Shown: positions 1 through 55,797 of the stretch, piece after piece
How the letters are laid out: every line of letters begins with the position of its first letter
Position numbering within the stretch: position 1 is the stretch's first letter
NCBI GenBank assembly: GCA_015523605.1
Contig: WAKC01000043.1
Coordinates: forward strand, 111,339-167,135
Reading direction: 5' to 3'
DNA: 55,797 nt
Origin: Candidatus Geothermarchaeota archaeon
GTDB taxonomy: Archaea > Thermoproteota > Nitrososphaeria > Geothermarchaeales > JDFR-13
Made by a program: the position numbers and the translations under genes
Notes under the pieces: model-generated
Told to the model about the DNA's origin: nothing
Database searches by the model: none
Seen by the model: only the letters and a program-made list of their open reading frames with translations

Positions 1-825
1 TCTACTCCCATGATGTATCATGCGGTGGCGAAGGAATATAGATGTATTCCTGATGAGGGGTTCATACCGGATGTTGATGATATGAGGCGTAAGATAACTC
101 CTAGAACTAGATTGATAATGATAAATACGCCCAATAATCCAACCGGGGCATTATATGACCAAAAAATCTTAAAGGATATAATGGATTTAGCAGCTGAGTT
201 TAATATCCCCGTTGTTTCAGATGAGATATATGACAGGATTATATTGAAGGGTGAATACACTCCTCCCTATAAGTTTGCCGATGACGTGCTATACATAGGG
301 TTGAATGGATTCTCAAAGCAATATCTAATGACTGGTTGGAGACTAGGTTATATGTATATACTGGATAAATCTGGAGATTATGTTGATAGAGTGGTAGAGG
401 GTGTATTGAAGCAGGCGAGATCTAGACTCTCGCCAAATACCCCCGCTCAGTATGGGGCTATAGCCGCTTTGAAAGGCGGAGATAAACATCTTGGTGAACT
501 CATTAGAAAGGTAAGGAAGAGGACAGAATTGTTTTATAAGCTGGTTATGGAGACGGAGGGTATGGATGTACATAAGCCACGGGCCACATTCTATATCTTC
601 CCTAGGATCGATAGGGAGATATATGGGGATGATAGAGAATTTGCATTAAACCTCCTCAAGAACGAAGGTGTATATATAGTCCCAGGATCAGGATTTGGAA
701 GGTACGGCGCTGGACACTTTAGGGCTGTCACCCTAGCTCCAGAGAACTTGATAGAGGAGTCGTTCCAACGTATATGGCGGTATTTGAGGAGTGTAAAGAG
801 TCTATCCCAGAAGACCGGGTCTTAG
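1..825 (+). CDS. Class I/II aminotransferase, C-terminal part (5' end outside window)
   Basis: PLP-dependent fold-type I aminotransferase that moves an amino group between an amino acid and a 2-oxo acid in the cytoplasm. The open frame runs back to base 1, so the N-terminus lies outside the window and the internal Met at base 10 is not the start. Visible family marks are the NTPNNPTG substrate/PLP motif, the Asp-Glu-Ile-Tyr segment (VVSDEIYD) that contacts the pyridine ring, the PLP lysine in GFSKQYLMTGWRLGY, and a C-terminal arginine region (YGAGHFRAVTLAPE). The family is usually about 390 residues; 274 are present here. The 3' end overlaps the convergent kinase gene by 24 bp. Substrate cannot be told; aspartate/alanine-type transaminases are the usual archaeal members. 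Confidence 0.93.
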   Translation, partial: STPMMYHAVAKEYRCIPDEGFIPDVDDMRRKITPRTRLIMINTPNNPTGALYDQKILKDIMDLAAEFNIPVVSDEIYDRIILKGEYTPPYKFADDVLYIGLNGFSKQYLMTGWRLGYMYILDKSGDYVDRVVEGVLKQARSRLSPNTPAQYGAIAALKGGDKHLGELIRKVRKRTELFYKLVMETEGMDVHKPRATFYIFPRIDREIYGDDREFALNLLKNEGVYIVPGSGFGRYGAGHFRAVTLAPENLIEESFQRIWRYLRSVKSLSQKTGS

Positions 826-2052
826 CCTCATAACTTCGTTAAACTCTGAGTCCATTATGAGATATCCGAATTTAATCTCATCCGGTTCTATATCTATATT
901 TGTCAACACCTTTATCTCCCTATTTATTGGGTTATAGTCTAGGAGTAAACCGATATTGAGGAACCTACCCATCCTATATAGTCCAAGTAACAACCCCCTT
1001 AATCTTTTAATGTCTATATAAGTGTATCTCTTGATCTCTAAACCCTTGAATATCTCCGTGATAACTTCTTTAGGAATGGTTCCGTAGGATATGAGGTAAG
1101 TCTTCTCTCCATCCTGATATAACCCGTAGATATATCCCTTATATATTCTGTAGCATACCTTATCCAATATTGTTTGGTCAAAAGATAAACCTGATAATTT
1201 AAAAGTAACTTCATTAGCCCCTTCTACATATTTCTTGAGGTAGTAGTTTCTATATCCCCTCCTTTCCCATATCCTCTTAGGCTTCAATGTCTTTGGTATT
1301 GGTAGGTACCTCATCCTATATCCTCTAAGGTCATCCGTAATATGCCTTGTCTCGCCTTCTCTATCGAAGATATATATATTAGTTGGATCTACCACTTCGA
1401 CAATATGCCTCTTAAGCGCCCTGGCTACACCACCCCTTATATATCCACTTGTATTGACGATGAGTATATCAGTCTTATCTTCTAGTTCCTTCACTAACTT
1501 ATACGTCCCTACCACAATCTGTAGTAAGTGGCCCGAAGGCATCTTATCTCCAATGAAATATGCGTTGTAAAGCGGGATCTCATGGTAGTTTACATATTGT
1601 TTATCCATTATTGAGGAGCCGATAGTTCCTGGAGGCCCTAGGTCTGACTGACCGATATCTGTATCGATAATTCCAACTGTATAGCCTTTTTTCACAAGTT
1701 GATTAGCGATGTAGAGGGTATACCCACTTTTACCTACATCTACACCCCCTATCACCACAGCTTTCGAACCCTCGATATAATCATGTATAGTCTCTCTCCA
1801 CTCTCTAGGTATTGGGTCTTCATTTACCTGGACTATATATCCATCATCGACTTCAACCTCTGCATATTCATGTATCTGTACAGGAGCTTGCCTTGCAAAT
1901 GGGATCTCAACGGTTCTACTATTTACTTCTCCTCCGAATATCTCTATTGTACCATATGGCTTTATATATGCTCTCCCCCCTATAATGTAATATCCCTTTG
2001 AGAGCTTCATCATGATAACCTTTTCTCCATTCTCTAGAAATACTATATACAT
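802..2052 (-). CDS. Clp1/Grc3-like polynucleotide 5'-hydroxyl kinase
   Basis: P-loop kinase of the Clp1/Grc3 family, which phosphorylates 5'-hydroxyl ends of RNA (and DNA); archaeal members are stand-alone enzymes. The sequence shows a beta-rich N-terminal domain (about residues 1-95), a Walker A loop GGVDVGKSG near residue 102, and the family block DTDIGQSDLGPPGTIG just after it. A lid-like Arg-rich segment (RGGVARALKRH) and a C-terminal beta domain follow. The ORF starts at 2052 but in-frame Met codons at 2013 and 2010 (MMKLSKGYY) are equally plausible starts. It is read divergently from the ferritin-like gene and converges on the aminotransferase with a 24-bp overlap. Family assignment is firm; the in vivo RNA substrate (tRNA splicing, repair or rRNA ends) is inference. 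Confidence 0.88.
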   Translation of the reverse strand: MYIVFLENGEKVIMMKLSKGYYIIGGRAYIKPYGTIEIFGGEVNSRTVEIPFARQAPVQIHEYAEVEVDDGYIVQVNEDPIPREWRETIHDYIEGSKAVVIGGVDVGKSGYTLYIANQLVKKGYTVGIIDTDIGQSDLGPPGTIGSSIMDKQYVNYHEIPLYNAYFIGDKMPSGHLLQIVVGTYKLVKELEDKTDILIVNTSGYIRGGVARALKRHIVEVVDPTNIYIFDREGETRHITDDLRGYRMRYLPIPKTLKPKRIWERRGYRNYYLKKYVEGANEVTFKLSGLSFDQTILDKVCYRIYKGYIYGLYQDGEKTYLISYGTIPKEVITEIFKGLEIKRYTYIDIKRLRGLLLGLYRMGRFLNIGLLLDYNPINREIKVLTNIDIEPDEIKFGYLIMDSEFNEVMRLRPGLLG

Positions 2053-2109
2053 GAAATGTATTGATTATAATAAGATGTAAACTCTATAATTTAGCTTGAT
2101 GGTGATTCT

Positions 2110-2589
2110 ATGGATGATAAGTATTTCGGTCGAGTTGCAAGATGCCACCAATATTGTGAAGAGTTGGTTTCAAAAATATGCATGAAACTATCTGAAAAAG
2201 CTGAAGATTTAATCCTGAAAAATATAGCAAGGATAATTGGCCAGGATAGTAAGAAACACGCCCTTATAATGTCTGATATTGCATCTCTATATGGTGTGGA
2301 GGAGTTTGACCTTCAAGATTGTAGTAGATACTCAGGTGCAGCCTATGGATTAATAGGCTATCTAAAAGAGATAGAGACAAGATTAGGGTCTATAACATCA
2401 GATAGGGAGATATATGAAACTCTCGAGAGTTTGGTGGATATGGTGGCCTCTATAGGTATGACAGATAGGACGTTAGTCACAGATGGGTTATCAAATGATT
2501 TAAAGAGCTATTTTATGGAGTTAATGATACAGGTTGAGGACGATGAATTCCGTCATATGTCCCTTTTGAAGAAATATATTAAAGTTTAG
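2110..2589 (+). CDS. Ferritin-like helical protein
   Basis: Small all-helical protein of 159 residues with the look of a ferritin/rubrerythrin-fold four-helix bundle. Evidence is the acidic-His spacing in two helices: DSKKHALIM in the second helix and VEDDEFRHMSLLKKY at the C-terminus, which match E/D-x2-H metal-binding helices. An early cysteine cluster (RCHQYCEELVSKIC) is unusual. No signal peptide or membrane segment is seen. The gene stands alone after a divergent promoter shared with the Clp1-like kinase; the ATG at 2110 is preceded by a GGTGAT ribosome site. A role in oxygen or peroxide defence or iron handling would fit, but no named family is recognised, and the diiron site is inferred from spacing only. 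Confidence 0.6.
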   Translation: MDDKYFGRVARCHQYCEELVSKICMKLSEKAEDLILKNIARIIGQDSKKHALIMSDIASLYGVEEFDLQDCSRYSGAAYGLIGYLKEIETRLGSITSDREIYETLESLVDMVASIGMTDRTLVTDGLSNDLKSYFMELMIQVEDDEFRHMSLLKKYIKV

Positions 2590-2697
2590 TTTCTCAACTA
2601 TTATTTTACCTGATGACTCTCTTTGAACATCTTTTTAAAGAAATGTATATACATATATTGTTTTAGAATATATTTTCTATAAATTCTTCTATACATA

Positions 2698-2732
2698 AGT
2701 TATATATCGTTTTTCATAATAAAAATTACATG
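2698..2732 (+). promoter_or_regulatory. TATA promoter giving a probably leaderless subtilase message
   Basis: The AT box GTTATATATC is centred near 2704, 26 bp before the ATG at 2730. Archaeal transcription starts about 25-27 bp after the TATA centre, so the first transcribed base should be at or next to the start codon. No ribosome-binding motif lies in between, which agrees with a leaderless message. This is inference from spacing. Confidence 0.55.
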
Positions 2733-5700
2733 TTAAGGCGGATGGTAAGCATCCTTCTAATCCTCCTGTTCATTGGATGGATATCACTGCCATTTCTCGG
2801 GGCAAGCCAAACAGTATATCTGGGTAGTGACCCAACATTGTTCTACGATTTTGAGCTGGATTTTATAAAGTCAGAGATGATGAAGAGACTTTCACAAGTA
2901 CCATATATTGATCCTGCTTTATCCAAAGATGACTATCCACAGGAAGTTCTTCTATTGCTTAGGGAGGATGCAGATTTAGAAGCCCTGGCAGAGGCTGTCA
3001 TTAATGCACGATTCACCCCTTCAATTGAGGATCTAAGGTTTTCATTTGCTGTTTTGAAACCAGGTGCATATGACAAGCTTAAAGATGTTGAAGGTCTCCT
3101 CTTAGCATTGCCAGACGTACAGATTGATTTCCCTGGAGATATTGATGACATAGGGAGAAGTCTTGATAAATCCTCAATACCCTCAGACTTATCATATCCA
3201 GAGTTAATAGACTATCTAGGTAATCTAAAAACGACTTTACAGTCAGAGTACAGAGAAAAGCTTATATCAACGTTGTCTGAGGTTTCCTTAACGGGGGATG
3301 TTGTAACACCTCCCTCAGAAGACATGTATTACGTGACTGATCTACTTGGTCTAAATAAACAGGTTAACGGTAAACCTTTGAAGAGTCAGTATAATGGTAC
3401 AGGTGTTACGATAGCTGTTGTAGATACAGGTGTAGACTTCGGTACCTTAGGCTTATTTAGCTGGAGAAATAAGGTGGCAAGAGATTCGATGGGTAGAACA
3501 GCTTCATTTGATGCCGATAATCAAGTAATAGCTTTTACCAATATCTTAGTCGAAGCATATTCAAACGGTACTCATACATTAATAAATTCCAGTGGATCAG
3601 ACCCCCTACTATGGCTTAGTATACTTCCTAGATTATATCCAAATTTCTTTCCAATATCCTGGATATTTACACCAGTACCGTATTCAGCACTATTCTCAAC
3701 AACATTCCCTGTTGATATGGATGTAACTGGAATATTAAATCCAGGTGATAGAGCTAAATTTGGTCTGCTATTCGAGTTCATAACAGGGTTGAATATCTTC
3801 CCAGTTCTTCTTGTAGATAGTAACTTAGATGGTACCTACGATACATTATATGTAGATGTCTCATCAGAATACAAGAGAGTTTTTGGATATACTCCTGATT
3901 GGAGCTTCGCAGATGAACAGGCATTGACTGAGACGGGTTTAACAGTCCCCACTTATGACCATAATGGAGATGGAATCCCCGATTTCCAAGCAGGTACTTT
4001 GGCATGGGGCATAGACGTATTCTGTGCAGTTCCATCTACATCAGGTGAACAGTGTAGCATATTGGAGCCAATAGATGATGAGGGAGAGTATGCAGTGTTT
4101 GTATATGATTGGCAGGGACATGGAACGAGTGTGGCTAGTGTAGCTGCAGGTGTAAATGATTTCGTGGGTAACTACTACCCAGAGATTCTATTTGGAACTC
4201 TACAGCCTTATGGCTCTGGAATAGCTCCCAACGCAAGTATAATGGGTATACCGATATTCTCCCTAGTTGATATATTTGAGGCGTGGTTCTGGGCAGCAGG
4301 TTTCGACTTAATACCGGGGACAGAAGGATTCTATCCAGTACCTGGATTTGGATGGGTCTACGGAATATGGCAGTATACTGGTAATCACAAAGCAGATATA
4401 ATAAGTAATAGCTGGGGTTTCATAGGTTGGGAGCATGCTTCACAGGGATGGTTCATATATGGACCATTTATAATCACCTTATTTGCTGATGCAATCTCGC
4501 TTCCTTCCTACTTAGACCCCTCATATCCAGGAACATTATTGGTAATATCCGCTGGTAATGAGGGGCCGGGTGCTGGAACCACGGGTCCCCCAGGGTATAG
4601 CGGATTAGCAATTACAGTAGCTGCCTCAACATCTCTCCCATGGCTCCCATCTCTCGGATGGGGCGGTGGATATAACGACACTATAGTCTTCTTTAGCAGT
4701 AGAGGGCCCAATGTAATGGGCTATCCCGTCCCAGAGCTTTCAGCTCCAGGAGCATTTGGATTCGCTCCTACAGCAATATGGAATGTATTATTAACAGGTG
4801 GTGACGGAGCGTTTTTAGATATCTTTAGTGGGACCAGCATGGCTGCTCCGGTGGTATCCGGCTCTGCGGCCGTCGTTATACAGGCGTATAGGGACATCCT
4901 GGGTGTAACACCCACACCTGATGAAGTTAAGAGACTTCTCCTTATGAGTGCTAAAGACATGGGTCTACCACCGAATGTACAGGGAGTTGGTAGGGTAGAT
5001 GTCTATAACGCAATACAGTATCTCATGTCAGGCGTTGCTCCTGGAAACGGTGTTGATGTCTATTCGCCATTAACATCAGGGAATTATATGATGAGAGAGT
5101 TCGTACCATTCCTGTTTAACTGGTTCCTATCCTCATTAACTGGAAATAACATCTTTGACGACCCTTCACTATTACCATTCTCGGCACCTCAAGTATGGAA
5201 AGAATATCCTGTATACGGCTGGTTTGAACAAGGTATGGTTATAAATGGATACCCTGCACTCGATTTCAATAATCCGCTATCAACGGCCGTTTCATATAAC
5301 GTCGAAGTTGTAAGAGACGTTATGGTACATTCCGAGATAACAACCGGGGTTATCTCATCCGTGCAGGGACCATGGTCGACCAGTAGAACATTTACTCTTA
5401 CACATACGCCATGGCCGGGTGACTATGACTTCCTTAGGATACAGCTCACGATGGATTGGCAGAATGTATTCGACCCCAATTTAGACGGTTTCGATGATGT
5501 GAACCTCTACCTCTACGCCTTTGACTGGGTCGATACTAATTCAAACGGTTTCCCAGAGGGTGGAGAACTCTCTTGGCTAGCATTCTCACCACTTACAGGC
5601 ACTACACAGGAGGTGTTATTGCCGAAGTCGATGTTGGACAATTTAAATGGACAGCTCCTCATTGTCGTTAGAGAAGTATATAACGTTTATGGTCTCAATC

Positions 5701-7052
5701 CAACATTCACTCTAACCTTCGAATACTGGAAGAGAGAGCCACATCCATGGATTACACCCTCTTCACCGGTTCTGAATGTAGGCGCAAATAGTTTCGCCAC
5801 GGTACTTCTAGATATAACGGTCCCAGTAGATGCGGTACCAACTGTAGAGCAGGGATACATAGTTCTCAATCCTCAGACACCTGGTGCTAAGAAATTCTTG
5901 ATACCATTCTCATTCATAATATCAATGCCTGTTTCAGCCTCGGAAGGTCTAGTCAAGGAGGTTCCATTTAGACCATATAGTGAAGGATTCTATAACCCCA
6001 ATTTCATTAGGGGACTCTTCGACTTCGGTACTAGGGATGCTGGAGATCACAGACTCTGGTTCATGACCTACGAAGGAGACCCTGATGAGAGGACTTTCGG
6101 TATATATGCATATAGCGAATGGGAAAGTCCATTCACAGATATAGATATGTTCTCCATAGACGCCGGAACAATTGTCAACGATAAAAGTGAAAATACATGG
6201 ACTGGATACAATACTTTACATCAGACTAGATTGACACGTACATCTGAAATGGTAGCTGTATGGCCATGGCCAAATGCATATCTATTTGGTCCAGATACAA
6301 TATCACTCTGGTCTAGACTATATGATGGAGGCGATAATGCAGAGCGTGTCAGGAGTAGCGTGAGGTTTGCAAAGCTAAACTTTGGAAATGGCACGCAATT
6401 CGACAATACAAACTTTGATGCTAGGAAAGTACCGGGTGGCATAGTTATAAACATACCAGTCTTTATAGAGACGGGAGTAGACCTTCAAAATGTAATATTC
6501 CTAAATCCTATGGCAGACCCAGGATTAAACTTCACAGTTACACCTAATGTGACATCAGCAGCAGCATTCTCATCTGATAATAAGGTCATATTCAGAGTAT
6601 TCGTGTCTCAAAACATATTGGATATGGTACAGAACTTTGGTCAGCAAGAGTTCCAGTTCAATGTTACAGTGACAGCAGATTATCTGCCATACACAACGGT
6701 GTTCCAGTTTAAGATACTTATAAAGCCATTCCCGCTTCCACTGAAGACTATAGCATCTAATGGAGACAGTATTGTATTTCTTGATGTAGGTACGAGGACA
6801 GGTGAAGTAATAATACTTCCCTACTATGGCTATGACCCAAGCACAGGCCAATTCGGATCAACAGTGGGTCAGATGATAAAGTATCCCATGATTGTTAAGA
6901 AGGTGATGGTAACCAGTCAGTGGGCATTAGTAGAGGTGTTGATAGAGTTTAAGTATAACGATGGCACCTCAGCATGGCTGCCAGGTCAAATCTGGATCTT
7001 TAGAAACAGTGACAAAGTGTATTTAACTGGAGCATTCCAACTCCTACACTAA
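2730..7052 (+). CDS. Large secreted subtilisin-like serine protease (S8, pyrolysin-like layout)
   Basis: Extracellular endoprotease of 1440 residues, far larger than ordinary subtilisins. A Sec signal peptide with a strong hydrophobic core (about residues 5-24) ends near LGASQT. A propeptide-like region follows up to about 205. The catalytic set is complete: Asp232 (AVVDTGVD), His464 (GHGTSVASVAAG), the oxyanion Asn610 (ISAGNEGPG) and Ser703 (SGTSMAAPVVSG). The 232 residues between Asp and His contain a big insertion, as in pyrolysin and tripeptidyl peptidase II. Roughly 650 residues of beta-rich sequence follow the catalytic domain; I see no C-terminal membrane anchor. Its job is probably breakdown of external protein for food or processing of the cell surface layer. 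It is a single-gene unit with its own promoter and a T-rich stop. Confidence 0.95.
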   Translation: MLRRMVSILLILLFIGWISLPFLGASQTVYLGSDPTLFYDFELDFIKSEMMKRLSQVPYIDPALSKDDYPQEVLLLLREDADLEALAEAVINARFTPSIEDLRFSFAVLKPGAYDKLKDVEGLLLALPDVQIDFPGDIDDIGRSLDKSSIPSDLSYPELIDYLGNLKTTLQSEYREKLISTLSEVSLTGDVVTPPSEDMYYVTDLLGLNKQVNGKPLKSQYNGTGVTIAVVDTGVDFGTLGLFSWRNKVARDSMGRTASFDADNQVIAFTNILVEAYSNGTHTLINSSGSDPLLWLSILPRLYPNFFPISWIFTPVPYSALFSTTFPVDMDVTGILNPGDRAKFGLLFEFITGLNIFPVLLVDSNLDGTYDTLYVDVSSEYKRVFGYTPDWSFADEQALTETGLTVPTYDHNGDGIPDFQAGTLAWGIDVFCAVPSTSGEQCSILEPIDDEGEYAVFVYDWQGHGTSVASVAAGVNDFVGNYYPEILFGTLQPYGSGIAPNASIMGIPIFSLVDIFEAWFWAAGFDLIPGTEGFYPVPGFGWVYGIWQYTGNHKADIISNSWGFIGWEHASQGWFIYGPFIITLFADAISLPSYLDPSYPGTLLVISAGNEGPGAGTTGPPGYSGLAITVAASTSLPWLPSLGWGGGYNDTIVFFSSRGPNVMGYPVPELSAPGAFGFAPTAIWNVLLTGGDGAFLDIFSGTSMAAPVVSGSAAVVIQAYRDILGVTPTPDEVKRLLLMSAKDMGLPPNVQGVGRVDVYNAIQYLMSGVAPGNGVDVYSPLTSGNYMMREFVPFLFNWFLSSLTGNNIFDDPSLLPFSAPQVWKEYPVYGWFEQGMVINGYPALDFNNPLSTAVSYNVEVVRDVMVHSEITTGVISSVQGPWSTSRTFTLTHTPWPGDYDFLRIQLTMDWQNVFDPNLDGFDDVNLYLYAFDWVDTNSNGFPEGGELSWLAFSPLTGTTQEVLLPKSMLDNLNGQLLIVVREVYNVYGLNPTFTLTFEYWKREPHPWITPSSPVLNVGANSFATVLLDITVPVDAVPTVEQGYIVLNPQTPGAKKFLIPFSFIISMPVSASEGLVKEVPFRPYSEGFYNPNFIRGLFDFGTRDAGDHRLWFMTYEGDPDERTFGIYAYSEWESPFTDIDMFSIDAGTIVNDKSENTWTGYNTLHQTRLTRTSEMVAVWPWPNAYLFGPDTISLWSRLYDGGDNAERVRSSVRFAKLNFGNGTQFDNTNFDARKVPGGIVINIPVFIETGVDLQNVIFLNPMADPGLNFTVTPNVTSAAAFSSDNKVIFRVFVSQNILDMVQNFGQQEFQFNVTVTADYLPYTTVFQFKILIKPFPLPLKTIASNGDSIVFLDVGTRTGEVIILPYYGYDPSTGQFGSTVGQMIKYPMIVKKVMVTSQWALVEVLIEFKYNDGTSAWLPGQIWIFRNSDKVYLTGAFQLLH

Positions 7053-7067
7053 CCAACTCCAACCCCA

Positions 7068-7081
7068 TTTTTACCTTTTTT
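7068..7081 (+). terminator. T-rich transcription stop after the subtilase gene
   Basis: Two T tracts (five then six Ts, split by ACC) lie 16 bp after the subtilase stop codon. Archaeal RNA polymerase ends transcription on such T runs without a hairpin. The next gene has its own upstream AT-rich region. Confidence 0.5.
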
Positions 7082-7156
7082 CTATAGGTTGAAAATCTAT
7101 ATACATCTCTATATCATCCTCATTTAACAAAACAATTCTATATATAGGTGTTCCCT

Positions 7157-8638
7157 ATGGCGACATATAAGGAGGTTCTCCCAAACTATGGAAAGCTTGA
7201 CATATACATTAACGGAAAGTTTATAAGCTCTGAAACCCATGAATACTTAAAAGTCTTTAACCCGGCTAAAGATGAAGTCATTGCACAGGTTCCTAACACT
7301 TTGAAGGAGGAGGTGGATGAGGCTGTAGAATCGGCTTATGAAGCCTATCTAAAGTGGAGGGAAACCCCCATACCCACTAGGGTACAGTATCTTTTTAGAA
7401 TTAAAGATGTTTTGGAGAGACATAAAGATGAGATTGCACGTATAATCGTCCAAAATCATGGTAAGATATATGACGAGGCTTTAGGGGAGGTGCGAAGAGC
7501 TATTGAAAATGTGGAGACGGCGATTGGAGTAGCATACCTACTTCAGAAGGGTGAATATCTGGAGAATGTAGCTGGAGGTATTGATGAGTATCTGGTAAGG
7601 GAACCATTAGGTGTTGCAGCGATAATATCTCCATTCAACTTTCCGGTGATGGTCCCATTCTGGTTTATACCTTATGCATTAGCGGTAGGTGACACGGTTG
7701 TCGTTAAACCGAGTGAGATCACTCCTGTGCCATTCCACTGGGTCATGAAGTTGCTTCACGAGGAGGCCAGGCTTCCACCAGGACTTATTAATGTGGTTTA
7801 CGGCTTGGGAAATGTTGGTGAAGCTTTGATAAGCCATAAAAAAGTTTTTGGAGTGGCCTTCGTAGGTTCAACGAGGGTGGCAAGAATCATATATAAGAGG
7901 GTTGGAGAGCTTGGTAAGAAGGCGCTTCTACAGGCCGGAGCCAAGAACTTCGCTGTCGTCATGCCAGACGCTAAGATGGATAGGACTGTGACCAATCTAA
8001 TATCTAGTTTCTTCGGTAATACAGGTCAGAGATGTCTAGCAAATAGTGTCTTAGTGCCTGTAGGAGAGGCGTATGACAAGGTAGTTCCAAAGTTTATAGA
8101 GCTTGCTAAACAGTTGAAACTTGGCTATGGATTGGATGAGGATGTGGATATGGGTCCTATGGTTACAAGGAAATCTTTGGAGAGAGTCCACTACTATATT
8201 GAGAAGGGTTTGGAGGAGGGGGCTAAGCTGAGTCTCGACGGTAGAAATGTTAAGGTAGAGAAGTATCCAAACGGCTATTTCATAGGCCCCACAGTATTTG
8301 AAGATGTTACTCCTGAGATGACGATAGCTAGGGAAGAGATCTTTGGTCCTGTAGCATCTGTTATAAAGGCTTCTACGCTGGACGAGGTAATTGATATGGT
8401 TAACAAGAGTGAATATGGCAATGCCACAAGCATATTTACATCAAGTGGCGAGGTAGCTAGGAAGTACAGAAGAAGTGTGAATGTGGGTAACGTAGGTATT
8501 AACATAGGTATTGCCGCTCCAATGGCGTTCTTCCCATTTGGTGGAAGAAAGGAGTCATTCTTCGGCATCGTCCATGGACAAGTCGATAGTCTAGACTTCT
8601 TCACGGATAAGAAAATAGTTATAGAGCGTTGGTGGTAA
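7157..8638 (+). CDS. mmsA: Methylmalonate-semialdehyde dehydrogenase-like aldehyde dehydrogenase
   Basis: NAD-dependent aldehyde dehydrogenase, cytoplasmic, 493 residues. The catalytic Cys293 sits in FFGNTGQRCLAN. Where ordinary aldehyde dehydrogenases carry the general-base Glu (ELGGK), this protein has QAGAKNFAVVMPDA; the Asn in GAKN is the mark of CoA-acylating methylmalonate-semialdehyde dehydrogenases, which turn malonate or methylmalonate semialdehyde into acetyl- or propionyl-CoA. The cofactor-binding blocks SPFNFPVMVPFW, KPSEITPVP and FVGSTRVAR are intact. I choose ATG 7157 over the in-frame GTG at 7148 because AGGTG at 7146-7150 is well spaced for it. The stop overlaps the start of the next small gene (TAATG), so the two are co-translated. 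The acyl substrate is inferred. Confidence 0.87.
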   Translation: MATYKEVLPNYGKLDIYINGKFISSETHEYLKVFNPAKDEVIAQVPNTLKEEVDEAVESAYEAYLKWRETPIPTRVQYLFRIKDVLERHKDEIARIIVQNHGKIYDEALGEVRRAIENVETAIGVAYLLQKGEYLENVAGGIDEYLVREPLGVAAIISPFNFPVMVPFWFIPYALAVGDTVVVKPSEITPVPFHWVMKLLHEEARLPPGLINVVYGLGNVGEALISHKKVFGVAFVGSTRVARIIYKRVGELGKKALLQAGAKNFAVVMPDAKMDRTVTNLISSFFGNTGQRCLANSVLVPVGEAYDKVVPKFIELAKQLKLGYGLDEDVDMGPMVTRKSLERVHYYIEKGLEEGAKLSLDGRNVKVEKYPNGYFIGPTVFEDVTPEMTIAREEIFGPVASVIKASTLDEVIDMVNKSEYGNATSIFTSSGEVARKYRRSVNVGNVGINIGIAAPMAFFPFGGRKESFFGIVHGQVDSLDFFTDKKIVIERWW

Positions 8639-8970
8639 TGAAGAAGTATACACTATCCAAACTTATAAACTCACTTATCATGTTTGAAGAGGCCCTCTCA
8701 AAATATCTAGACGAGAAGGGATATGCTGATATGGCTAGAGACTCTAGGCGGCGTCTAGACGCTCTAAGAGATTCCTCCAACCTCATAGTTGTGGAGATGA
8801 CATTAGAACCAATCTATACAGTTGATATATCAGAAGTGTTAAACCTAATTCGTAATATTAATGATAGGAACAGAATCGAGGAGATGGTTAGAAACATGTA
8901 TATGGAAATATCTAAAGCTTTGGAGAATGTATCTCTTGAGTATGCTGAGTTAATGAAATCCCTCTTCTAA
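8638..8970 (+). CDS. Small helical protein, unknown function
   Basis: A 110-residue, charged, fully helical protein not recognised as any named family. The start ATG overlaps the dehydrogenase stop (TAATG) with GGTGG just upstream, so it is translationally coupled to the mmsA-like gene. The helices around MFEEALSKYLDEKGY and MYMEISKALENVSLEYAELM recall a ferritin-like bundle, but the metal-binding His residues are absent, so this is only a loose likeness. No cysteine, signal peptide or membrane segment is present. Its tight coupling suggests it assists the dehydrogenase or the same pathway. It converges on the radical SAM gene with a 3-bp gap. Confidence 0.6.
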   Translation: MKKYTLSKLINSLIMFEEALSKYLDEKGYADMARDSRRRLDALRDSSNLIVVEMTLEPIYTVDISEVLNLIRNINDRNRIEEMVRNMYMEISKALENVSLEYAELMKSLF

Positions 8971-8973
8971 ACT

Positions 8974-9933
8974 TTATAATAGCTTCCGAGCCAATGTATT
9001 AGACATCACATATTCTCTATCAAGCCATGTAACTATCTCGACATCACCAAGCTTTATAAGGTCGTGGAGCGTCTCCTCGGGATTTAGATTGAATAGTTTA
9101 AAGTATTTATAGGCATCCTCCTTTGTCATAGGATACAATGTAGAGATGTAAATAAACTCCTCAATTGGGTCGTCCATCTTCTTGTTTACATACGATTCAG
9201 GTATATAATCGACTATCTCTACCCTATTCGGCATAAATTTGGTTAAACGTGTATAAATATAGGTTAATTTTTCAGTCTTTGGGGGTCTTGCACCACCACG
9301 ATTGGGATAATAAGGAGTGTTTATAAATACTTTATTAGGATTGATAGCCTTTACAGCACTAATCATATCATTTAAATCCTCGATATGATCGTTATAACCC
9401 TCGACGAGCATTATATCGAGATATAACTTCCCTCTATATTCCCTTCTAAACCTAGTTAGGTGATAATATACTTCAGTAGGATCGACTCTAATACTCGGTT
9501 TATTTAAATCGTCAATTACATCCTTCCTTAATGTGTCAAATTTTATCATTACAATGTCAAACTGTTTCAGTAGGTTGAATATATGGTTATTAGACAATGT
9601 AGATCCGTTTGTATATAGGGCCACTGGAATACCATAAGACTTTAGATATTTAAGGATTGTTGGTAGCTCAGGGTCTAAAGTGGGTTCACCTATGGGGGAT
9701 ATGAGTAGGGCCTTTATGCTTCTCAAGCCATACTTCCTAATGTATTCCTCAATTTGCTTCTCGAAACGGGTTAGCCTGTCTAGGTAGGAGGGACAACTAT
9801 CCTTGAATATCCTGCCAAGATAACAATATTTACACATGAAGTTACAGGTAGTATATTCATAGTTATTGATTAAATATACTTTTTTTAGCCTAGGCTCTAA
9901 TATGGGCCCACCGATAAACCGATTCAATATCAT
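8974..9933 (-). CDS. Radical SAM protein with C-terminal winged-helix-like region
   Basis: Iron-sulfur enzyme that cleaves S-adenosylmethionine to start radical chemistry. The [4Fe-4S] ligands are Cys30, Cys34 and Cys37 in TTCNFMCKYCYLG. The SAM-binding GEPTLDPEL block and barrel strands (ALYTNGSTL, FDIVMIKFDT) follow, with a FINTPYYPNRGG strand late in the barrel. The last 75 residues look like a small helical/winged-helix domain (MTKEDAYKYFKLFNLNPEETLHDLIKLGDVEIV). The layout is that of the COG0731-type radical SAM group, close to wyosine-base enzymes, but the reaction cannot be assigned. It is transcribed alone from an AT-rich 89-bp upstream gap. Confidence 0.85.
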   Translation of the reverse strand: MILNRFIGGPILEPRLKKVYLINNYEYTTCNFMCKYCYLGRIFKDSCPSYLDRLTRFEKQIEEYIRKYGLRSIKALLISPIGEPTLDPELPTILKYLKSYGIPVALYTNGSTLSNNHIFNLLKQFDIVMIKFDTLRKDVIDDLNKPSIRVDPTEVYYHLTRFRREYRGKLYLDIMLVEGYNDHIEDLNDMISAVKAINPNKVFINTPYYPNRGGARPPKTEKLTYIYTRLTKFMPNRVEIVDYIPESYVNKKMDDPIEEFIYISTLYPMTKEDAYKYFKLFNLNPEETLHDLIKLGDVEIVTWLDREYVMSNTLARKLL

Positions 9934-10022
9934 TATAATATAGTTATTCCAATAATATGCTATTGAAAAATGCTATTATAAAGTATATATTTTATTACCA
10001 CCTGGATTATTAAACATAATTA

Positions 10023-10631
10023 TTACTTTACACTCCCCTTTCGGGATACATAATCACTATATTTAACATAAAATCTATAAGGATGGGGAAGATCTTTAGT
10101 AACACCTATTCTATATGATCTCTCAATCTCCTCCTCATCCAATATCAGATAGTCTAATACAATTATCGATGAGTCACTCATATATACAGGAATACCGTCT
10201 TCCTCCTTAGTTATTTGAAGGGCTCTAGTCAACCTACCTGGGCCGGTTGTCAACAACTTCTTTTGTTTAACTCCTCTCAAACTCCTCATATATTCAATTC
10301 CAATTAGGGGCTCTATCGATCTAATTAGTACGGCACCAGCCTCCCTCTCCGTTGTTACTATATTTAGGAGCCAGTTTCCATGAACCATATATACAAGTGT
10401 ATGTCCAGGGTCTCTCCACATCGCATCACCTATCTTCCCCTTCTTGGATGCGCGGGATGCTGGGTCATCCCTACCAAAATATGCCTCAACCTCAGTAATC
10501 ATTCCTCCCATAACCTTATTATCTAAGACTCTTATGAGGAGTTTACCAAGGAGTTTCTTTGCAACCTCATCAGGGGATTCATTATAGAATTTTTGTTGGA
10601 GTATCTCTCCGTAGTTGGGTGATACCCTCAT
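10023..10631 (-). CDS. 3-methyladenine (alkyladenine) DNA glycosylase, AAG/MPG family
   Basis: Base-excision repair enzyme that removes alkylated purines (3-methyladenine, hypoxanthine and related bases) from DNA. The family blocks are present in order: AKKLLGKLLIRV, the catalytic region MITEVEAYFGRDDPASRASKK with the conserved Glu, the HTLVYMVHGNWLLNIVT strand that lines the base pocket, AGAVLIRSIEPL and TGPGRLTRALQI. At 202 residues it has the length of bacterial and archaeal members. The usual aromatic residue in YGMH is replaced (VHGNW), a small variation. It is divergent from the CBS-domain gene and shares a short promoter gap with it. Confidence 0.92.
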   Translation of the reverse strand: MRVSPNYGEILQQKFYNESPDEVAKKLLGKLLIRVLDNKVMGGMITEVEAYFGRDDPASRASKKGKIGDAMWRDPGHTLVYMVHGNWLLNIVTTEREAGAVLIRSIEPLIGIEYMRSLRGVKQKKLLTTGPGRLTRALQITKEEDGIPVYMSDSSIIVLDYLILDEEEIERSYRIGVTKDLPHPYRFYVKYSDYVSRKGSVK

Positions 10632-10682
10632 TCTCTTTACAATTTAAATCTCTAGATTCAATATTAATATTGGTGTATCCTC

Positions 10683-11102
10683 ATGAGGATATCTCTGAAG
10701 GTTAGGGATATTATGGATGACAAGGTATATATGGTTGATGAATCGGCTTCCTGTAGGAATGCGTTGAAGGTGATGGTTGAGAAGGGTGTATGGAGCCTAC
10801 TTGTGAGTAGAGAGGGACTACCCGTAGGGGTTGTGACTGAGAGGGATATTATCAAGAAGGTTATCGTTAAAGGTTTGAGTCTGGATGGTGTTAAAGTAGG
10901 GGAGATAATGTCCTCACCTATTATAACGATAGGCCCCGATGAGCCGGTGGCTCGTGCTATGGAGCTTATGGCCGCAAATGATATAAGAAGGGTATATGTA
11001 GTGGAGGAGGGTAAGGTAATAGGGAGGGTTACTCAGACAAATGCTTTTAAGAAGATATTAGATCTGCTTATGTTGTTAAGCGATCTTACATGGTATATGT
11101 AA
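10683..11102 (+). CDS. Stand-alone CBS-pair protein
   Basis: A Bateman module of two CBS domains (about residues 8-60 and 72-125) and little else. Typical features are VRDIMDDKVYMVDESASCRNALKVM, PVGVVTERDII, VGEIMSSPIITIGPDEPVARAMELM and VIGRVTQTN. Such proteins bind adenine nucleotides or SAM and act as energy or metabolite sensors for a partner. The partner is not evident; the following transporter gene has its own TATA-like box. ATG 10683 has GGTG at 10672-10675. Confidence 0.9.
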   Translation: MRISLKVRDIMDDKVYMVDESASCRNALKVMVEKGVWSLLVSREGLPVGVVTERDIIKKVIVKGLSLDGVKVGEIMSSPIITIGPDEPVARAMELMAANDIRRVYVVEEGKVIGRVTQTNAFKKILDLLMLLSDLTWYM

Positions 11103-11188
11103 ATATAACTATTTTTTACGGTAGACGGCTCAGTAAATGAAGGCATTTCAAAAAATTTAAATAGAGGATTTTAAATTGTTTTAGGGAA

Positions 11189-12589
11189 ATGAGGGCCCGA
11201 GAAATTCTCCCTATCGCAATATCATTTGTGATATTTGCTTTCATGTTAATGTTAGAGTTTGATTTGAAGTCTTCTCTAGCTGTTTCTATAATTGCCTTTG
11301 TTATATCAACTACTCTACTCATATGGAGGAAGCGGTTAGCTGCAGGGATTTTCGGGCTGGCTATAGCCTTTATATTTAATATCCTACCCTTTGAACTCTT
11401 CCTCGAGTTTATGCATATGGATATAATATTGTTCCTCCTTGGTATGATGGTTGTTGTCGGATATCTGGAGGAGGTAAATTATTTCGAATATATTATAGCA
11501 AAGATTATTCCATATCTACATGGCCATCCCAGGAGATTCTACTCAGTTTTTATTGGTTTGGGTGCACTTTTTGCAGCTATAGTTGATGAGGTTACAGCGA
11601 TCCTATTCACAAGTGTAATCATGTTGGAGCTGTCATCTATATATAAGATAGAGCCTCGAAAATTCCTTCTACCCATTACATACGCCGTGATCATAGGTGG
11701 TACAGCTACTGTAATGGGTAACCCAGTCGCTATATTGGTGGCTTTCAACGGTGGGCTCACAATGTTTGACTTCTTCGTATGGGCTACTCCTGTTACCATA
11801 GTCTCACTAGGTATACTTATTCTCTACACGTTCTTCTTCCTAAGGGAAGATCTAAAGAAGCTATATAACAAAATGTCTGAGGTAGATGTGGGGGAGATAG
11901 TGGATATTTTATCTAAAGAGGCTCCTGAATCTAGGAAACCCACTGTATTATTTCTCTCCGTATTAATACCTATTATAGTACATGGTGAGATAGCTAAAAT
12001 ACTAAACATGTTCGGAATATATGTAAAGCCGAAGTTGATTCTAGTATCCGTCGCGTTGCTAGCCGCCGCCTATATTATTGCTTTCGAAGGCGATATGGGT
12101 ATGGGTGTATTCCTCCATAGAGTTGATTGGCAGACTCTTGTATTTCTCATGTCATTCTTCAGTCTGGTAGGTTCATTGGAGTATGTAGGCCTATTGAGTA
12201 TTATATCCGAGGGTCTGGTTGATTTATCGGGTGGTAGGGTGGAGCTTCTATATCTGTATATCTCAGGTATAACTGCATTCCTAAGCCCTATACTTGACAA
12301 TGTCTTAACTGTAGCGACAATCTCACCTATAATTATTGAGCTTGGGAATTTAGGGATAAACACGTATCATCTATGGTTTGGAACATTATTTGCGGGGGTT
12401 TTGTCCGCTCTGGCAACACCCATAGGTACCTCCGCTAGTCTTGTTATGCTAGGGTTACTCGAAAAAAGGCGTTTAAAGGCTGTTACCATTGGTGAATGGG
12501 TGAAGATGGGTCTTCCATTAGCAGTTATAGTCACTTCACTCGCATTGATGACTGTATATATAAGAGCCTATGGACTGAATTTTATGTAA
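11189..12589 (+). CDS. NhaD/ArsB-type (ion transporter superfamily) membrane transporter
   Basis: Polytopic membrane protein of 466 residues with about 11-12 hydrophobic segments. It has the two repeated re-entrant motifs of the ion transporter superfamily: GGTATVMGNPVAI in the first half and ALATPIGTSASLVMLG in the second. An acidic pair inside a helix (AAIVDEVTAIL) and LSPILDNVLTVATISPI suit a cation-coupled mechanism. NhaD Na+/H+ antiporters and ArsB arsenite pumps both belong here; the GNP motif favours an NhaD-like or general anion/cation carrier, and no ars genes are nearby. A TATA-like AATTTAAATA lies at 11153-11162, about 30 bp before the ATG. Confidence 0.85.
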   Translation: MRAREILPIAISFVIFAFMLMLEFDLKSSLAVSIIAFVISTTLLIWRKRLAAGIFGLAIAFIFNILPFELFLEFMHMDIILFLLGMMVVVGYLEEVNYFEYIIAKIIPYLHGHPRRFYSVFIGLGALFAAIVDEVTAILFTSVIMLELSSIYKIEPRKFLLPITYAVIIGGTATVMGNPVAILVAFNGGLTMFDFFVWATPVTIVSLGILILYTFFFLREDLKKLYNKMSEVDVGEIVDILSKEAPESRKPTVLFLSVLIPIIVHGEIAKILNMFGIYVKPKLILVSVALLAAAYIIAFEGDMGMGVFLHRVDWQTLVFLMSFFSLVGSLEYVGLLSIISEGLVDLSGGRVELLYLYISGITAFLSPILDNVLTVATISPIIIELGNLGINTYHLWFGTLFAGVLSALATPIGTSASLVMLGLLEKRRLKAVTIGEWVKMGLPLAVIVTSLALMTVYIRAYGLNFM

Positions 12590-12639
12590 GAATTTAAATT
12601 AAATCTATTTAAGGATTGAACCAAATTTAAAGTGGTGAG

Positions 12640-13092
12640 ATGTCGTTGAAGGGCGTTGAACTTCCAGTGGTCTTCAAATTCATCAATGCAATATATAAGG
12701 CCTTGTCGGAACAGTTTGGCGATGATTCCTGGGCTATCTTGTGGAGAAGCGGCGAGATATTATTTAAGGAGATTAAGGATGATATTGGGATCTCCAGGGA
12801 TATGGAGATTAATCATGCTATTCAAAGGCTCTGCGATTATATGCGTAGGCTCAGACTTGTAGAGCGTATAGAGTTTAAGTTTGACAAGGAAGCAATGACT
12901 GTCGAAACAATTGTGATATTTCCATTCAATATCGATATCTATAAGAGAGAGGCTGCAGGACCGATATACATATTTTCAAGCCTATTGGCTTCTATGCTTA
13001 GTTACCTAGGATATGATATTGAGAGGGAGGGAGAACATTATATCATGGATAAGAACAAGCTTGTTGAGAAGTGGAGGATAATTAAACGTTAA
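12640..13092 (+). CDS. Hypothetical protein, possibly V4R/HNOB-like alpha/beta domain
   Basis: A 150-residue soluble protein of no recognised family. It opens with a helical stretch (VFKFINAIYKALSEQFGDDSWAIL, then RSGEILFKEI), continues with charged helices, a beta hairpin (VERIEFKFDKEAMTVETIVI) and ends IYIFSSLLASMLSYLGYDIE followed by a short strand. The order resembles small-molecule-binding V4R or heme-NO-type domains, but no Cys or heme-ligand motif supports that, so treat it as a weak hint. It is a separate unit with GGTG at 12634 very close to the ATG and a TATA-like box around 12605-12612. Confidence 0.65.
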   Translation: MSLKGVELPVVFKFINAIYKALSEQFGDDSWAILWRSGEILFKEIKDDIGISRDMEINHAIQRLCDYMRRLRLVERIEFKFDKEAMTVETIVIFPFNIDIYKREAAGPIYIFSSLLASMLSYLGYDIEREGEHYIMDKNKLVEKWRIIKR

Positions 13093-13192
13093 TACCCTCC
13101 TCCTCATATCCAATCTTACTCTTTTTACATTTGAGATATATATAACTGATTAATCAATATGCTTCAGCCAGAATTTTGTTAAGTGATTTAGT

Positions 13193-14353
13193 ATGAAATC
13201 CGCCGTCATATTAGGTGGTGTTGGGGCTGTTGGGATAGAAGCGTCTCGAGATTTCATAGCTACCAGCGAGTTTGACGAGATTATAATTGCCGATTATAAT
13301 GTCGAGAAAGCCCGTAAATTTGTTGAGAATGAGGGGGATGAGCGGGTAAAAGCCGTTAGGGTTGACGTCAACGACTTGGATAGTCTGAGGAATGTTATAA
13401 GTGGACATGATATCGTCATAAATGCACTACCCTTTAAATATGACTATATCGTCACCAAAGTGGCTGTTGAAGAGGGGGTTTCAGGAGTAGATGTTGCGAC
13501 GGAGGAAGACCAGCTTGCACTGAGTGATAAAGCTGTGGAGAATGAAGTTCTTTTCGTCCCTGGTGTTGGGGCTACGCCTGGAACGACGAATATGATGGCT
13601 AAAAAGGCTGTGGAACTCCTTGACGAGGTTGAGGTTATCGAGATTTTCTGGGCTGCATTTAGATGTACCGCTCCAAGCCCAGGACTACTCCACGTTACGA
13701 TATGGGAGTTTGATCCAGAGTTGAAGGAGAGGGTTGTATACGAAGATGGTGAGTGGAAGACGGTGCCTCCTTATATAGGGGCCAAGACAGTTGAGTTCTT
13801 CCCATTGATAGGGAAGAGGGAGACTGTATTCGTTCCACATAGTGAGACATATACACTTCCACAGTATCTTCCAAGAGAAAAGAGACCTAAGAAGGTTTAT
13901 GTACGTGGTACATGGCCGGATGAGACTATGAATCTCCTTAAGGTTCTTTTATACTACGGATTTTATGATAATAAGCCAGTAGATTTTGACGGTGTAAGTG
14001 TCAAGCCAATGAGCTTCATCTATAAATTCCTTCTACAAAGTGAAAAAGCTCGAGAGACTGAGGTATGGGGTTATGGATTAAGGGTTGAAGCCGTAGGTAT
14101 GAAGAATGGTAGGGAGGCTAAGGTTATAGTGATGAATGAACATCCATATGATGTAGAGGGATGGGAAGGTAAAAGAGCTTATTTCAGGCCTATCGGCAAT
14201 CCATTGTCAATAGGTGCCCAGCTAATAGCAAAGGGGGAGACAGAGGTTAAATATGGTGTCGTTCCTCCAGAGGCTGCATTCAATCCAGATAGGTTCTTTA
14301 AAGAGCTGGAGAAGAGGGGTATCAAGATAAATTGGGAACTTCAATATTTATAA
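13193..14353 (+). CDS. Saccharopine dehydrogenase-like NAD(P)-dependent oxidoreductase
   Basis: Rossmann-fold oxidoreductase of the Lys9/saccharopine dehydrogenase-like group, 386 residues. The dinucleotide loop is GGVGAVG at residues 8-14, followed by IIIADYNVEKA, whose Asp suggests NAD preference. VRVDVNDLDSL, DIVINALPFKYD and FVPGVGATPGTTNMMA are typical of the family. The C-terminal half is the substrate domain. Such enzymes make or break secondary amines of amino acids (saccharopine, lysine 6-dehydrogenase, carboxynorspermidine). No lysine-pathway genes lie beside it, so the substrate is unknown. A GATATATATAAC promoter box sits at 13136-13146. The 3' end overlaps the convergent gene by 6 bp. 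Confidence 0.85.
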   Translation: MKSAVILGGVGAVGIEASRDFIATSEFDEIIIADYNVEKARKFVENEGDERVKAVRVDVNDLDSLRNVISGHDIVINALPFKYDYIVTKVAVEEGVSGVDVATEEDQLALSDKAVENEVLFVPGVGATPGTTNMMAKKAVELLDEVEVIEIFWAAFRCTAPSPGLLHVTIWEFDPELKERVVYEDGEWKTVPPYIGAKTVEFFPLIGKRETVFVPHSETYTLPQYLPREKRPKKVYVRGTWPDETMNLLKVLLYYGFYDNKPVDFDGVSVKPMSFIYKFLLQSEKARETEVWGYGLRVEAVGMKNGREAKVIVMNEHPYDVEGWEGKRAYFRPIGNPLSIGAQLIAKGETEVKYGVVPPEAAFNPDRFFKELEKRGIKINWELQYL

Positions 14354-14755
14354 AATCTTGGTGGGGGGATATCTACCCAACTTATTTTTTATACAGTGTC
14401 TAGCAAGTTCTATACTCCTCTTATACCTCCAATTCTTTACTAGTGAGACTTTAACCTCTTTAAATGGTCTAATCAATTCTGTAAAGTCTTCTGATTCAAC
14501 CAATCCACGAACAGTCTTGTTCCCGGGTAACACTATAACTACTGGTATTTCTGAGAGTCCCATCTCAAAATATTCCTTTAGAGAATCTATTAACGCTCTT
14601 ACTATTGCTTCTCTATAGGTTATCTTGCCAAGATATTTACACCAGAGATCAATAACTAGTTTATAGTGATTCTCAATTACTGTTGAATATGCGTAACCAT
14701 CCCCCCTTGAAATATATATGTATATGACGTGGAATCTCTCCATTGAAATCATCAA
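14348..14755 (-). CDS. Hypothetical protein with a faint RNase H-like pattern
   Basis: A 135-residue protein with no recognised family. The order (beta strands FHVIYIYISRGDGYAYSTVIE, a strand/helix break, then ITYREAIVRALIDSLKEYFEMGL and a strand IPVVIVLPGN) follows the start of an RNase H-like fold. However, the catalytic acidic set is not convincing, so no activity is claimed. It is divergent from the thioredoxin/YyaL-like gene with a 30-bp gap and overlaps the saccharopine dehydrogenase-like gene by 6 bp. I prefer it to the 86-codon frame on the opposite strand because its composition matches neighbouring proteins. Confidence 0.6.
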   Translation of the reverse strand: MMISMERFHVIYIYISRGDGYAYSTVIENHYKLVIDLWCKYLGKITYREAIVRALIDSLKEYFEMGLSEIPVVIVLPGNKTVRGLVESEDFTELIRPFKEVKVSLVKNWRYKRSIELARHCIKNKLGRYPPTKIL

Positions 14756-14791
14756 TAATATTTAGCTGGAGATTTATATCACTATGTGTAT

Positions 14792-16180
14792 ATGAAAAAG
14801 ATTATAGTTCTAGGTACAAACTGGTGCCTCTCTTGTAAGGAATTGTATGATAAGCTGGTTTTCAAGCTTGGTAGTGAGACTGTTAAATATATAGATGTTG
14901 AACAGTATCCCCATATAACGTCTAGATATAAGATTACGGGTTATCCAGCCATAGCCTATTTAGATGGTGACGAACTTAAATATATCGAGACAACTCTTGA
15001 GTTGGATGAGATTATAGAGAATTACAAATTCATGGATGCCTTGTCGATAAGTGACGATATATTTAGATGTCTCATGAAGTATGGGTCTAGTGGTTTGAAG
15101 AGTGAGACAATCCTCAGGATTGTGTCCAGTATAGAGAAGGATTTTGACTGGTTTAACGGTGGAATAAAGAGTGACTTCAAAAGATTCCCATATGAAGTGG
15201 CTGAGTTTATGCTTAGGTTATATATGGAGTCCGGTGTCGAAGGTTATCTCCGTATGATTCATAAGACGGTTGATATTGTTCTCCAGTCGCTCATGTTCGA
15301 CTATGGCAAGATGATGATATCTAGGATATCTTATTCACCCGATTGGGATGAACCCGACTATGTATATCTGCTTGAGGATCAAGCAAGATTTACAAGGATT
15401 CTTGTATACATCTATCTATTGACTAAAAATAAGATTTATTTAGACCTCGCTAAAAACATGGTTAAATCGATTATTAAAAACTTTTTCGATGGAAAGAAGA
15501 TTTATAGGGCTATCGTGGGAGAGAAGCTCATAGAACCAATCTATCCAAACATTTTATACGAAACATTATCATATCTAGCTGAAGCTTCAATCACTAAGGA
15601 CATCTCGAAACATACAATTAATTTGATAGGATATATCGATGGATTGGATGTCGTAATAGGTAATAGAGGATATAAATATGTTGGAGACCTAATTGAATAT
15701 GGAAAGGCTTCTATAAGGTTTTACGAGGTCTTCCGATGGGAACGTGGACTTAAACTTTTGGAAGAGGTGGTTAAACAACTAGAGAGTTTGAGGGGGAATG
15801 TTCTCTATAGAGATGTTGATAAGCAGGTATTAAGTCCATTTGATTCTTGGAGGTGTATCCCGATAAGGGAGAATATTGGGTGTAGCGAATTACTATATAG
15901 ATATGCTGTTCATACCGATAGTCCGGAGATGATGGAACAGTCTAAAAAAGTTATAGAGAAACTAGATCCTAGTGAGATTAGAGATTTAAATACTCTTTCA
16001 CAATATGGATTAGTTCTCGCCAACCATTTATATGGTTCTGATATTCTGGTTATAGCTGGATATAGTAGTATTCCATCCAAAGCCCTCAACATGTTGAAAC
16101 CATATACGATTATAACCTACAGAGATGAGGGAGAGAGGTATATAGAGTATATTTCAAAGGATTTTAGATTTAGGCTGTGA
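14792..16180 (+). CDS. Compact thioredoxin + YyaL/SPATA20-like (DUF255-type) protein
   Basis: The first 80 residues are a thioredoxin fold with a CxxC redox centre, Cys12-Leu-Ser-Cys15 in LGTNWCLSCKEL, the strand VKYIDVEQYP and the cis-proline segment ITGYPAIAYLDGD. The remaining 380 residues are helical and follow the alpha/alpha-barrel of YyaL/SPATA20 proteins: FNGGIKSDFKRFPYE matches their GGFG-PKFP block, and a later EDQARFTRILVYIYLLTKNKIYLDLAKNM matches the helical-hairpin repeats. YyaL proteins are usually near 650-700 residues, so this is a short form. I choose ATG 14792 over GTG 14786. The next gene begins 5 bp after its stop, so they probably form an operon with the FMN-barrel/UbiA gene. 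The biochemical role of the family is unsettled. Confidence 0.7.
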   Translation: MKKIIVLGTNWCLSCKELYDKLVFKLGSETVKYIDVEQYPHITSRYKITGYPAIAYLDGDELKYIETTLELDEIIENYKFMDALSISDDIFRCLMKYGSSGLKSETILRIVSSIEKDFDWFNGGIKSDFKRFPYEVAEFMLRLYMESGVEGYLRMIHKTVDIVLQSLMFDYGKMMISRISYSPDWDEPDYVYLLEDQARFTRILVYIYLLTKNKIYLDLAKNMVKSIIKNFFDGKKIYRAIVGEKLIEPIYPNILYETLSYLAEASITKDISKHTINLIGYIDGLDVVIGNRGYKYVGDLIEYGKASIRFYEVFRWERGLKLLEEVVKQLESLRGNVLYRDVDKQVLSPFDSWRCIPIRENIGCSELLYRYAVHTDSPEMMEQSKKVIEKLDPSEIRDLNTLSQYGLVLANHLYGSDILVIAGYSSIPSKALNMLKPYTIITYRDEGERYIEYISKDFRFRL

Positions 16181-16185
16181 TTTTA

Positions 16186-17754
16186 ATGGCTATGGACGAG
16201 GATATTAGAAAGGAGATACTTCAGGTGTTAAGGAGTGCTACTGAGGCTACGGTATCCACTTATGGAGGCGAGAACATTAGGAATAGGGCTATGCACTATG
16301 CTGTGAAGGATGACTTTACCTTCTATCTGGCTAGTATGAAGGGAGACCCTAAGATAAGGCATATAACGAATATTCCATCTGTTACACTTTTGATCCTTCA
16401 TAAAGCTTCTCCTCCAGAGACGTATATGGATCTTCAAGAGTTTGGAAAGTGGAGTGAGACTGAAGTACATGGGAGAGCCATGATCGTAACCAGTGGTAAG
16501 GAGAGGGAGGAGGCTCTCAAAATGTTGAGTGAGAGAAGTCCAATCGTTAAATTGTTATACATGAATAACCAGACTCATATCCTAGAGATTATAAAGATTG
16601 TTCCAGAGGTTATCAAATATAAGAGGGTATCAGATATCTTGGCTGGGAAGCCACCTATAGTTCTGGATTTCACTAGGAGGGAGACGAGTTTCGAGGAGTT
16701 CGGGATAATAAAGAGGAAGTTGAAGAATCTCTATTATGCCATGAGGCTACCCTTCACCGCGGCTACAATTCCATCAATCCTATTAGGAGGTGTGCTAGCA
16801 TACTATATAGCTGGCGTCTTCGACACTGTTTTGTTTATCTTGACATTAGTAGGTGCAGTATTAGCGCACATAGGTCTAAATATGTTGAATGACTATTACG
16901 ACCATAAGCTCCATACAGACATTATAAATAAAGAGGCCGTCTCACCATTTACTGGAGGTAGTAAAGTCATTCAGATGGGGCTTCTTTCACCGACTGAGGT
17001 TCTATTTGCATCCCTAGTCTTTCTAGGTGTATCGATGGCTATTGGCATCTATCTCACAATTGTGTCATCGATATATGTATTGCTGGTGGCTATACTTGGC
17101 TTCCTAATTATATACATGTATCATGCACCTCCATTAAGGGCTGTAGGTAGAAAGGGTATGGGAGAATTCTTAGTGGGGATTGGCTTTGGACCAGTATATA
17201 CGTTGGGTGCATATGTTGTACAGACCGGCCAGCTATCCCTAACACCTGTTATAGCCGCCATCCCTCTTGCAATCTTCGTCGCCCTGATACTTTTGGTTAA
17301 TGAATTCCCAGACTATAAGGCGGATCTTGAGACGGGTAAACATCACCTAGTTGTCGTACTTGGAAGGGCTAAAGCGAGATACGCTGTCTACGCCATGTAT
17401 CTATCTGGTTTCCTATCAATTATCGTGCTATACCTCGTTGGAGTCTATCCAGTATATACCCTTGCATCGTTGATAGCATTGCCCCTAGCACTATATGGAT
17501 TGAGGAATCTACATAAGTACTACGATAGTCCGTTCGATATGCTACCAGCAATTGTAACCACTATACTGACGCACATGGTAGTCGGATTCTCCATAGTCTT
17601 TGGATATATAATGAGCATACTTCCAAACACGGTATACCTAACTATCTACATCGCCGGAGTCTCACTCTATATGGCCTATGAACTATTTGAGATTAGAAGA
17701 GGTGTTGCCGCCTTTAACCTGATCAAGTCGATGTTACAGAGAAGTCAACAGTAA
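16186..17754 (+). CDS. Fusion of FMN-binding split-barrel domain and UbiA prenyltransferase
   Basis: Residues 1-150 are a pyridoxamine-phosphate-oxidase-like FMN split barrel (TVSTYGGENIRNRAMHYAV, FYLASMKGDPKIRHITNIPSVTLLI, EVHGRAMIVTS). Residues about 190-510 are an integral membrane prenyltransferase with some eight to nine helices. Both Asp-rich motifs that hold the prenyl diphosphate and Mg2+ are present: NDYYD with Asp236 and Asp239, and DYKAD with Asp376 and Asp380. The gap after motif 1 and EFPDYKADLETGK resemble MenA (1,4-dihydroxy-2-naphthoate prenyltransferase), so a menaquinone-type quinone is likely the product. ATG 16186 or 16192 is preferred to GTG 16177, which overlaps the previous stop. 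A perfect 10-bp tandem duplication straddles the stop codon. Confidence 0.88.
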   Translation: MAMDEDIRKEILQVLRSATEATVSTYGGENIRNRAMHYAVKDDFTFYLASMKGDPKIRHITNIPSVTLLILHKASPPETYMDLQEFGKWSETEVHGRAMIVTSGKEREEALKMLSERSPIVKLLYMNNQTHILEIIKIVPEVIKYKRVSDILAGKPPIVLDFTRRETSFEEFGIIKRKLKNLYYAMRLPFTAATIPSILLGGVLAYYIAGVFDTVLFILTLVGAVLAHIGLNMLNDYYDHKLHTDIINKEAVSPFTGGSKVIQMGLLSPTEVLFASLVFLGVSMAIGIYLTIVSSIYVLLVAILGFLIIYMYHAPPLRAVGRKGMGEFLVGIGFGPVYTLGAYVVQTGQLSLTPVIAAIPLAIFVALILLVNEFPDYKADLETGKHHLVVVLGRAKARYAVYAMYLSGFLSIIVLYLVGVYPVYTLASLIALPLALYGLRNLHKYYDSPFDMLPAIVTTILTHMVVGFSIVFGYIMSILPNTVYLTIYIAGVSLYMAYELFEIRRGVAAFNLIKSMLQRSQQ

Positions 17755-17794
17755 TCAACAGTAATCTACTAACTCCAACTATCTATACGAAATC

Positions 17795-17815
17795 TTTATT
17801 TTTCCTTTTTCTTTT
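17795..17815 (+). terminator. T-rich transcription stop after the UbiA fusion gene
   Basis: A 21-bp pyrimidine tract made almost only of T lies 40 bp after the prenyltransferase stop codon, with the htpX-like gene starting just beyond it. It fits a hairpin-free archaeal terminator. Confidence 0.45.
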
Positions 17816-17838
17816 AATTGGTTAAGGGTAGATTAGAT

Positions 17839-18798
17839 ATGACAGCGTTATGGCTTAGGCTTAGACTATTATTAGCCACCACGTTATTCATCGCGATAAC
17901 AACTTTAGTCTTCACGATATTCCTAAACTTCATAGGAGTATTCAATATATATCTAATCGCTACCCTTGTTATAATATTCAATCTAATCCAGTGGTTGATT
18001 GCTCCAAAGGTTATAAATGCTTTATATAGGGTGAGGGAGGCCGGTCCAGAATATCAAGAGATTAAGGAGATGCTTGTAAACCTAAGTGAGAAAAGTAATT
18101 TGAAGCCTCCCAAGCTTATGATAGCTGAAGTACCCATTCCAAATGCATTTGCATATGGAAGCCCATTAACGGGTAACATGGTTGCAGTTACACGTGGGCT
18201 CCTAAATACTCTCTCCAAGGATGAACTGGAGGCTGTATTGGCTCATGAGGTTGGGCATTTAAAACATCGGGATGTCCAGTTGATGATGTTCCTCTCTATA
18301 CTCCCAGCAATATTCTATTACATAGGATATAGCCTCTACTTTTCAAGTCTCTTTAATAGGGATCGAGGAGCAGGCCTCTTCGCTATAGGTCTCCTATCAA
18401 TCTTCATATACTATGTTCTAAGTCTTATCGTCCTCTGGGTAAGTAGAATAAGAGAATACTATGCCGATCTCCACGCAGTAAAGATTGTGAGGAACGGAGG
18501 TATCAAACTGGCAAATGCATTGGTTAAAATCGTTACAGAAACTGGTAAGATCGTCTATAGAGGCCATGACGTCCATAGATATAGCGGTGTAAAGGCATTA
18601 TTCATCGCTGATCCAGATAGGGCTGTTGAAGAGATGGTTGAACTTGCCAGGGAGAATATGCTTGATAGAAGGGTATTGTCAATTGCTAGGAGAAAGGTTA
18701 CCTTTGCAGATAATTTAATGGAGCTATTCTCAACACATCCTAATACCGTTAAAAGAATCCGTAGACTACTCAGTTATCATGATATTGAGATTAGCTAA
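17839..18798 (+). CDS. htpX: HtpX-like M48 membrane metalloprotease
   Basis: Zinc endopeptidase of membrane quality control. The zinc motif is HEVGH with His136, Glu137 and His140, and the third ligand Glu lies in REYYADLHAV about 70 residues later. Two hydrophobic segments precede the catalytic domain (about residues 8-55) and two lie between the motif and the third ligand (about 150-200), the HtpX arrangement. The ATG at 17839 is used; the TTG at 17818 falls in the tail of the T tract and is unlikely. The last bases overlap the convergent CoA-ligase gene by 4 bp. It may share the stress-response role of bacterial HtpX. Confidence 0.92.
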   Translation: MTALWLRLRLLLATTLFIAITTLVFTIFLNFIGVFNIYLIATLVIIFNLIQWLIAPKVINALYRVREAGPEYQEIKEMLVNLSEKSNLKPPKLMIAEVPIPNAFAYGSPLTGNMVAVTRGLLNTLSKDELEAVLAHEVGHLKHRDVQLMMFLSILPAIFYYIGYSLYFSSLFNRDRGAGLFAIGLLSIFIYYVLSLIVLWVSRIREYYADLHAVKIVRNGGIKLANALVKIVTETGKIVYRGHDVHRYSGVKALFIADPDRAVEEMVELARENMLDRRVLSIARRKVTFADNLMELFSTHPNTVKRIRRLLSYHDIEIS

Positions 18799-20141
18799 CC
18801 TATAGATTCATATACCTCTTGGTATCCACTATCCACCTTTTTATTCTTTAAATAAGTCCAATAGTTAAACAATTCTCCTATGATTTCAACAAAGGCTGAA
18901 GTTGATGTTAGCACTGGGATCTTATATCCAATGAGTTCCCTAGATATTGTACCTATATATCCACTGCTTATAGGAATCACATAAATAGGTTTTAAATAAC
19001 CCTGTTCAAACATATCTCTCACTAGCCTATATAGGGATACGTTAAACCCTTCTGAAATGGCTGGGGATGGATAATAGGGGATTAATGCTATAGCGTCTAT
19101 TCCTACATCCCTATACATCTTCTCAATCCAACTGATATATTCATCATCTCCAGCGGTTCCACCTACATCTACATACTTATTAATGGATAGACCGTATCTA
19201 TGGACCTCGTCTAGAAGGGTGATCCCTATCCCACCAGCTCCGGTGACTAATCCTATGTTACTACCCTTGGGGATGGGTTGGAAATATAATGCTTGTATTG
19301 CGTCAGTAATCCATCTAATATCTTTAATTAGAATTGCACCATATTGTTTTGCAGCACCATGAAACACTCTATAATCTATCATAGTCCCAGTATGTGTCTC
19401 CACCGCTTTTGCACTGGCCTCTTCTCTCCCTCCTTTGTATATTATCAGGGGTTTTGACAAGGTAAATTCATTTATGATTTTAAATAATCTTCGGCCATTT
19501 GTTACTTTCTCTATATAGGCGGTAGCTAGTAGTGTCTTCTCATCCTCCTTAAAAAATTTAAGGACTTCTTCCAGCGTAATATCCCATTCTCTACCCAATC
19601 CAATAAATTTGGATACTCCTATACCAAGCATCGACAATTCATCAAGTATCAAGGAGCCTACCGCACCGGATTGGGTTGCTATTCCGACACCCCCATCTCC
19701 TGGATAGCCCTGCCTATCCTGAGGTATGAATAGAGTGTTTAATCCCTGGCTTGGGATGTAGAGTCCTATGGAGGAGGGCCCGAGAATCCTAATCCTGCCT
19801 TTAGAGATAATATGCAAAACTTCTTCTCTTATGTCAGGGTCTCTTATATCTGTTATTATTACAATTAGCTTTACTCCTTTTGAGACGGATTCTTCAATAA
19901 CTTGGGGGAGGGTATGTTCTCTAACTGATATAATAGCCATATCTACTTCATAGGGTATCGACTTTACTGATGGATATGCCTTCATACCTGCTATTCTATC
20001 CGCATTTGGGTTTACTGGGTACACTCTTCCTTTAAAGTCTCTGATGAAATTGTTTAGAATCTGATATCCTGGCTTCTCAATATTTCTTGAAGCTCCTATG
20101 ATGGCGACTGATCTACATTTTAATAGTCTATTTAGATCCAT
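18795..20141 (-). CDS. Acyl-CoA synthetase (ADP-forming), alpha-subunit type
   Basis: Cytoplasmic enzyme of the acetyl-CoA synthetase (ADP-forming) family, which makes ATP by splitting acyl-CoA at the end of peptide and sugar fermentation. The N-terminal CoA-binding Rossmann domain (SVAIIGASRN), the GPSSIGLYIP loop and two succinyl-CoA-ligase-like domains (GVGIATQSGAVG; NIGLVTGAGGIG) are present. The phosphate-carrying histidine is His250 in VETHTGTMID. At 448 residues it is an alpha subunit only: no ATP-grasp (beta) domain is fused to it or encoded elsewhere in the window, so the partner must be at another locus. It is divergent from dph6. Confidence 0.9.
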   Translation of the reverse strand: MDLNRLLKCRSVAIIGASRNIEKPGYQILNNFIRDFKGRVYPVNPNADRIAGMKAYPSVKSIPYEVDMAIISVREHTLPQVIEESVSKGVKLIVIITDIRDPDIREEVLHIISKGRIRILGPSSIGLYIPSQGLNTLFIPQDRQGYPGDGGVGIATQSGAVGSLILDELSMLGIGVSKFIGLGREWDITLEEVLKFFKEDEKTLLATAYIEKVTNGRRLFKIINEFTLSKPLIIYKGGREEASAKAVETHTGTMIDYRVFHGAAKQYGAILIKDIRWITDAIQALYFQPIPKGSNIGLVTGAGGIGITLLDEVHRYGLSINKYVDVGGTAGDDEYISWIEKMYRDVGIDAIALIPYYPSPAISEGFNVSLYRLVRDMFEQGYLKPIYVIPISSGYIGTISRELIGYKIPVLTSTSAFVEIIGELFNYWTYLKNKKVDSGYQEVYESIG

Positions 20142-20220
20142 TTTACTCCTATATCTCGCTGGGATATATTTATATTGTTATTGTAGACACAGTTTTATGG
20201 ATAGGTGATGGTCTAAAAAG

Positions 20221-20964
20221 GTGGGTAGTGTGAGGGTCTTCTCATTTTTTACTGGTGGGAAGGACAGTACCGCGGCATATCTAAGGTCTTGTATTGATAG
20301 GGTTGAACCGGATTTGCTGGTGACGGTTATACCAGGTAGGAGTGACAGTTACATGTTCCATACCGTTAATCTAAGGTTTACAGCCTATCATGCCCTTCTC
20401 CTGAACAATAAGATTTTATATTACTATGTATCAGGTGTTAAGGAGAGGGAGGTTGACGAGCTTAGACCACTGGTTTCAAATCTTTATGAGTCTGGATATA
20501 CTGTGGCAACAGCCGGGGGAATCGCCAGTAATTACCAAAGAAGACGTCTGGAAAAACTTCTGAATGAATATGGAATAGAGTTATATGCACCCTTCTGGGA
20601 TATACCCCAGGATGAAGTTCTATATAGATATCTGGAGATGGGTATAGACTTTATGCTTGTCTCTGTATCTTCAAATGGATTGGATAGGAATGCCTTAGGA
20701 TGGATTATTGATGGAGAGGATGACGTGGAGGAGATGATTACGCTTGGAGAAAAATATGGATTTAACCCTACTGGGGAGGGAGGTGAATACGAGTCATTTG
20801 TGTTATATACACCTAGGTTTTGGGGGTATATACGCCCCAGTAAATATAAGATTTACTGGGATGGCGTCTCAGGTTACTTGGAGCTCGAGAAACTCTCTAT
20901 TGAAAGGTTGACTGGAGACGTTAAGAAGTTAAAAAGTTATTCTATGGGTGGTGTGAATGGATAA
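20221..20964 (+). CDS. dph6: Diphthine-ammonia ligase
   Basis: ATP-pyrophosphatase of the Dph6 family, which adds ammonia to diphthine on elongation factor 2 in the last step of diphthamide synthesis. The PP-loop is FFTGGKDSTAA at the N-terminus and the family end-block GEGGEYESFVLYTPRFWG is present; the region TAGGIASNYQRRRLEKLLNEYGIELYAPFWD is also typical. Length (247) suits archaeal members. Starts are GTG at 20221 or GTG at 20230, the second having a better-placed GGTGGG. It overlaps the ZPR1-like gene by 8 bp, so the two are co-translated. Confidence 0.92.
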   Translation: MGSVRVFSFFTGGKDSTAAYLRSCIDRVEPDLLVTVIPGRSDSYMFHTVNLRFTAYHALLLNNKILYYYVSGVKEREVDELRPLVSNLYESGYTVATAGGIASNYQRRRLEKLLNEYGIELYAPFWDIPQDEVLYRYLEMGIDFMLVSVSSNGLDRNALGWIIDGEDDVEEMITLGEKYGFNPTGEGGEYESFVLYTPRFWGYIRPSKYKIYWDGVSGYLELEKLSIERLTGDVKKLKSYSMGGVNG

Positions 20965-21499
20965 TAATGTTCCTGAGGAGGGTAAGATATGGGATTTGAA
21001 GGGAAAATGTCCTAGATGCTCAAGTGAATATACTATATCAGAATATTTACATAATGTTCCGTTGATTGGGAGGGTTATACTTTCTAGTGGAAGGTGTGGA
21101 AAATGTGGGTATAGATATAGAGATGTTAGGGCTGCAGAGTCTGCCGGTCCTCAGAGGCTAAAAGTGTTTATAGATGAACCTGAAGACCTGAATATCCTGG
21201 TTGTTAGAGCTTCTTCAGCCTCGATATACATCCCTGAATTAGGTGTATCGATCGAGCCTGGCCCTGCTTCCGAGGGTTTTATCACGACTGTAGAGGGTAT
21301 TTTAGAGAGGATTCTCAGGATTATGAGTATGCTTTATAATGATGAGTCTGTAGATAAGAAGAAGTGGATGGAGGTGTATAACTCGCTATTGGATGCAAAG
21401 GATGGTAAGCAGCCTTTCACATTAATTATAAGAGATCCTGATGGGGTGAGTAGGATAATATCAGATAAAGCTGAGAAGGAGCGTCTATATAGTGAGTAG
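20957..21499 (+). CDS. ZPR1-type zinc-finger protein
   Basis: Archaeal ZPR1 homologue of 180 residues. The four zinc ligands are Cys18, Cys21, Cys47 and Cys50 (KCPRC and RCGKCGY), followed by the conserved region YRYRDVRAAESAGPQRLKV. A double-stranded beta domain follows with SIEPGPASEGFITTVEGIL, a near-exact ZPR1 signature. In eukaryotes ZPR1 helps newly made elongation factor 1A fold; archaeal members have one zinc-finger/beta unit, as here. It overlaps dph6 by 8 bp, which links two proteins that act on elongation factors. A role on archaeal EF-1A is inference. Confidence 0.9.
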   Translation: MDNNVPEEGKIWDLKGKCPRCSSEYTISEYLHNVPLIGRVILSSGRCGKCGYRYRDVRAAESAGPQRLKVFIDEPEDLNILVVRASSASIYIPELGVSIEPGPASEGFITTVEGILERILRIMSMLYNDESVDKKKWMEVYNSLLDAKDGKQPFTLIIRDPDGVSRIISDKAEKERLYSE

Positions 21500-21537
21500 G
21501 TAACCTATAATTATGACTCTATTGGATATAATTTACT

Positions 21538-22818
21538 ATGGCGAGATACAACCCACGTCTTATATATGTAGTTCTTGACGGCGGCTCCGATGCACCTGAA
21601 TATGGTCCTACCTCCTTCGAACTGGCTGATACACCAAATCTTGATATGTTAGCTACTAGATCCAAAGCCGGATTGGTTCATGTACTTGGTATGGGAATCG
21701 CACCTCAAAGTGACGCAGCGACATTAAGCCTCCTAGGCTATAGCCCCTATAAATACCACATAGGTAGAGGTCTCCTGGAGGCTTTAGGTATTGGGATCAG
21801 GGTGAAGCCGGATTACGAAGTAGCATTCAGAGGTAATCTAGCCACTGTTGAAAATCTTTTTGATATTGTGGACCGTAGATGTGGAAGGGATATATCCACT
21901 GATGAGGCAAGAGAGTTGTTAAGAAGTATTGAATATCTTGATCTGGGTGTTTATGATGGATATGCATATACATACCCAGCTAAAGCACATAGAGTAGTTA
22001 CTATAATTGGTAGTCGCACATATAAATTAAGTCCCAATGTAAGTAATATCGACCCAGCGTATAGAAGGGTTGGTTTTATTTCTGAGGCTGTCCAGAACCC
22101 TGGTAACAAAGTTGTTAAATGTGAGCCTCTAGATTCCAGTGAGGCCAGTCGTATAACTGCTGAGCTTGTCAATAGATATTATGAATTGGTTTATGAAGCA
22201 TTGTCGCGAAGTGAGGTTAATGAGAGACGTGAATCACAGGGTAGACTTAAATGTAACGCTATCCTACTTAGGGACGCAGGTGTGAGACCGGGGAATATAC
22301 CGATGTTCCAACATCTATATGAGTTTAAAATGGCCTCTGTCGTCGAGATGCCTGTTGAAAAGGGTATAGCTAATCTTATAGGTCTTATAATAGCTGAGAT
22401 TAAGGATTACAAAGATTTGGAGACTAGATATAGAGCGATGGCGGAAAGAGCTGTAGAGATACTTGAATTTGCGGATGCAGTATATGTACATATAAAGGGT
22501 CCTGATGAGCCTGCTCATGACGGTGATAAAGATAGGAAGGTGGAGATTATAGAGTTGATTGACAAATACTTTTTCGGAGTCCTATTGAATAAAGTTGAGA
22601 TGGAGAAGAGTGCATTCTTAATTACATGTGACCATTCTACCCCACCAGAGCTTAAGAGTCATAGCTCACATCCAGTACCCCTATTCCTCTATAAGGATGG
22701 TTTGAAGAGTGATGGTTTAAAAGGTTTTAGTGAGAATGAGGCAGCCAGAGGTTCAATAGGTACGTTGACAGGTGGATGGGATGTTATACCACTTGTAAAG
22801 AGGATAATATGGGGCTAG
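21538..22818 (+). CDS. apgM: 2,3-bisphosphoglycerate-independent phosphoglycerate mutase, archaeal type
   Basis: Glycolytic/gluconeogenic enzyme that interconverts 3- and 2-phosphoglycerate, of the alkaline phosphatase superfamily. YVVLDGGSDAP holds the first metal Asp. The catalytic Ser is in APQSDAATLSLLGY. The metal-binding end contains KGPDEPAHDGDKDRKVEII, LITCDHSTPPELKSHSSHPVP, with the Asp/His ligands in place. Its 426 residues are typical of ApgM. It follows the zpr1-like gene by 38 bp and its 3' end overlaps the convergent nucleotidyltransferase gene by 4 bp. Confidence 0.95.
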   Translation: MARYNPRLIYVVLDGGSDAPEYGPTSFELADTPNLDMLATRSKAGLVHVLGMGIAPQSDAATLSLLGYSPYKYHIGRGLLEALGIGIRVKPDYEVAFRGNLATVENLFDIVDRRCGRDISTDEARELLRSIEYLDLGVYDGYAYTYPAKAHRVVTIIGSRTYKLSPNVSNIDPAYRRVGFISEAVQNPGNKVVKCEPLDSSEASRITAELVNRYYELVYEALSRSEVNERRESQGRLKCNAILLRDAGVRPGNIPMFQHLYEFKMASVVEMPVEKGIANLIGLIIAEIKDYKDLETRYRAMAERAVEILEFADAVYVHIKGPDEPAHDGDKDRKVEIIELIDKYFFGVLLNKVEMEKSAFLITCDHSTPPELKSHSSHPVPLFLYKDGLKSDGLKGFSENEAARGSIGTLTGGWDVIPLVKRIIWG

Positions 22819-23516
22819 TCAGAGATAAAATATTCCCTATACTTTCTCGTTATACTCTCCATATACTCAAGATCTTTGATCGTGTCTATACTCTTCCAGA
22901 AGACACCTGTAAACTTTATACCTTTTAACCTCCCCTTTGAAGAGAGTTCTGGGAATGCTGTCTTCTCTATATCTCCTTTACTGGGTAGATAGTTGAGGAT
23001 CTCCCTTCGAAATGCATAAACACCAGCATTTATCCATTTATCCTCTAATAAAGGCTTCTCCCTAAACTTCTTAATTATACCGTCTTCATCCACATCTACT
23101 ATTCCATATGGAGATGGCATCGGGACTAGAGCAATAGCTCCTATCGAGTCTTCCAAAGCGTTTAAAAGGGGTAATACCCTCAAATCTGTTATTATATCTC
23201 CATTTACTACTAGGAACTCATCTCTATCGATTAGATGTCTAGCATTATATATAGCTCCACCTGTACCAGCGGGTACATCCTCAATACTATATAGTATATT
23301 CACATTCCACTTTTTCCCATCATTGAAATATTGGATTATAGAGTCTGCCTTATACCCCACTAAAAATATGAAGTCTTTAACACCCTGTTTCTTTAACCAC
23401 ATAAGCTGATATTCGAGAATAGGTTTCCCATTTATCAATACTAGTGGCTTCGGAACCTTTTCTGTATATGGTCTTAGGCGTTTACCATACCCACCAGCAA
23501 GTATTAATGCCAACAT
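22815..23516 (-). CDS. Sugar-phosphate nucleotidyltransferase
   Basis: GT-A-fold enzyme that makes NDP-sugars (mannose-1-P guanylyl- or glucose-1-P thymidylyl/uridylyl-type). The nucleotide-binding start LILAGGYGKRLRPYTEKVPKPL, the sugar region EDVPAGTGGAIYNARH, the metal Asp in FLVVNGDIITDL and the later WINAGVYAFRREIL are all present. At 233 residues it has only the catalytic domain, without the left-handed beta-helix of larger members. Sugar and nucleotide cannot be decided. It lies 35 bp after the aldehyde oxidoreductase gene, with a palindromic TATA-like element between them that probably gives it its own promoter. Confidence 0.92.
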   Translation of the reverse strand: MLALILAGGYGKRLRPYTEKVPKPLVLINGKPILEYQLMWLKKQGVKDFIFLVGYKADSIIQYFNDGKKWNVNILYSIEDVPAGTGGAIYNARHLIDRDEFLVVNGDIITDLRVLPLLNALEDSIGAIALVPMPSPYGIVDVDEDGIIKKFREKPLLEDKWINAGVYAFRREILNYLPSKGDIEKTAFPELSSKGRLKGIKFTGVFWKSIDTIKDLEYMESITRKYREYFISD

Positions 23517-23537
23517 AATAAAGCAATTACCTCCTCT

Positions 23538-23554
23538 TAACTATTAAATAGTTA
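23538..23554 (-). promoter_or_regulatory. Palindromic TATA-like element before the nucleotidyltransferase gene
   Basis: TAACTATTAAATAGTTA is a perfect 17-bp palindrome (eight-base arms about one central A) that overlaps the stop codon of the tungsten oxidoreductase gene. Its centre is 30 bp upstream of the nucleotidyltransferase ATG, the right place for a TATA box. A GAGGAGGT ribosome site follows at 23527-23534. A symmetrical TATA region could also be bound by a dimeric regulator. Promoter role is inferred from position. Confidence 0.45.
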
Positions 23555-25363
23555 CGATTCTAATGGGATACCCTTCTCATTCCACCCTCTAAATCTATAG
23601 TATGTTTTTAACATCTTCTCGAATCCTTCTTTTGAGAGGTATATCTTCTCGCCATTCAACTTTTTACCCCCTTCTTTGAATAGTCTCTTCGGTAGATAAT
23701 CGTCTTCTGGCTTCATACCCGCATTCAAATTGAAGATTCTGATCATCCTATGTACATTGTTTGAGATCTCCTTTAGCTTCTCCTTTGTATATCCATATCC
23801 TGTCAATCCATTTAGTATCTCTACTGTAAAGTCCCATTCATACACGAATCTCCCGAATCTACATAATATCATACTATCGTGTATAGCGAAGAGGTCTTCA
23901 ACATCAACTAAGAATGCCACCTTATCCTCCCCATAGCTATCCTTATCAATAATCTTCTTCATTTCATAAGCATATGAGGTGGTCCTCAGATGGTCGGCTC
24001 CCCTAGTTGAAATAGCATATGACAGGGCCATTCCCTTTAGGCTTCTAGGGTCGTATGCAGGTGGGGATAGCCCCTTTACATGTATGGCGACCTCCTCCAA
24101 GCCATATTTACTTGCGAGATGTTTAATACCCTCTCCAATATCGTATCCAATTCCCTTCCTCTCCATCGTCAGCTTAAATAGATAGTATACACTATCTACA
24201 TCACCAAATTTAACGGGCCTATCCAGTTTAATCAACCCCTTTTCATATCCATATATAACCAGGGATATTAAGCTCCCAGCTTCTATAGTATCTACTCCAT
24301 ATCTATCAGCCAATAAGTTTAGGGCTATAACTGGTTTATAATCGTCCAATTCATTTAACACTCCAAAAGAGAATATAGTCTCATACTCTGGACCTTTGGT
24401 GACAATACCTTTATATTGCCCATCTTCCTCGATAATGGATATCTTTCCACATGAATACATGCAGTTCCAGCAGGCTACTTTAGAAGCGTAATATTTATTT
24501 TTTAAGTTGTCAGGATCCAATTCTTCATAGACCCTAGTCTCGAGATATTCCCAGTAGTGGGAGGGTATTGCAGAGTAGGCTTGGGTAGCGGCTAATGTAA
24601 TCGGTGTCCCATACTCTCTATATGCATTAATACCGGATTTATTGGGGTCTCCCACAGCCTTCTTCACAAACTCTTTTGAAAATCTCCTCACACTCTCTTC
24701 ATCATAAACATTTATAACTGGTTTGCCAGGGTTTCTAAGTACTATTGCCTTCAAATTTTTACTCCCCATAACCGCTCCTCCGCCTGTCCTACCAGCTTTA
24801 GATTCCCTCATCCTCGTCCCATGTCCATGGCTTATAGCCGCGAATCTAATTAGCCTCTCTCCGGCTGGACCTATCTCGGCCACCTCAATATCCTTACCGA
24901 GTTCATCCATCAATGCTTTTTCGGTCTCTTCAGTATTTAACCCCCAGATATCAGACGCGTCTCTAATTTCCACTGTGTCAAAGTCTAGATAGAGATATTT
25001 CGGCTTTTCAGCCCTACCTTTAATAACGAGTGCTATATATCCTAGCCATCTAAAAACAGCAGGGAAATTTCCTCCCATTATACTCTCTCCAAATATTCCT
25101 GTTAGTGGACTTTTGAAGAAGAACCCTATTTTTGAGGCTAGAGGAAGCCAGGTTCCAGTAGCTGGTCCGGTAGCCACTATGAAGATATTGTCTGGTGAGA
25201 GAGGATCTACCTTAGGATCTAAATAGTTATAGAGATAATGGGAGGCAAGACCCTTTCCACCGATATAATTTCTTGACAGTTTTATATCGAGGGATTCGAT
25301 GTTTATCTTCTCTTTTGTCAGGTCTATCTTAACTATTTTACCAGGGTCAAAAGAGCCACTCAT
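23552..25363 (-). CDS. aor: Tungsten-containing aldehyde:ferredoxin oxidoreductase
   Basis: Oxidises aldehydes to carboxylic acids and passes electrons to ferredoxin, using a tungsten bis-pterin and one [4Fe-4S] cluster. Three cluster ligands lie in ACWNCMYSCGK (C-x2-C-x3-C) and the fourth is in MILCRFGRF. The N-terminal pterin domain is clear: YIGGKGLASHYLY, ATGPATGTWLPLASKIGFFFKSP, ESIMGGNFPAVFRWLGY and AGRTGGGAVMGSKNLKAI. At 603 residues it is the standard length of AOR/FOR enzymes; subgroup cannot be set from motifs alone. It is a hallmark of thermophilic archaeal sugar or peptide metabolism. Confidence 0.94.
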   Translation of the reverse strand: MSGSFDPGKIVKIDLTKEKINIESLDIKLSRNYIGGKGLASHYLYNYLDPKVDPLSPDNIFIVATGPATGTWLPLASKIGFFFKSPLTGIFGESIMGGNFPAVFRWLGYIALVIKGRAEKPKYLYLDFDTVEIRDASDIWGLNTEETEKALMDELGKDIEVAEIGPAGERLIRFAAISHGHGTRMRESKAGRTGGGAVMGSKNLKAIVLRNPGKPVINVYDEESVRRFSKEFVKKAVGDPNKSGINAYREYGTPITLAATQAYSAIPSHYWEYLETRVYEELDPDNLKNKYYASKVACWNCMYSCGKISIIEEDGQYKGIVTKGPEYETIFSFGVLNELDDYKPVIALNLLADRYGVDTIEAGSLISLVIYGYEKGLIKLDRPVKFGDVDSVYYLFKLTMERKGIGYDIGEGIKHLASKYGLEEVAIHVKGLSPPAYDPRSLKGMALSYAISTRGADHLRTTSYAYEMKKIIDKDSYGEDKVAFLVDVEDLFAIHDSMILCRFGRFVYEWDFTVEILNGLTGYGYTKEKLKEISNNVHRMIRIFNLNAGMKPEDDYLPKRLFKEGGKKLNGEKIYLSKEGFEKMLKTYYRFRGWNEKGIPLES

Positions 25364-25434
25364 AATAAAGAATTATTTGGATTTAATATTCTAAAAGAGG
25401 ATGTATAAAAAATAGAGGGTAAAATATAGTTGAA

Positions 25435-26031
25435 TTAGCCTACGACCTTTAGAGCATCCTGATATACCATGAAGGTATGTCCATATCCACATACAATGTA
25501 ACAGATAAAGTCGTAGGTACCTGGTTTATCAGCCACGAATGTTACTGCCTGCTGCTCAATAGCCTCCTTATTCTCAATCTGGAAGAACTCCTGAAGAGAT
25601 TTTGCTTTACCAGAGAAGTTCTTATAGTTTGTACTCATGAATATCTTGAAAGCAGTTACCTGTAGGCCGTGGTCTACCTGTCCGGTAGCGATTGCCTCTT
25701 CAATTTTAGCCCTTAATTCCTCACCGGAGAGTCCTCCAACACCCTCCCTTATAGCTTTTTCCTCAAGTTTATTATGGAACTCGTCTGCGAAAGACCTAGC
25801 ATTGAAGAAGTATATCTTTACCTTATCTCCCTTATTTACAACAATCTGATCTATTGGATTATAGTTCTCATCGTATAAGGCGAATCCCCAGTGATAAGCT
25901 ACTACAATAAAGACTTTCGCCTCTTCTTGTGGTGCTGTCCCTATCATTCCTGGGAATAGGAATGCCGCTACTATACCTATCACTACTATCACTGCTACGA
26001 TGGGTATTACCAGTTTGGTGTTGACTGCCAT
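25435..26031 (-). CDS. Membrane-anchored CuA cupredoxin (cytochrome oxidase subunit II-like)
   Basis: A 198-residue protein with one N-terminal membrane helix (residues 6-28) and an outside cupredoxin domain. The dinuclear CuA ligand set is complete: His121, Cys177, Cys181, His185 and Met188 (CYIVCGYGHTFM, spacing C-x3-C-x3-H-x2-M). AYHWGFALYDENYN and IVVNKGDKVKIYFFN match the start of oxidase subunit II, and FVADKPGTYDFIC matches the CuA strand of NosZ itself. A charged helical insertion of about 40 residues (80-118) precedes His121. No oxidase subunit I is nearby; the gene is divergent from nosZ across 228 bp, so it most likely feeds electrons to NosZ. The usual Glu between the two Cys is Ile here. 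AGGTGAT lies 5 bp before the ATG. Confidence 0.85.
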   Translation of the reverse strand: MAVNTKLVIPIVAVIVVIGIVAAFLFPGMIGTAPQEEAKVFIVVAYHWGFALYDENYNPIDQIVVNKGDKVKIYFFNARSFADEFHNKLEEKAIREGVGGLSGEELRAKIEEAIATGQVDHGLQVTAFKIFMSTNYKNFSGKAKSLQEFFQIENKEAIEQQAVTFVADKPGTYDFICYIVCGYGHTFMVYQDALKVVG

Positions 26032-26194
26032 GAGTTATCACCTTATATTTTTTAAACAATTCCCTTCTATAATATAACCAGCCATATATATTTAATATTT
26101 ACTTCCTGAGAGGTATAACACTATTATAAACAACTATATTTTTTAAACTAACGATTGACATTATATAATTCTGTATAAATTTAGGTATCCCTAA

Positions 26195-26226
26195 CGAATG
26201 AGGGTATTTAATTATTCCCTCATTCG
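26195..26226. promoter_or_regulatory. Perfect inverted repeat in the nosZ promoter/leader
   Basis: CGAATGAGGG at 26195-26204 and CCCTCATTCG at 26217-26226 are exact reverse complements, separated by 12 AT-only bases (TATTTAATTATT). The arm centres are 22 bp apart, two helical turns, as expected for a dimeric repressor or activator. The spacer itself can act as a TATA box: its centre is about 50 bp before the nosZ ATG, giving a start near 26235 ahead of the ribosome site at 26246-26252. If transcription instead starts at an upstream box (26160-26168), the repeat would be a 10-bp hairpin in the leader. Either way a regulatory role is likely. Confidence 0.65.
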
Positions 26227-26259
26227 AGAATATTGATTATTGACAGAGGTGAATTTCAG

Positions 26260-28326
26260 ATGGCGAAGAGGAATGGCAGACGTGGAAGGAAGGGCGTATC
26301 AAGGAGAGAGTTCCTATCACTAGCAGGCGGACTAGCAGTAGGTGCGGCAGTAGGGTATACAGCGTTCAAGCTAACCACTCCAACACCAGAGGCAGCTATA
26401 CCATATCAGGACATCATTGAGAAGAGGGGTTTGACACCAGATGATGTGGAGGGTGCGTTAAAAACATATCTCCCAGGAGGGGTATATGACGAGTTCATCC
26501 TATTCGCAAGTGGTGGACATTCAGGTCAGGTTCTTGTATTTGGAGTACCATCTATGAAGCTATATAGGGTAATTGGTGTCTTTACTCCCGAGCCTTGGCA
26601 GGGATATGGATATGGTGTTAAGGAGACGATGGAGGTCCTGAAGAACGGTAGTAATGGAATTAGATATTTGACATGGGGTGATGTTCACCATCCAGAAATT
26701 AGCAGGACAAATGGTGAGTTTGACGGTGAGTGGCTATTCGTCAATGACAAGGCAAATGGTAGAGTAGCTGTAGTTAGCCTCAAGGACTTCGAGACTAAAC
26801 AGATTGTTAAAATACCAAATACACAGAGTCAGCACGGCGGTGCCTTCTGTACACCTAACACTGAATATGTGGTTGTAGGTTCTCAGTATCCAACTCCATG
26901 GGATCCAGATAAGGGTTATGTACCTGGCGAGACATATGTAGAGCTTGATCCAAATGATCCCGATACTTTGAAGGACAACTTTAGAGGAACTGTTACATTC
27001 TTGAAGTTCGATAGGAATAAGGGTAGGTTTATTTTGGAGGAGAGCTTCCAGATTGAGCTTCCACCATACTCACAAGATCTGGTGTGTGTTGGATGGGGTC
27101 CATCAGATGGTATGTGTTTCATAAACACTTTCAACACTGAAATGGCTATTGGAGGTGTTCTAGAAGGTAAGCCACCTGTTGAGGTGGGTTCAGCAGAATA
27201 CGACTTTGATTATCTACATGTAATTCTATGGAAGAAAGCCGAGCAATTAGTTAAACAGGGCAAATATAAGGAGATGAACGGTATAAAGGTTATTACCCTC
27301 GATACAGCTATTAAGGAGGGAATCTTGTTCCACGCACCTGAACCTAAGAGTCCACACGGAGCTGATATAGCCCCAAGAGGAGATTATATAGTCGTAGCTG
27401 GTAAGCTTGAGCCAGTTGCAACTGTATATGGAGCTGATAACATTAAGAAGGCTATTGAGAATAAGGACTTTGAGGGTAAGGACGTATATGGAGTGCCAAT
27501 TCTAAGGTTTGATGCGGTTAAGGTTGCACAGGTAGAGTTAGGTCTAGGTCCACTCCATACTGAATTTGATGACAAGGGATATGCTTACACTAGTCTCTTC
27601 ATAGATAATAAGATAGCTAAGTGGACATTAGGTCCTCCTTACTTCGAGGGTGACGAGGCTTGGAAGGTTGTTGACAAGGTTGACATACACTACAACATAG
27701 GTCACCTAGCCGCTCCAGAGAGTAACTCACCATCACCAAAGGGTAAGTATGTAGTTGCCCTCAACAAGTGGTCTATAGATAGATTCCCCAACCTAGGTCC
27801 ACTAAAGCCACAGAACTTCCAGGTAATAGACATTACTGGGGAGAAGATGAAGGTATTACTTGACTATCCAATAGGAATAGGAGAGCCGCACTACGCCAAG
27901 ATAATTGATATTAACAAGATCAAGGCATTAGAGGTATATCCAATGGGTGTAAATCCAATAACCTTTGAGAAGCATCCATATGCCATCCAGAAGGGTGAAG
28001 AGAGGATTGAGAGGACCACCATCGATGGTAGACCAGCAACTGTTGTATATGCTACAGTTATAAGGAGTACATTCACACCAGACATCATCAGAGTAAAACA
28101 GGGAGACTTAGTCAGGATACATGTAACCAATGTCGAGACTACACCTGACGCTACACATGGATTCGCAATCTGTGAATTGAACATTAACGCTAGTATTGAG
28201 CCTGGTGAGACTGCTACAATTGAATTCGAGGCTGACAAGCCAGGTGTCTATGCCTTCTACTGTTCAGAATTCTGTTCACCACTACACCTCGAGATGGCTG
28301 GATGGCTAATAATTGAGCCGGCCTAG
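26260..28326 (+). CDS. nosZ: Nitrous oxide reductase, Tat-exported
   Basis: Multicopper enzyme that reduces N2O to N2, the last step of denitrification, outside the cytoplasmic membrane. A twin-arginine signal (SRREFLSLAGG, Arg15-Arg16) is at the N-terminus. The seven CuZ histidines are all present: His143/His144 (DVHHP), His192 (QHGG), His366 (PHGAD), His433 (PLHTE), His482 (GHLA) and His544 (EPHYA). The CuA domain has His633, Cys668, Cys672, His676 and Met679 (CSEFCSPLHLEM). So both copper centres are intact in 688 residues. ATG 26260 is chosen over the upstream TTG at 26233 because GAGGTGA at 26246-26252 is ideally spaced. It heads an operon with nosL, a membrane protein, nosD, nosF and nosY. 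Confidence 0.97.
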   Translation: MAKRNGRRGRKGVSRREFLSLAGGLAVGAAVGYTAFKLTTPTPEAAIPYQDIIEKRGLTPDDVEGALKTYLPGGVYDEFILFASGGHSGQVLVFGVPSMKLYRVIGVFTPEPWQGYGYGVKETMEVLKNGSNGIRYLTWGDVHHPEISRTNGEFDGEWLFVNDKANGRVAVVSLKDFETKQIVKIPNTQSQHGGAFCTPNTEYVVVGSQYPTPWDPDKGYVPGETYVELDPNDPDTLKDNFRGTVTFLKFDRNKGRFILEESFQIELPPYSQDLVCVGWGPSDGMCFINTFNTEMAIGGVLEGKPPVEVGSAEYDFDYLHVILWKKAEQLVKQGKYKEMNGIKVITLDTAIKEGILFHAPEPKSPHGADIAPRGDYIVVAGKLEPVATVYGADNIKKAIENKDFEGKDVYGVPILRFDAVKVAQVELGLGPLHTEFDDKGYAYTSLFIDNKIAKWTLGPPYFEGDEAWKVVDKVDIHYNIGHLAAPESNSPSPKGKYVVALNKWSIDRFPNLGPLKPQNFQVIDITGEKMKVLLDYPIGIGEPHYAKIIDINKIKALEVYPMGVNPITFEKHPYAIQKGEERIERTTIDGRPATVVYATVIRSTFTPDIIRVKQGDLVRIHVTNVETTPDATHGFAICELNINASIEPGETATIEFEADKPGVYAFYCSEFCSPLHLEMAGWLIIEPA

Positions 28327-28340
28327 GTAGGTGAATAGTA

Positions 28341-28859
28341 TTGAATCTCAAACTTATTATCCCCCTTATTTTTATTATTTTGGGTGTAGGTTACCTAGCA
28401 TATGTAATATACTCCTCCTCCCAATATGCCCCTGAAATTATATATGGACAAGAGAGATGTGACAATTGTGGGATGATTATAAGTGAGAAAAAATTCTCTG
28501 CAATTGCATATGCTATTAACGAAGGTAGATGGGTAAAGTTCGATGATATAGGTGGGCTATTTATATATATGGTTAAGAATGGAGGTAGGGAGGCTTTTAA
28601 AGACATCTATGTCTTTGACTTTATATCTGGAGAGCAGATAAAAGCTACTGAAGCTTATTTTGTAAGAGGTGATTCGGAAAAGATTTGGACTCCAATGTCT
28701 AGCGGTATAATAGCATTTAAATCTTTAGATGATGCACGTAAATATGCTGAACAGTTTGATGCAGAGGTCTTTACTTTTGATGAGCTATATACCATGGTAT
28801 ATAATAGACCAGATATGGTATTTCAGAATATGGTCATGTATATAGGGGTTATAGGGTGA
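28341..28859 (+). CDS. nosL: NosL-like copper-binding accessory protein
   Basis: Membrane-anchored NosL homologue of 172 residues, thought to deliver Cu(I) to apo-NosZ. A single N-terminal hydrophobic helix (residues 4-26) replaces the lipoprotein signal of bacterial NosL. The hallmark CDNCGMIISEKKFSA is present, and WVKFDDIGGLFIYM matches the family FDDIGC region. PMSSGIIAFKSLDDARKYAEQF near the end matches the conserved NosL C-terminal block. The start is TTG at 28341 with GGTGA at 28330-28334, 14 bp after the nosZ stop. Copper binding through the CxxCGM motif follows from the family. Confidence 0.92.
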   Translation: MNLKLIIPLIFIILGVGYLAYVIYSSSQYAPEIIYGQERCDNCGMIISEKKFSAIAYAINEGRWVKFDDIGGLFIYMVKNGGREAFKDIYVFDFISGEQIKATEAYFVRGDSEKIWTPMSSGIIAFKSLDDARKYAEQFDAEVFTFDELYTMVYNRPDMVFQNMVMYIGVIG

Positions 28860-28864
28860 TATAA

Positions 28865-29416
28865 ATGGTTGATAAGGTAAAGATATTTAAACTCGTTTTA
28901 GTTGTTATTCCATTGATCAGCATTGCCTTTCCATTGTGGACTTTAAATGTGAACCCTGCATTTATGGGGAGGAAGTGGTTTGCAATTGATATCTATGGAT
29001 ATGGGAAGGTAGATGGACCTATAGAGAGTTTGAATATTGCTAATCACTATGTAGGGTTGAAGGAGATTATACCTGATCAGATGCTTGAACTAAAAGTTTT
29101 ACCTCTTCTATATCCATTAATGTCGATTCTAATGTATATATTCTTGTTTGGAGATCCAGACAAATCTAAATTAGCGAAGTATCTTATTATAGGGGTCTTC
29201 ATAAGCATAGTTCTCTACTTCCAATTTTGGCTATATAGGTATGGTCATGATATTGATCCTCAGCTGGCTAGGATTGAGATTGACCCGTTCACACCATACG
29301 TTGTGGGATACTATGAAATTGCAAACTTCAAAATTCTAGCATACTTTAACGTTGGATTCTTCATGATGCTTTTTGCGTTTATCGCAGGATGGATATTGAG
29401 GCGGAAATATGGTTAG
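28865..29416 (+). CDS. Four-helix membrane protein of the nos operon
   Basis: An integral membrane protein of 183 residues with hydrophobic segments at about 8-27, 80-98, 103-124 and 155-178. An external loop after the first helix carries IESLNIANHYVGLKEI, and the loop before the last helix carries DPFTPYVVGYYEIANFKILAY. As far as I recall, LNHYIGM- and PPxIG-NF-like motifs recur in multi-pass proteins of bacterial clade II nos clusters, so this is probably a conserved but uncharacterised nos component; it is not clearly NosB, NosG or NosH. No Cys pair or heme motif is seen, so it is not itself a redox carrier by sequence. Start ATG 28865 has GGGTGA just upstream, inside the end of nosL. Confidence 0.75.
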   Translation: MVDKVKIFKLVLVVIPLISIAFPLWTLNVNPAFMGRKWFAIDIYGYGKVDGPIESLNIANHYVGLKEIIPDQMLELKVLPLLYPLMSILMYIFLFGDPDKSKLAKYLIIGVFISIVLYFQFWLYRYGHDIDPQLARIEIDPFTPYVVGYYEIANFKILAYFNVGFFMMLFAFIAGWILRRKYG

Positions 29417-29424
29417 CCAGAGAG

Positions 29425-30840
29425 ATGAGGTTAAAAATTTATTTTCTAATAACAATTCTGGTATTATCAACTCTCATAGGAATAGTAAATGTTAATGGCT
29501 CATCCAACGTGGTAAGAGACGAATTTGGGAATATATATAACAGTATAGGGGAGGCAATTGAATCGGTTCCACCCGGTTCAGAGATAGTCGTAGAGGGAGG
29601 CGTATACAAAGAACGTCTAATCATAAATAAATCTATTAAGCTAATTGGCGTTGACTATCCCACGATTGATGCAGATTTATTCGGAACCAACATTATGATA
29701 CAAAACGTAGAGAATGTCTATATAGAGGGTTTTAAGATAATCAATTCTGGTCGTGCATATTCGACTGAGGATGCTGGGATAAGGATAGATAACGCTAAAA
29801 ATGTAGCCATCATAAATAATGTGTTTGACAACATCTTCTTTGGAATTCTTATCAAGGAATCTTATAATGTCACGATAGAGAATAACTCGTTCACAGGAAT
29901 AGAAGAATATTATATTTCAGATAGGCAACATGGTATCTATACATGGTATTCCAGAAAAGTATTTGTGAGAAATAATGTATTCACCTCTGTAAAAGATGGT
30001 ATCTATAACGACCACAACTACGACTCAGTAATTGAAAACAATCTATTCATGGGTGGGAGATACGGTATCCATCTAATGTATAGCGCCAACTATACGATAA
30101 GGAATAATACGATAACTCAATTTATAGCTGGTATGGCGTTAATGTATAGTCAAAACATCACAGTAAGGTATAACAAGATAATCTTTAATAGGGTAGGAGG
30201 TATTGGTGAAGGTATTTTCATGCCTGAGTGTGATGATATATTTGTTGAATATAACTGGATTGTGGGGAATGTATTCGGCCTAAATATTAGGTATCTCCCA
30301 TACACTCCCGGTGAGTTAGCTGTTATTAGGTACAATGTTATTGCCTTTAACTATATAGGGATATCATTCGATCCAGATTCATCAGCCTATATATATGGTA
30401 ACGACTTTATCGAGAATATCCAGAATGTTAGATACATCGGCTTCAAACCTAGTAGGACAAAATGGTATAATGAGTCTATGAAGCTCGGAAATTATTGGTC
30501 TGATATAAGTACCTATGATGTAGATGAGGATGGGACTGTAGACCTGCCATATACGGGCTCGGATCCCCTATATAAATACTTTACAACACACAGGGAACTT
30601 AGTATCTTCTACTATAGCCCGTCATACTATATCTTAAGTATACTCTTTAAATATGCCTTCACCACTAGGTTTGAAGGTGTAGTATTAGATTTATACCCAT
30701 CTAAGAAACCGATTAATGTGGATGATTTAGGACTTATTTTATATACCGAAAATATTGTTTATCCAATTATATACACGATTTTACCAATTGGGATATACTA
30801 TTATGGTGTTAAACATGTTAGAGGTAAGAAACGTAGATAA
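29425..30840 (+). CDS. nosD: NosD-like periplasmic beta-helix protein
   Basis: Exported accessory protein needed, in bacteria, for copper-sulfur cluster (CuZ) assembly of NosZ together with the NosFY transporter. A Sec signal peptide (residues 1-25, MRLKIYFLITILVLSTLIG) starts at ATG 29425; the frame extends back to 29389 but that would overlap the previous gene and hide the signal. The body is a right-handed parallel beta-helix of CASH/NosD repeats with recurrent I-x-NN units (NVAIINNVFDN, NVTIENNSF, NYTIRNNTI, NITVRYNKI). GNYWSDISTYDVDEDGTVDLPY is the standard NosD C-terminal block. A final hydrophobic segment (VYPIIYTILPIGIYYY) with a basic tail may anchor it in the membrane. Confidence 0.93.
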   Translation: MRLKIYFLITILVLSTLIGIVNVNGSSNVVRDEFGNIYNSIGEAIESVPPGSEIVVEGGVYKERLIINKSIKLIGVDYPTIDADLFGTNIMIQNVENVYIEGFKIINSGRAYSTEDAGIRIDNAKNVAIINNVFDNIFFGILIKESYNVTIENNSFTGIEEYYISDRQHGIYTWYSRKVFVRNNVFTSVKDGIYNDHNYDSVIENNLFMGGRYGIHLMYSANYTIRNNTITQFIAGMALMYSQNITVRYNKIIFNRVGGIGEGIFMPECDDIFVEYNWIVGNVFGLNIRYLPYTPGELAVIRYNVIAFNYIGISFDPDSSAYIYGNDFIENIQNVRYIGFKPSRTKWYNESMKLGNYWSDISTYDVDEDGTVDLPYTGSDPLYKYFTTHRELSIFYYSPSYYILSILFKYAFTTRFEGVVLDLYPSKKPINVDDLGLILYTENIVYPIIYTILPIGIYYYGVKHVRGKKRR

Positions 30841-31681
30841 ATATTTTGACGATTTCCAGGTATTGGAGGATGTAACTTTTGATATCGGTAGAGGTGTTGC
30901 TGCAGTTCTAATAGGTAAGAATGGAGCTGGAAAATCTACGTTAATCCGGTGTATAGCAGGCCTACTTAGATATGAAGGGTCTATAAAGGTAGAGGGTAAA
31001 GAAGTACGTGAAGAATCGATAGAGGTGAAAAAGGTTATAGGTTATCTTCCCCAAACCGCTCCTGTAAGAGGTGATCTCACGGGTTATCAGATATTCAATT
31101 TATATCTCGATCTTTACGATATTGACTTAGATATTGAGGAGTGGTTTGAGAGATTTGAGTTGTTAGATGCTATTGATGTTCCAATTGATGAATATAGTGG
31201 AGGAATGAGGCAAAGACTCTTCCTGGCTATGGCGATCGCACACGATCCAAGTCTCATTTTAATGGATGAGCCAATGAATAATCTAGATAGTATTGGTAAG
31301 TCTCTATTAGTTGATATTATTCATGAGTATAAAAGGAAGGGGAAGACTTTTGTGATTAGTGGACATAGACTATCTGACTTCATTACATATGCAGATGAGA
31401 TAATCCTGATTGATGACGGCCGCCTGCTTTATAAAGGTAGTATAGAGGAGTTGTTCAAGATATTGGGTATTGCAAAGGTTTACATCTATTCTTCTGACGG
31501 TAGAATTAAAGACGCTATTGATAGTCTAAATATAAGATATTTAGATGAGAATCGGGCTGTCATCGAGTCTGACGATGCATACTATGCTATTAAGAAGCTG
31601 GTTGAGAATAATATAACGAATTTCTTCATCGAAGAGCCTTCAATCGATACTATTATTAAGAGGTTGGGAGGAAATGAATAA
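30815..31681 (+). CDS. nosF: NosF-like ABC transporter ATPase
   Basis: Cytoplasmic ATPase of the NosDFY maturation system, thought to power export of a sulfur species for CuZ. Walker A is LIGKNGAGKSTLIRC, the Q-loop follows as GYLPQTAPV, the signature is YSGGMRQRLFLAMA, Walker B is LILMDEPMNNLD, and the switch His is in ISGHRLSD. I choose ATG 30815 (MLEVRNVDKYF) with GGTG at 30805-30808; the frame is open upstream only because it crosses nosD. It overlaps nosD by 26 bp and nosY by 8 bp, so the three are translated together. About 85 residues after the ATPase domain form a small alpha/beta tail. Confidence 0.94.
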   Translation: MLEVRNVDKYFDDFQVLEDVTFDIGRGVAAVLIGKNGAGKSTLIRCIAGLLRYEGSIKVEGKEVREESIEVKKVIGYLPQTAPVRGDLTGYQIFNLYLDLYDIDLDIEEWFERFELLDAIDVPIDEYSGGMRQRLFLAMAIAHDPSLILMDEPMNNLDSIGKSLLVDIIHEYKRKGKTFVISGHRLSDFITYADEIILIDDGRLLYKGSIEELFKILGIAKVYIYSSDGRIKDAIDSLNIRYLDENRAVIESDDAYYAIKKLVENNITNFFIEEPSIDTIIKRLGGNE

Positions 31682-32498
31682 CGTATATCTACTCGCGAGA
31701 GAAGAGTTCTTGGGTAGTTTAAGAAGTAGATGGCTAATTATATACTCGTTATCATATCTTCTCTTGGCTATTTCGATCTCACCGTTCTCACTAGCTGGCT
31801 TAAATATTTTGGGTATGAAGGCTGTTGGGAAGGTTCTCTCCTCACTAATCAACCTTTCATTATACCTCATTCCCTTGATATCTCTGTCCATGTCTGCAAT
31901 CTCCATTGTAGGAGATAGAGAGACCAATTTTATGGAGTGGATTTTTTCAAAACCAATCAATGAATTACACTATATATTGGGTAAATTCTTGGGACTTTCT
32001 GCCGCACTTACTGTAGCTACGCTACTTGGCTTTGGTCTTGCAAGCTGGTTTGTAATTCTCTTCCTACCGCCAGAAGATGTTACCAAATATTTCCAGTTAG
32101 TTCTAATGGCCATATCACTCGCACTCGTGTTTATACCTCTTGGGCTATATATATCCGATTCCTCCAGGACACGGTATCAGGCTCTTGGAGCCGCTTTCTT
32201 CCTATGGTTCTTCATGGTCTTCGTCTTCGACCTATTCGTTATGGGGTTTATAGAAGCGAATATTAAAGATCCGTTGGTGGCATCATTATTAGGGTTGACA
32301 AATCCGGTAGAAGCGATTAGGATTTTGATGGTTAAATCGATTGACCCCGATCTAACTTTCTTAGGATTCACAGGTGTATTAGTTCTTAGAGAAAACTTAG
32401 ATTTGATACTTACATATTCGATAGCGATCTTAATAACCTATGCTATAGCATTCATATCTTTGACTTACCTGAATCTTAGAAGGAAGGATCTGATATAG
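31674..32498 (+). CDS. nosY: NosY-like ABC transporter permease
   Basis: Membrane subunit of the NosFY transporter, 274 residues with six hydrophobic segments. The N-terminus (YLLAREEFLGSLRSRWLIIYSLSYLLLA) and the loop VGDRETNFMEWIFSKPINELHYILGKFLG are typical of ABC-2-type NosY proteins that dock on NosF. NPVEAIRILMVKSIDPDLTFLG near the last helices also fits the family. The start lies inside the end of nosF (8-bp overlap, with GGGAGGA before the ATG). It ends the operon; a convergent gene follows after 46 bp. Confidence 0.93.
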   Translation: MNNVYLLAREEFLGSLRSRWLIIYSLSYLLLAISISPFSLAGLNILGMKAVGKVLSSLINLSLYLIPLISLSMSAISIVGDRETNFMEWIFSKPINELHYILGKFLGLSAALTVATLLGFGLASWFVILFLPPEDVTKYFQLVLMAISLALVFIPLGLYISDSSRTRYQALGAAFFLWFFMVFVFDLFVMGFIEANIKDPLVASLLGLTNPVEAIRILMVKSIDPDLTFLGFTGVLVLRENLDLILTYSIAILITYAIAFISLTYLNLRRKDLI

Positions 32499-32505
32499 GT
32501 ATTTT

Positions 32506-32526
32506 AAAAAGGTAAATAGTAAAAAA
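32506..32526 (-). terminator. T-rich stop for the thiolase/DUF35 operon
   Basis: Read on the minus strand this is a T6 run, a short spacer and a T5 run, 19 bp after the last DUF35 stop codon. It sits between the convergent ends of nosY and the DUF35 gene. Confidence 0.45.
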
Positions 32527-32544
32527 TGGGATGGAAAATGGGAG

Positions 32545-32994
32545 TTATTCAATTACAAAGTATTCTATGTCTGTTATAGTTCCGCGGCGTTCTTCCTCAG
32601 GCTTAAATATAGGGTTCACTCGGACTCCTAGAACCATTTTAGATGGGTCATCCACCTTTAGTCTATGTATTAGCCCTCCCTCTACAGGTTCTTCATCAAC
32701 CTCGAATCTTATGAATCCATATATTATTGGTTCTTCGAGGTCCTTCCCTTCAAAGTCTTTCCATAGGATTGTATAGAGGTCTAGATATGCGTTGGTCACC
32801 TTCTCATATTTCTTTATTTCTGAGAAGCATCTTGGGCAATATGCTGATGGGGGCATCATGTAGTTATCGCAGATCTCACAATAGGCTGCATATAGCTCTC
32901 CTTTTTTAAGTCCCTCAGCGAACTTCTCTCCTCCTCTTCCAATGGGATATATATACTTTGGAACGTCGATCTTGAACCTAAACTCCTTCTTCAT
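32545..32994 (-). CDS. DUF35 zinc-ribbon/OB-fold protein (second copy)
   Basis: DUF35 partner protein of thiolase-superfamily enzymes, 149 residues. The rubredoxin-like zinc ribbon is YCEICDNYMMPPSAYCPRC (two C-x2-C knuckles) at about residues 40-58, followed by an OB-fold with IYGFIRFEVDEEPVEGGLIHRL and MVLGVRVNPIFKPEEERRGTITDIEYF. DUF35 proteins bridge or complete acyl-CoA enzymes and help channel CoA intermediates. It is the last gene of a four-gene unit (two thiolase-like, two DUF35), 3 bp after its sister, which it resembles throughout. Confidence 0.9.
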   Translation of the reverse strand: MKKEFRFKIDVPKYIYPIGRGGEKFAEGLKKGELYAAYCEICDNYMMPPSAYCPRCFSEIKKYEKVTNAYLDLYTILWKDFEGKDLEEPIIYGFIRFEVDEEPVEGGLIHRLKVDDPSKMVLGVRVNPIFKPEEERRGTITDIEYFVIE

Positions 32995-32997
32995 AGG

Positions 32998-33519
32998 CTA
33001 CACCTCCTCAACAGGTTTGAAATATAATATGTCATTTACAGATCCCGTCCTCTCTTCTGGAGGCTTCCATACTGCCTTCACCTTCTTACCGAATATTTTT
33101 CTGTTGATTACGTCTTCTGGGTCTACTTCTCCTAGTCTATGTAGAATTCCCATTCCTTTGGAGGCTCCTTCAAGCTCTATCACGGCTATTATAAGGGGTT
33201 TATCCATTCTACTCCTATCTGCTTGTATATAGCTTACGACTGCTGTGTTAACTCTTCCAGTATCTCCAACCTCCACCCATTCATCGGTCTCTCTAAAGCA
33301 GTATTGGCATACCTCTCTTGGTGGGACATATATCCTTCCACATGCTTTACAATATCTCCCCAATATCCTCCCTTCTTTAAGTCCTTCTAAATATTTGCTT
33401 AGGTATTTCCCGAGGCTCCATCTATACCAAAGTTCGAGAGAATCCTCTGTATATAATACCCTTCCCTCCTCAAGGTCATTTCTTTTATATGGGGTTCCAG
33501 GTGGATTTTCAGGCTTCAT
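32998..33519 (-). CDS. DUF35 zinc-ribbon/OB-fold protein (first copy)
   Basis: Sister of the preceding-coordinate DUF35 gene, 173 residues with about 30 extra residues at the N-terminus. The zinc ribbon is YCKACGRIYVPPREVCQYC, with an amphipathic helix before it (WRWSLGKYLSKYLEGLKEG) that in known complexes docks on the thiolase partner. The OB-fold has VVSYIQADRSRMDKPLIIAVIELEGASKGMGILHRL. Having one DUF35 for each of the two thiolase-like proteins suggests a hetero-oligomer of all four products. It lies 6 bp after the second thiolase-like gene. Confidence 0.9.
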   Translation of the reverse strand: MKPENPPGTPYKRNDLEEGRVLYTEDSLELWYRWSLGKYLSKYLEGLKEGRILGRYCKACGRIYVPPREVCQYCFRETDEWVEVGDTGRVNTAVVSYIQADRSRMDKPLIIAVIELEGASKGMGILHRLGEVDPEDVINRKIFGKKVKAVWKPPEERTGSVNDILYFKPVEEV

Positions 33520-33525
33520 AACTTC

Positions 33526-34704
33526 TCACCTCCTCATTATAATCACGGTCCCAACCTGCATAAGATCGCCCCATGCCTGTGCCAGTCCTGTGACAACATC
33601 CTTCTTAACCTGTCTCTTGCCTGCTTGACCCTTTAACTGCCAATACACCTCGGCTACCTTCATTAAGCCTGCTGCAGCTATTGGATTCCCAACCCCTAAT
33701 AATCCACCGCTTGGGTTAATAGGTAGGTCTCCATCCCTCTCCGTAACTCCCTCCCTAGTCAATATAGGTGCTTCACCCTTCCTAGCTAACTGGAGGCCTT
33801 CCATGTGATGGAGCTCCTTATAGTCGAATGGATCATAAACCTCGGCAAAATCTATCTCCTTCCTTGGATTATGTATGCCAGCCATTTTATATGCCATCTT
33901 CCCAGCATAGTAGAGATATGTCGGGAATGCTAAATCCCTATTTGTCCAGTACATCGTATCTAGGTTCCATCCCACACCTTCAATCCATATAGGTTCATCC
34001 GTGAGCTGCTTAGCATTCTCCTCATCTGTAAATACAAGTGCCACTGCACCGTCTGAGATGGGGGATATATCCAGTCTCTGGACAGGCCATACTAAAACCT
34101 CACTATTCAATACGTCTTCCACCGTTATCTTCATACCCAGCTGTGCAGCGGGATGATCTAAAGCATTCCTCTTATTCTTGACAGACACAAGGGCGATATC
34201 CTCCTTCTTAATATTGTATTTATACATGTATCTATGCATCTCCAATGCAAATATCCAGATCAAATTAACTCCAAGTGGTTTCTCGGTGACTGGGTCGAAT
34301 ATATGATGGAATACATACTGTGGATGTGGCTGTACATGGCTCATCTTCTCCTCAGCTATGACTAGGACTCTTCTACAGAGTCCAGATGCTACATGCCACC
34401 ATCCAGCTATAGCGGAGAATACTCCAGTTCCTCCTCCGACATATACCCTGGTATATGGCTTGTTAAGAGCTCCTCCTCCATCTGCTAAGGCCTCACTCTG
34501 CATGTGTATTCCGTCGAAGTTGTCGGGGGCGGTTCCATATACTACACAATCTATGTCCTTGATTGTGAGGCCTGCATCCTCTAAAGCCTGTTTAGCAGCT
34601 AGCCACATCAATTCATCTGATGTTTCATATAACCTCCTCCTAAAGAGTGTCATACCAGCCCCTACACATGCAACTCTATTTTTTAGATGTATGTTCATCC
34701 TCAT
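33526..34704 (-). CDS. Thiolase-superfamily protein without canonical catalytic residues (A)
   Basis: SCP-x/archaeal acetyl-CoA acetyltransferase-like fold, 392 residues. The first half has ACVGAGMTLFRRR-type start and KQALEDAGLTIKDIDCVVYGTA; the usual nucleophile motif (C-A-S-G) reads GGGTG (Gly90-Gly94), so the Cys is missing. The usual GHPxGATG motif reads GNPIAAAG, with Asn340 replacing the His, and the second Cys near the C-terminus is also absent. It therefore cannot do ordinary thiolase chemistry. Overall fold motifs (NPSGGLLGVGNP, EKMSH) are kept. It is probably a structural or CoA-binding partner of the adjacent sister, or an aldolase-type enzyme like the Ltp2/DUF35 system. Confidence 0.85.
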   Translation of the reverse strand: MRMNIHLKNRVACVGAGMTLFRRRLYETSDELMWLAAKQALEDAGLTIKDIDCVVYGTAPDNFDGIHMQSEALADGGGALNKPYTRVYVGGGTGVFSAIAGWWHVASGLCRRVLVIAEEKMSHVQPHPQYVFHHIFDPVTEKPLGVNLIWIFALEMHRYMYKYNIKKEDIALVSVKNKRNALDHPAAQLGMKITVEDVLNSEVLVWPVQRLDISPISDGAVALVFTDEENAKQLTDEPIWIEGVGWNLDTMYWTNRDLAFPTYLYYAGKMAYKMAGIHNPRKEIDFAEVYDPFDYKELHHMEGLQLARKGEAPILTREGVTERDGDLPINPSGGLLGVGNPIAAAGLMKVAEVYWQLKGQAGKRQVKKDVVTGLAQAWGDLMQVGTVIIMRR

Positions 34705-34710
34705 GATTCT

Positions 34711-35853
34711 TCACCTCCCGAGAACCAATACTGCATAGGAGTTTGATGGAACCTCCCTCCTTATAGCTACCAAAGCCTTCTCAGGATCGTCTAACTGGTT
34801 GAAGCCGGCCTCGCCCCTCAATTGTTTCACTGCATGTAGGAGCTTCATCATACCTCCAGCCTCTAAAGGATATCCATTACCTAGGAATCCTCCTCCAGTA
34901 TTTACTGGAAAGTCTCCATCCAATGTATATACCCCGTTAACAACCATCTCCATTAAATCTCCACCGTCCAATCTGAGCATTGCTAGGGATACCAATTCTC
35001 TAAAGCTGAATCTGTCATCTACCTCTGCAAAGTCTAATTCGGCCATCGGATTCTCTATTCCAGCCATCACGTAGGCCATATTCCCAGCTGTATTCAGGGC
35101 CGTCGGAAGGTTATGTAGGGTCCTCTCTACCCGTCCACCTTGTGTAGCCCAGCCTACCCCCTCTATCCATATAGGGTCGTCTGTCAATTCCTTAGCCTTT
35201 TCTTCAGAGGCTAGTACCGCTACGGTTGCACCGTCGACATGGGGTGCTATGTCAACTTCTCTAAGCGGCTGTGCAACATACTCGCTACTTTCAAGATTAT
35301 CGTAGTCATATATCCTTGCGTATGGAGACCCCCATTCAACAGCGTTTAGGTGGTTCTTCATTATAGTCATATCTAACATGTCGAATGTAATGTCTAGGAG
35401 ACGCATCATATTCATCATCTCCAATGCAGCTAATACGTATGGATTGTCAACCACGGGCCTGACATACCATGGGTCCATAGCGAAGTGATATATCTTTTGC
35501 AACGTCTCTATCTCGCTAACCTTACTATGTGCTTCTACAGCGACAAGGTCAAAATAACCGGTCTTTATCAACATATAAGCATGGATAATACCATGTAGAC
35601 CATCGCCACCCACTGTAAATACTGATTTTAAGACTCCCCCTAGCTGATCTGGGACATATTCATCGAATATAGCTACACCCTCCCAGAGATCTTCAGATGC
35701 TGTTATAATACAGTCGAGTTCCTTCCTAGGATCTATCCCGGCATCGATATATGCTCTAGAGGCTGCTTCATACATAAGTTCTTTAAAGTTCTTCTGGGGT
35801 GTCTCAGGGCGGAACTGTGTCGAGCCTATACCTACAAGAGCTACTCTCGTCAC
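34711..35853 (-). CDS. Thiolase-superfamily protein without canonical catalytic residues (B)
   Basis: First gene of the thiolase/DUF35 unit, 380 residues. The thiolase fold is clear (RVALVGIGSTQFRPETPQ, AASRAYIDAGIDPRKELDCII, NTGGGFLGNGYPLEAGGMMKLLHAVKQLRG). The nucleophile loop reads VGGDGLHG (Gly82-Asp84), without Cys, and the GHP histidine is a tyrosine (Tyr328 in GYP). Steroid side-chain aldolase Ltp2, a thiolase-fold enzyme that works with a DUF35 partner, also relies on tyrosines, so a retro-aldol or lyase reaction on an acyl-CoA is a reasonable idea. No pathway genes beside it fix the substrate. GAGGTGATAAT precedes the start; the 73-bp gap to the HAD gene holds its promoter. Confidence 0.85.
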   Translation of the reverse strand: MTRVALVGIGSTQFRPETPQKNFKELMYEAASRAYIDAGIDPRKELDCIITASEDLWEGVAIFDEYVPDQLGGVLKSVFTVGGDGLHGIIHAYMLIKTGYFDLVAVEAHSKVSEIETLQKIYHFAMDPWYVRPVVDNPYVLAALEMMNMMRLLDITFDMLDMTIMKNHLNAVEWGSPYARIYDYDNLESSEYVAQPLREVDIAPHVDGATVAVLASEEKAKELTDDPIWIEGVGWATQGGRVERTLHNLPTALNTAGNMAYVMAGIENPMAELDFAEVDDRFSFRELVSLAMLRLDGGDLMEMVVNGVYTLDGDFPVNTGGGFLGNGYPLEAGGMMKLLHAVKQLRGEAGFNQLDDPEKALVAIRREVPSNSYAVLVLGR

Positions 35854-35926
35854 ATTATCACCTCAATTAAATGAGAAACGTTATAATATTGGAATAACCC
35901 TATACATCTTATAAATGGGGGTATAT

Positions 35927-36652
35927 CTATCTAAAGAGTTTCAATAATTCCTCCAGACTATCTATTACAAGTATGTTGGGGGGATAGTTAAATTCAACGA
36001 CATCCATAGAAAAGTCTCTATAATACTGGTACATAGGCCATAAACCCCTATATAATACAGGCCTCAATCCAGCCAGATATGATCCTACCGCATCATATAT
36101 ATATTTATCACCTACATGTACGACCTTCTCTTCATCTACGCCTAGACGTGAGACGATCTCCTTAAAAATCCTTTTATCTGGCTTGGATACGCCTAGGTCT
36201 GACGAGGAAGCTATGGCGTCGATATACTCGTTAAGTCCAATATCTCTTAGGAGCTTTCTAATCATATCCTCGGTGAAGGATGTATTTGTTGTAAGACCTA
36301 TCTTTACACCTAACTCTTTAAGCTTGGGGAGGATGTGGAATGCCTCTTTATTTACATGGGGTTTGATCGATATGGATATATTCTTGTATATTGGGAGTAT
36401 CTTATCTATTGCCTCTCTATCCAGGCCTAGGCCGACCACGATATATTCAATGAGTTTCCTGGGATGGGTAGTCATGAGAATATGTCTCATCTCATAATAC
36501 ATCCTGTAAACATCATCGAATGTAATATCCTCTCTATAGGTCTTCACAACCGAATGTATAGCGGCGACTCTAGACCTCCATACATCCTCCAACATCTTAT
36601 TATCCTCATATATTAAGGTGAACCAGAGGTCGAAGGATACAGCCTCATACAT
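35927..36652 (-). CDS. HAD-superfamily hydrolase
   Basis: Haloacid dehalogenase-like hydrolase with a four-helix C1 cap, 241 residues. The nucleophile motif is SFDLWFTL: the first Asp is present, while the position of the usual second Asp is Trp. This is seen in a HAD subgroup that includes dehalogenase-like members, so phosphatase activity is not certain. Motif II is GLTTNTS, motif III Lys in LGVSKPDKRIF, and motif IV is VVHVGDKYIYDAVGSYLAG. The substrate is unknown. It is divergent from the MDR oxidoreductase across a 94-bp gap with a short AT-rich inverted repeat (36678-36703). Confidence 0.88.
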   Translation of the reverse strand: MYEAVSFDLWFTLIYEDNKMLEDVWRSRVAAIHSVVKTYREDITFDDVYRMYYEMRHILMTTHPRKLIEYIVVGLGLDREAIDKILPIYKNISISIKPHVNKEAFHILPKLKELGVKIGLTTNTSFTEDMIRKLLRDIGLNEYIDAIASSSDLGVSKPDKRIFKEIVSRLGVDEEKVVHVGDKYIYDAVGSYLAGLRPVLYRGLWPMYQYYRDFSMDVVEFNYPPNILVIDSLEELLKLFR

Positions 36653-36746
36653 TATAAAAAGGATTATTATGTTTCAGGAAATTAAATGGATCATATTAAT
36701 TTCTCACTGTTTAATGGTTGAGAATCGATAATGATTTATTATTGGT

Positions 36747-37745
36747 ATGAAGGCGGCTGTGTATATGGAGAAGAGGGATCCTCCTAAACTTGAAATCGTT
36801 GATCTTCCATATCCAGAACCGGGTGTCGGGGAGGTTACCGTTAAACTGAAGTATGTAGGTGTTAATCCTATTGACTATTGGATAGCGGGTGGTCGTTATC
36901 CACTCGAATCTCCTAATAGGATTGTGGGTAGTGAGGGATATGGAGTTGTAGATTCGGTTGGGAAGGGTGTTGATGAAGTCTCTGTAGGTGATGCCGTATC
37001 AATATATCCATGGCTCTACTGTGGCTCATGTAAATATTGTGTGAGGGGGTTGGAAAACCTGTGTGTGAGAGGCGGTATTATCGGTGGGATATGGGATGGA
37101 TGTTATGCAGAGTATGTAAAGCTACCAGTTAACAATGTTGTTAAGGTAGATTCGAGTGGTAGGGAGGAGTATTTAGCGGTTGCTGGAGTATCTGCTTTGA
37201 CGGCATACCACGCAGTTGAATTAGCTGAGGTGTCTAAGCGAGAGTCAGTCCTTGTATATGGGGCTAGTGGAAACGTCGGCATGTTCATACTACAATATTC
37301 CAAGATTAGGGGGGCCACGGTATATGGGATTTCAAGGTGGGGATGGATAACCAGTTATGGCGCGGATTATAGACTTTCACTGGATGATTTGGAGAGATAT
37401 ATCTCGGAATATGGAGTCGAATTTGATGTTATCTTCAACCCGGTAGGTGGAAATCTTTTTGGAGAGTCTCTTAAATATTTGTCGAAGAGGGGTAGGCTAG
37501 TCACCTTTGGAGGTCTAAAGTCCATGTCATCCGAGATAGACATAGCATCTCTCTATCGTAGAGAGCTTAGGATTTTAGGGAGTACAGGCGGGTCATATCT
37601 AGAATTTAAGAGGGTAGTCCAGGACCTAGCGGAGGAGAAGGTATTTCCAAGGATTTGGAAGATATTTAGTCTTGAGGCGGCAACATATGCATTGAGGAGT
37701 TTATTTGATCCTGAGAGGAGTGGGAAAATCCTGATAAAGATTTAG
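36747..37745 (+). CDS. MDR-family oxidoreductase, structural zinc only
   Basis: Medium-chain dehydrogenase/reductase of 332 residues. GroES-like N-terminal half and a Rossmann half with SVLVYGASGNVGMFILQY are clear. The structural-zinc loop is intact (CGSCKYCVRGLENLC). However, the catalytic-zinc ligands are not: the first Cys position reads VNPIDYWIAGG, as in quinone reductases, and GHE is GSEGYG. So it is probably a zinc-independent NAD(P)H:quinone or enoyl-type reductase, with a retained structural zinc, rather than an alcohol dehydrogenase. It is divergent from the HAD gene and converges on the metallophosphoesterase gene with a 7-bp gap. Confidence 0.87.
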   Translation: MKAAVYMEKRDPPKLEIVDLPYPEPGVGEVTVKLKYVGVNPIDYWIAGGRYPLESPNRIVGSEGYGVVDSVGKGVDEVSVGDAVSIYPWLYCGSCKYCVRGLENLCVRGGIIGGIWDGCYAEYVKLPVNNVVKVDSSGREEYLAVAGVSALTAYHAVELAEVSKRESVLVYGASGNVGMFILQYSKIRGATVYGISRWGWITSYGADYRLSLDDLERYISEYGVEFDVIFNPVGGNLFGESLKYLSKRGRLVTFGGLKSMSSEIDIASLYRRELRILGSTGGSYLEFKRVVQDLAEEKVFPRIWKIFSLEAATYALRSLFDPERSGKILIKI

Positions 37746-37752
37746 CTTGGAT

Positions 37753-38526
37753 TTAAACCTCTATAACCGTGATCTCTCTCGGTGTAAAGAGCCTAATCGG
37801 TAGCATCTCCCCAGCTCCTCTAGAGAGATACATAACCCTCTCACCATCTCTATATAGCCCACTGATATAACCAAATCTACTATTTGTTCCGATTAATCCG
37901 TTTAATACCTGCCCTCCATGTGTATGTCCAGCCAGCATAAGCTTATAACCCTCTTTTACATATGAGAATGAATCTGGTGTATGGCTGACCAATATATCTA
38001 CCTCTCCAACCTTCGACGCATAGTTCTTAGCTTTTACGGGATCGTCATATATCCAGTCCAACCCACCAATCTTCAGGTTATCAATCCATATGGCCCTGTT
38101 ATTTATTGACTCCAATCCGAATTCCATATAATATTTCTCGACATTTTCAAGTGGAAATATTCCTTTTGACCAGTGTTCATGATTACCATTTACATAATAT
38201 GCATCCTTCATCGTAACCACATCAAGGAATTTATCCATTACTTTGAGGCCTGGGGTTAATTCGTCGTACTGATCGCCGCCTAAAAGGACTATATCCACCT
38301 GGCTTATCAATCCTGAGACTATTTCGATCATCTTATCATCAAGGAATCTGACTCCATGTAGATGTGTATCTGTGATGAATAAAATTTTCTTTCCAAATCC
38401 TAGATTTACTTTTACACGGGTGACCTCTATTTTAATAGGCTCTATATAGCCATATAGAGAGAGTCCTGTGAACCCCATTAAAAATGTCTTAATGAATTCT
38501 CTCCTCCCTATCTTCATACTTAACAA
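37753..38526 (-). CDS. Tat-exported metallophosphoesterase (YkuE-like)
   Basis: Calcineurin-like phosphoesterase with a dinuclear metal site, 257 residues. The metal motifs are in order: FITDTHLHG, LLGGDQYDE, VNGNHEHWSKG, LVSHTPD and LAGHTHGGQ. The N-terminus from Met at 38517 is MKIGRREFIKTFLMGFTGLSLYGY, a good twin-arginine signal with a weak hydrophobic core, so it probably acts outside the membrane, as YkuE does. Its first 38 bp overlap the end of the signal peptidase gene, which makes it the last member of that operon. The substrate (phospholipid, cell-surface phosphate or nucleotide) is unknown. Confidence 0.87.
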   Translation of the reverse strand: MLSMKIGRREFIKTFLMGFTGLSLYGYIEPIKIEVTRVKVNLGFGKKILFITDTHLHGVRFLDDKMIEIVSGLISQVDIVLLGGDQYDELTPGLKVMDKFLDVVTMKDAYYVNGNHEHWSKGIFPLENVEKYYMEFGLESINNRAIWIDNLKIGGLDWIYDDPVKAKNYASKVGEVDILVSHTPDSFSYVKEGYKLMLAGHTHGGQVLNGLIGTNSRFGYISGLYRDGERVMYLSRGAGEMLPIRLFTPREITVIEV

Positions 38527-38914
38527 TTAAATAGAGTGATGCTATGATAAATGGAATCCATATGTATGAGGGTAGGGTTAGAACGGCTTTATATTCTATT
38601 CGGTCTATGGGGATAGGTGGATCAGGTACTTCATTAGCGTCTCCCTTCGTTATTACATAAGTTGAGTTTATCTGGTAGACACGGTGTAGTATACAATCTA
38701 GATTGTTTCTACACCATAACACTATGTCCCCCTCTCCCACGTCACTATCCCTAACTAGTATGGCTAGATCCCCTATATCAAGTGTCGGTCTCATAGATGT
38801 TCCAGAGACTATAACTATTGAGATGGGCGAGCCTATATACCGTCCCAAGATTAGGAATGCAAATATGATGATTAAGATATGTGATGGTCGAAGGACACCA
38901 ATCTTCATACTCAT
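38489..38914 (-). CDS. Archaeal/SipW-type signal peptidase I
   Basis: Membrane-bound leader peptidase of 141 residues, S26B type. Catalytic Ser40 is in VSGTSMRPTL, and where bacterial enzymes have Lys this one has His77 in CILHRVY, as in archaeal, ER and SipW enzymes. Asp92 in TKGDANEVPD completes the usual set. There is a membrane helix at 12-28 and a second near the C-terminus (about 113-132). It lies 5 bp after a pair of TasA/Abp-like surface-protein genes on the same strand, so it is probably dedicated to processing them, as SipW is for TasA in Bacillus. Confidence 0.88.
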   Translation of the reverse strand: MSMKIGVLRPSHILIIIFAFLILGRYIGSPISIVIVSGTSMRPTLDIGDLAILVRDSDVGEGDIVLWCRNNLDCILHRVYQINSTYVITKGDANEVPDPPIPIDRIEYKAVLTLPSYIWIPFIIASLYLIVKYEDREERIH

Positions 38915-38919
38915 TGTTT

Positions 38920-40077
38920 TTACCCACCATTAGAGGGTTTGAAGGGAACAGGGTTGTTAAATGGAGGAATATAATTTCTATTACCCCTATCTGCTGGATC
39001 TATAATCGTTATTCTAATGGGATATTCAACGTATACATTATCATATAGTCTATACTTAAGTGTAAGATCAAGCGTAATCGTTGCAGCAGGGTCTATCAAG
39101 GCCTCCAACCATATATCTCCACTATAATATCCAAGTCCCACAGGAGCTATAATGAGTTCGCTGGTCTGGCTTGATATGGCTACAGAATTCTGAATTGATA
39201 TTTTACTCGAGTCCACCGATATAGTGTGGTTTCTAAGCCAGATTGAAATGTTAGCATTTCCCGTCGACGTAATTGAATTTAGAATAAGGGAGGTGTTATA
39301 AGATAATATAGTCGTATTTAGATATAGGATTGGCCCGAGAAAATAGGGGCTTGCTGGTTGAGCCATAATTAAACTATAGTCTAACACATATTCGACATAC
39401 GCATATGGAAGGGCTACTGCTGTAAATTCTATAATGAAATAGTAGTTCTCGCCGGGTGTAAACAACGCTGTATTGAGAGATGTGTTAAAAATTTTCCAAG
39501 AGGTATTTGTATTACCTGATACTGCATCCACCGTACCTTGTGTAATTAGATTGTTTGCCATATCGTATATGCTATAACCGATGGAAAAAACTCCTAGGCC
39601 AAACAAAGGAACTCCACTGCTATAAATCAAATAGGACATATTTATGGAGGCCCATGCAAGGGGATATGATGGCCATGTAATTATCTGGATGAGTTGTGCC
39701 GAGTCTATAATTGAAGTTATTGAACCGTTTATAAATGCTACCCCAGTTTTTCCATAGAGTGTCGGATACCAGAGAGCAGTATTTAAGTCTGTTCCGCTAT
39801 TAAATGTCCATGGTGCGGGTCCAGAGTCGAAATCTCCATTTGTAGTTATTTCAAATGGTGATGTTGAAGCCTTAATCGTGATATTTGCTGAGGTTCTATT
39901 TGCACCTAAAACTGTTGTGACGCCTGAGGTTGTGCTTCCATAGAATATAATGTCTGGGCTGGATGCCGATAATATTGTATTTCCAGGTGCATATAAAAAA
40001 ACAGAGCCTAAAACCACGGTTATTAATATGGGTAGTGCGATAAATAATGATAAAAAAGATGTTATTTTAGAGTTCAT
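38920..40077 (-). CDS. Secreted surface protein, TasA/Abp-like candidate (large)
   Basis: Extracellular Thr/Ser/Asn-rich beta protein of 385 residues. The N-terminal hydrophobic segment (residues 8-30) ends VFLYAPG, almost the same as in the small neighbour (VFVYLPG), and both continue with a P-x-I/V-IF strand and a Gly-rich turn, so the two are related. Many N-x-S/T sites suggest glycosylation. There is no C-terminal anchor. The start ATG overlaps the stop of the small gene by one base (TAATG) and the signal peptidase gene follows by 5 bp. The arrangement suggests a tip, minor or adhesive subunit of the same fibre. Family assignment is inferred from layout, not from a database match. Confidence 0.7.
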   Translation of the reverse strand: MNSKITSFLSLFIALPILITVVLGSVFLYAPGNTILSASSPDIIFYGSTTSGVTTVLGANRTSANITIKASTSPFEITTNGDFDSGPAPWTFNSGTDLNTALWYPTLYGKTGVAFINGSITSIIDSAQLIQIITWPSYPLAWASINMSYLIYSSGVPLFGLGVFSIGYSIYDMANNLITQGTVDAVSGNTNTSWKIFNTSLNTALFTPGENYYFIIEFTAVALPYAYVEYVLDYSLIMAQPASPYFLGPILYLNTTILSYNTSLILNSITSTGNANISIWLRNHTISVDSSKISIQNSVAISSQTSELIIAPVGLGYYSGDIWLEALIDPAATITLDLTLKYRLYDNVYVEYPIRITIIDPADRGNRNYIPPFNNPVPFKPSNGG

Positions 40078-40637
40078 TATGGAGGTATAGTTGCCGACTG
40101 TGGACTGTATACCAGCTCTACCTGAATAGTTGTTGATCCAGGCAGGGGAACGTTCTCTGGCAAGACGAATACAAAGTCAACCCTATACACTGTATTGTCG
40201 TTTAATGCCGTCGGCCATCCCTGGAGTGTTGCCGAGGTTAGGTCTACAGACAGTACGAGATTGTTTGAAGAGTCATAAATATTCATCTGTGCTGTTGTAT
40301 ACGGTCCACTTACTGGTGTCAATACCTTGATTCCAAAGAAGTAATTGTCACCAGCCGGTAGAGCCGGATTAACGATTCTCAATACATCATGGAAATATGT
40401 CTTTTGATATGTTGGGTGGAGTGTAAGGGAGAAGCTACTTGAATTCTCTCCTAAAATAAGTGTAATGGTGTTCCCGGCTAGACCCGTTTGGTTAGCGTTT
40501 GTCCCTGCATCGAAGATTACTGGTGGTTGGACTGGAGTTATTGAGATATCACCAGGTAGATATACGAATACAGCTGTACCTACTAATCCAAATAGTGCTA
40601 GTATGGCTAATATAGTAATTAGCCGGGTGTATCTCAT
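40077..40637 (-). CDS. Secreted fibre/pilus subunit, TasA/AbpA-like candidate (small)
   Basis: A 186-residue exported protein with one N-terminal hydrophobic helix (about 6-27) ending VFVYLPG, then an all-beta domain (PPVIFDAGTNANQTG, NTITLILGENSSSFSLTL, TYFHDVLRIVNPALPAG). The size, SipW-type leader, DVLRIVN segment and neighbouring signal peptidase match what I know of archaeal bundling pilin AbpA of Pyrobaculum and bacterial TasA biofilm fibres, where subunits are joined by donor-strand exchange. No class III (type IV) pilin signal with a charged KR-type cleavage site is seen. It is the first gene of the four-gene unit and may be the major subunit. Confidence 0.7.
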   Translation of the reverse strand: MRYTRLITILAILALFGLVGTAVFVYLPGDISITPVQPPVIFDAGTNANQTGLAGNTITLILGENSSSFSLTLHPTYQKTYFHDVLRIVNPALPAGDNYFFGIKVLTPVSGPYTTAQMNIYDSSNNLVLSVDLTSATLQGWPTALNDNTVYRVDFVFVLPENVPLPGSTTIQVELVYSPQSATIPP

Positions 40638-40699
40638 AATAAATATTGATTATTATGGTTATTAAAAAATATATTGTATAAAAGATTCGGGATGGAGGT

Positions 40700-43177
40700 T
40701 TACATTCTACTCTCTAATGTATCTAATCTATTAGCCAGCCTCCTATACTCATCTTCAAGCTTCAGTATCTGCTCTTTAATCTTTTTATATTCTTCACCTT
40801 TCTCTAATGCTTCTTCTATATTCTTTTTGGTCAACATTGCGTCCTTAACTACGAACCCACTTTTCTCTAACATAATAACCTTATTCAATATGTTTAGAGC
40901 CCTCGAGTTAAATAGTTTTTTACATGCTGCGACGATTGAGCGTCTTATCCTTTCGCCACCTGTCTCGACATATTCATCAAGAAGTTTATACACCTCCCTA
41001 TTATTCGGAAAGTTTCCTAGTTGCTCTATCGCAATCCTCCTTATATTCTCTGGCTTGTCGTAACCTGAATATCTCTTTATTATTTCATAGGATTCCTCGT
41101 CCGCAATCTCTCCATAGGCACGGAGGATATATGCAGTGATAATATTTGAAAATGAGGGTGTATCTATGTATTTGGCAAGATATTCCTTAACCCGGGAATA
41201 TCTAGATTTGGCCATTGTAAGGAATGCATTGGCCCTGACCGAATAAGCTTCCTCTTCATCCTCCACTATATGAGTTAATGCCTCACCTATCTCTTCACCT
41301 CTATAATTCCCTAGAGCCTCAATAACCGATGCCTTCACTCTTGGATCTAAATCTCTCCCTAATACTTCAATCAGCATTTTCTTGGCATATTCAGTCTTGA
41401 TATTACCAAGTGCTTTTGCAGCCTCTCTTGCAACGCCGTAGAACTTATCTTCCAATATGACTTTCACCAGTATATCCACAGCTTTTTTAGACTTTTCCTC
41501 ACCTAATGCTCTTGCAGCAAGTATTCTCCAGTATGTCGATTCGGAGTTGAGGACTATATTTTCGAGGGCATCTAATCCATACCTTGGAGTTATTTTCATG
41601 AACAGTTTAAGATCTGGATCGACTAATACATAAGCCGGTCTTTTACCCGTAGGGATGAATATACTTGTCTTTCTATCTCTGAGGAAATAAGACACCCTCT
41701 TGCTAGAACCATCTTTAAATACCATAAGTATATCTAACGGGAGTTTATATACTTCTGGTGAGTCATCACCCTGCTTCTGCTCAATATCTATCTTTACACC
41801 TCCCTCCCCCCTATCATACGCATATCTAACCTCTATCTCTGGATGGCCTGAGTTGTAGAAGAATGTCTCGAAGAACCACTCGAAATTTTCTCCAGTCACC
41901 TCCTCAACGACCTTCCTAAAGTCTTCTGTATCGGCATTTGAATATCTGAATCTTTGGAGGAACAGCTTTACAATCCTCCTGAATTTATCTTCTCCAACTA
42001 GGTTCATAAGCATATTTAGTAGGAGTCCACCCCTCTGATAAACATGCCTATCGAACATCTCCTCTGGATATTTATAGACTCTATAGACTGGAGGCCTGCT
42101 ATACCTACTTCTATACTCGGCCAAGTATGTATCCATATCCAATACCAACATGTAGATATATTCCTCTCTCCCAAGCCAATGCCTAAAGTAGAGGTTATTG
42201 AAGAATGTAGCGAATCCCTCGTTTATCCATATATGGCTCCAATCCCTACATGTCACGAGATCTCCAAACCATTGGTGGGCAAGCTCATGGCTAAGGAGTC
42301 CCTCAACTCTAAAATCTTTTCTACTGTGTTCGTCCATCAGGTAGTTATCATTTATTATCGTGAGGGTTAGATTTTCCATCCCTCCTACGAGAAAGTTTCT
42401 TGCAGCTGCTTGTCTGTATACTCTGTAGGGGTATTTAACGCCGGTCCATTCATTGAAAAACTTTATCATATCAGGTGTATTTTTAAAGGTCGTCTTAACC
42501 CTATCAGAGTATATAGCTGGAACGATATACTCAAGCTTAATATCGTCTACATATTCTTCCTCGACATACATATCCCCAGCTATGAGCGCGATTAGATAGC
42601 TAGGAATTTTAAAATCGTTTTTGTAGTGCCATACCTCCCAATCATCCTCCACTCTATGCTCAATTAGATCCCCATTTGAGAATGCCTTCCAGCCCTTGGG
42701 CACTTTAATTATTGCCTCTGTAGTGAACTTCATATTCGGCTCATCATATATAGGGAGCCAATGCCTATTCCAAATAGTCTCTCCCTGTGTATACACCATG
42801 GGTATCTCATCTACAAAGTGGAATCCATATCGTGGCTCTACAACCTCATATGAGATCTCAGCTTTGTAGAGGGTTTTAAGGCTGGGTTTAGAAATCTCCA
42901 TATTTAATTCCCTACCGTCATAGGTGTAAAATGCTTTCTCACCGTTTAGAGTTACCTCTTTTATCTCCATATCGACGGCATCGAGTGATATCTCCTTTAC
43001 TCTCTTTCTTAGTTTGAATGTAAATTCAGACTTACCTATCAATGTCTTCTTATTGAAATCAATCTCTATGTTGAATTTATAATGTGTGATCTGATATGCT
43101 GGGTTCCTTGGGAAGGAGGGTTGATACCCGGGGAAGGTAAAGTTTCTACCTGTCTTGCGATAAGCCTCGGATACCAT
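40700..43177 (-). CDS. M1-family zinc aminopeptidase with C-terminal HEAT repeats
   Basis: Metallo-aminopeptidase of 825 residues. The exopeptidase motif is GGMENLTLTI, the zinc site HELAHQW with His297, Glu298 and His301, and the third ligand Glu320 in WINEGFATFF; the proton-donor Tyr region (VYQRGGLLLNML) follows. After the catalytic and beta domains (to about 520), residues 530-770 form helical-hairpin HEAT-like repeats (ALGNIKTEYAKKMLIEVLGRD and similar), and the last 45 are a charged coiled coil. There is no signal peptide, so it acts in the cytoplasm, probably trimming peptides after the proteasome. The repeat tail differs from tricorn factors F2/F3 and is closer to the TAF2-like arrangement. 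Confidence 0.93.
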   Translation of the reverse strand: MVSEAYRKTGRNFTFPGYQPSFPRNPAYQITHYKFNIEIDFNKKTLIGKSEFTFKLRKRVKEISLDAVDMEIKEVTLNGEKAFYTYDGRELNMEISKPSLKTLYKAEISYEVVEPRYGFHFVDEIPMVYTQGETIWNRHWLPIYDEPNMKFTTEAIIKVPKGWKAFSNGDLIEHRVEDDWEVWHYKNDFKIPSYLIALIAGDMYVEEEYVDDIKLEYIVPAIYSDRVKTTFKNTPDMIKFFNEWTGVKYPYRVYRQAAARNFLVGGMENLTLTIINDNYLMDEHSRKDFRVEGLLSHELAHQWFGDLVTCRDWSHIWINEGFATFFNNLYFRHWLGREEYIYMLVLDMDTYLAEYRSRYSRPPVYRVYKYPEEMFDRHVYQRGGLLLNMLMNLVGEDKFRRIVKLFLQRFRYSNADTEDFRKVVEEVTGENFEWFFETFFYNSGHPEIEVRYAYDRGEGGVKIDIEQKQGDDSPEVYKLPLDILMVFKDGSSKRVSYFLRDRKTSIFIPTGKRPAYVLVDPDLKLFMKITPRYGLDALENIVLNSESTYWRILAARALGEEKSKKAVDILVKVILEDKFYGVAREAAKALGNIKTEYAKKMLIEVLGRDLDPRVKASVIEALGNYRGEEIGEALTHIVEDEEEAYSVRANAFLTMAKSRYSRVKEYLAKYIDTPSFSNIITAYILRAYGEIADEESYEIIKRYSGYDKPENIRRIAIEQLGNFPNNREVYKLLDEYVETGGERIRRSIVAACKKLFNSRALNILNKVIMLEKSGFVVKDAMLTKKNIEEALEKGEEYKKIKEQILKLEDEYRRLANRLDTLESRM

Positions 43178-43364
43178 AAAATTTGATATATGTCTTACTC
43201 GGTAATATAGGGGTGGCTCGTTGGGGTAAAAATCATCATCTAATCAGACGGTTGATCCATCTTCATCGCCACATTAAATATACACATTTCATTGTAATTT
43301 ACTTTATATGGTGATGACCGTACCTTGTATGCTGAACTGATGATGAATGACTCCAATTGGGAAC

Positions 43365-43856
43365 CTATCTAACGTATAAAATATCATCCCATAGATCCAT
43401 CTTTCTAAACCCCAGGTTCATGAGACATTTTTCTATCGAATCTAACCCATTGTATCTCTTCATAACTGAGATAGCAATGTTTCTTCCAAGACGAGACACA
43501 CTATCAGCTACTCTACATGGATCTTTAAAGTGATGGATGGATGAGATGATGAGGACTAAATCGAATATGCCTTTAATGGGGATTTCCTCGGCTGATGCCA
43601 GGACTAGGTCGGCATATTCACATCTATCCCTTGCTTTTTCTAGGCTTTTGAATGATATATCAATACCCACAATATATTGATCCCCTGTTCTACATACATA
43701 TCCAGTTCCTATACCAATATCGAGGATCGATTTAGGTTTAAATAGGCTTTTAATTAGCATATATTTCTTGGTCTGTATCTCCATATAAAGCTTGTCATAA
43801 GCCTCGACAGACGCGTCATATAATTCCGATAAAGGTTTTCCATTTTCTCTAGACAT
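43365..43856 (-). CDS. Class I SAM-dependent methyltransferase
   Basis: Small methyltransferase of 163 residues with the standard Rossmann-like core. Motif I is SILDIGIGTGYVCRT, motif II IVGIDISFKSLEKA, motif III LVLASAEEIPIKG and motif IV FDLVLIISSIHHFKDP. The SIHHF post-motif is typical of UbiE/Bud23-like small-molecule or rRNA enzymes, but the substrate is unknown. It is shorter than most relatives, ending soon after the core sheet. It is divergent from the first four-helix membrane gene. Confidence 0.88.
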   Translation of the reverse strand: MSRENGKPLSELYDASVEAYDKLYMEIQTKKYMLIKSLFKPKSILDIGIGTGYVCRTGDQYIVGIDISFKSLEKARDRCEYADLVLASAEEIPIKGIFDLVLIISSIHHFKDPCRVADSVSRLGRNIAISVMKRYNGLDSIEKCLMNLGFRKMDLWDDILYVR

Positions 43857-43900
43857 ACACTAATATAAACAATAGCGTCTCAAATAATTTGTGATGGGAT

Positions 43901-44344
43901 GTGAAGGGTAGGCCCACCGGAATATTGATACTATCAATAATACATTTCTTATTTGGAGGTTTCCTTCTATTAATGGTGATTGCTCTCGCCGGTCTCTCTC
44001 TATTCTTTGATCAGTATCTTGCTCCTGGAAATATTACTTCGGTAGATGTTTTACCTAGTGGTTTTGGAATGGCTCTTAATGTGCTCATACTCTTTATAAT
44101 AAGTGTTGTAACTATTGTTGCGGGTGTAGGACTCCTTAATGGATGGCCATGGATCTGGTATGTTGAAGTACTCCTCATAGTATCCCTCACCTTAAATATA
44201 TTATATCTATCGGTTACCACAATCTCATTTATCGTCCTAGCTATTTTACCAATCTCACTTCTATATTACTTAACCAGACCACATGTTAAGGAATATTTTC
44301 TAGGTTCTGAGGAGTCTGAGGTTATCGATGAAATTGGGTATTAG
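43901..44344 (+). CDS. Four-helix membrane protein, tandem paralogue 1
   Basis: Integral membrane protein of 147 residues with four hydrophobic segments (about 6-30, 58-80, 84-105, 106-126). It opens RPTGILILSIIHFLFGG and closes LLYYLTRPHVKEYF, a frame shared with the next two genes. Function unknown; no conserved polar residues inside helices point to transport. The start is GTG with a GATGGG site just upstream. It is the first of three adjacent paralogues. Confidence 0.8.
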   Translation: MKGRPTGILILSIIHFLFGGFLLLMVIALAGLSLFFDQYLAPGNITSVDVLPSGFGMALNVLILFIISVVTIVAGVGLLNGWPWIWYVEVLLIVSLTLNILYLSVTTISFIVLAILPISLLYYLTRPHVKEYFLGSEESEVIDEIGY

Positions 44345-44411
44345 GAGAGATTATAATCCTTGATATAGTAATTTCATGTATATAATTTTTATTGTATTTG
44401 AGGTGTAGTAT

Positions 44412-44834
44412 ATGTCTGAACGTCCTACAGGCGTCACGGTCCTCGCCATAATCTTCATTGTGTTTTCAGTGTTGGAGCTGATCGGTGGAGTAGCGTTACT
44501 AGCTTTTGGAGGTTTTATGGGGGCTATGATGGGTGCAGAGCTTCCGGCTGAGGCTATGGGTATGGCTGGACTATTCGCCGGTATGTTTACCATTATATCT
44601 TTTATGTTGATAGTCTTTGGAGTTTTAGGTTTAGCGGTAGGCGTTGGTTTATTAGGAGGGCATGAATGGGCTAGAATACTTGCTATAGTATTGGGTGTAT
44701 TAAATATTGTATTGGGTCTGATAAACATTATGGCAGGTGGTATTCTCAACCTAGTATTTGGGGCTATCGTTGTCTGGTATCTCATGCAGCCGAATGTGGT
44801 AAGTTATTTTAAGGGCGAAGGGGTTTCGGGATAG
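44412..44834 (+). CDS. Four-helix membrane protein, tandem paralogue 2
   Basis: A 140-residue membrane protein with four hydrophobic segments, very rich in Gly, Ala and Met. It begins SERPTGVTVLAIIFIVFSV and ends VVWYLMQPNVVSYF, matching its neighbours on both sides. The WARILAIVLGVLNIVLGLI segment resembles small membrane proteins of DUF4064-like families. GAGGTG at 44400-44405 precedes the ATG. Function unknown. Confidence 0.82.
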   Translation: MSERPTGVTVLAIIFIVFSVLELIGGVALLAFGGFMGAMMGAELPAEAMGMAGLFAGMFTIISFMLIVFGVLGLAVGVGLLGGHEWARILAIVLGVLNIVLGLINIMAGGILNLVFGAIVVWYLMQPNVVSYFKGEGVSG

Positions 44835-44893
44835 AGATTATTTCCCCATTTCTTTTTATATTTATTTAATGTGGATATGGAATTAGGTATGCT

Positions 44894-45319
44894 GTGAATT
44901 GGAGGATGGTGGATGTGGAGGGTGGAGATAAGAAGTTAGGTAGGCCTCTACTTATTACCCTATTGGCTGCGATGTATATAACATGGGGTGTATTCATGAT
45001 ATACACCCTCTATCAGACTATTGCATTAGGGATGAAACTACCTGGAGTTGTGGACATCCCTGAGGATTTAATTCCTGGGGTCAGCTATTACATCTTCGAT
45101 ATTCTAATCTTGATATCTATAAATATTTTGATGTTCTTCTCGGGGATAGGCCTTCTCAAGCTTAAGTTATGGGGTTACTACTCTGCCCTAGGTCTCGCTA
45201 TAATAGGGGCTTTAACATCTGTCTTATACCTACCCATAAGTGTTATAGGAATAGGCTTTAATCTTGGAATAATATATTATTTGACTAGGGGTAGAGTTAG
45301 AGAGCTTTTTACCCGGTAG
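44894..45319 (+). CDS. Four-helix membrane protein, tandem paralogue 3
   Basis: Third member of the set, 141 residues with four hydrophobic segments and the same frame: LGRPLLITLLAAMYITWGV at the start and IIYYLTRGRVRELF at the end. It has a longer charged N-terminal tail; GTG 44894 is taken as start, but ATG 44906 is possible. A TATA-like TTTTATATTTATTTAAT precedes it, so it may be transcribed separately from its sisters. Function unknown. Confidence 0.78.
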   Translation: MNWRMVDVEGGDKKLGRPLLITLLAAMYITWGVFMIYTLYQTIALGMKLPGVVDIPEDLIPGVSYYIFDILILISINILMFFSGIGLLKLKLWGYYSALGLAIIGALTSVLYLPISVIGIGFNLGIIYYLTRGRVRELFTR

Positions 45320-45337
45320 TCCTATAATCTTCGGGAG

Positions 45338-45721
45338 ATGAAGTGTGTAACAGGATGTTTTAAATGTTGCTTGGATACTTCTATGGAGCTTACAGAAGAT
45401 GATATAAAAAGGATTGAAGGACTAGGGTATAAAAGGGAGTATTTCATTGAATACTGGGATGATGGCATTCCCAGGCTTAGGAATGTTGATGGCGCGTGTG
45501 TCTTTCTAGATAGGTCCAATGGAAAATGTAAGATATACAGGTATAGACCATATGGATGTAGGATCTATCCCGTGATATATGATGTTAGGAGGGGGTTTAC
45601 AAAAGATCCTCTTTGTCCAGCTATAGATACTATCGATGAGCTTGAGTTCCGTGGCAGGGTATATTCACTTAAATGGGTTTTGGATAAACTATCTATTAGG
45701 GTTGATGAGGATGATACGTAG
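45338..45721 (+). CDS. YkgJ-like cysteine-cluster (zinc/iron-chelating) protein
   Basis: Protein of 127 residues with the YkgJ/CxxCxxCC-type metal cluster: Cys residues in MKCVTGCFKCC at the N-terminus, one in GACVFL, then GKCKIYRYRPYGCRIYP. This arrangement is thought to bind iron-sulfur or zinc; the role of the family is unknown. The Tyr/Arg-rich block YRPYGCRIYPVIYD is the most conserved part. Its end overlaps the start of the NAD(P)HX repair gene by about 17 bp, so the two are co-translated. Confidence 0.88.
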   Translation: MKCVTGCFKCCLDTSMELTEDDIKRIEGLGYKREYFIEYWDDGIPRLRNVDGACVFLDRSNGKCKIYRYRPYGCRIYPVIYDVRRGFTKDPLCPAIDTIDELEFRGRVYSLKWVLDKLSIRVDEDDT

Positions 45722-47321
45722 TGAGGAAGTTCTTCAATTTTTAGTTGGTACACCTAATGACTCGCGGGAGCTTGATAGGATGGCTACAGAGATGGGTATT
45801 GACCCCCTCATCCTTATGGAGAATGCTTCCCTAGCTGTATTTAGAGTTTTGAGGCAGTTGTATGATCTAAATAAAACAAACATTCTTGTATTGGCTGGAG
45901 TAGGTAATAATGGTGGTGATGCACTGGGTCTGGCTAGGAAGCTCCATGTAGAAGGTTATAATGTAAAGGTCGTTATAATAGGTGATCCCGATAATTATAG
46001 ATACCCAGCTAAAGTGAACTATAACATTGTAAAGGCTCTGAATATGGATCTTACATTTATAAGGTCTAGTCAAGACATACCCTCCTTCTCAGAGTTGGTT
46101 GAGTGGTCAGATGTAATAGTTGATGGTATGTTGGGGGTCGGTCTTAATAGGGATGTACGTGGCGTCCATAGCGAGATTATAAGCATCGTCAATATGTCGG
46201 GTAAGGATGTTATCTCCATTGATATTCCATCTGGGGTTGGAGGGGCTGATGGAAAGATTTATGGAGCTGCTATACGGGCGAAAGCTACCGTTGTAATGGG
46301 TATACTCAAAATCGGGAATTTGATATATCCAGGTGCTGAATATAATGGGAAGCTATATATATCTAGACTTTCATATCCATCATCGCTTCTAAAAAGTATA
46401 AATATACGTCAGTATGTTAACCTTCCCATCTTCTTCCCTAGGAGGAGGGAGGAGAGTCATAAGGGGGACTATGGGAAGCTACTTACTATTGGGGGCGCGA
46501 TAAACTATTATGGAGCCCCACTATTTAGTACCTATGCATTTCTTAAATCTGGTGGGGGTTATGCTAGGTTAGCCAGTATAGAAGATGTTATTAAGGTGGT
46601 TGCTCAGAGGGCTCCTGAGATCGTCTTCCATCCGTTGAAGCCTAATGAAGATGGGGCGATATCAAGTGAGAACCTAGAGACCATACTTGATATCATTAGT
46701 AGGCATAGGATCGATATTCTTATTGTCGGGCCTGGGCTAAGTCGATCAGGGGATACTCTAGAGCTTGTTAGAAACCTTCTCATAGAGACAGATAAACCAG
46801 TTATATTGGATGGCGATGGATTATACGCTGTTAAAGATGCCATAGATATTGTTGGACGGCGTAAGGGTAACACTATAATGACGCCTCATAAGATGGAGTT
46901 CTCTAGGATATTTGGTTTTGATATAGACTATGTAGAGGATGATAGAGTAGGGGTTTTGAGGGAGATGGCTTCCAAGACAAATTCGATAATAGTATTTAAG
47001 GGTGCCCATACGTTGATTGGATATCCAAATGGTGATGTATTTATAAATCTATCTGGAAATCCAGGCATGGCTACAGCAGGCTCCGGGGATGTATTGAATG
47101 GGGTGATAGCGGCCTCATATGGTATGGGCCTAAGACTTGGTGATGCAGTCAAGGCGGGTGTCTTCCTACATGGTTTGGCAGGTGATATTGCAGCCCGTGA
47201 ACTTGGTATGGATGGTTTCACGGCATGGGATCTCATTATGTATCTTCCTAAGGCGGTCAAAATGTTTAGGGAGAACCATAGAGAAGTGATTAATAGCTAT
47301 CTACCTGAGGTGGTTCTTTGA
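45705..47321 (+). CDS. nnr: Bifunctional NAD(P)HX epimerase/dehydratase
   Basis: Repairs hydrated NADH and NADPH, which form quickly at high temperature. The N-terminal epimerase (YjeF_N) domain, residues 1-215, shows LMENASLAVFRVL, GVGNNGGDALGLARKL, GMLGVGLNRDVRG and SIDIPSGVGGADG. The C-terminal ADP/ATP-dependent dehydratase, a ribokinase-like domain, shows HKGDYGKLLTIGG, VGPGLSRSGDT, LDGDGLYAV, MTPHKMEFSRIFG and GNPGMATAGSGDVLNGVIA. I start at ATG 45705 (MRMIRSEE); the frame is open upstream only because it crosses the Cys-cluster gene. The TGA stop overlaps the TTG start of the next gene. Confidence 0.94.
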   Translation: MRMIRSEEVLQFLVGTPNDSRELDRMATEMGIDPLILMENASLAVFRVLRQLYDLNKTNILVLAGVGNNGGDALGLARKLHVEGYNVKVVIIGDPDNYRYPAKVNYNIVKALNMDLTFIRSSQDIPSFSELVEWSDVIVDGMLGVGLNRDVRGVHSEIISIVNMSGKDVISIDIPSGVGGADGKIYGAAIRAKATVVMGILKIGNLIYPGAEYNGKLYISRLSYPSSLLKSINIRQYVNLPIFFPRRREESHKGDYGKLLTIGGAINYYGAPLFSTYAFLKSGGGYARLASIEDVIKVVAQRAPEIVFHPLKPNEDGAISSENLETILDIISRHRIDILIVGPGLSRSGDTLELVRNLLIETDKPVILDGDGLYAVKDAIDIVGRRKGNTIMTPHKMEFSRIFGFDIDYVEDDRVGVLREMASKTNSIIVFKGAHTLIGYPNGDVFINLSGNPGMATAGSGDVLNGVIAASYGMGLRLGDAVKAGVFLHGLAGDIAARELGMDGFTAWDLIMYLPKAVKMFRENHREVINSYLPEVVL

Positions 47322-48325
47322 GGGCCTGGATCCTCGATAGACAGGCACCCGTAGATGAAAAGCCATTGAGATATGTAGACGACTATCCAATACCAAGTGT
47401 TGGTGAGGGTGATCTCCTGATAAGGATAACCCATACAGGCCTTTGTAGGACCGATCTCCATATCTTGGAGGGTGACCTCCCACTCCATAAAAAACCTGTT
47501 ATATTGGGCCATCAAATAGTAGGATATGTCGCCGAGACGAGTGGTAACTCCCCTTATAATGTTGGTGATAGGGTTGGTCTTACCTGGTTATATGGCTCGT
47601 GCGGGAGGTGTAAATATTGTTTGGGGGGTGAAGAGAATTATTGTCCATCTATTGTAAGGACTGGATGGGATGTCGATGGTGGGTATGCTGAGTATGTCTT
47701 GGCTAAGGAAGACTTTGTAATCGACCTTAGAGATTTAGAGTATAAAGACTCTGATCTAGCTCCTCTGATGTGTCCAGGGGTGACTGGATATCTAGGGTTT
47801 AAACTCTCTAGGGTGGAGCCTGGTGATAAGCTTGGTATAATAGGTTATGGCCCGACTGCACATTACATCATGAGGATATGTGAAGCATTATCAATAGATG
47901 TATATGTAAGCACGAGGTCTCCACATCATCAGGAGATGGCGTGGAAAGACGGTGCTGTATGGGTGGGTAATATATTGGAGGAGGATTTCCCCATCGAGTT
48001 GGATGCAGTCATTAGTTTTCCACCTATTGGACATCATACAAAGAAGGTTCTCAAGTCTATAAAGCCGGGTGGAACTCTAGTCTTTAGCCAGATAGAGGCA
48101 TATACAGATATACATATCGATTCCTACAGTGCTGTATTATGGGGTAGGCGTATCGAGACTGTATATAATGTCAGGAGGAATATCGCTAATGAATTGGTTA
48201 ACCTAGCTAAGAGAGTTGATCTATCGATTGACGAGGAAGTTATAGATTTTAGGGATATAATGGATTATCTGGTTAAGATTAGAAGGGGTCATGTGGATAA
48301 GATCACTGTTGTGGCTAAGATCTAG
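47318..48325 (+). CDS. Zinc-dependent alcohol dehydrogenase (MDR)
   Basis: NAD(P)-dependent zinc alcohol dehydrogenase of 335 residues. Catalytic zinc ligands are in HTGLCRTDLHI and ILGHQIVG. The structural zinc loop is CGRCKYCLGGEENYC. The Rossmann part begins KLGIIGYGPTAHYIMRI, a relaxed version of GxGxxG. VRTGWDVDGGYAEYV and the AdhA-like LTWLYGSCG suggest the AdhA/primary alcohol group. The start is TTG 47318 with GAGGTGG ahead of it. It is coupled to the nnr gene (4-bp overlap) and its end overlaps the convergent small gene by 11 bp. Confidence 0.92.
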   Translation: MRAWILDRQAPVDEKPLRYVDDYPIPSVGEGDLLIRITHTGLCRTDLHILEGDLPLHKKPVILGHQIVGYVAETSGNSPYNVGDRVGLTWLYGSCGRCKYCLGGEENYCPSIVRTGWDVDGGYAEYVLAKEDFVIDLRDLEYKDSDLAPLMCPGVTGYLGFKLSRVEPGDKLGIIGYGPTAHYIMRICEALSIDVYVSTRSPHHQEMAWKDGAVWVGNILEEDFPIELDAVISFPPIGHHTKKVLKSIKPGGTLVFSQIEAYTDIHIDSYSAVLWGRRIETVYNVRRNIANELVNLAKRVDLSIDEEVIDFRDIMDYLVKIRRGHVDKITVVAKI

Positions 48326-48638
48326 TTTTTACCTCATTTATATTTATAAATCTGCTTCTAAGCTCTTGATACAGTTTATAACCCATTTCATATTCCGACT
48401 CCCTAATCCGGAAGATAAGATGTAGTATTCCATCCTCTGGATGGAGGAAGATTACATTGAAGTAGTACATCTCTCTCGGATAGCTAAATATAAATAGTCT
48501 CTTACCACTAGGTTTAAATGTTATTACATTCCCTCCATATCCCTCCTCCATTATAAGTTTATTCTGTTTTGCATACTCTACTAATACTCGCCTGACCTCC
48601 TTCTCATCCGCCTTAATAAACAAGTTTTCATATATCAT
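48315..48638 (-). CDS. Hypothetical 107-residue protein co-transcribed with guaB
   Basis: Small soluble alpha/beta protein with no recognised family: helix DEKEVRRVLVEYAKQNKLIM, strands NVITFKPSGKRLFIFSYP, YFNVIFLHPEDGILHLIFRI and a final helix. The order could suit a small START/SRPBCC-like or SHS2-like domain, but that is a guess. It follows guaB by 4 bp on the same strand, so it is expected to be made with IMP dehydrogenase. Its last 11 bp overlap the alcohol dehydrogenase gene. Confidence 0.7.
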   Translation of the reverse strand: MIYENLFIKADEKEVRRVLVEYAKQNKLIMEEGYGGNVITFKPSGKRLFIFSYPREMYYFNVIFLHPEDGILHLIFRIRESEYEMGYKLYQELRSRFININEVKTRS

Positions 48639-48642
48639 TGGG

Positions 48643-50088
48643 TCACCATAATAGGATGTCGTGTGGATAACTCTCTTTAACAGATGCGTTGGTTATTCTT
48701 ATAAACTCTGCGTTCAACCTCAATTCGTCGATGTCAAATGCTCCTAGATAGCTCATACCAGCTCTTACACCCGCCACTAGCCTCTTAACTATATCCTCAA
48801 CACTACCTTTATACTCTACGAAGGCCTCTACACCCTCTGTTGTATAGCTATACTCGCTTACTTCACTCTCGTCGATATCTGACATTCTAATCTCCTTCCC
48901 GAGTCGTGCTACAAAACTTGCCATACCCCTATACATCTTATATCTCTTTCCATTCCTGAGGATAACTGGGCCAGGAGCCTCATCCGTACCAGCGAATAGA
49001 CGGCCTATCATGACGGTGGATGCCCCAGCGGCAAGGGCTTTAACTACGTCACCTGGATTTCTAATCCCTCCATCAGCTATTACCGGGACATTATACTCTC
49101 TAGCCGCTTTATATGCCTCCATTATAGCCGTTAACTGTGGGACGCCAACACCGGCTACTATTCTAGTGGTACATGCAGAGCCCGGGCCTATCCCAACTCT
49201 TACAGCGTCTGAGCCATATTTAATTACATCTTTGGCACCCTCATATGTTGCGATATTCCCACCTATTACATCGACGTCATCGCCAAAGGAGTCTTTCAAC
49301 TCCTTTATCACTTCTAAAGCCCTCTCCATATGTCCATGGGCAATGTCAATTACTAGGGCGTCCACTTCAGCCTCGTATAATTTTTCGGCCCTCTCCATAT
49401 AATCACCCTTTATACCAATTGCTGCTGCTACCAAGAGTCTACCCTTTCTATCCCTAGCTGCCCTTGGATATCTAATCTTCTTTATAATATCTGCAGCTGT
49501 TATTAACCCCCTAACTCTCCACTCTCCATCGACTATTGGTAACTTCTCAATCCTATACCTCCACAGAAGCTTTTTTGCATCTTCTATATCAACATCCGGG
49601 GAAGCCACTATCAACCTTTCCTTCGGCGTCATAACCTCCTTGACCGGGCGGTCATCTGGTTGGAATAGTATATCCCTCGTTGTAACTATCCCCACCAACT
49701 TGTTTCCATTATCAACGACTAATAATCCGCTTACACCCTTCTCTTCAAATAATTTTCTAACTTCTTTAACTGTAGCATCCTTAGTGATTTTGTAGGGATC
49801 ACTTATTATGATATTCTCAGCCCTCTTAACCTTCCTAACCTCCTCCACCTGCTTCTCAATAGACGTGAATCTATGTATAACCCCTAACCCTCCAAGCCTG
49901 GCTAGTGCTATAGCCATGGAATGCTCTGTAACTGTATCCATAGGCGAGGAGACGACAGGTATGTTTAGCTTAATCCTCCTACTAAAGAAGGTTGATGTAT
50001 CTACCTCCTTCCTCGACTTTACCCTACTCCTCTTCGGCTTTAGAAGTACGTCATCGAAGGTGATACCAACTTCTCCATCAATCTTCAA
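48643..50088 (-). CDS. guaB: Inosine-5'-monophosphate dehydrogenase
   Basis: Catalyses the first step of GMP synthesis, IMP to XMP with NAD. The TIM barrel is split by two CBS domains (about residues 95-210: ISDPYKITKDATVKEVRKLF, VTTRDILFQ, VMTPKERLIVASPD). The catalytic Cys306 is in GPGSACTTRIVAG. VPVIADGGIRNPGDVVKALAAGASTVMIG and the flap region YRGMASFVARLG complete it, and 481 residues is the normal length. The start is TTG at 50088 with AAGGGA upstream; a TATA-like TTTTTAAATAC lies near 50117-50127. Confidence 0.95.
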   Translation of the reverse strand: MKIDGEVGITFDDVLLKPKRSRVKSRKEVDTSTFFSRRIKLNIPVVSSPMDTVTEHSMAIALARLGGLGVIHRFTSIEKQVEEVRKVKRAENIIISDPYKITKDATVKEVRKLFEEKGVSGLLVVDNGNKLVGIVTTRDILFQPDDRPVKEVMTPKERLIVASPDVDIEDAKKLLWRYRIEKLPIVDGEWRVRGLITAADIIKKIRYPRAARDRKGRLLVAAAIGIKGDYMERAEKLYEAEVDALVIDIAHGHMERALEVIKELKDSFGDDVDVIGGNIATYEGAKDVIKYGSDAVRVGIGPGSACTTRIVAGVGVPQLTAIMEAYKAAREYNVPVIADGGIRNPGDVVKALAAGASTVMIGRLFAGTDEAPGPVILRNGKRYKMYRGMASFVARLGKEIRMSDIDESEVSEYSYTTEGVEAFVEYKGSVEDIVKRLVAGVRAGMSYLGAFDIDELRLNAEFIRITNASVKESYPHDILLW

Positions 50089-50135
50089 GTATATCCCTTG
50101 AATAAAAAAAGTTGGAGGGTATTTAAAAAGATTAT

Positions 50136-51449
50136 TTACTCCAATACGTATATTCCCGGCTTAGTCATCCTCTTGACATCCAATAGCTTCTTAATCTCTT
50201 CATCACTATATCCAAGTTCTTTGAGGGCTTCAACAAGGTCTTTACCCTTGACGATCATCTTACCTATCTCAGCAGCCTTATCATATCCTATAATAGGTAC
50301 CAATGCTGTTACAAGAGCTGGGCTTCTCATAGCCTGTTTCTCCATATACTCCTTATTAGGCGTTATCTTCGCTACTACATTGTCAGCCATCTTTCTCAAC
50401 GCATTACCTAGTATTCTAAACATTTCCTGCAGGTTATACCCTATCAGTGGGAGGCCCATACTAAGCTCGAACTCACCTAATTGTGTGCACATCATATTTG
50501 CTTGGTCCAAACCAATAATATATGATGTAGCCAGCATTGTAGCCTCTACTGTGACTGGGTTGGTCTTCCCAGGCATCATACTGCTGCCAGCTATATCCAT
50601 GGGGATATCTATCTCGTTAAACCCTGTGAATGGGCCTGAGAACATTAGCCTTATATCCTGGGAGAATCTATGTAGGTCTAATGCTATAGCCTTCAAGGCA
50701 TTGCTAACTTGGTAGACGTCAGTTACGAGTTTGATTGCTCTAAACCTATCCTTAGCAGGTTTGACATCATAGCCTGTTACTTCAGATAGATATTTAAATA
50801 CCGTCTCAATATATTTGGGGTGTGTGTTGAAACCGGTCCCGACAGCAGTTCCTCCGAGGGGAAGTTCTTTAATAACTTCCAGCGTCTTCTCTAGATATTC
50901 AAGGTCTCTAGTAAATGCATCTAGATATCCTCCTAACTCTTGACTCAGAGTTACTGGGAGTGCATCCCTTAGATGTGTCCTACCAGGTTTAACTACATCT
51001 TCAAATGTCCTGACAGCCCGCTTCAAGACGTTGAGGAAGTATACAATGTCGTCTCTAAAGCTTGTATATGCATGGAGAGTAGCCAATCTAACTGTTGTTG
51101 GAATTACATCGTTTGAGCTCTGACTCATATTCACATGGTTATTTGGGTGTATCTCAATACCAGATTCTTCACTTGCAAGCTTGGCGATGACCTCATTAAC
51201 ATTCATATTCAGACCCGTTCCGCTTCCTGTCTGGAATACGTCAACCGTAATGAGGTCGTCATATTCCCCATCCATCATCCTCTTGGCTATCTTGGTTATC
51301 GCCTCCATCCTATCCCTGTCCAGTACACCGAGTTCATGGTTGGCCTTGGCGGCGGAGTATTTCACTGCTGCGATCGCCCAGATAATATTCCTCTGGAATC
51401 TATAGCCGGTGTTTAGAAAGTATTTATCGGCGACTGCCATGTACTTCAT
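50136..51449 (-). CDS. fumC: Class II fumarate hydratase
   Basis: Citric acid cycle enzyme that interconverts fumarate and malate, of the fumarase/aspartase superfamily. The catalytic loop is GSSMMPGKTNPV; the substrate blocks QTGSGTGLNMNVNEVIA, MSQSSNDVIPTTVRL and KPGRTHLRDALPVTLSQE are present. The N-terminus is about 25 residues shorter than in bacteria (starts before FLNTGYRFQRNIIW), as in Sulfolobus-type fumarases, so the length of 437 is normal for archaea. Aspartate ammonia-lyase is the main alternative; fumarase is preferred from overall likeness and the nearby aconitase gene. A TATA-like box about 25 bp before the ATG suggests a leaderless message. Confidence 0.92.
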   Translation of the reverse strand: MKYMAVADKYFLNTGYRFQRNIIWAIAAVKYSAAKANHELGVLDRDRMEAITKIAKRMMDGEYDDLITVDVFQTGSGTGLNMNVNEVIAKLASEESGIEIHPNNHVNMSQSSNDVIPTTVRLATLHAYTSFRDDIVYFLNVLKRAVRTFEDVVKPGRTHLRDALPVTLSQELGGYLDAFTRDLEYLEKTLEVIKELPLGGTAVGTGFNTHPKYIETVFKYLSEVTGYDVKPAKDRFRAIKLVTDVYQVSNALKAIALDLHRFSQDIRLMFSGPFTGFNEIDIPMDIAGSSMMPGKTNPVTVEATMLATSYIIGLDQANMMCTQLGEFELSMGLPLIGYNLQEMFRILGNALRKMADNVVAKITPNKEYMEKQAMRSPALVTALVPIIGYDKAAEIGKMIVKGKDLVEALKELGYSDEEIKKLLDVKRMTKPGIYVLE

Positions 51450-51500
51450 TGCAAAATAATATATGGGGGTAAATACTACTTATCTCATCACTTTAATTGA

Positions 51501-51527
51501 CTATACAGTATGTGGAGAACTGTATAG
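51501..51527. promoter_or_regulatory. Perfect inverted repeat between fumC and the DUF457 gene
   Basis: CTATACAGT at 51501-51509 and ACTGTATAG at 51519-51527 are exact reverse complements with a 9-bp spacer. It lies 52 bp from the fumarase ATG and 25 bp from the start of the divergent gene, just after a CTTTAATTGA box, so it could be an operator at the transcription start or an RNA hairpin. Function is inferred from symmetry and place. Confidence 0.5.
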
Positions 51528-51551
51528 GGGTTGATGATATCTAATTATTGA

Positions 51552-52046
51552 ATGGGTGAGTTGTTATTCTATTTATGTATGGATAGGGATGGACATCTAG
51601 GCATGTCCCTACTGATATATTTTGGTGTAATGTATCTAGCGAATCAATATTCAAATGAGTATTTAATAATTGGTTTATTGACTGCGTTCTTTTCATCCCT
51701 TCCTGATATAGATATAAGATTGAGGATTAAACATAGGGGTATAACACATAGTATATTCACTGGGTTCTTAATTGGAGTGGCTATTGGATATCTATTTCAT
51801 TACTCTGGTCTAGGGTTTAACATGGGTTTCATCCCTGTGATTCTAGGATATACATTTCACTTATTAGGTGACCTCTTTACCTATCAACCATTCAAGCCTC
51901 TCTACCCTCTTTCCCATATCAATATATCTTTTAAGCTATTCCGTTCAGACAATAGAATCGTAAATAAAATGTTTTTAGTGGCTGGCTCATCTATATTTGT
52001 GCTCTACATCTATGGTAAAATTGGATTAGATATATTTTTGGATTAA
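51552..52046 (+). CDS. DUF457-type membrane-bound hydrolase-like protein
   Basis: Integral membrane protein of 164 residues of the YdjM/DUF457 group, predicted metal-dependent hydrolases. The key polar motifs are SSLPDIDIRLRIKHRGITHSIFTG (Asp, Asp, His, His) and GYTFHLLGDLFTYQPFKPLYPLS (His, Asp), and about four to five hydrophobic segments carry them. It is shorter than YdjM relatives. ATG 51552 is taken as start, but ATG 51579 (MDRDGHLGMS) gives the more typical N-terminus. No substrate is known. Confidence 0.82.
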   Translation: MGELLFYLCMDRDGHLGMSLLIYFGVMYLANQYSNEYLIIGLLTAFFSSLPDIDIRLRIKHRGITHSIFTGFLIGVAIGYLFHYSGLGFNMGFIPVILGYTFHLLGDLFTYQPFKPLYPLSHINISFKLFRSDNRIVNKMFLVAGSSIFVLYIYGKIGLDIFLD

Positions 52047-52091
52047 TATTGGCTATGGGTTTATACTATTGGATTGTGGAGGTAGTTATCT

Positions 52092-54785
52092 ATGGATGCA
52101 TTTGAGGCGCTTAAAGTCTCAAGAGACTATATTGAGGTTGATGGGGTTAAATATAAGGTGTTCAGGCTTGACCGTCTAGATGAGACTGGGTATCTAGAGA
52201 TTGATAAGGCTCCATATTCCACGAAGATACTTATTGAGAATATATTGAGGAATCTGGACGGTGTAAAGGTTAGAGAGGAAGACCTTAATAAAGTTCTTAA
52301 TTGGAAGAGGAGTATAGGTAGGGAAACGATTCCATATAAACCTTCAAGGGTTCTACTCCAAGATTATACTGGTGTCCCTTTGATTGTGGATCTTGCTATG
52401 TTACGTGAGGAGGCTGCTAAATACGGTGTTCCACCAGAGAAGGTTGATACTTTTATAGAGGCTCACCTCGTTGTTGACCACAGTATAAAAATAGATTACT
52501 ATGGGTTTAAGGAGGCCCTGCTACTGAATATGCTTGCGGAGTTTAACCTGTATGAAGAGAGGTATAGGATTCTTAAATGGGCTCAGAAAGCTTTCAAGAG
52601 GTTGAAGGTGATACCGGCGGGTATGGGTATAGTCCACCAGGTAAATATTGAGTATTTAGCGCAGGTAATAAGTAGGAGGGAGGATGGGGAAGGCTATGTA
52701 GCATATCCTGATACATTGATAGGGACGGATTCACATACACCAATGGTTAGTGGTATCGGAGTCCTTGCCTGGGGTGTAGGGGGAATTGAGGCTGAGGCTG
52801 TTCTACTTGGAGAGCCGTATTACATTATCTATCCAGAGGTTATAGGATTAGAGCTTGTAGGTGAACCTAGGGAGGGTGTTACGGTAACGGATATTGTACT
52901 CTCTATAACTGAGTTTTTAAGGAAGAAGGCTGGTATATCCGCTGTGGGTAGAATCGTAGAGTTTTATGGAGAGGGTCTCAAGAGTCTCTTAGGCTATGAC
53001 AGGGTCACGATATCCAATATGGCACCGGAATACGGGGCTACCACTGGTTATTTCCCAATAGATGAATATACCCTAGACTATCTAAGGCTTACGGGGAGAG
53101 AAGAAAGCCATGTAAAACTTGTGGAAAAGTATTCTAAATTGCAGGGTCTCTTCTATAATCATGATGTTATTCCAGACTATCCATATAGACTTAGATTCGA
53201 CCTATCAGATGTAGAGCCTTCAATAGCTGGACCAGCCAATCCAGAAGACCGGATACCATTTAAAGAGGTTAAGAAGAGGATTAAAGAGTTAATTAGAGAG
53301 TATAAGGGAGGGTCTACGTCCGAGGTCAAATTAAAATGGGATGATGTAGAGTTCACTCTAAGAGATGGTTCTGTAGTTATATCATCTATAACTAGCTGTA
53401 CCAATACATCTAATCCCAAAGTCTTGGTCGGAGCCGCTCTGCTAGCTAAAAAAGCTGTTGAGATGGGGCTTAGGACAAAGCCTTGGGTTAAGACGAGCTT
53501 TGCACCGGGAAGTAGTGTAGTCCCTACATACCTTGAGGAATCTGGTCTAATGCCGTATCTAGAGGCTCTAGGGTATCATGTAGTAGGTTTTGGATGTACG
53601 ACTTGTATAGGTAACTCTGGCCCCCTACCCAAAGAGTTGGAGGAAGCAATAGCCAAAAATAATATCTACTCCGCTGCCGTTCTAAGTGGGAATAGGAATT
53701 TCTTGGGTAGGGTACATCCATTGACGGCTGGAAACTTCTTGGCAAGCCCTATCATGGTTGTTGCTTATGGATTGAAGGGTTCGATAGACTGGGATCCCCT
53801 CTCAGAGCCTATAGGCTATAGACCCGATGGGAAGCCGGTATACCTCAAGGACATCTGGCCATCGACTGAGGAGATTAGAGAGGTGATAAACAAGTATATT
53901 AATCCAGAGATGTTCCGAATGAGATATGCAAAGATATATGAAGGCCCAGAAAGATGGAAGAAGATTGACGCCCCAGATACAATTCTATACCAGTGGGATG
54001 AAAAGTCTACATATATTAGGAAGCCCCCATTCCTTGAAGGGTTTAAACCTGAGGTTGAACATCCTAGGGACATCATAGGTGCAAGGGTCTTAGTACTCTT
54101 GGGAGATAGGGTATCCACAGACCATATAAGCCCCGCAGGTAGGATACCCGTAGATTCTCCAGCAGGTAAGTATCTTATTGAGAATGGTGTACCCCCTGAA
54201 AAATTCGGTACATACGGTGCCAGAAGGGGTAATCATGAGGTTATGATGAGAGGTACCTTCGCAAACACAAGGATTAGGAATCTACTGGTGGATCGGGAGG
54301 GTGGATACACTATTTACTGGCCCACAAAAGAGGTGACAACAGTCTATGACGCGGCGATGAAGTATAAGGAGGAGGGTATCCCTGTAATAGTCATTGCTGG
54401 GAAGAACTATGGTGTGGGAAGTAGTAGAGACTGGGCGGCTAAAGGCCCATATCTACTCGGTGTAAAGGCTGTTATAGCTGAGAGTTTTGAGAGGATACAT
54501 AGAAGTAACTTAATCGGTATGGGTATATTGCCACTACAATTCATGGATGGTGAGAATAGAGAGTCTCTTGGTCTCGATGGGAGCGAAGTGTATAACATCC
54601 TTGGTATTAGTGATGGTCTCTCTCCCCAGAAGGTCTTGAAGGTAGAGGCTATTAAAGAGGATGGCTCTAAGATAGTATTCAATGTGCTGGCTAGGCTTGA
54701 CAACGAGATTGAGGTGGAGTACTATATAAACGGGGGTATACTCCCGTATGTACTGAGGAGAATAATTAAGGAGTATGGCGGTTAA
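52092..54785 (+). CDS. acnA: Aconitate hydratase, AcnA/IRP type
   Basis: Citric acid cycle enzyme that isomerises citrate to isocitrate. The [4Fe-4S] ligands are Cys436 (ITSCTNTSNP), Cys502 and Cys505 (GFGCTTCIGNSG), nearly the same numbers as in E. coli AcnA. DTLIGTDSHTPMVSGIGVLAWGVGGIEAEA lies in domain 1, and the swivelling domain 4 has NYGVGSSRDWAAKGPYLLGVKAVIAESFERIHRSNLIGMG with the catalytic Ser. The length of 897 is standard for this type. It starts at ATG 52092 with GGAGG at 52079-52083, and lies 45 bp after the DUF457 gene, close to fumC on the other strand. Confidence 0.97.
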   Translation: MDAFEALKVSRDYIEVDGVKYKVFRLDRLDETGYLEIDKAPYSTKILIENILRNLDGVKVREEDLNKVLNWKRSIGRETIPYKPSRVLLQDYTGVPLIVDLAMLREEAAKYGVPPEKVDTFIEAHLVVDHSIKIDYYGFKEALLLNMLAEFNLYEERYRILKWAQKAFKRLKVIPAGMGIVHQVNIEYLAQVISRREDGEGYVAYPDTLIGTDSHTPMVSGIGVLAWGVGGIEAEAVLLGEPYYIIYPEVIGLELVGEPREGVTVTDIVLSITEFLRKKAGISAVGRIVEFYGEGLKSLLGYDRVTISNMAPEYGATTGYFPIDEYTLDYLRLTGREESHVKLVEKYSKLQGLFYNHDVIPDYPYRLRFDLSDVEPSIAGPANPEDRIPFKEVKKRIKELIREYKGGSTSEVKLKWDDVEFTLRDGSVVISSITSCTNTSNPKVLVGAALLAKKAVEMGLRTKPWVKTSFAPGSSVVPTYLEESGLMPYLEALGYHVVGFGCTTCIGNSGPLPKELEEAIAKNNIYSAAVLSGNRNFLGRVHPLTAGNFLASPIMVVAYGLKGSIDWDPLSEPIGYRPDGKPVYLKDIWPSTEEIREVINKYINPEMFRMRYAKIYEGPERWKKIDAPDTILYQWDEKSTYIRKPPFLEGFKPEVEHPRDIIGARVLVLLGDRVSTDHISPAGRIPVDSPAGKYLIENGVPPEKFGTYGARRGNHEVMMRGTFANTRIRNLLVDREGGYTIYWPTKEVTTVYDAAMKYKEEGIPVIVIAGKNYGVGSSRDWAAKGPYLLGVKAVIAESFERIHRSNLIGMGILPLQFMDGENRESLGLDGSEVYNILGISDGLSPQKVLKVEAIKEDGSKIVFNVLARLDNEIEVEYYINGGILPYVLRRIIKEYGG

Positions 54786-54792
54786 CCCCCTA

Positions 54793-55797
54793 CTACTCCA
54801 ATTTTTTGCTGGATATATAGATGATTGATATACCTAGAACTAGTAAAAATGCTGATGTAAGGTAGAGGAGGGTGTAGTCTATCCATTCGAGGATTAGACC
54901 GCTTGATAGGGAGCCTATGAAGAGGCCGATGTTGCTAAAGAAGTTTGAGACTCCAACTTCCTCCTTACCATTCTTTAAAGAATAAAGGTTTAGATTCACA
55001 ATTAGATATGCCCATGTATATCCACTGACTATATAGAATCCAATTAGAAGGGCTATCTGATATGGGAGAGTTGCAAGTGAAAGCATAGCTAATGTGGTGA
55101 ATGCTGTTGCTCTTAGGAGACCAGCTCTAACAAAACGTTTTAACGGTCTCTTGATATCGCCAGCCCTCATATAGGTTAATGCTGAGAGTATACTACCAAC
55201 TAATGCAAGAAAGTATATTGTCGAGTCGGGATATCCCAAATCCTTAATGTGTTTGACAAGTTGGGTATATACGAAGCCAAATGATATGAATACCATGGAT
55301 ACCCCAGTATATAGGGTTACCTTCTCCCTCCTAGGTTTCTTAATATTTAAATAGGCTGGGGAGTAGAATAATGCTCCACTGAATATCACATGTATCCCTG
55401 AGAAAAGTATGGATGGGAGTCTCTCTTCAAAGTCAATTATCTTCTCTAGGCCTTTGTCTAGAAGTGGTAGGAGTCCCTCCTCCTCTTCAACCATAGTCCT
55501 AATCTTCTCTTTGATCCCAGTTACCAGTAGTATTATGGAGATGATGATGGCTATAAATAGTATACCGGCAAGGGTGGCTACCAACGACCTTAGTGGGAGT
55601 ATCTCAGAGGCGAATACACCGAATATTAATCCTGCTACCCATGACCATCCACCTATACTTTCTAGTGTTCCCACCATCCTATCTATCTCATTCTTATAAT
55701 TGTCTATTAGGAAGAAGAGTAGTGAGAAGTAGATGAGGTTTGTCAGGAATGTTATTAGGAAGGCCGTTATGTATATGAGTGGTAGGCTATTTGTGGC
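54793..55797 (-). CDS. MFS-type transporter, 5' end outside window
   Basis: Polytopic membrane protein whose frame is open to the last base of the window, so its N-terminus is missing; the internal Met at 55677 is not the start. The 334 residues seen hold about nine hydrophobic segments with a charged cytoplasmic loop in the middle (KIRTMVEEEEGLLPLLDKGLEKII). The first part (LIYFSLLFFLIDNYKNEIDRMVGTLESIGGWSWVAGLIFG) looks like helices 3-5 of a major facilitator protein and the end (VSNFFSNIGLFIGSLSSGLILEWIDYTLLYLTSAFLLV) like helices 11-12. The substrate cannot be told. It converges on acnA with a 7-bp gap. Confidence 0.8.
   Translation of the reverse strand, partial: ATNSLPLIYITAFLITFLTNLIYFSLLFFLIDNYKNEIDRMVGTLESIGGWSWVAGLIFGVFASEILPLRSLVATLAGILFIAIIISIILLVTGIKEKIRTMVEEEEGLLPLLDKGLEKIIDFEERLPSILFSGIHVIFSGALFYSPAYLNIKKPRREKVTLYTGVSMVFISFGFVYTQLVKHIKDLGYPDSTIYFLALVGSILSALTYMRAGDIKRPLKRFVRAGLLRATAFTTLAMLSLATLPYQIALLIGFYIVSGYTWAYLIVNLNLYSLKNGKEEVGVSNFFSNIGLFIGSLSSGLILEWIDYTLLYLTSAFLLVLGISIIYISSKKLE

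Follow-up and report, generated by a model that had tools for sequence, protein, structure and literature searches.

A clade II-type nitrous oxide reduction operon in a Geothermarchaeota archaeon and a membrane-anchored CuA protein as candidate electron donor to NosZ

NosZ removes the greenhouse gas N2O by converting it to nitrogen. In Bacillus azotoformans, the cytochrome c gene nosC lies beside nosZ, and an open reading frame (ORF) with four transmembrane helices has been described after nosZ both there and in Wolinella (PMC3475470). NosB was needed for N2O respiration in a Wolinella nosB deletion experiment, according to the part of PMC11102522 that cites this work. For archaea, the donor of electrons to NosZ is stated to be unknown even in a haloarchaeal model organism (PMC7754194). 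Here we analyzed a stretch of 55,797 nucleotides (the window; contig C43, positions 111339-167135) from a heat-loving archaeon with a genome of 1.35 Mb that is 89% complete (G000). On balance, we lean toward the interpretation that the window encodes a clade II-type N2O operon and, within the same denitrification regulon, an outward-facing membrane-anchored CuA carrier (cuA198) that probably donates electrons to NosZ. Two candidate donors to archaeal NosZ can thus be named: cuA198 itself and, in a related genus, a trio of genes (CuA, NapH-like polyferredoxin, CuA) divergent from nosZ. The named relatives are Candidatus Geothermarchaeota metagenome-assembled genomes (MAGs), one Nitrososphaeria MAG, and Candidatus Scotarchaeum otlingeri JdFR-13. 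G002 and G003 are sister species in the genus of the window, and G005 and G006 belong to other genera. The features on which the analysis rests are as follows.

25435..26031, minus strand: cuA198, membrane-anchored stand-alone CuA cupredoxin of 198 amino acids, with H121, C177, C181, H185, and M188 and a Y46-x-W48-G-F50 signature
26189..26204, no strand assigned: palindrome CCCTAACGAATGAGGG, candidate operator, one mismatch to CCCTAA-N4-TTAGGG
26260..28326, plus strand: nosZ, clade II by sequence, with a Tat-like leader; the ORF runs from TTG 26233
28341..28859, plus strand: nosL, CxxCGM copper chaperone (PF05573, 47 bits)
28865..29416, plus strand: nosB-like four-helix membrane protein, recognized by position and its four helices
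29389..30840, plus strand: nosD (PF05048; TIGR04247, 295 bits against a cutoff of 300)
30755..31681, plus strand: nosF, ABC ATPase
31674..32498, plus strand: nosY, ABC-2 permease

The operon nosZ-L-B-D-F-Y occupies positions 26260-32498 and is of the clade II type. A complete N2O-reduction locus had been proposed in the first-pass annotation, and this was borne out: the ORFs lie where it had placed them, and all CuZ and CuA ligands were found. The genes nosL, nosD, nosF, and nosY do follow nosZ, as it stated, but the overlaps between them are smaller than claimed if ATG 29425 (nosD) and ATG 30803 (nosF) are the true starts. An internal start at ATG 29425 is likely for nosD, as is one at 30803 or 30815 for nosF. 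For nosZ, ATG 26260, which follows GAGGTG, is the likelier start and was preferred over TTG 26233. Between nosL and nosD lies a further gene that was absent from the earlier annotation. Its product had no match in Pfam or NCBIfam, and a gene like it was present in every Thermoproteota nos operon inspected. In Haloferax, Thermomicrobium, and Tunicatimonas such a gene sits between nosZ and nosD, recognized in Thermomicrobium from its place alone. The four-helix protein of Bacillus azotoformans and Wolinella encoded after nosZ goes by the name NosB elsewhere. The product encoded here matches NosB by position and its four helices, a likeness of place and topology rather than of sequence compared directly with Wolinella NosB. 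The locus therefore holds what defines a clade II nos operon: a NosB-like four-helix gene after nosZ, NosDFY, and NosL. Of the NosR and NosX that mark a clade I operon, NosR was sought with PF12801, which had no match in the 89%-complete genome. Elsewhere in the window, two thiolase-like and two ChsH2/OB-type zinc-ribbon genes lie downstream of nosY (32545-35853), a block that is kept in relatives, and an ORF of 1,440 amino acids with a subtilase-like (mycosin-type) stretch (2730-7052) probably encodes a large secreted protease.

NosZ scored 777.8 bits against the NCBIfam clade II model TIGR04246, for which the cutoff is 625. Numbered from ATG 26260, its CuZ histidines are H143, H144, H192, H366, H433, H482, and H544, and its CuA ligands are H633, C668, C672, H676, and M679. 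In line with the earlier claim that both copper sites are complete, these seven histidines and five CuA ligands showed no variation among six archaeal NosZ sequences and align with those of Pseudomonas NosZ. The leader reads SRREFLSLAGG, a twin-arginine type whose arginine pair is invariant in the same six proteins. The Sec-type leader typical of clade II (TIGR04246 is labeled Sec-dependent) is lacking from the window protein; given its Tat-like leader, we filed this NosZ as clade II-type by domain only.

The product of cuA198 had been described as a membrane-anchored protein resembling cytochrome oxidase subunit II (COX2), with the CuA ligands His121, Cys177, Cys181, His185, and Met188. Ligand conservation and the predicted fold both agree with that description. 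The spacing C-x3-C-x3-H-x2-M is exactly that of COX2, and all five ligands are invariant in the six archaeal family members compared; in haloarchaeal relatives (23-27% identity) and other distant ones, variation among the five occurs at M188 only. AlphaFold confidently predicts a cupredoxin that has a single N-terminal helix (pLDDT 83); nearest to this model in the PDB are the CuA domains of COX2 and NosZ. The protein thus has the His, Cys-x3-Cys, His, and Met of a CuA cupredoxin in the broad sense, set on a predicted cupredoxin fold. In the family signature Y-x-W-G-F, the tryptophan (W48) falls in the alignment at the aromatic motif through which electrons enter COX2; NosZ has no such motif. 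Against the CoxB model TIGR02866, the score was only 31.2 bits (cutoff, 147.7), so the protein does not classify as CoxB. The literature searched held no description of the cuA198 family. Taken with the gene contexts presented below, the ligands and the predicted fold suggest that cuA198 binds copper and is redox active.

Gene neighborhoods link cuA198 to nosZ in two genera: the two genes are divergent in G000, and cuA198 closes the nos operon of G005 (L038). In G002 and G003, cuA lies ∼35 kb from nosZ. Comparison of window positions 20000-43177 with the corresponding loci L044 and L035 showed that two blocks joined here lie ∼35 kb apart and in different orientations in the two species of the same genus. 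One block comprises PGM, NTP transferase, AFOR, and nos, and the other comprises cuA with OB, thiolase, and HAD genes; the nos operon and cuA meet at the junction. Conservation of the divergent pair in relatives, a check put forward by the first-pass annotation, therefore gave a mixed result, with adjacency to nosZ kept in G005 (at the end of the nos operon) and lost in G002 and G003. A cluster without nosZ that opens with cuA198 (cuA198, CuA, NapH-like, CuA) is present in G004 and, through a second copy of the gene, also in G005. G006 has nosZ and an NO reductase, and cuA198 is absent. No cuA198 was detected in G001, which is 85% complete.

The CuA-NapH-CuA trio also occurs without cuA198, divergent from nosZ in G006. 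Trio loci are L042 (9604-12025), L043 (1510-3935), L041 (9278-11633), L039 (∼7100-9578), L037 (345-2661), and L120 (7390-9724). Neighbors include nosZ (G006), a molybdopterin oxidoreductase gene (G004), and Hdr-like genes (G565). The NapH profile matched in 13 of 398 genomes, many of the matches being weak, and the trio was present in a few other Thermoproteota. The NapH-like protein of the module in G004, G005, and G006 scored 36 bits against TIGR02163, under the cutoff of that model. No description of such a module was found in the literature searched. In G004 and G005, the module ends with a gene for a small conserved protein with paired cysteines (CFYNNCRKPA...C.C; L039, 6762-7241; L037, 1-340; L041, 11605-12111), the L039 copy of which had no match in Pfam. 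In G562, the first CuA protein and the NapH-like protein form a fusion, which adjoins a protein of 589 amino acids (L121, on G562 contig C38, 1442-3211) made up of an anchored CuA cupredoxin and a cytochrome d1 propeller (PF02239, 332 bits) with no CxxCH. Judged by these domains, the latter is a putative nitrite-reductase-like protein in which CuA replaces heme c.

A palindrome shared among denitrification genes provides a second line of evidence. Sites matching CCCTAA-N4-TTAGGG with at most one mismatch number three to five per genome. Two of the four in the 1.35-Mb genome G000 are in the nosZ/cuA intergenic region and just before the NO reductase. In G002 and G003, where the genes are unlinked, the palindrome precedes both nosZ and cuA (in G003, these are two of its four sites), and the copy at the NO reductase has two mismatches. 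It also precedes the NO reductase in G005 (at most one mismatch) and G006 (exact). Other sites precede a Bat-type HTH_10 regulator in G005, a hemerythrin gene in G006, and the CuA-NapH-CuA trio of G004; weaker sites with two mismatches were seen in the G006 nosZ/CuA intergenic region, before a G005 trio, and before the G000 aa3 oxidase. The chance of a site with at most one mismatch in a given 230-bp region is ∼0.0004 to 0.001, a figure to be read with the motif having been defined from these same promoters and with G002 and G003 being close sisters and so not independent. A reversed-pattern control in G000 gave eight sites against four for the palindrome and was thus no rarer. At up to three mismatches, the window held 27 sites against 32, no more than chance, and for this reason we relied on sites with at most one mismatch and used a few two-mismatch sites as weak support. 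The palindrome overlaps a 13-nt inverted repeat (CGAATGAGGGTAT / ATTCCCTCATTCG, 92%, 26195-26226) before nosZ. It lies 56 bp from nosZ and 158 bp from cuA and, being nearer to nosZ, may serve nosZ alone. From these positions we infer that it is an operator. Bat-type HTH_10 regulators encoded in the vicinity of nos, NO reductase, and aa3 genes were noted together with a hemerythrin gene, some of them with the palindrome (L141, 856-1485; L142, 880-1473; L083, 9694-10359; L042, 1856-3186). These proteins and the palindrome-bearing genes are a candidate regulator and regulon. The nosZ divergent region of G006 also contains a 26-bp perfect palindrome.

The nature of the genes beside nosZ in other lineages bears on the function of cuA198. 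A cytochrome c gene adjoins nosZ in Tunicatimonas, a plastocyanin-type gene in Haloferax larsenii, and a blue-copper protein gene in G444, G361, G493, and G399; in Geothermarchaeota-type genomes, the neighbor is a CuA protein or the CuA-NapH-CuA trio. The neighbor of nosZ thus tends to be a small electron carrier, with heme c, type 1 copper, or CuA according to lineage. That unrelated small carriers recur here is the strongest argument from gene position that the neighbor feeds NosZ.

Together, three observations argue for a denitrification role: the palindrome before nosZ, the NO reductase, and unlinked cuA; the small redox carriers repeatedly found beside nosZ; and the two cuA198 copies heading a CuA-NapH-CuA cluster, the trio without cuA198 being divergent from nosZ in G006. 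That cuA198 is a denitrification-linked CuA carrier is well supported. The first-pass annotation had gone further and proposed a private donor of NosZ. Membership in the nos system holds, through adjacency in G000 and G005 and the palindrome where the genes are unlinked, but the word "private" does not, given the 35-kb separation in two sister species, the second copy without nosZ, the lack of cuA198 in nosZ-bearing G006, and haloarchaeal relatives placed among copper-response genes.

The same annotation had listed cytochromes c, NosR, and ferredoxin-type NosG/H as absent, and genome-wide searches with PF13442 and PF12801 were indeed empty in the 89%-complete genome. PF13442 had no match in six family genomes, and PF12801 had none in G000 or its genus, so that no NapH/NosR-type protein hidden elsewhere in G000 was found. 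The archaeal family bearing cuA198 seems to be free of cytochrome c, and the genus of the window seems to be free of NapH/NosR as well. Quinol would then be oxidized by a complex of Rieske protein, cytochrome b, and blue-copper protein in the genus of the window, or by a NapH-type polyferredoxin flanked by CuA proteins in related genera. Copper carriers on the outer face may accept these electrons, taking the place of the cytochromes c (NosC) of bacteria. Membrane-held cuA198 would most likely receive electrons of the quinol pool indirectly and pass them most likely to NosZ; the NO reductase, with its CuA-less subunit II, may be a further recipient. The direction and partners of this flow are our reading of gene content and context. 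A CuA-to-CuA relay might feed NosZ. Such a redox relay, if real, would be unusual, and the driving force from one CuA site to its like would probably be small. More tentatively, N2O respiration in these archaea may run on a cytochrome-c-free copper supply, in which a Rieske/cytochrome b or NapH-type system oxidizes quinol and dedicated CuA proteins deliver electrons directly to the CuA of NosZ, replacing the heme and flavin routes of NosC/NosR.

A different donor is conceivable, though we consider it doubtful: NosZ might be fed by a blue-copper protein, either the one in the Rieske/cytochrome b operon or the one beside the aa3 oxidase, with cuA198 a side carrier for another partner. In G000, a single operon (L034, 6263-8692) encodes Rieske, cytochrome b, and a type 1 (blue) copper protein, and another blue-copper protein is encoded next to the CuA-containing aa3 oxidase (L083). 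Relatives of the aa3-linked protein lie directly beside nosZ in G444, G361, and G493. N2O respiration in Wolinella reportedly needs a Rieske/cytochrome bc complex, to go by the title of a 2017 study by Hein et al., which we counted on the same side. A blue-copper donor leaves unexplained, however, why cuA198 shares a palindrome with nosZ and adjoins it in two genera.

It is less probable that cuA198 serves the NO reductase by replacing a CuA lost from subunit II, with nosZ a bystander or second client. In the G000 NO-reductase-like heme-copper enzyme (L082, contig C43, 8907-11059), Tyr/Ser/Ser replace the CuA His/Cys/Cys of subunit II; in G002 and G003, cuA and the NO reductase genes lie 3.7 kb apart, and the palindrome is common to all of these genes (with two mismatches in the NO reductase copy). 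Yet the G000 NO reductase is ∼90 kb away while cuA adjoins nosZ, the G005 gene is inside the nos operon, and G006 has an NO reductase without cuA198. The L082 enzyme carries DGNVL where HPEVY is expected and, by our reading, may be gNOR-like.

It is also unlikely that cuA198 carries no electrons and instead helps load copper sites, as a chaperone or in the response to copper stress. The haloarchaeal relatives keep the CuA ligands, and their genes have SHOCT, DUF302, HMA, P-type ATPase, and plastocyanin genes as neighbors, not nos genes; homologs on haloarchaeal plasmids, considered as nos partners, were set aside for these copper-type neighborhoods. PmoD offers a precedent of a stand-alone CuA protein tied to copper-dependent growth (PMC6189053). 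Against a chaperone, NosL and NosDFY already cover this role in the operon, the G004 and G005 copies are grouped with NapH and other CuA proteins in a redox cluster, and the tryptophan of the COX2 electron-entry site is retained.

As for ancestry, the first-pass annotation had suggested that cuA198 may derive from NosZ, citing a similar CuA strand. This origin was not supported: the ADKPG strand is a general feature of CuA domains (ADKPGxY occurs in the NapH-module CuA proteins too), and in a CuA-domain tree the cuA198 family and NosZ formed separate clades (97/97 and 100/100, respectively), the former also apart from COX2, the domain being short and the deep branches without resolution. A joint NosZ-cuA198 clade was not rejected in this short domain (p-AU, 0.21), yet it had no support. 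The absence of an oxidase subunit I, also claimed, holds within the 7 kb of the locus and in the window as a whole, while two are encoded elsewhere in the genome; no family member was found in an operon with subunit I, the arrangement that had been proposed as a check. A degenerate oxidase subunit II left without function after loss of subunit I is very improbable, for despite weak similarity to CoxB (TIGR02866, 31 bits) the ligands are invariant across three genera and the haloarchaea (M188 varies in the wider family), and the family has its own clade and no operon with subunit I.

The preferred reading, a clade II-type operon with a CuA carrier that likely feeds NosZ, can be set against described systems. 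The nosC-Z-B-L-D-F-Y clusters of Bacillus azotoformans, Methylacidiphilum caldifontis IT6, and Wolinella have the same clade II NosZ, four-helix NosB, NosDFY, and NosL, and, like the window, they lack NosR/NosX and place a small redox carrier next to nosZ. In the window, this neighbor is a CuA cupredoxin instead of a cytochrome c, and the genus has no NosG/NosH. Halocyanin/plastocyanin-type donors (Haloferax larsenii; G444, G361, G493, and G399) are likewise single small copper carriers beside nosZ, but with type 1 single-copper sites and one Cys, not homologous in detail to cuA198. The Wolinella NosG-C1-C2-H quinol dehydrogenase and the module of G004, G005, and G006 both combine a NapH-family polyferredoxin with flanking redox carriers; the module, in contrast, has two or three CuA proteins in place of cytochromes c, no NosG-like gene was seen in the trio, and the module is absent from the genus of the window. 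With COX2 and the subunit II of CuA-type NO reductases, cuA198 shares the CuA ligand set and spacing, the N-terminal anchor, and the aromatic electron-entry motif, whereas it has ∼40 residues inserted ahead of the first His, lacks a subunit I in its operon, and forms a separate clade. Finally, PmoD/AmoD is, like cuA198, a CuA protein outside oxidases and NosZ that is tied to another copper enzyme; PmoD holds CuA at a homodimer interface with noncanonical ligands, whereas cuA198 carries the canonical set in one chain (PMC6189053).
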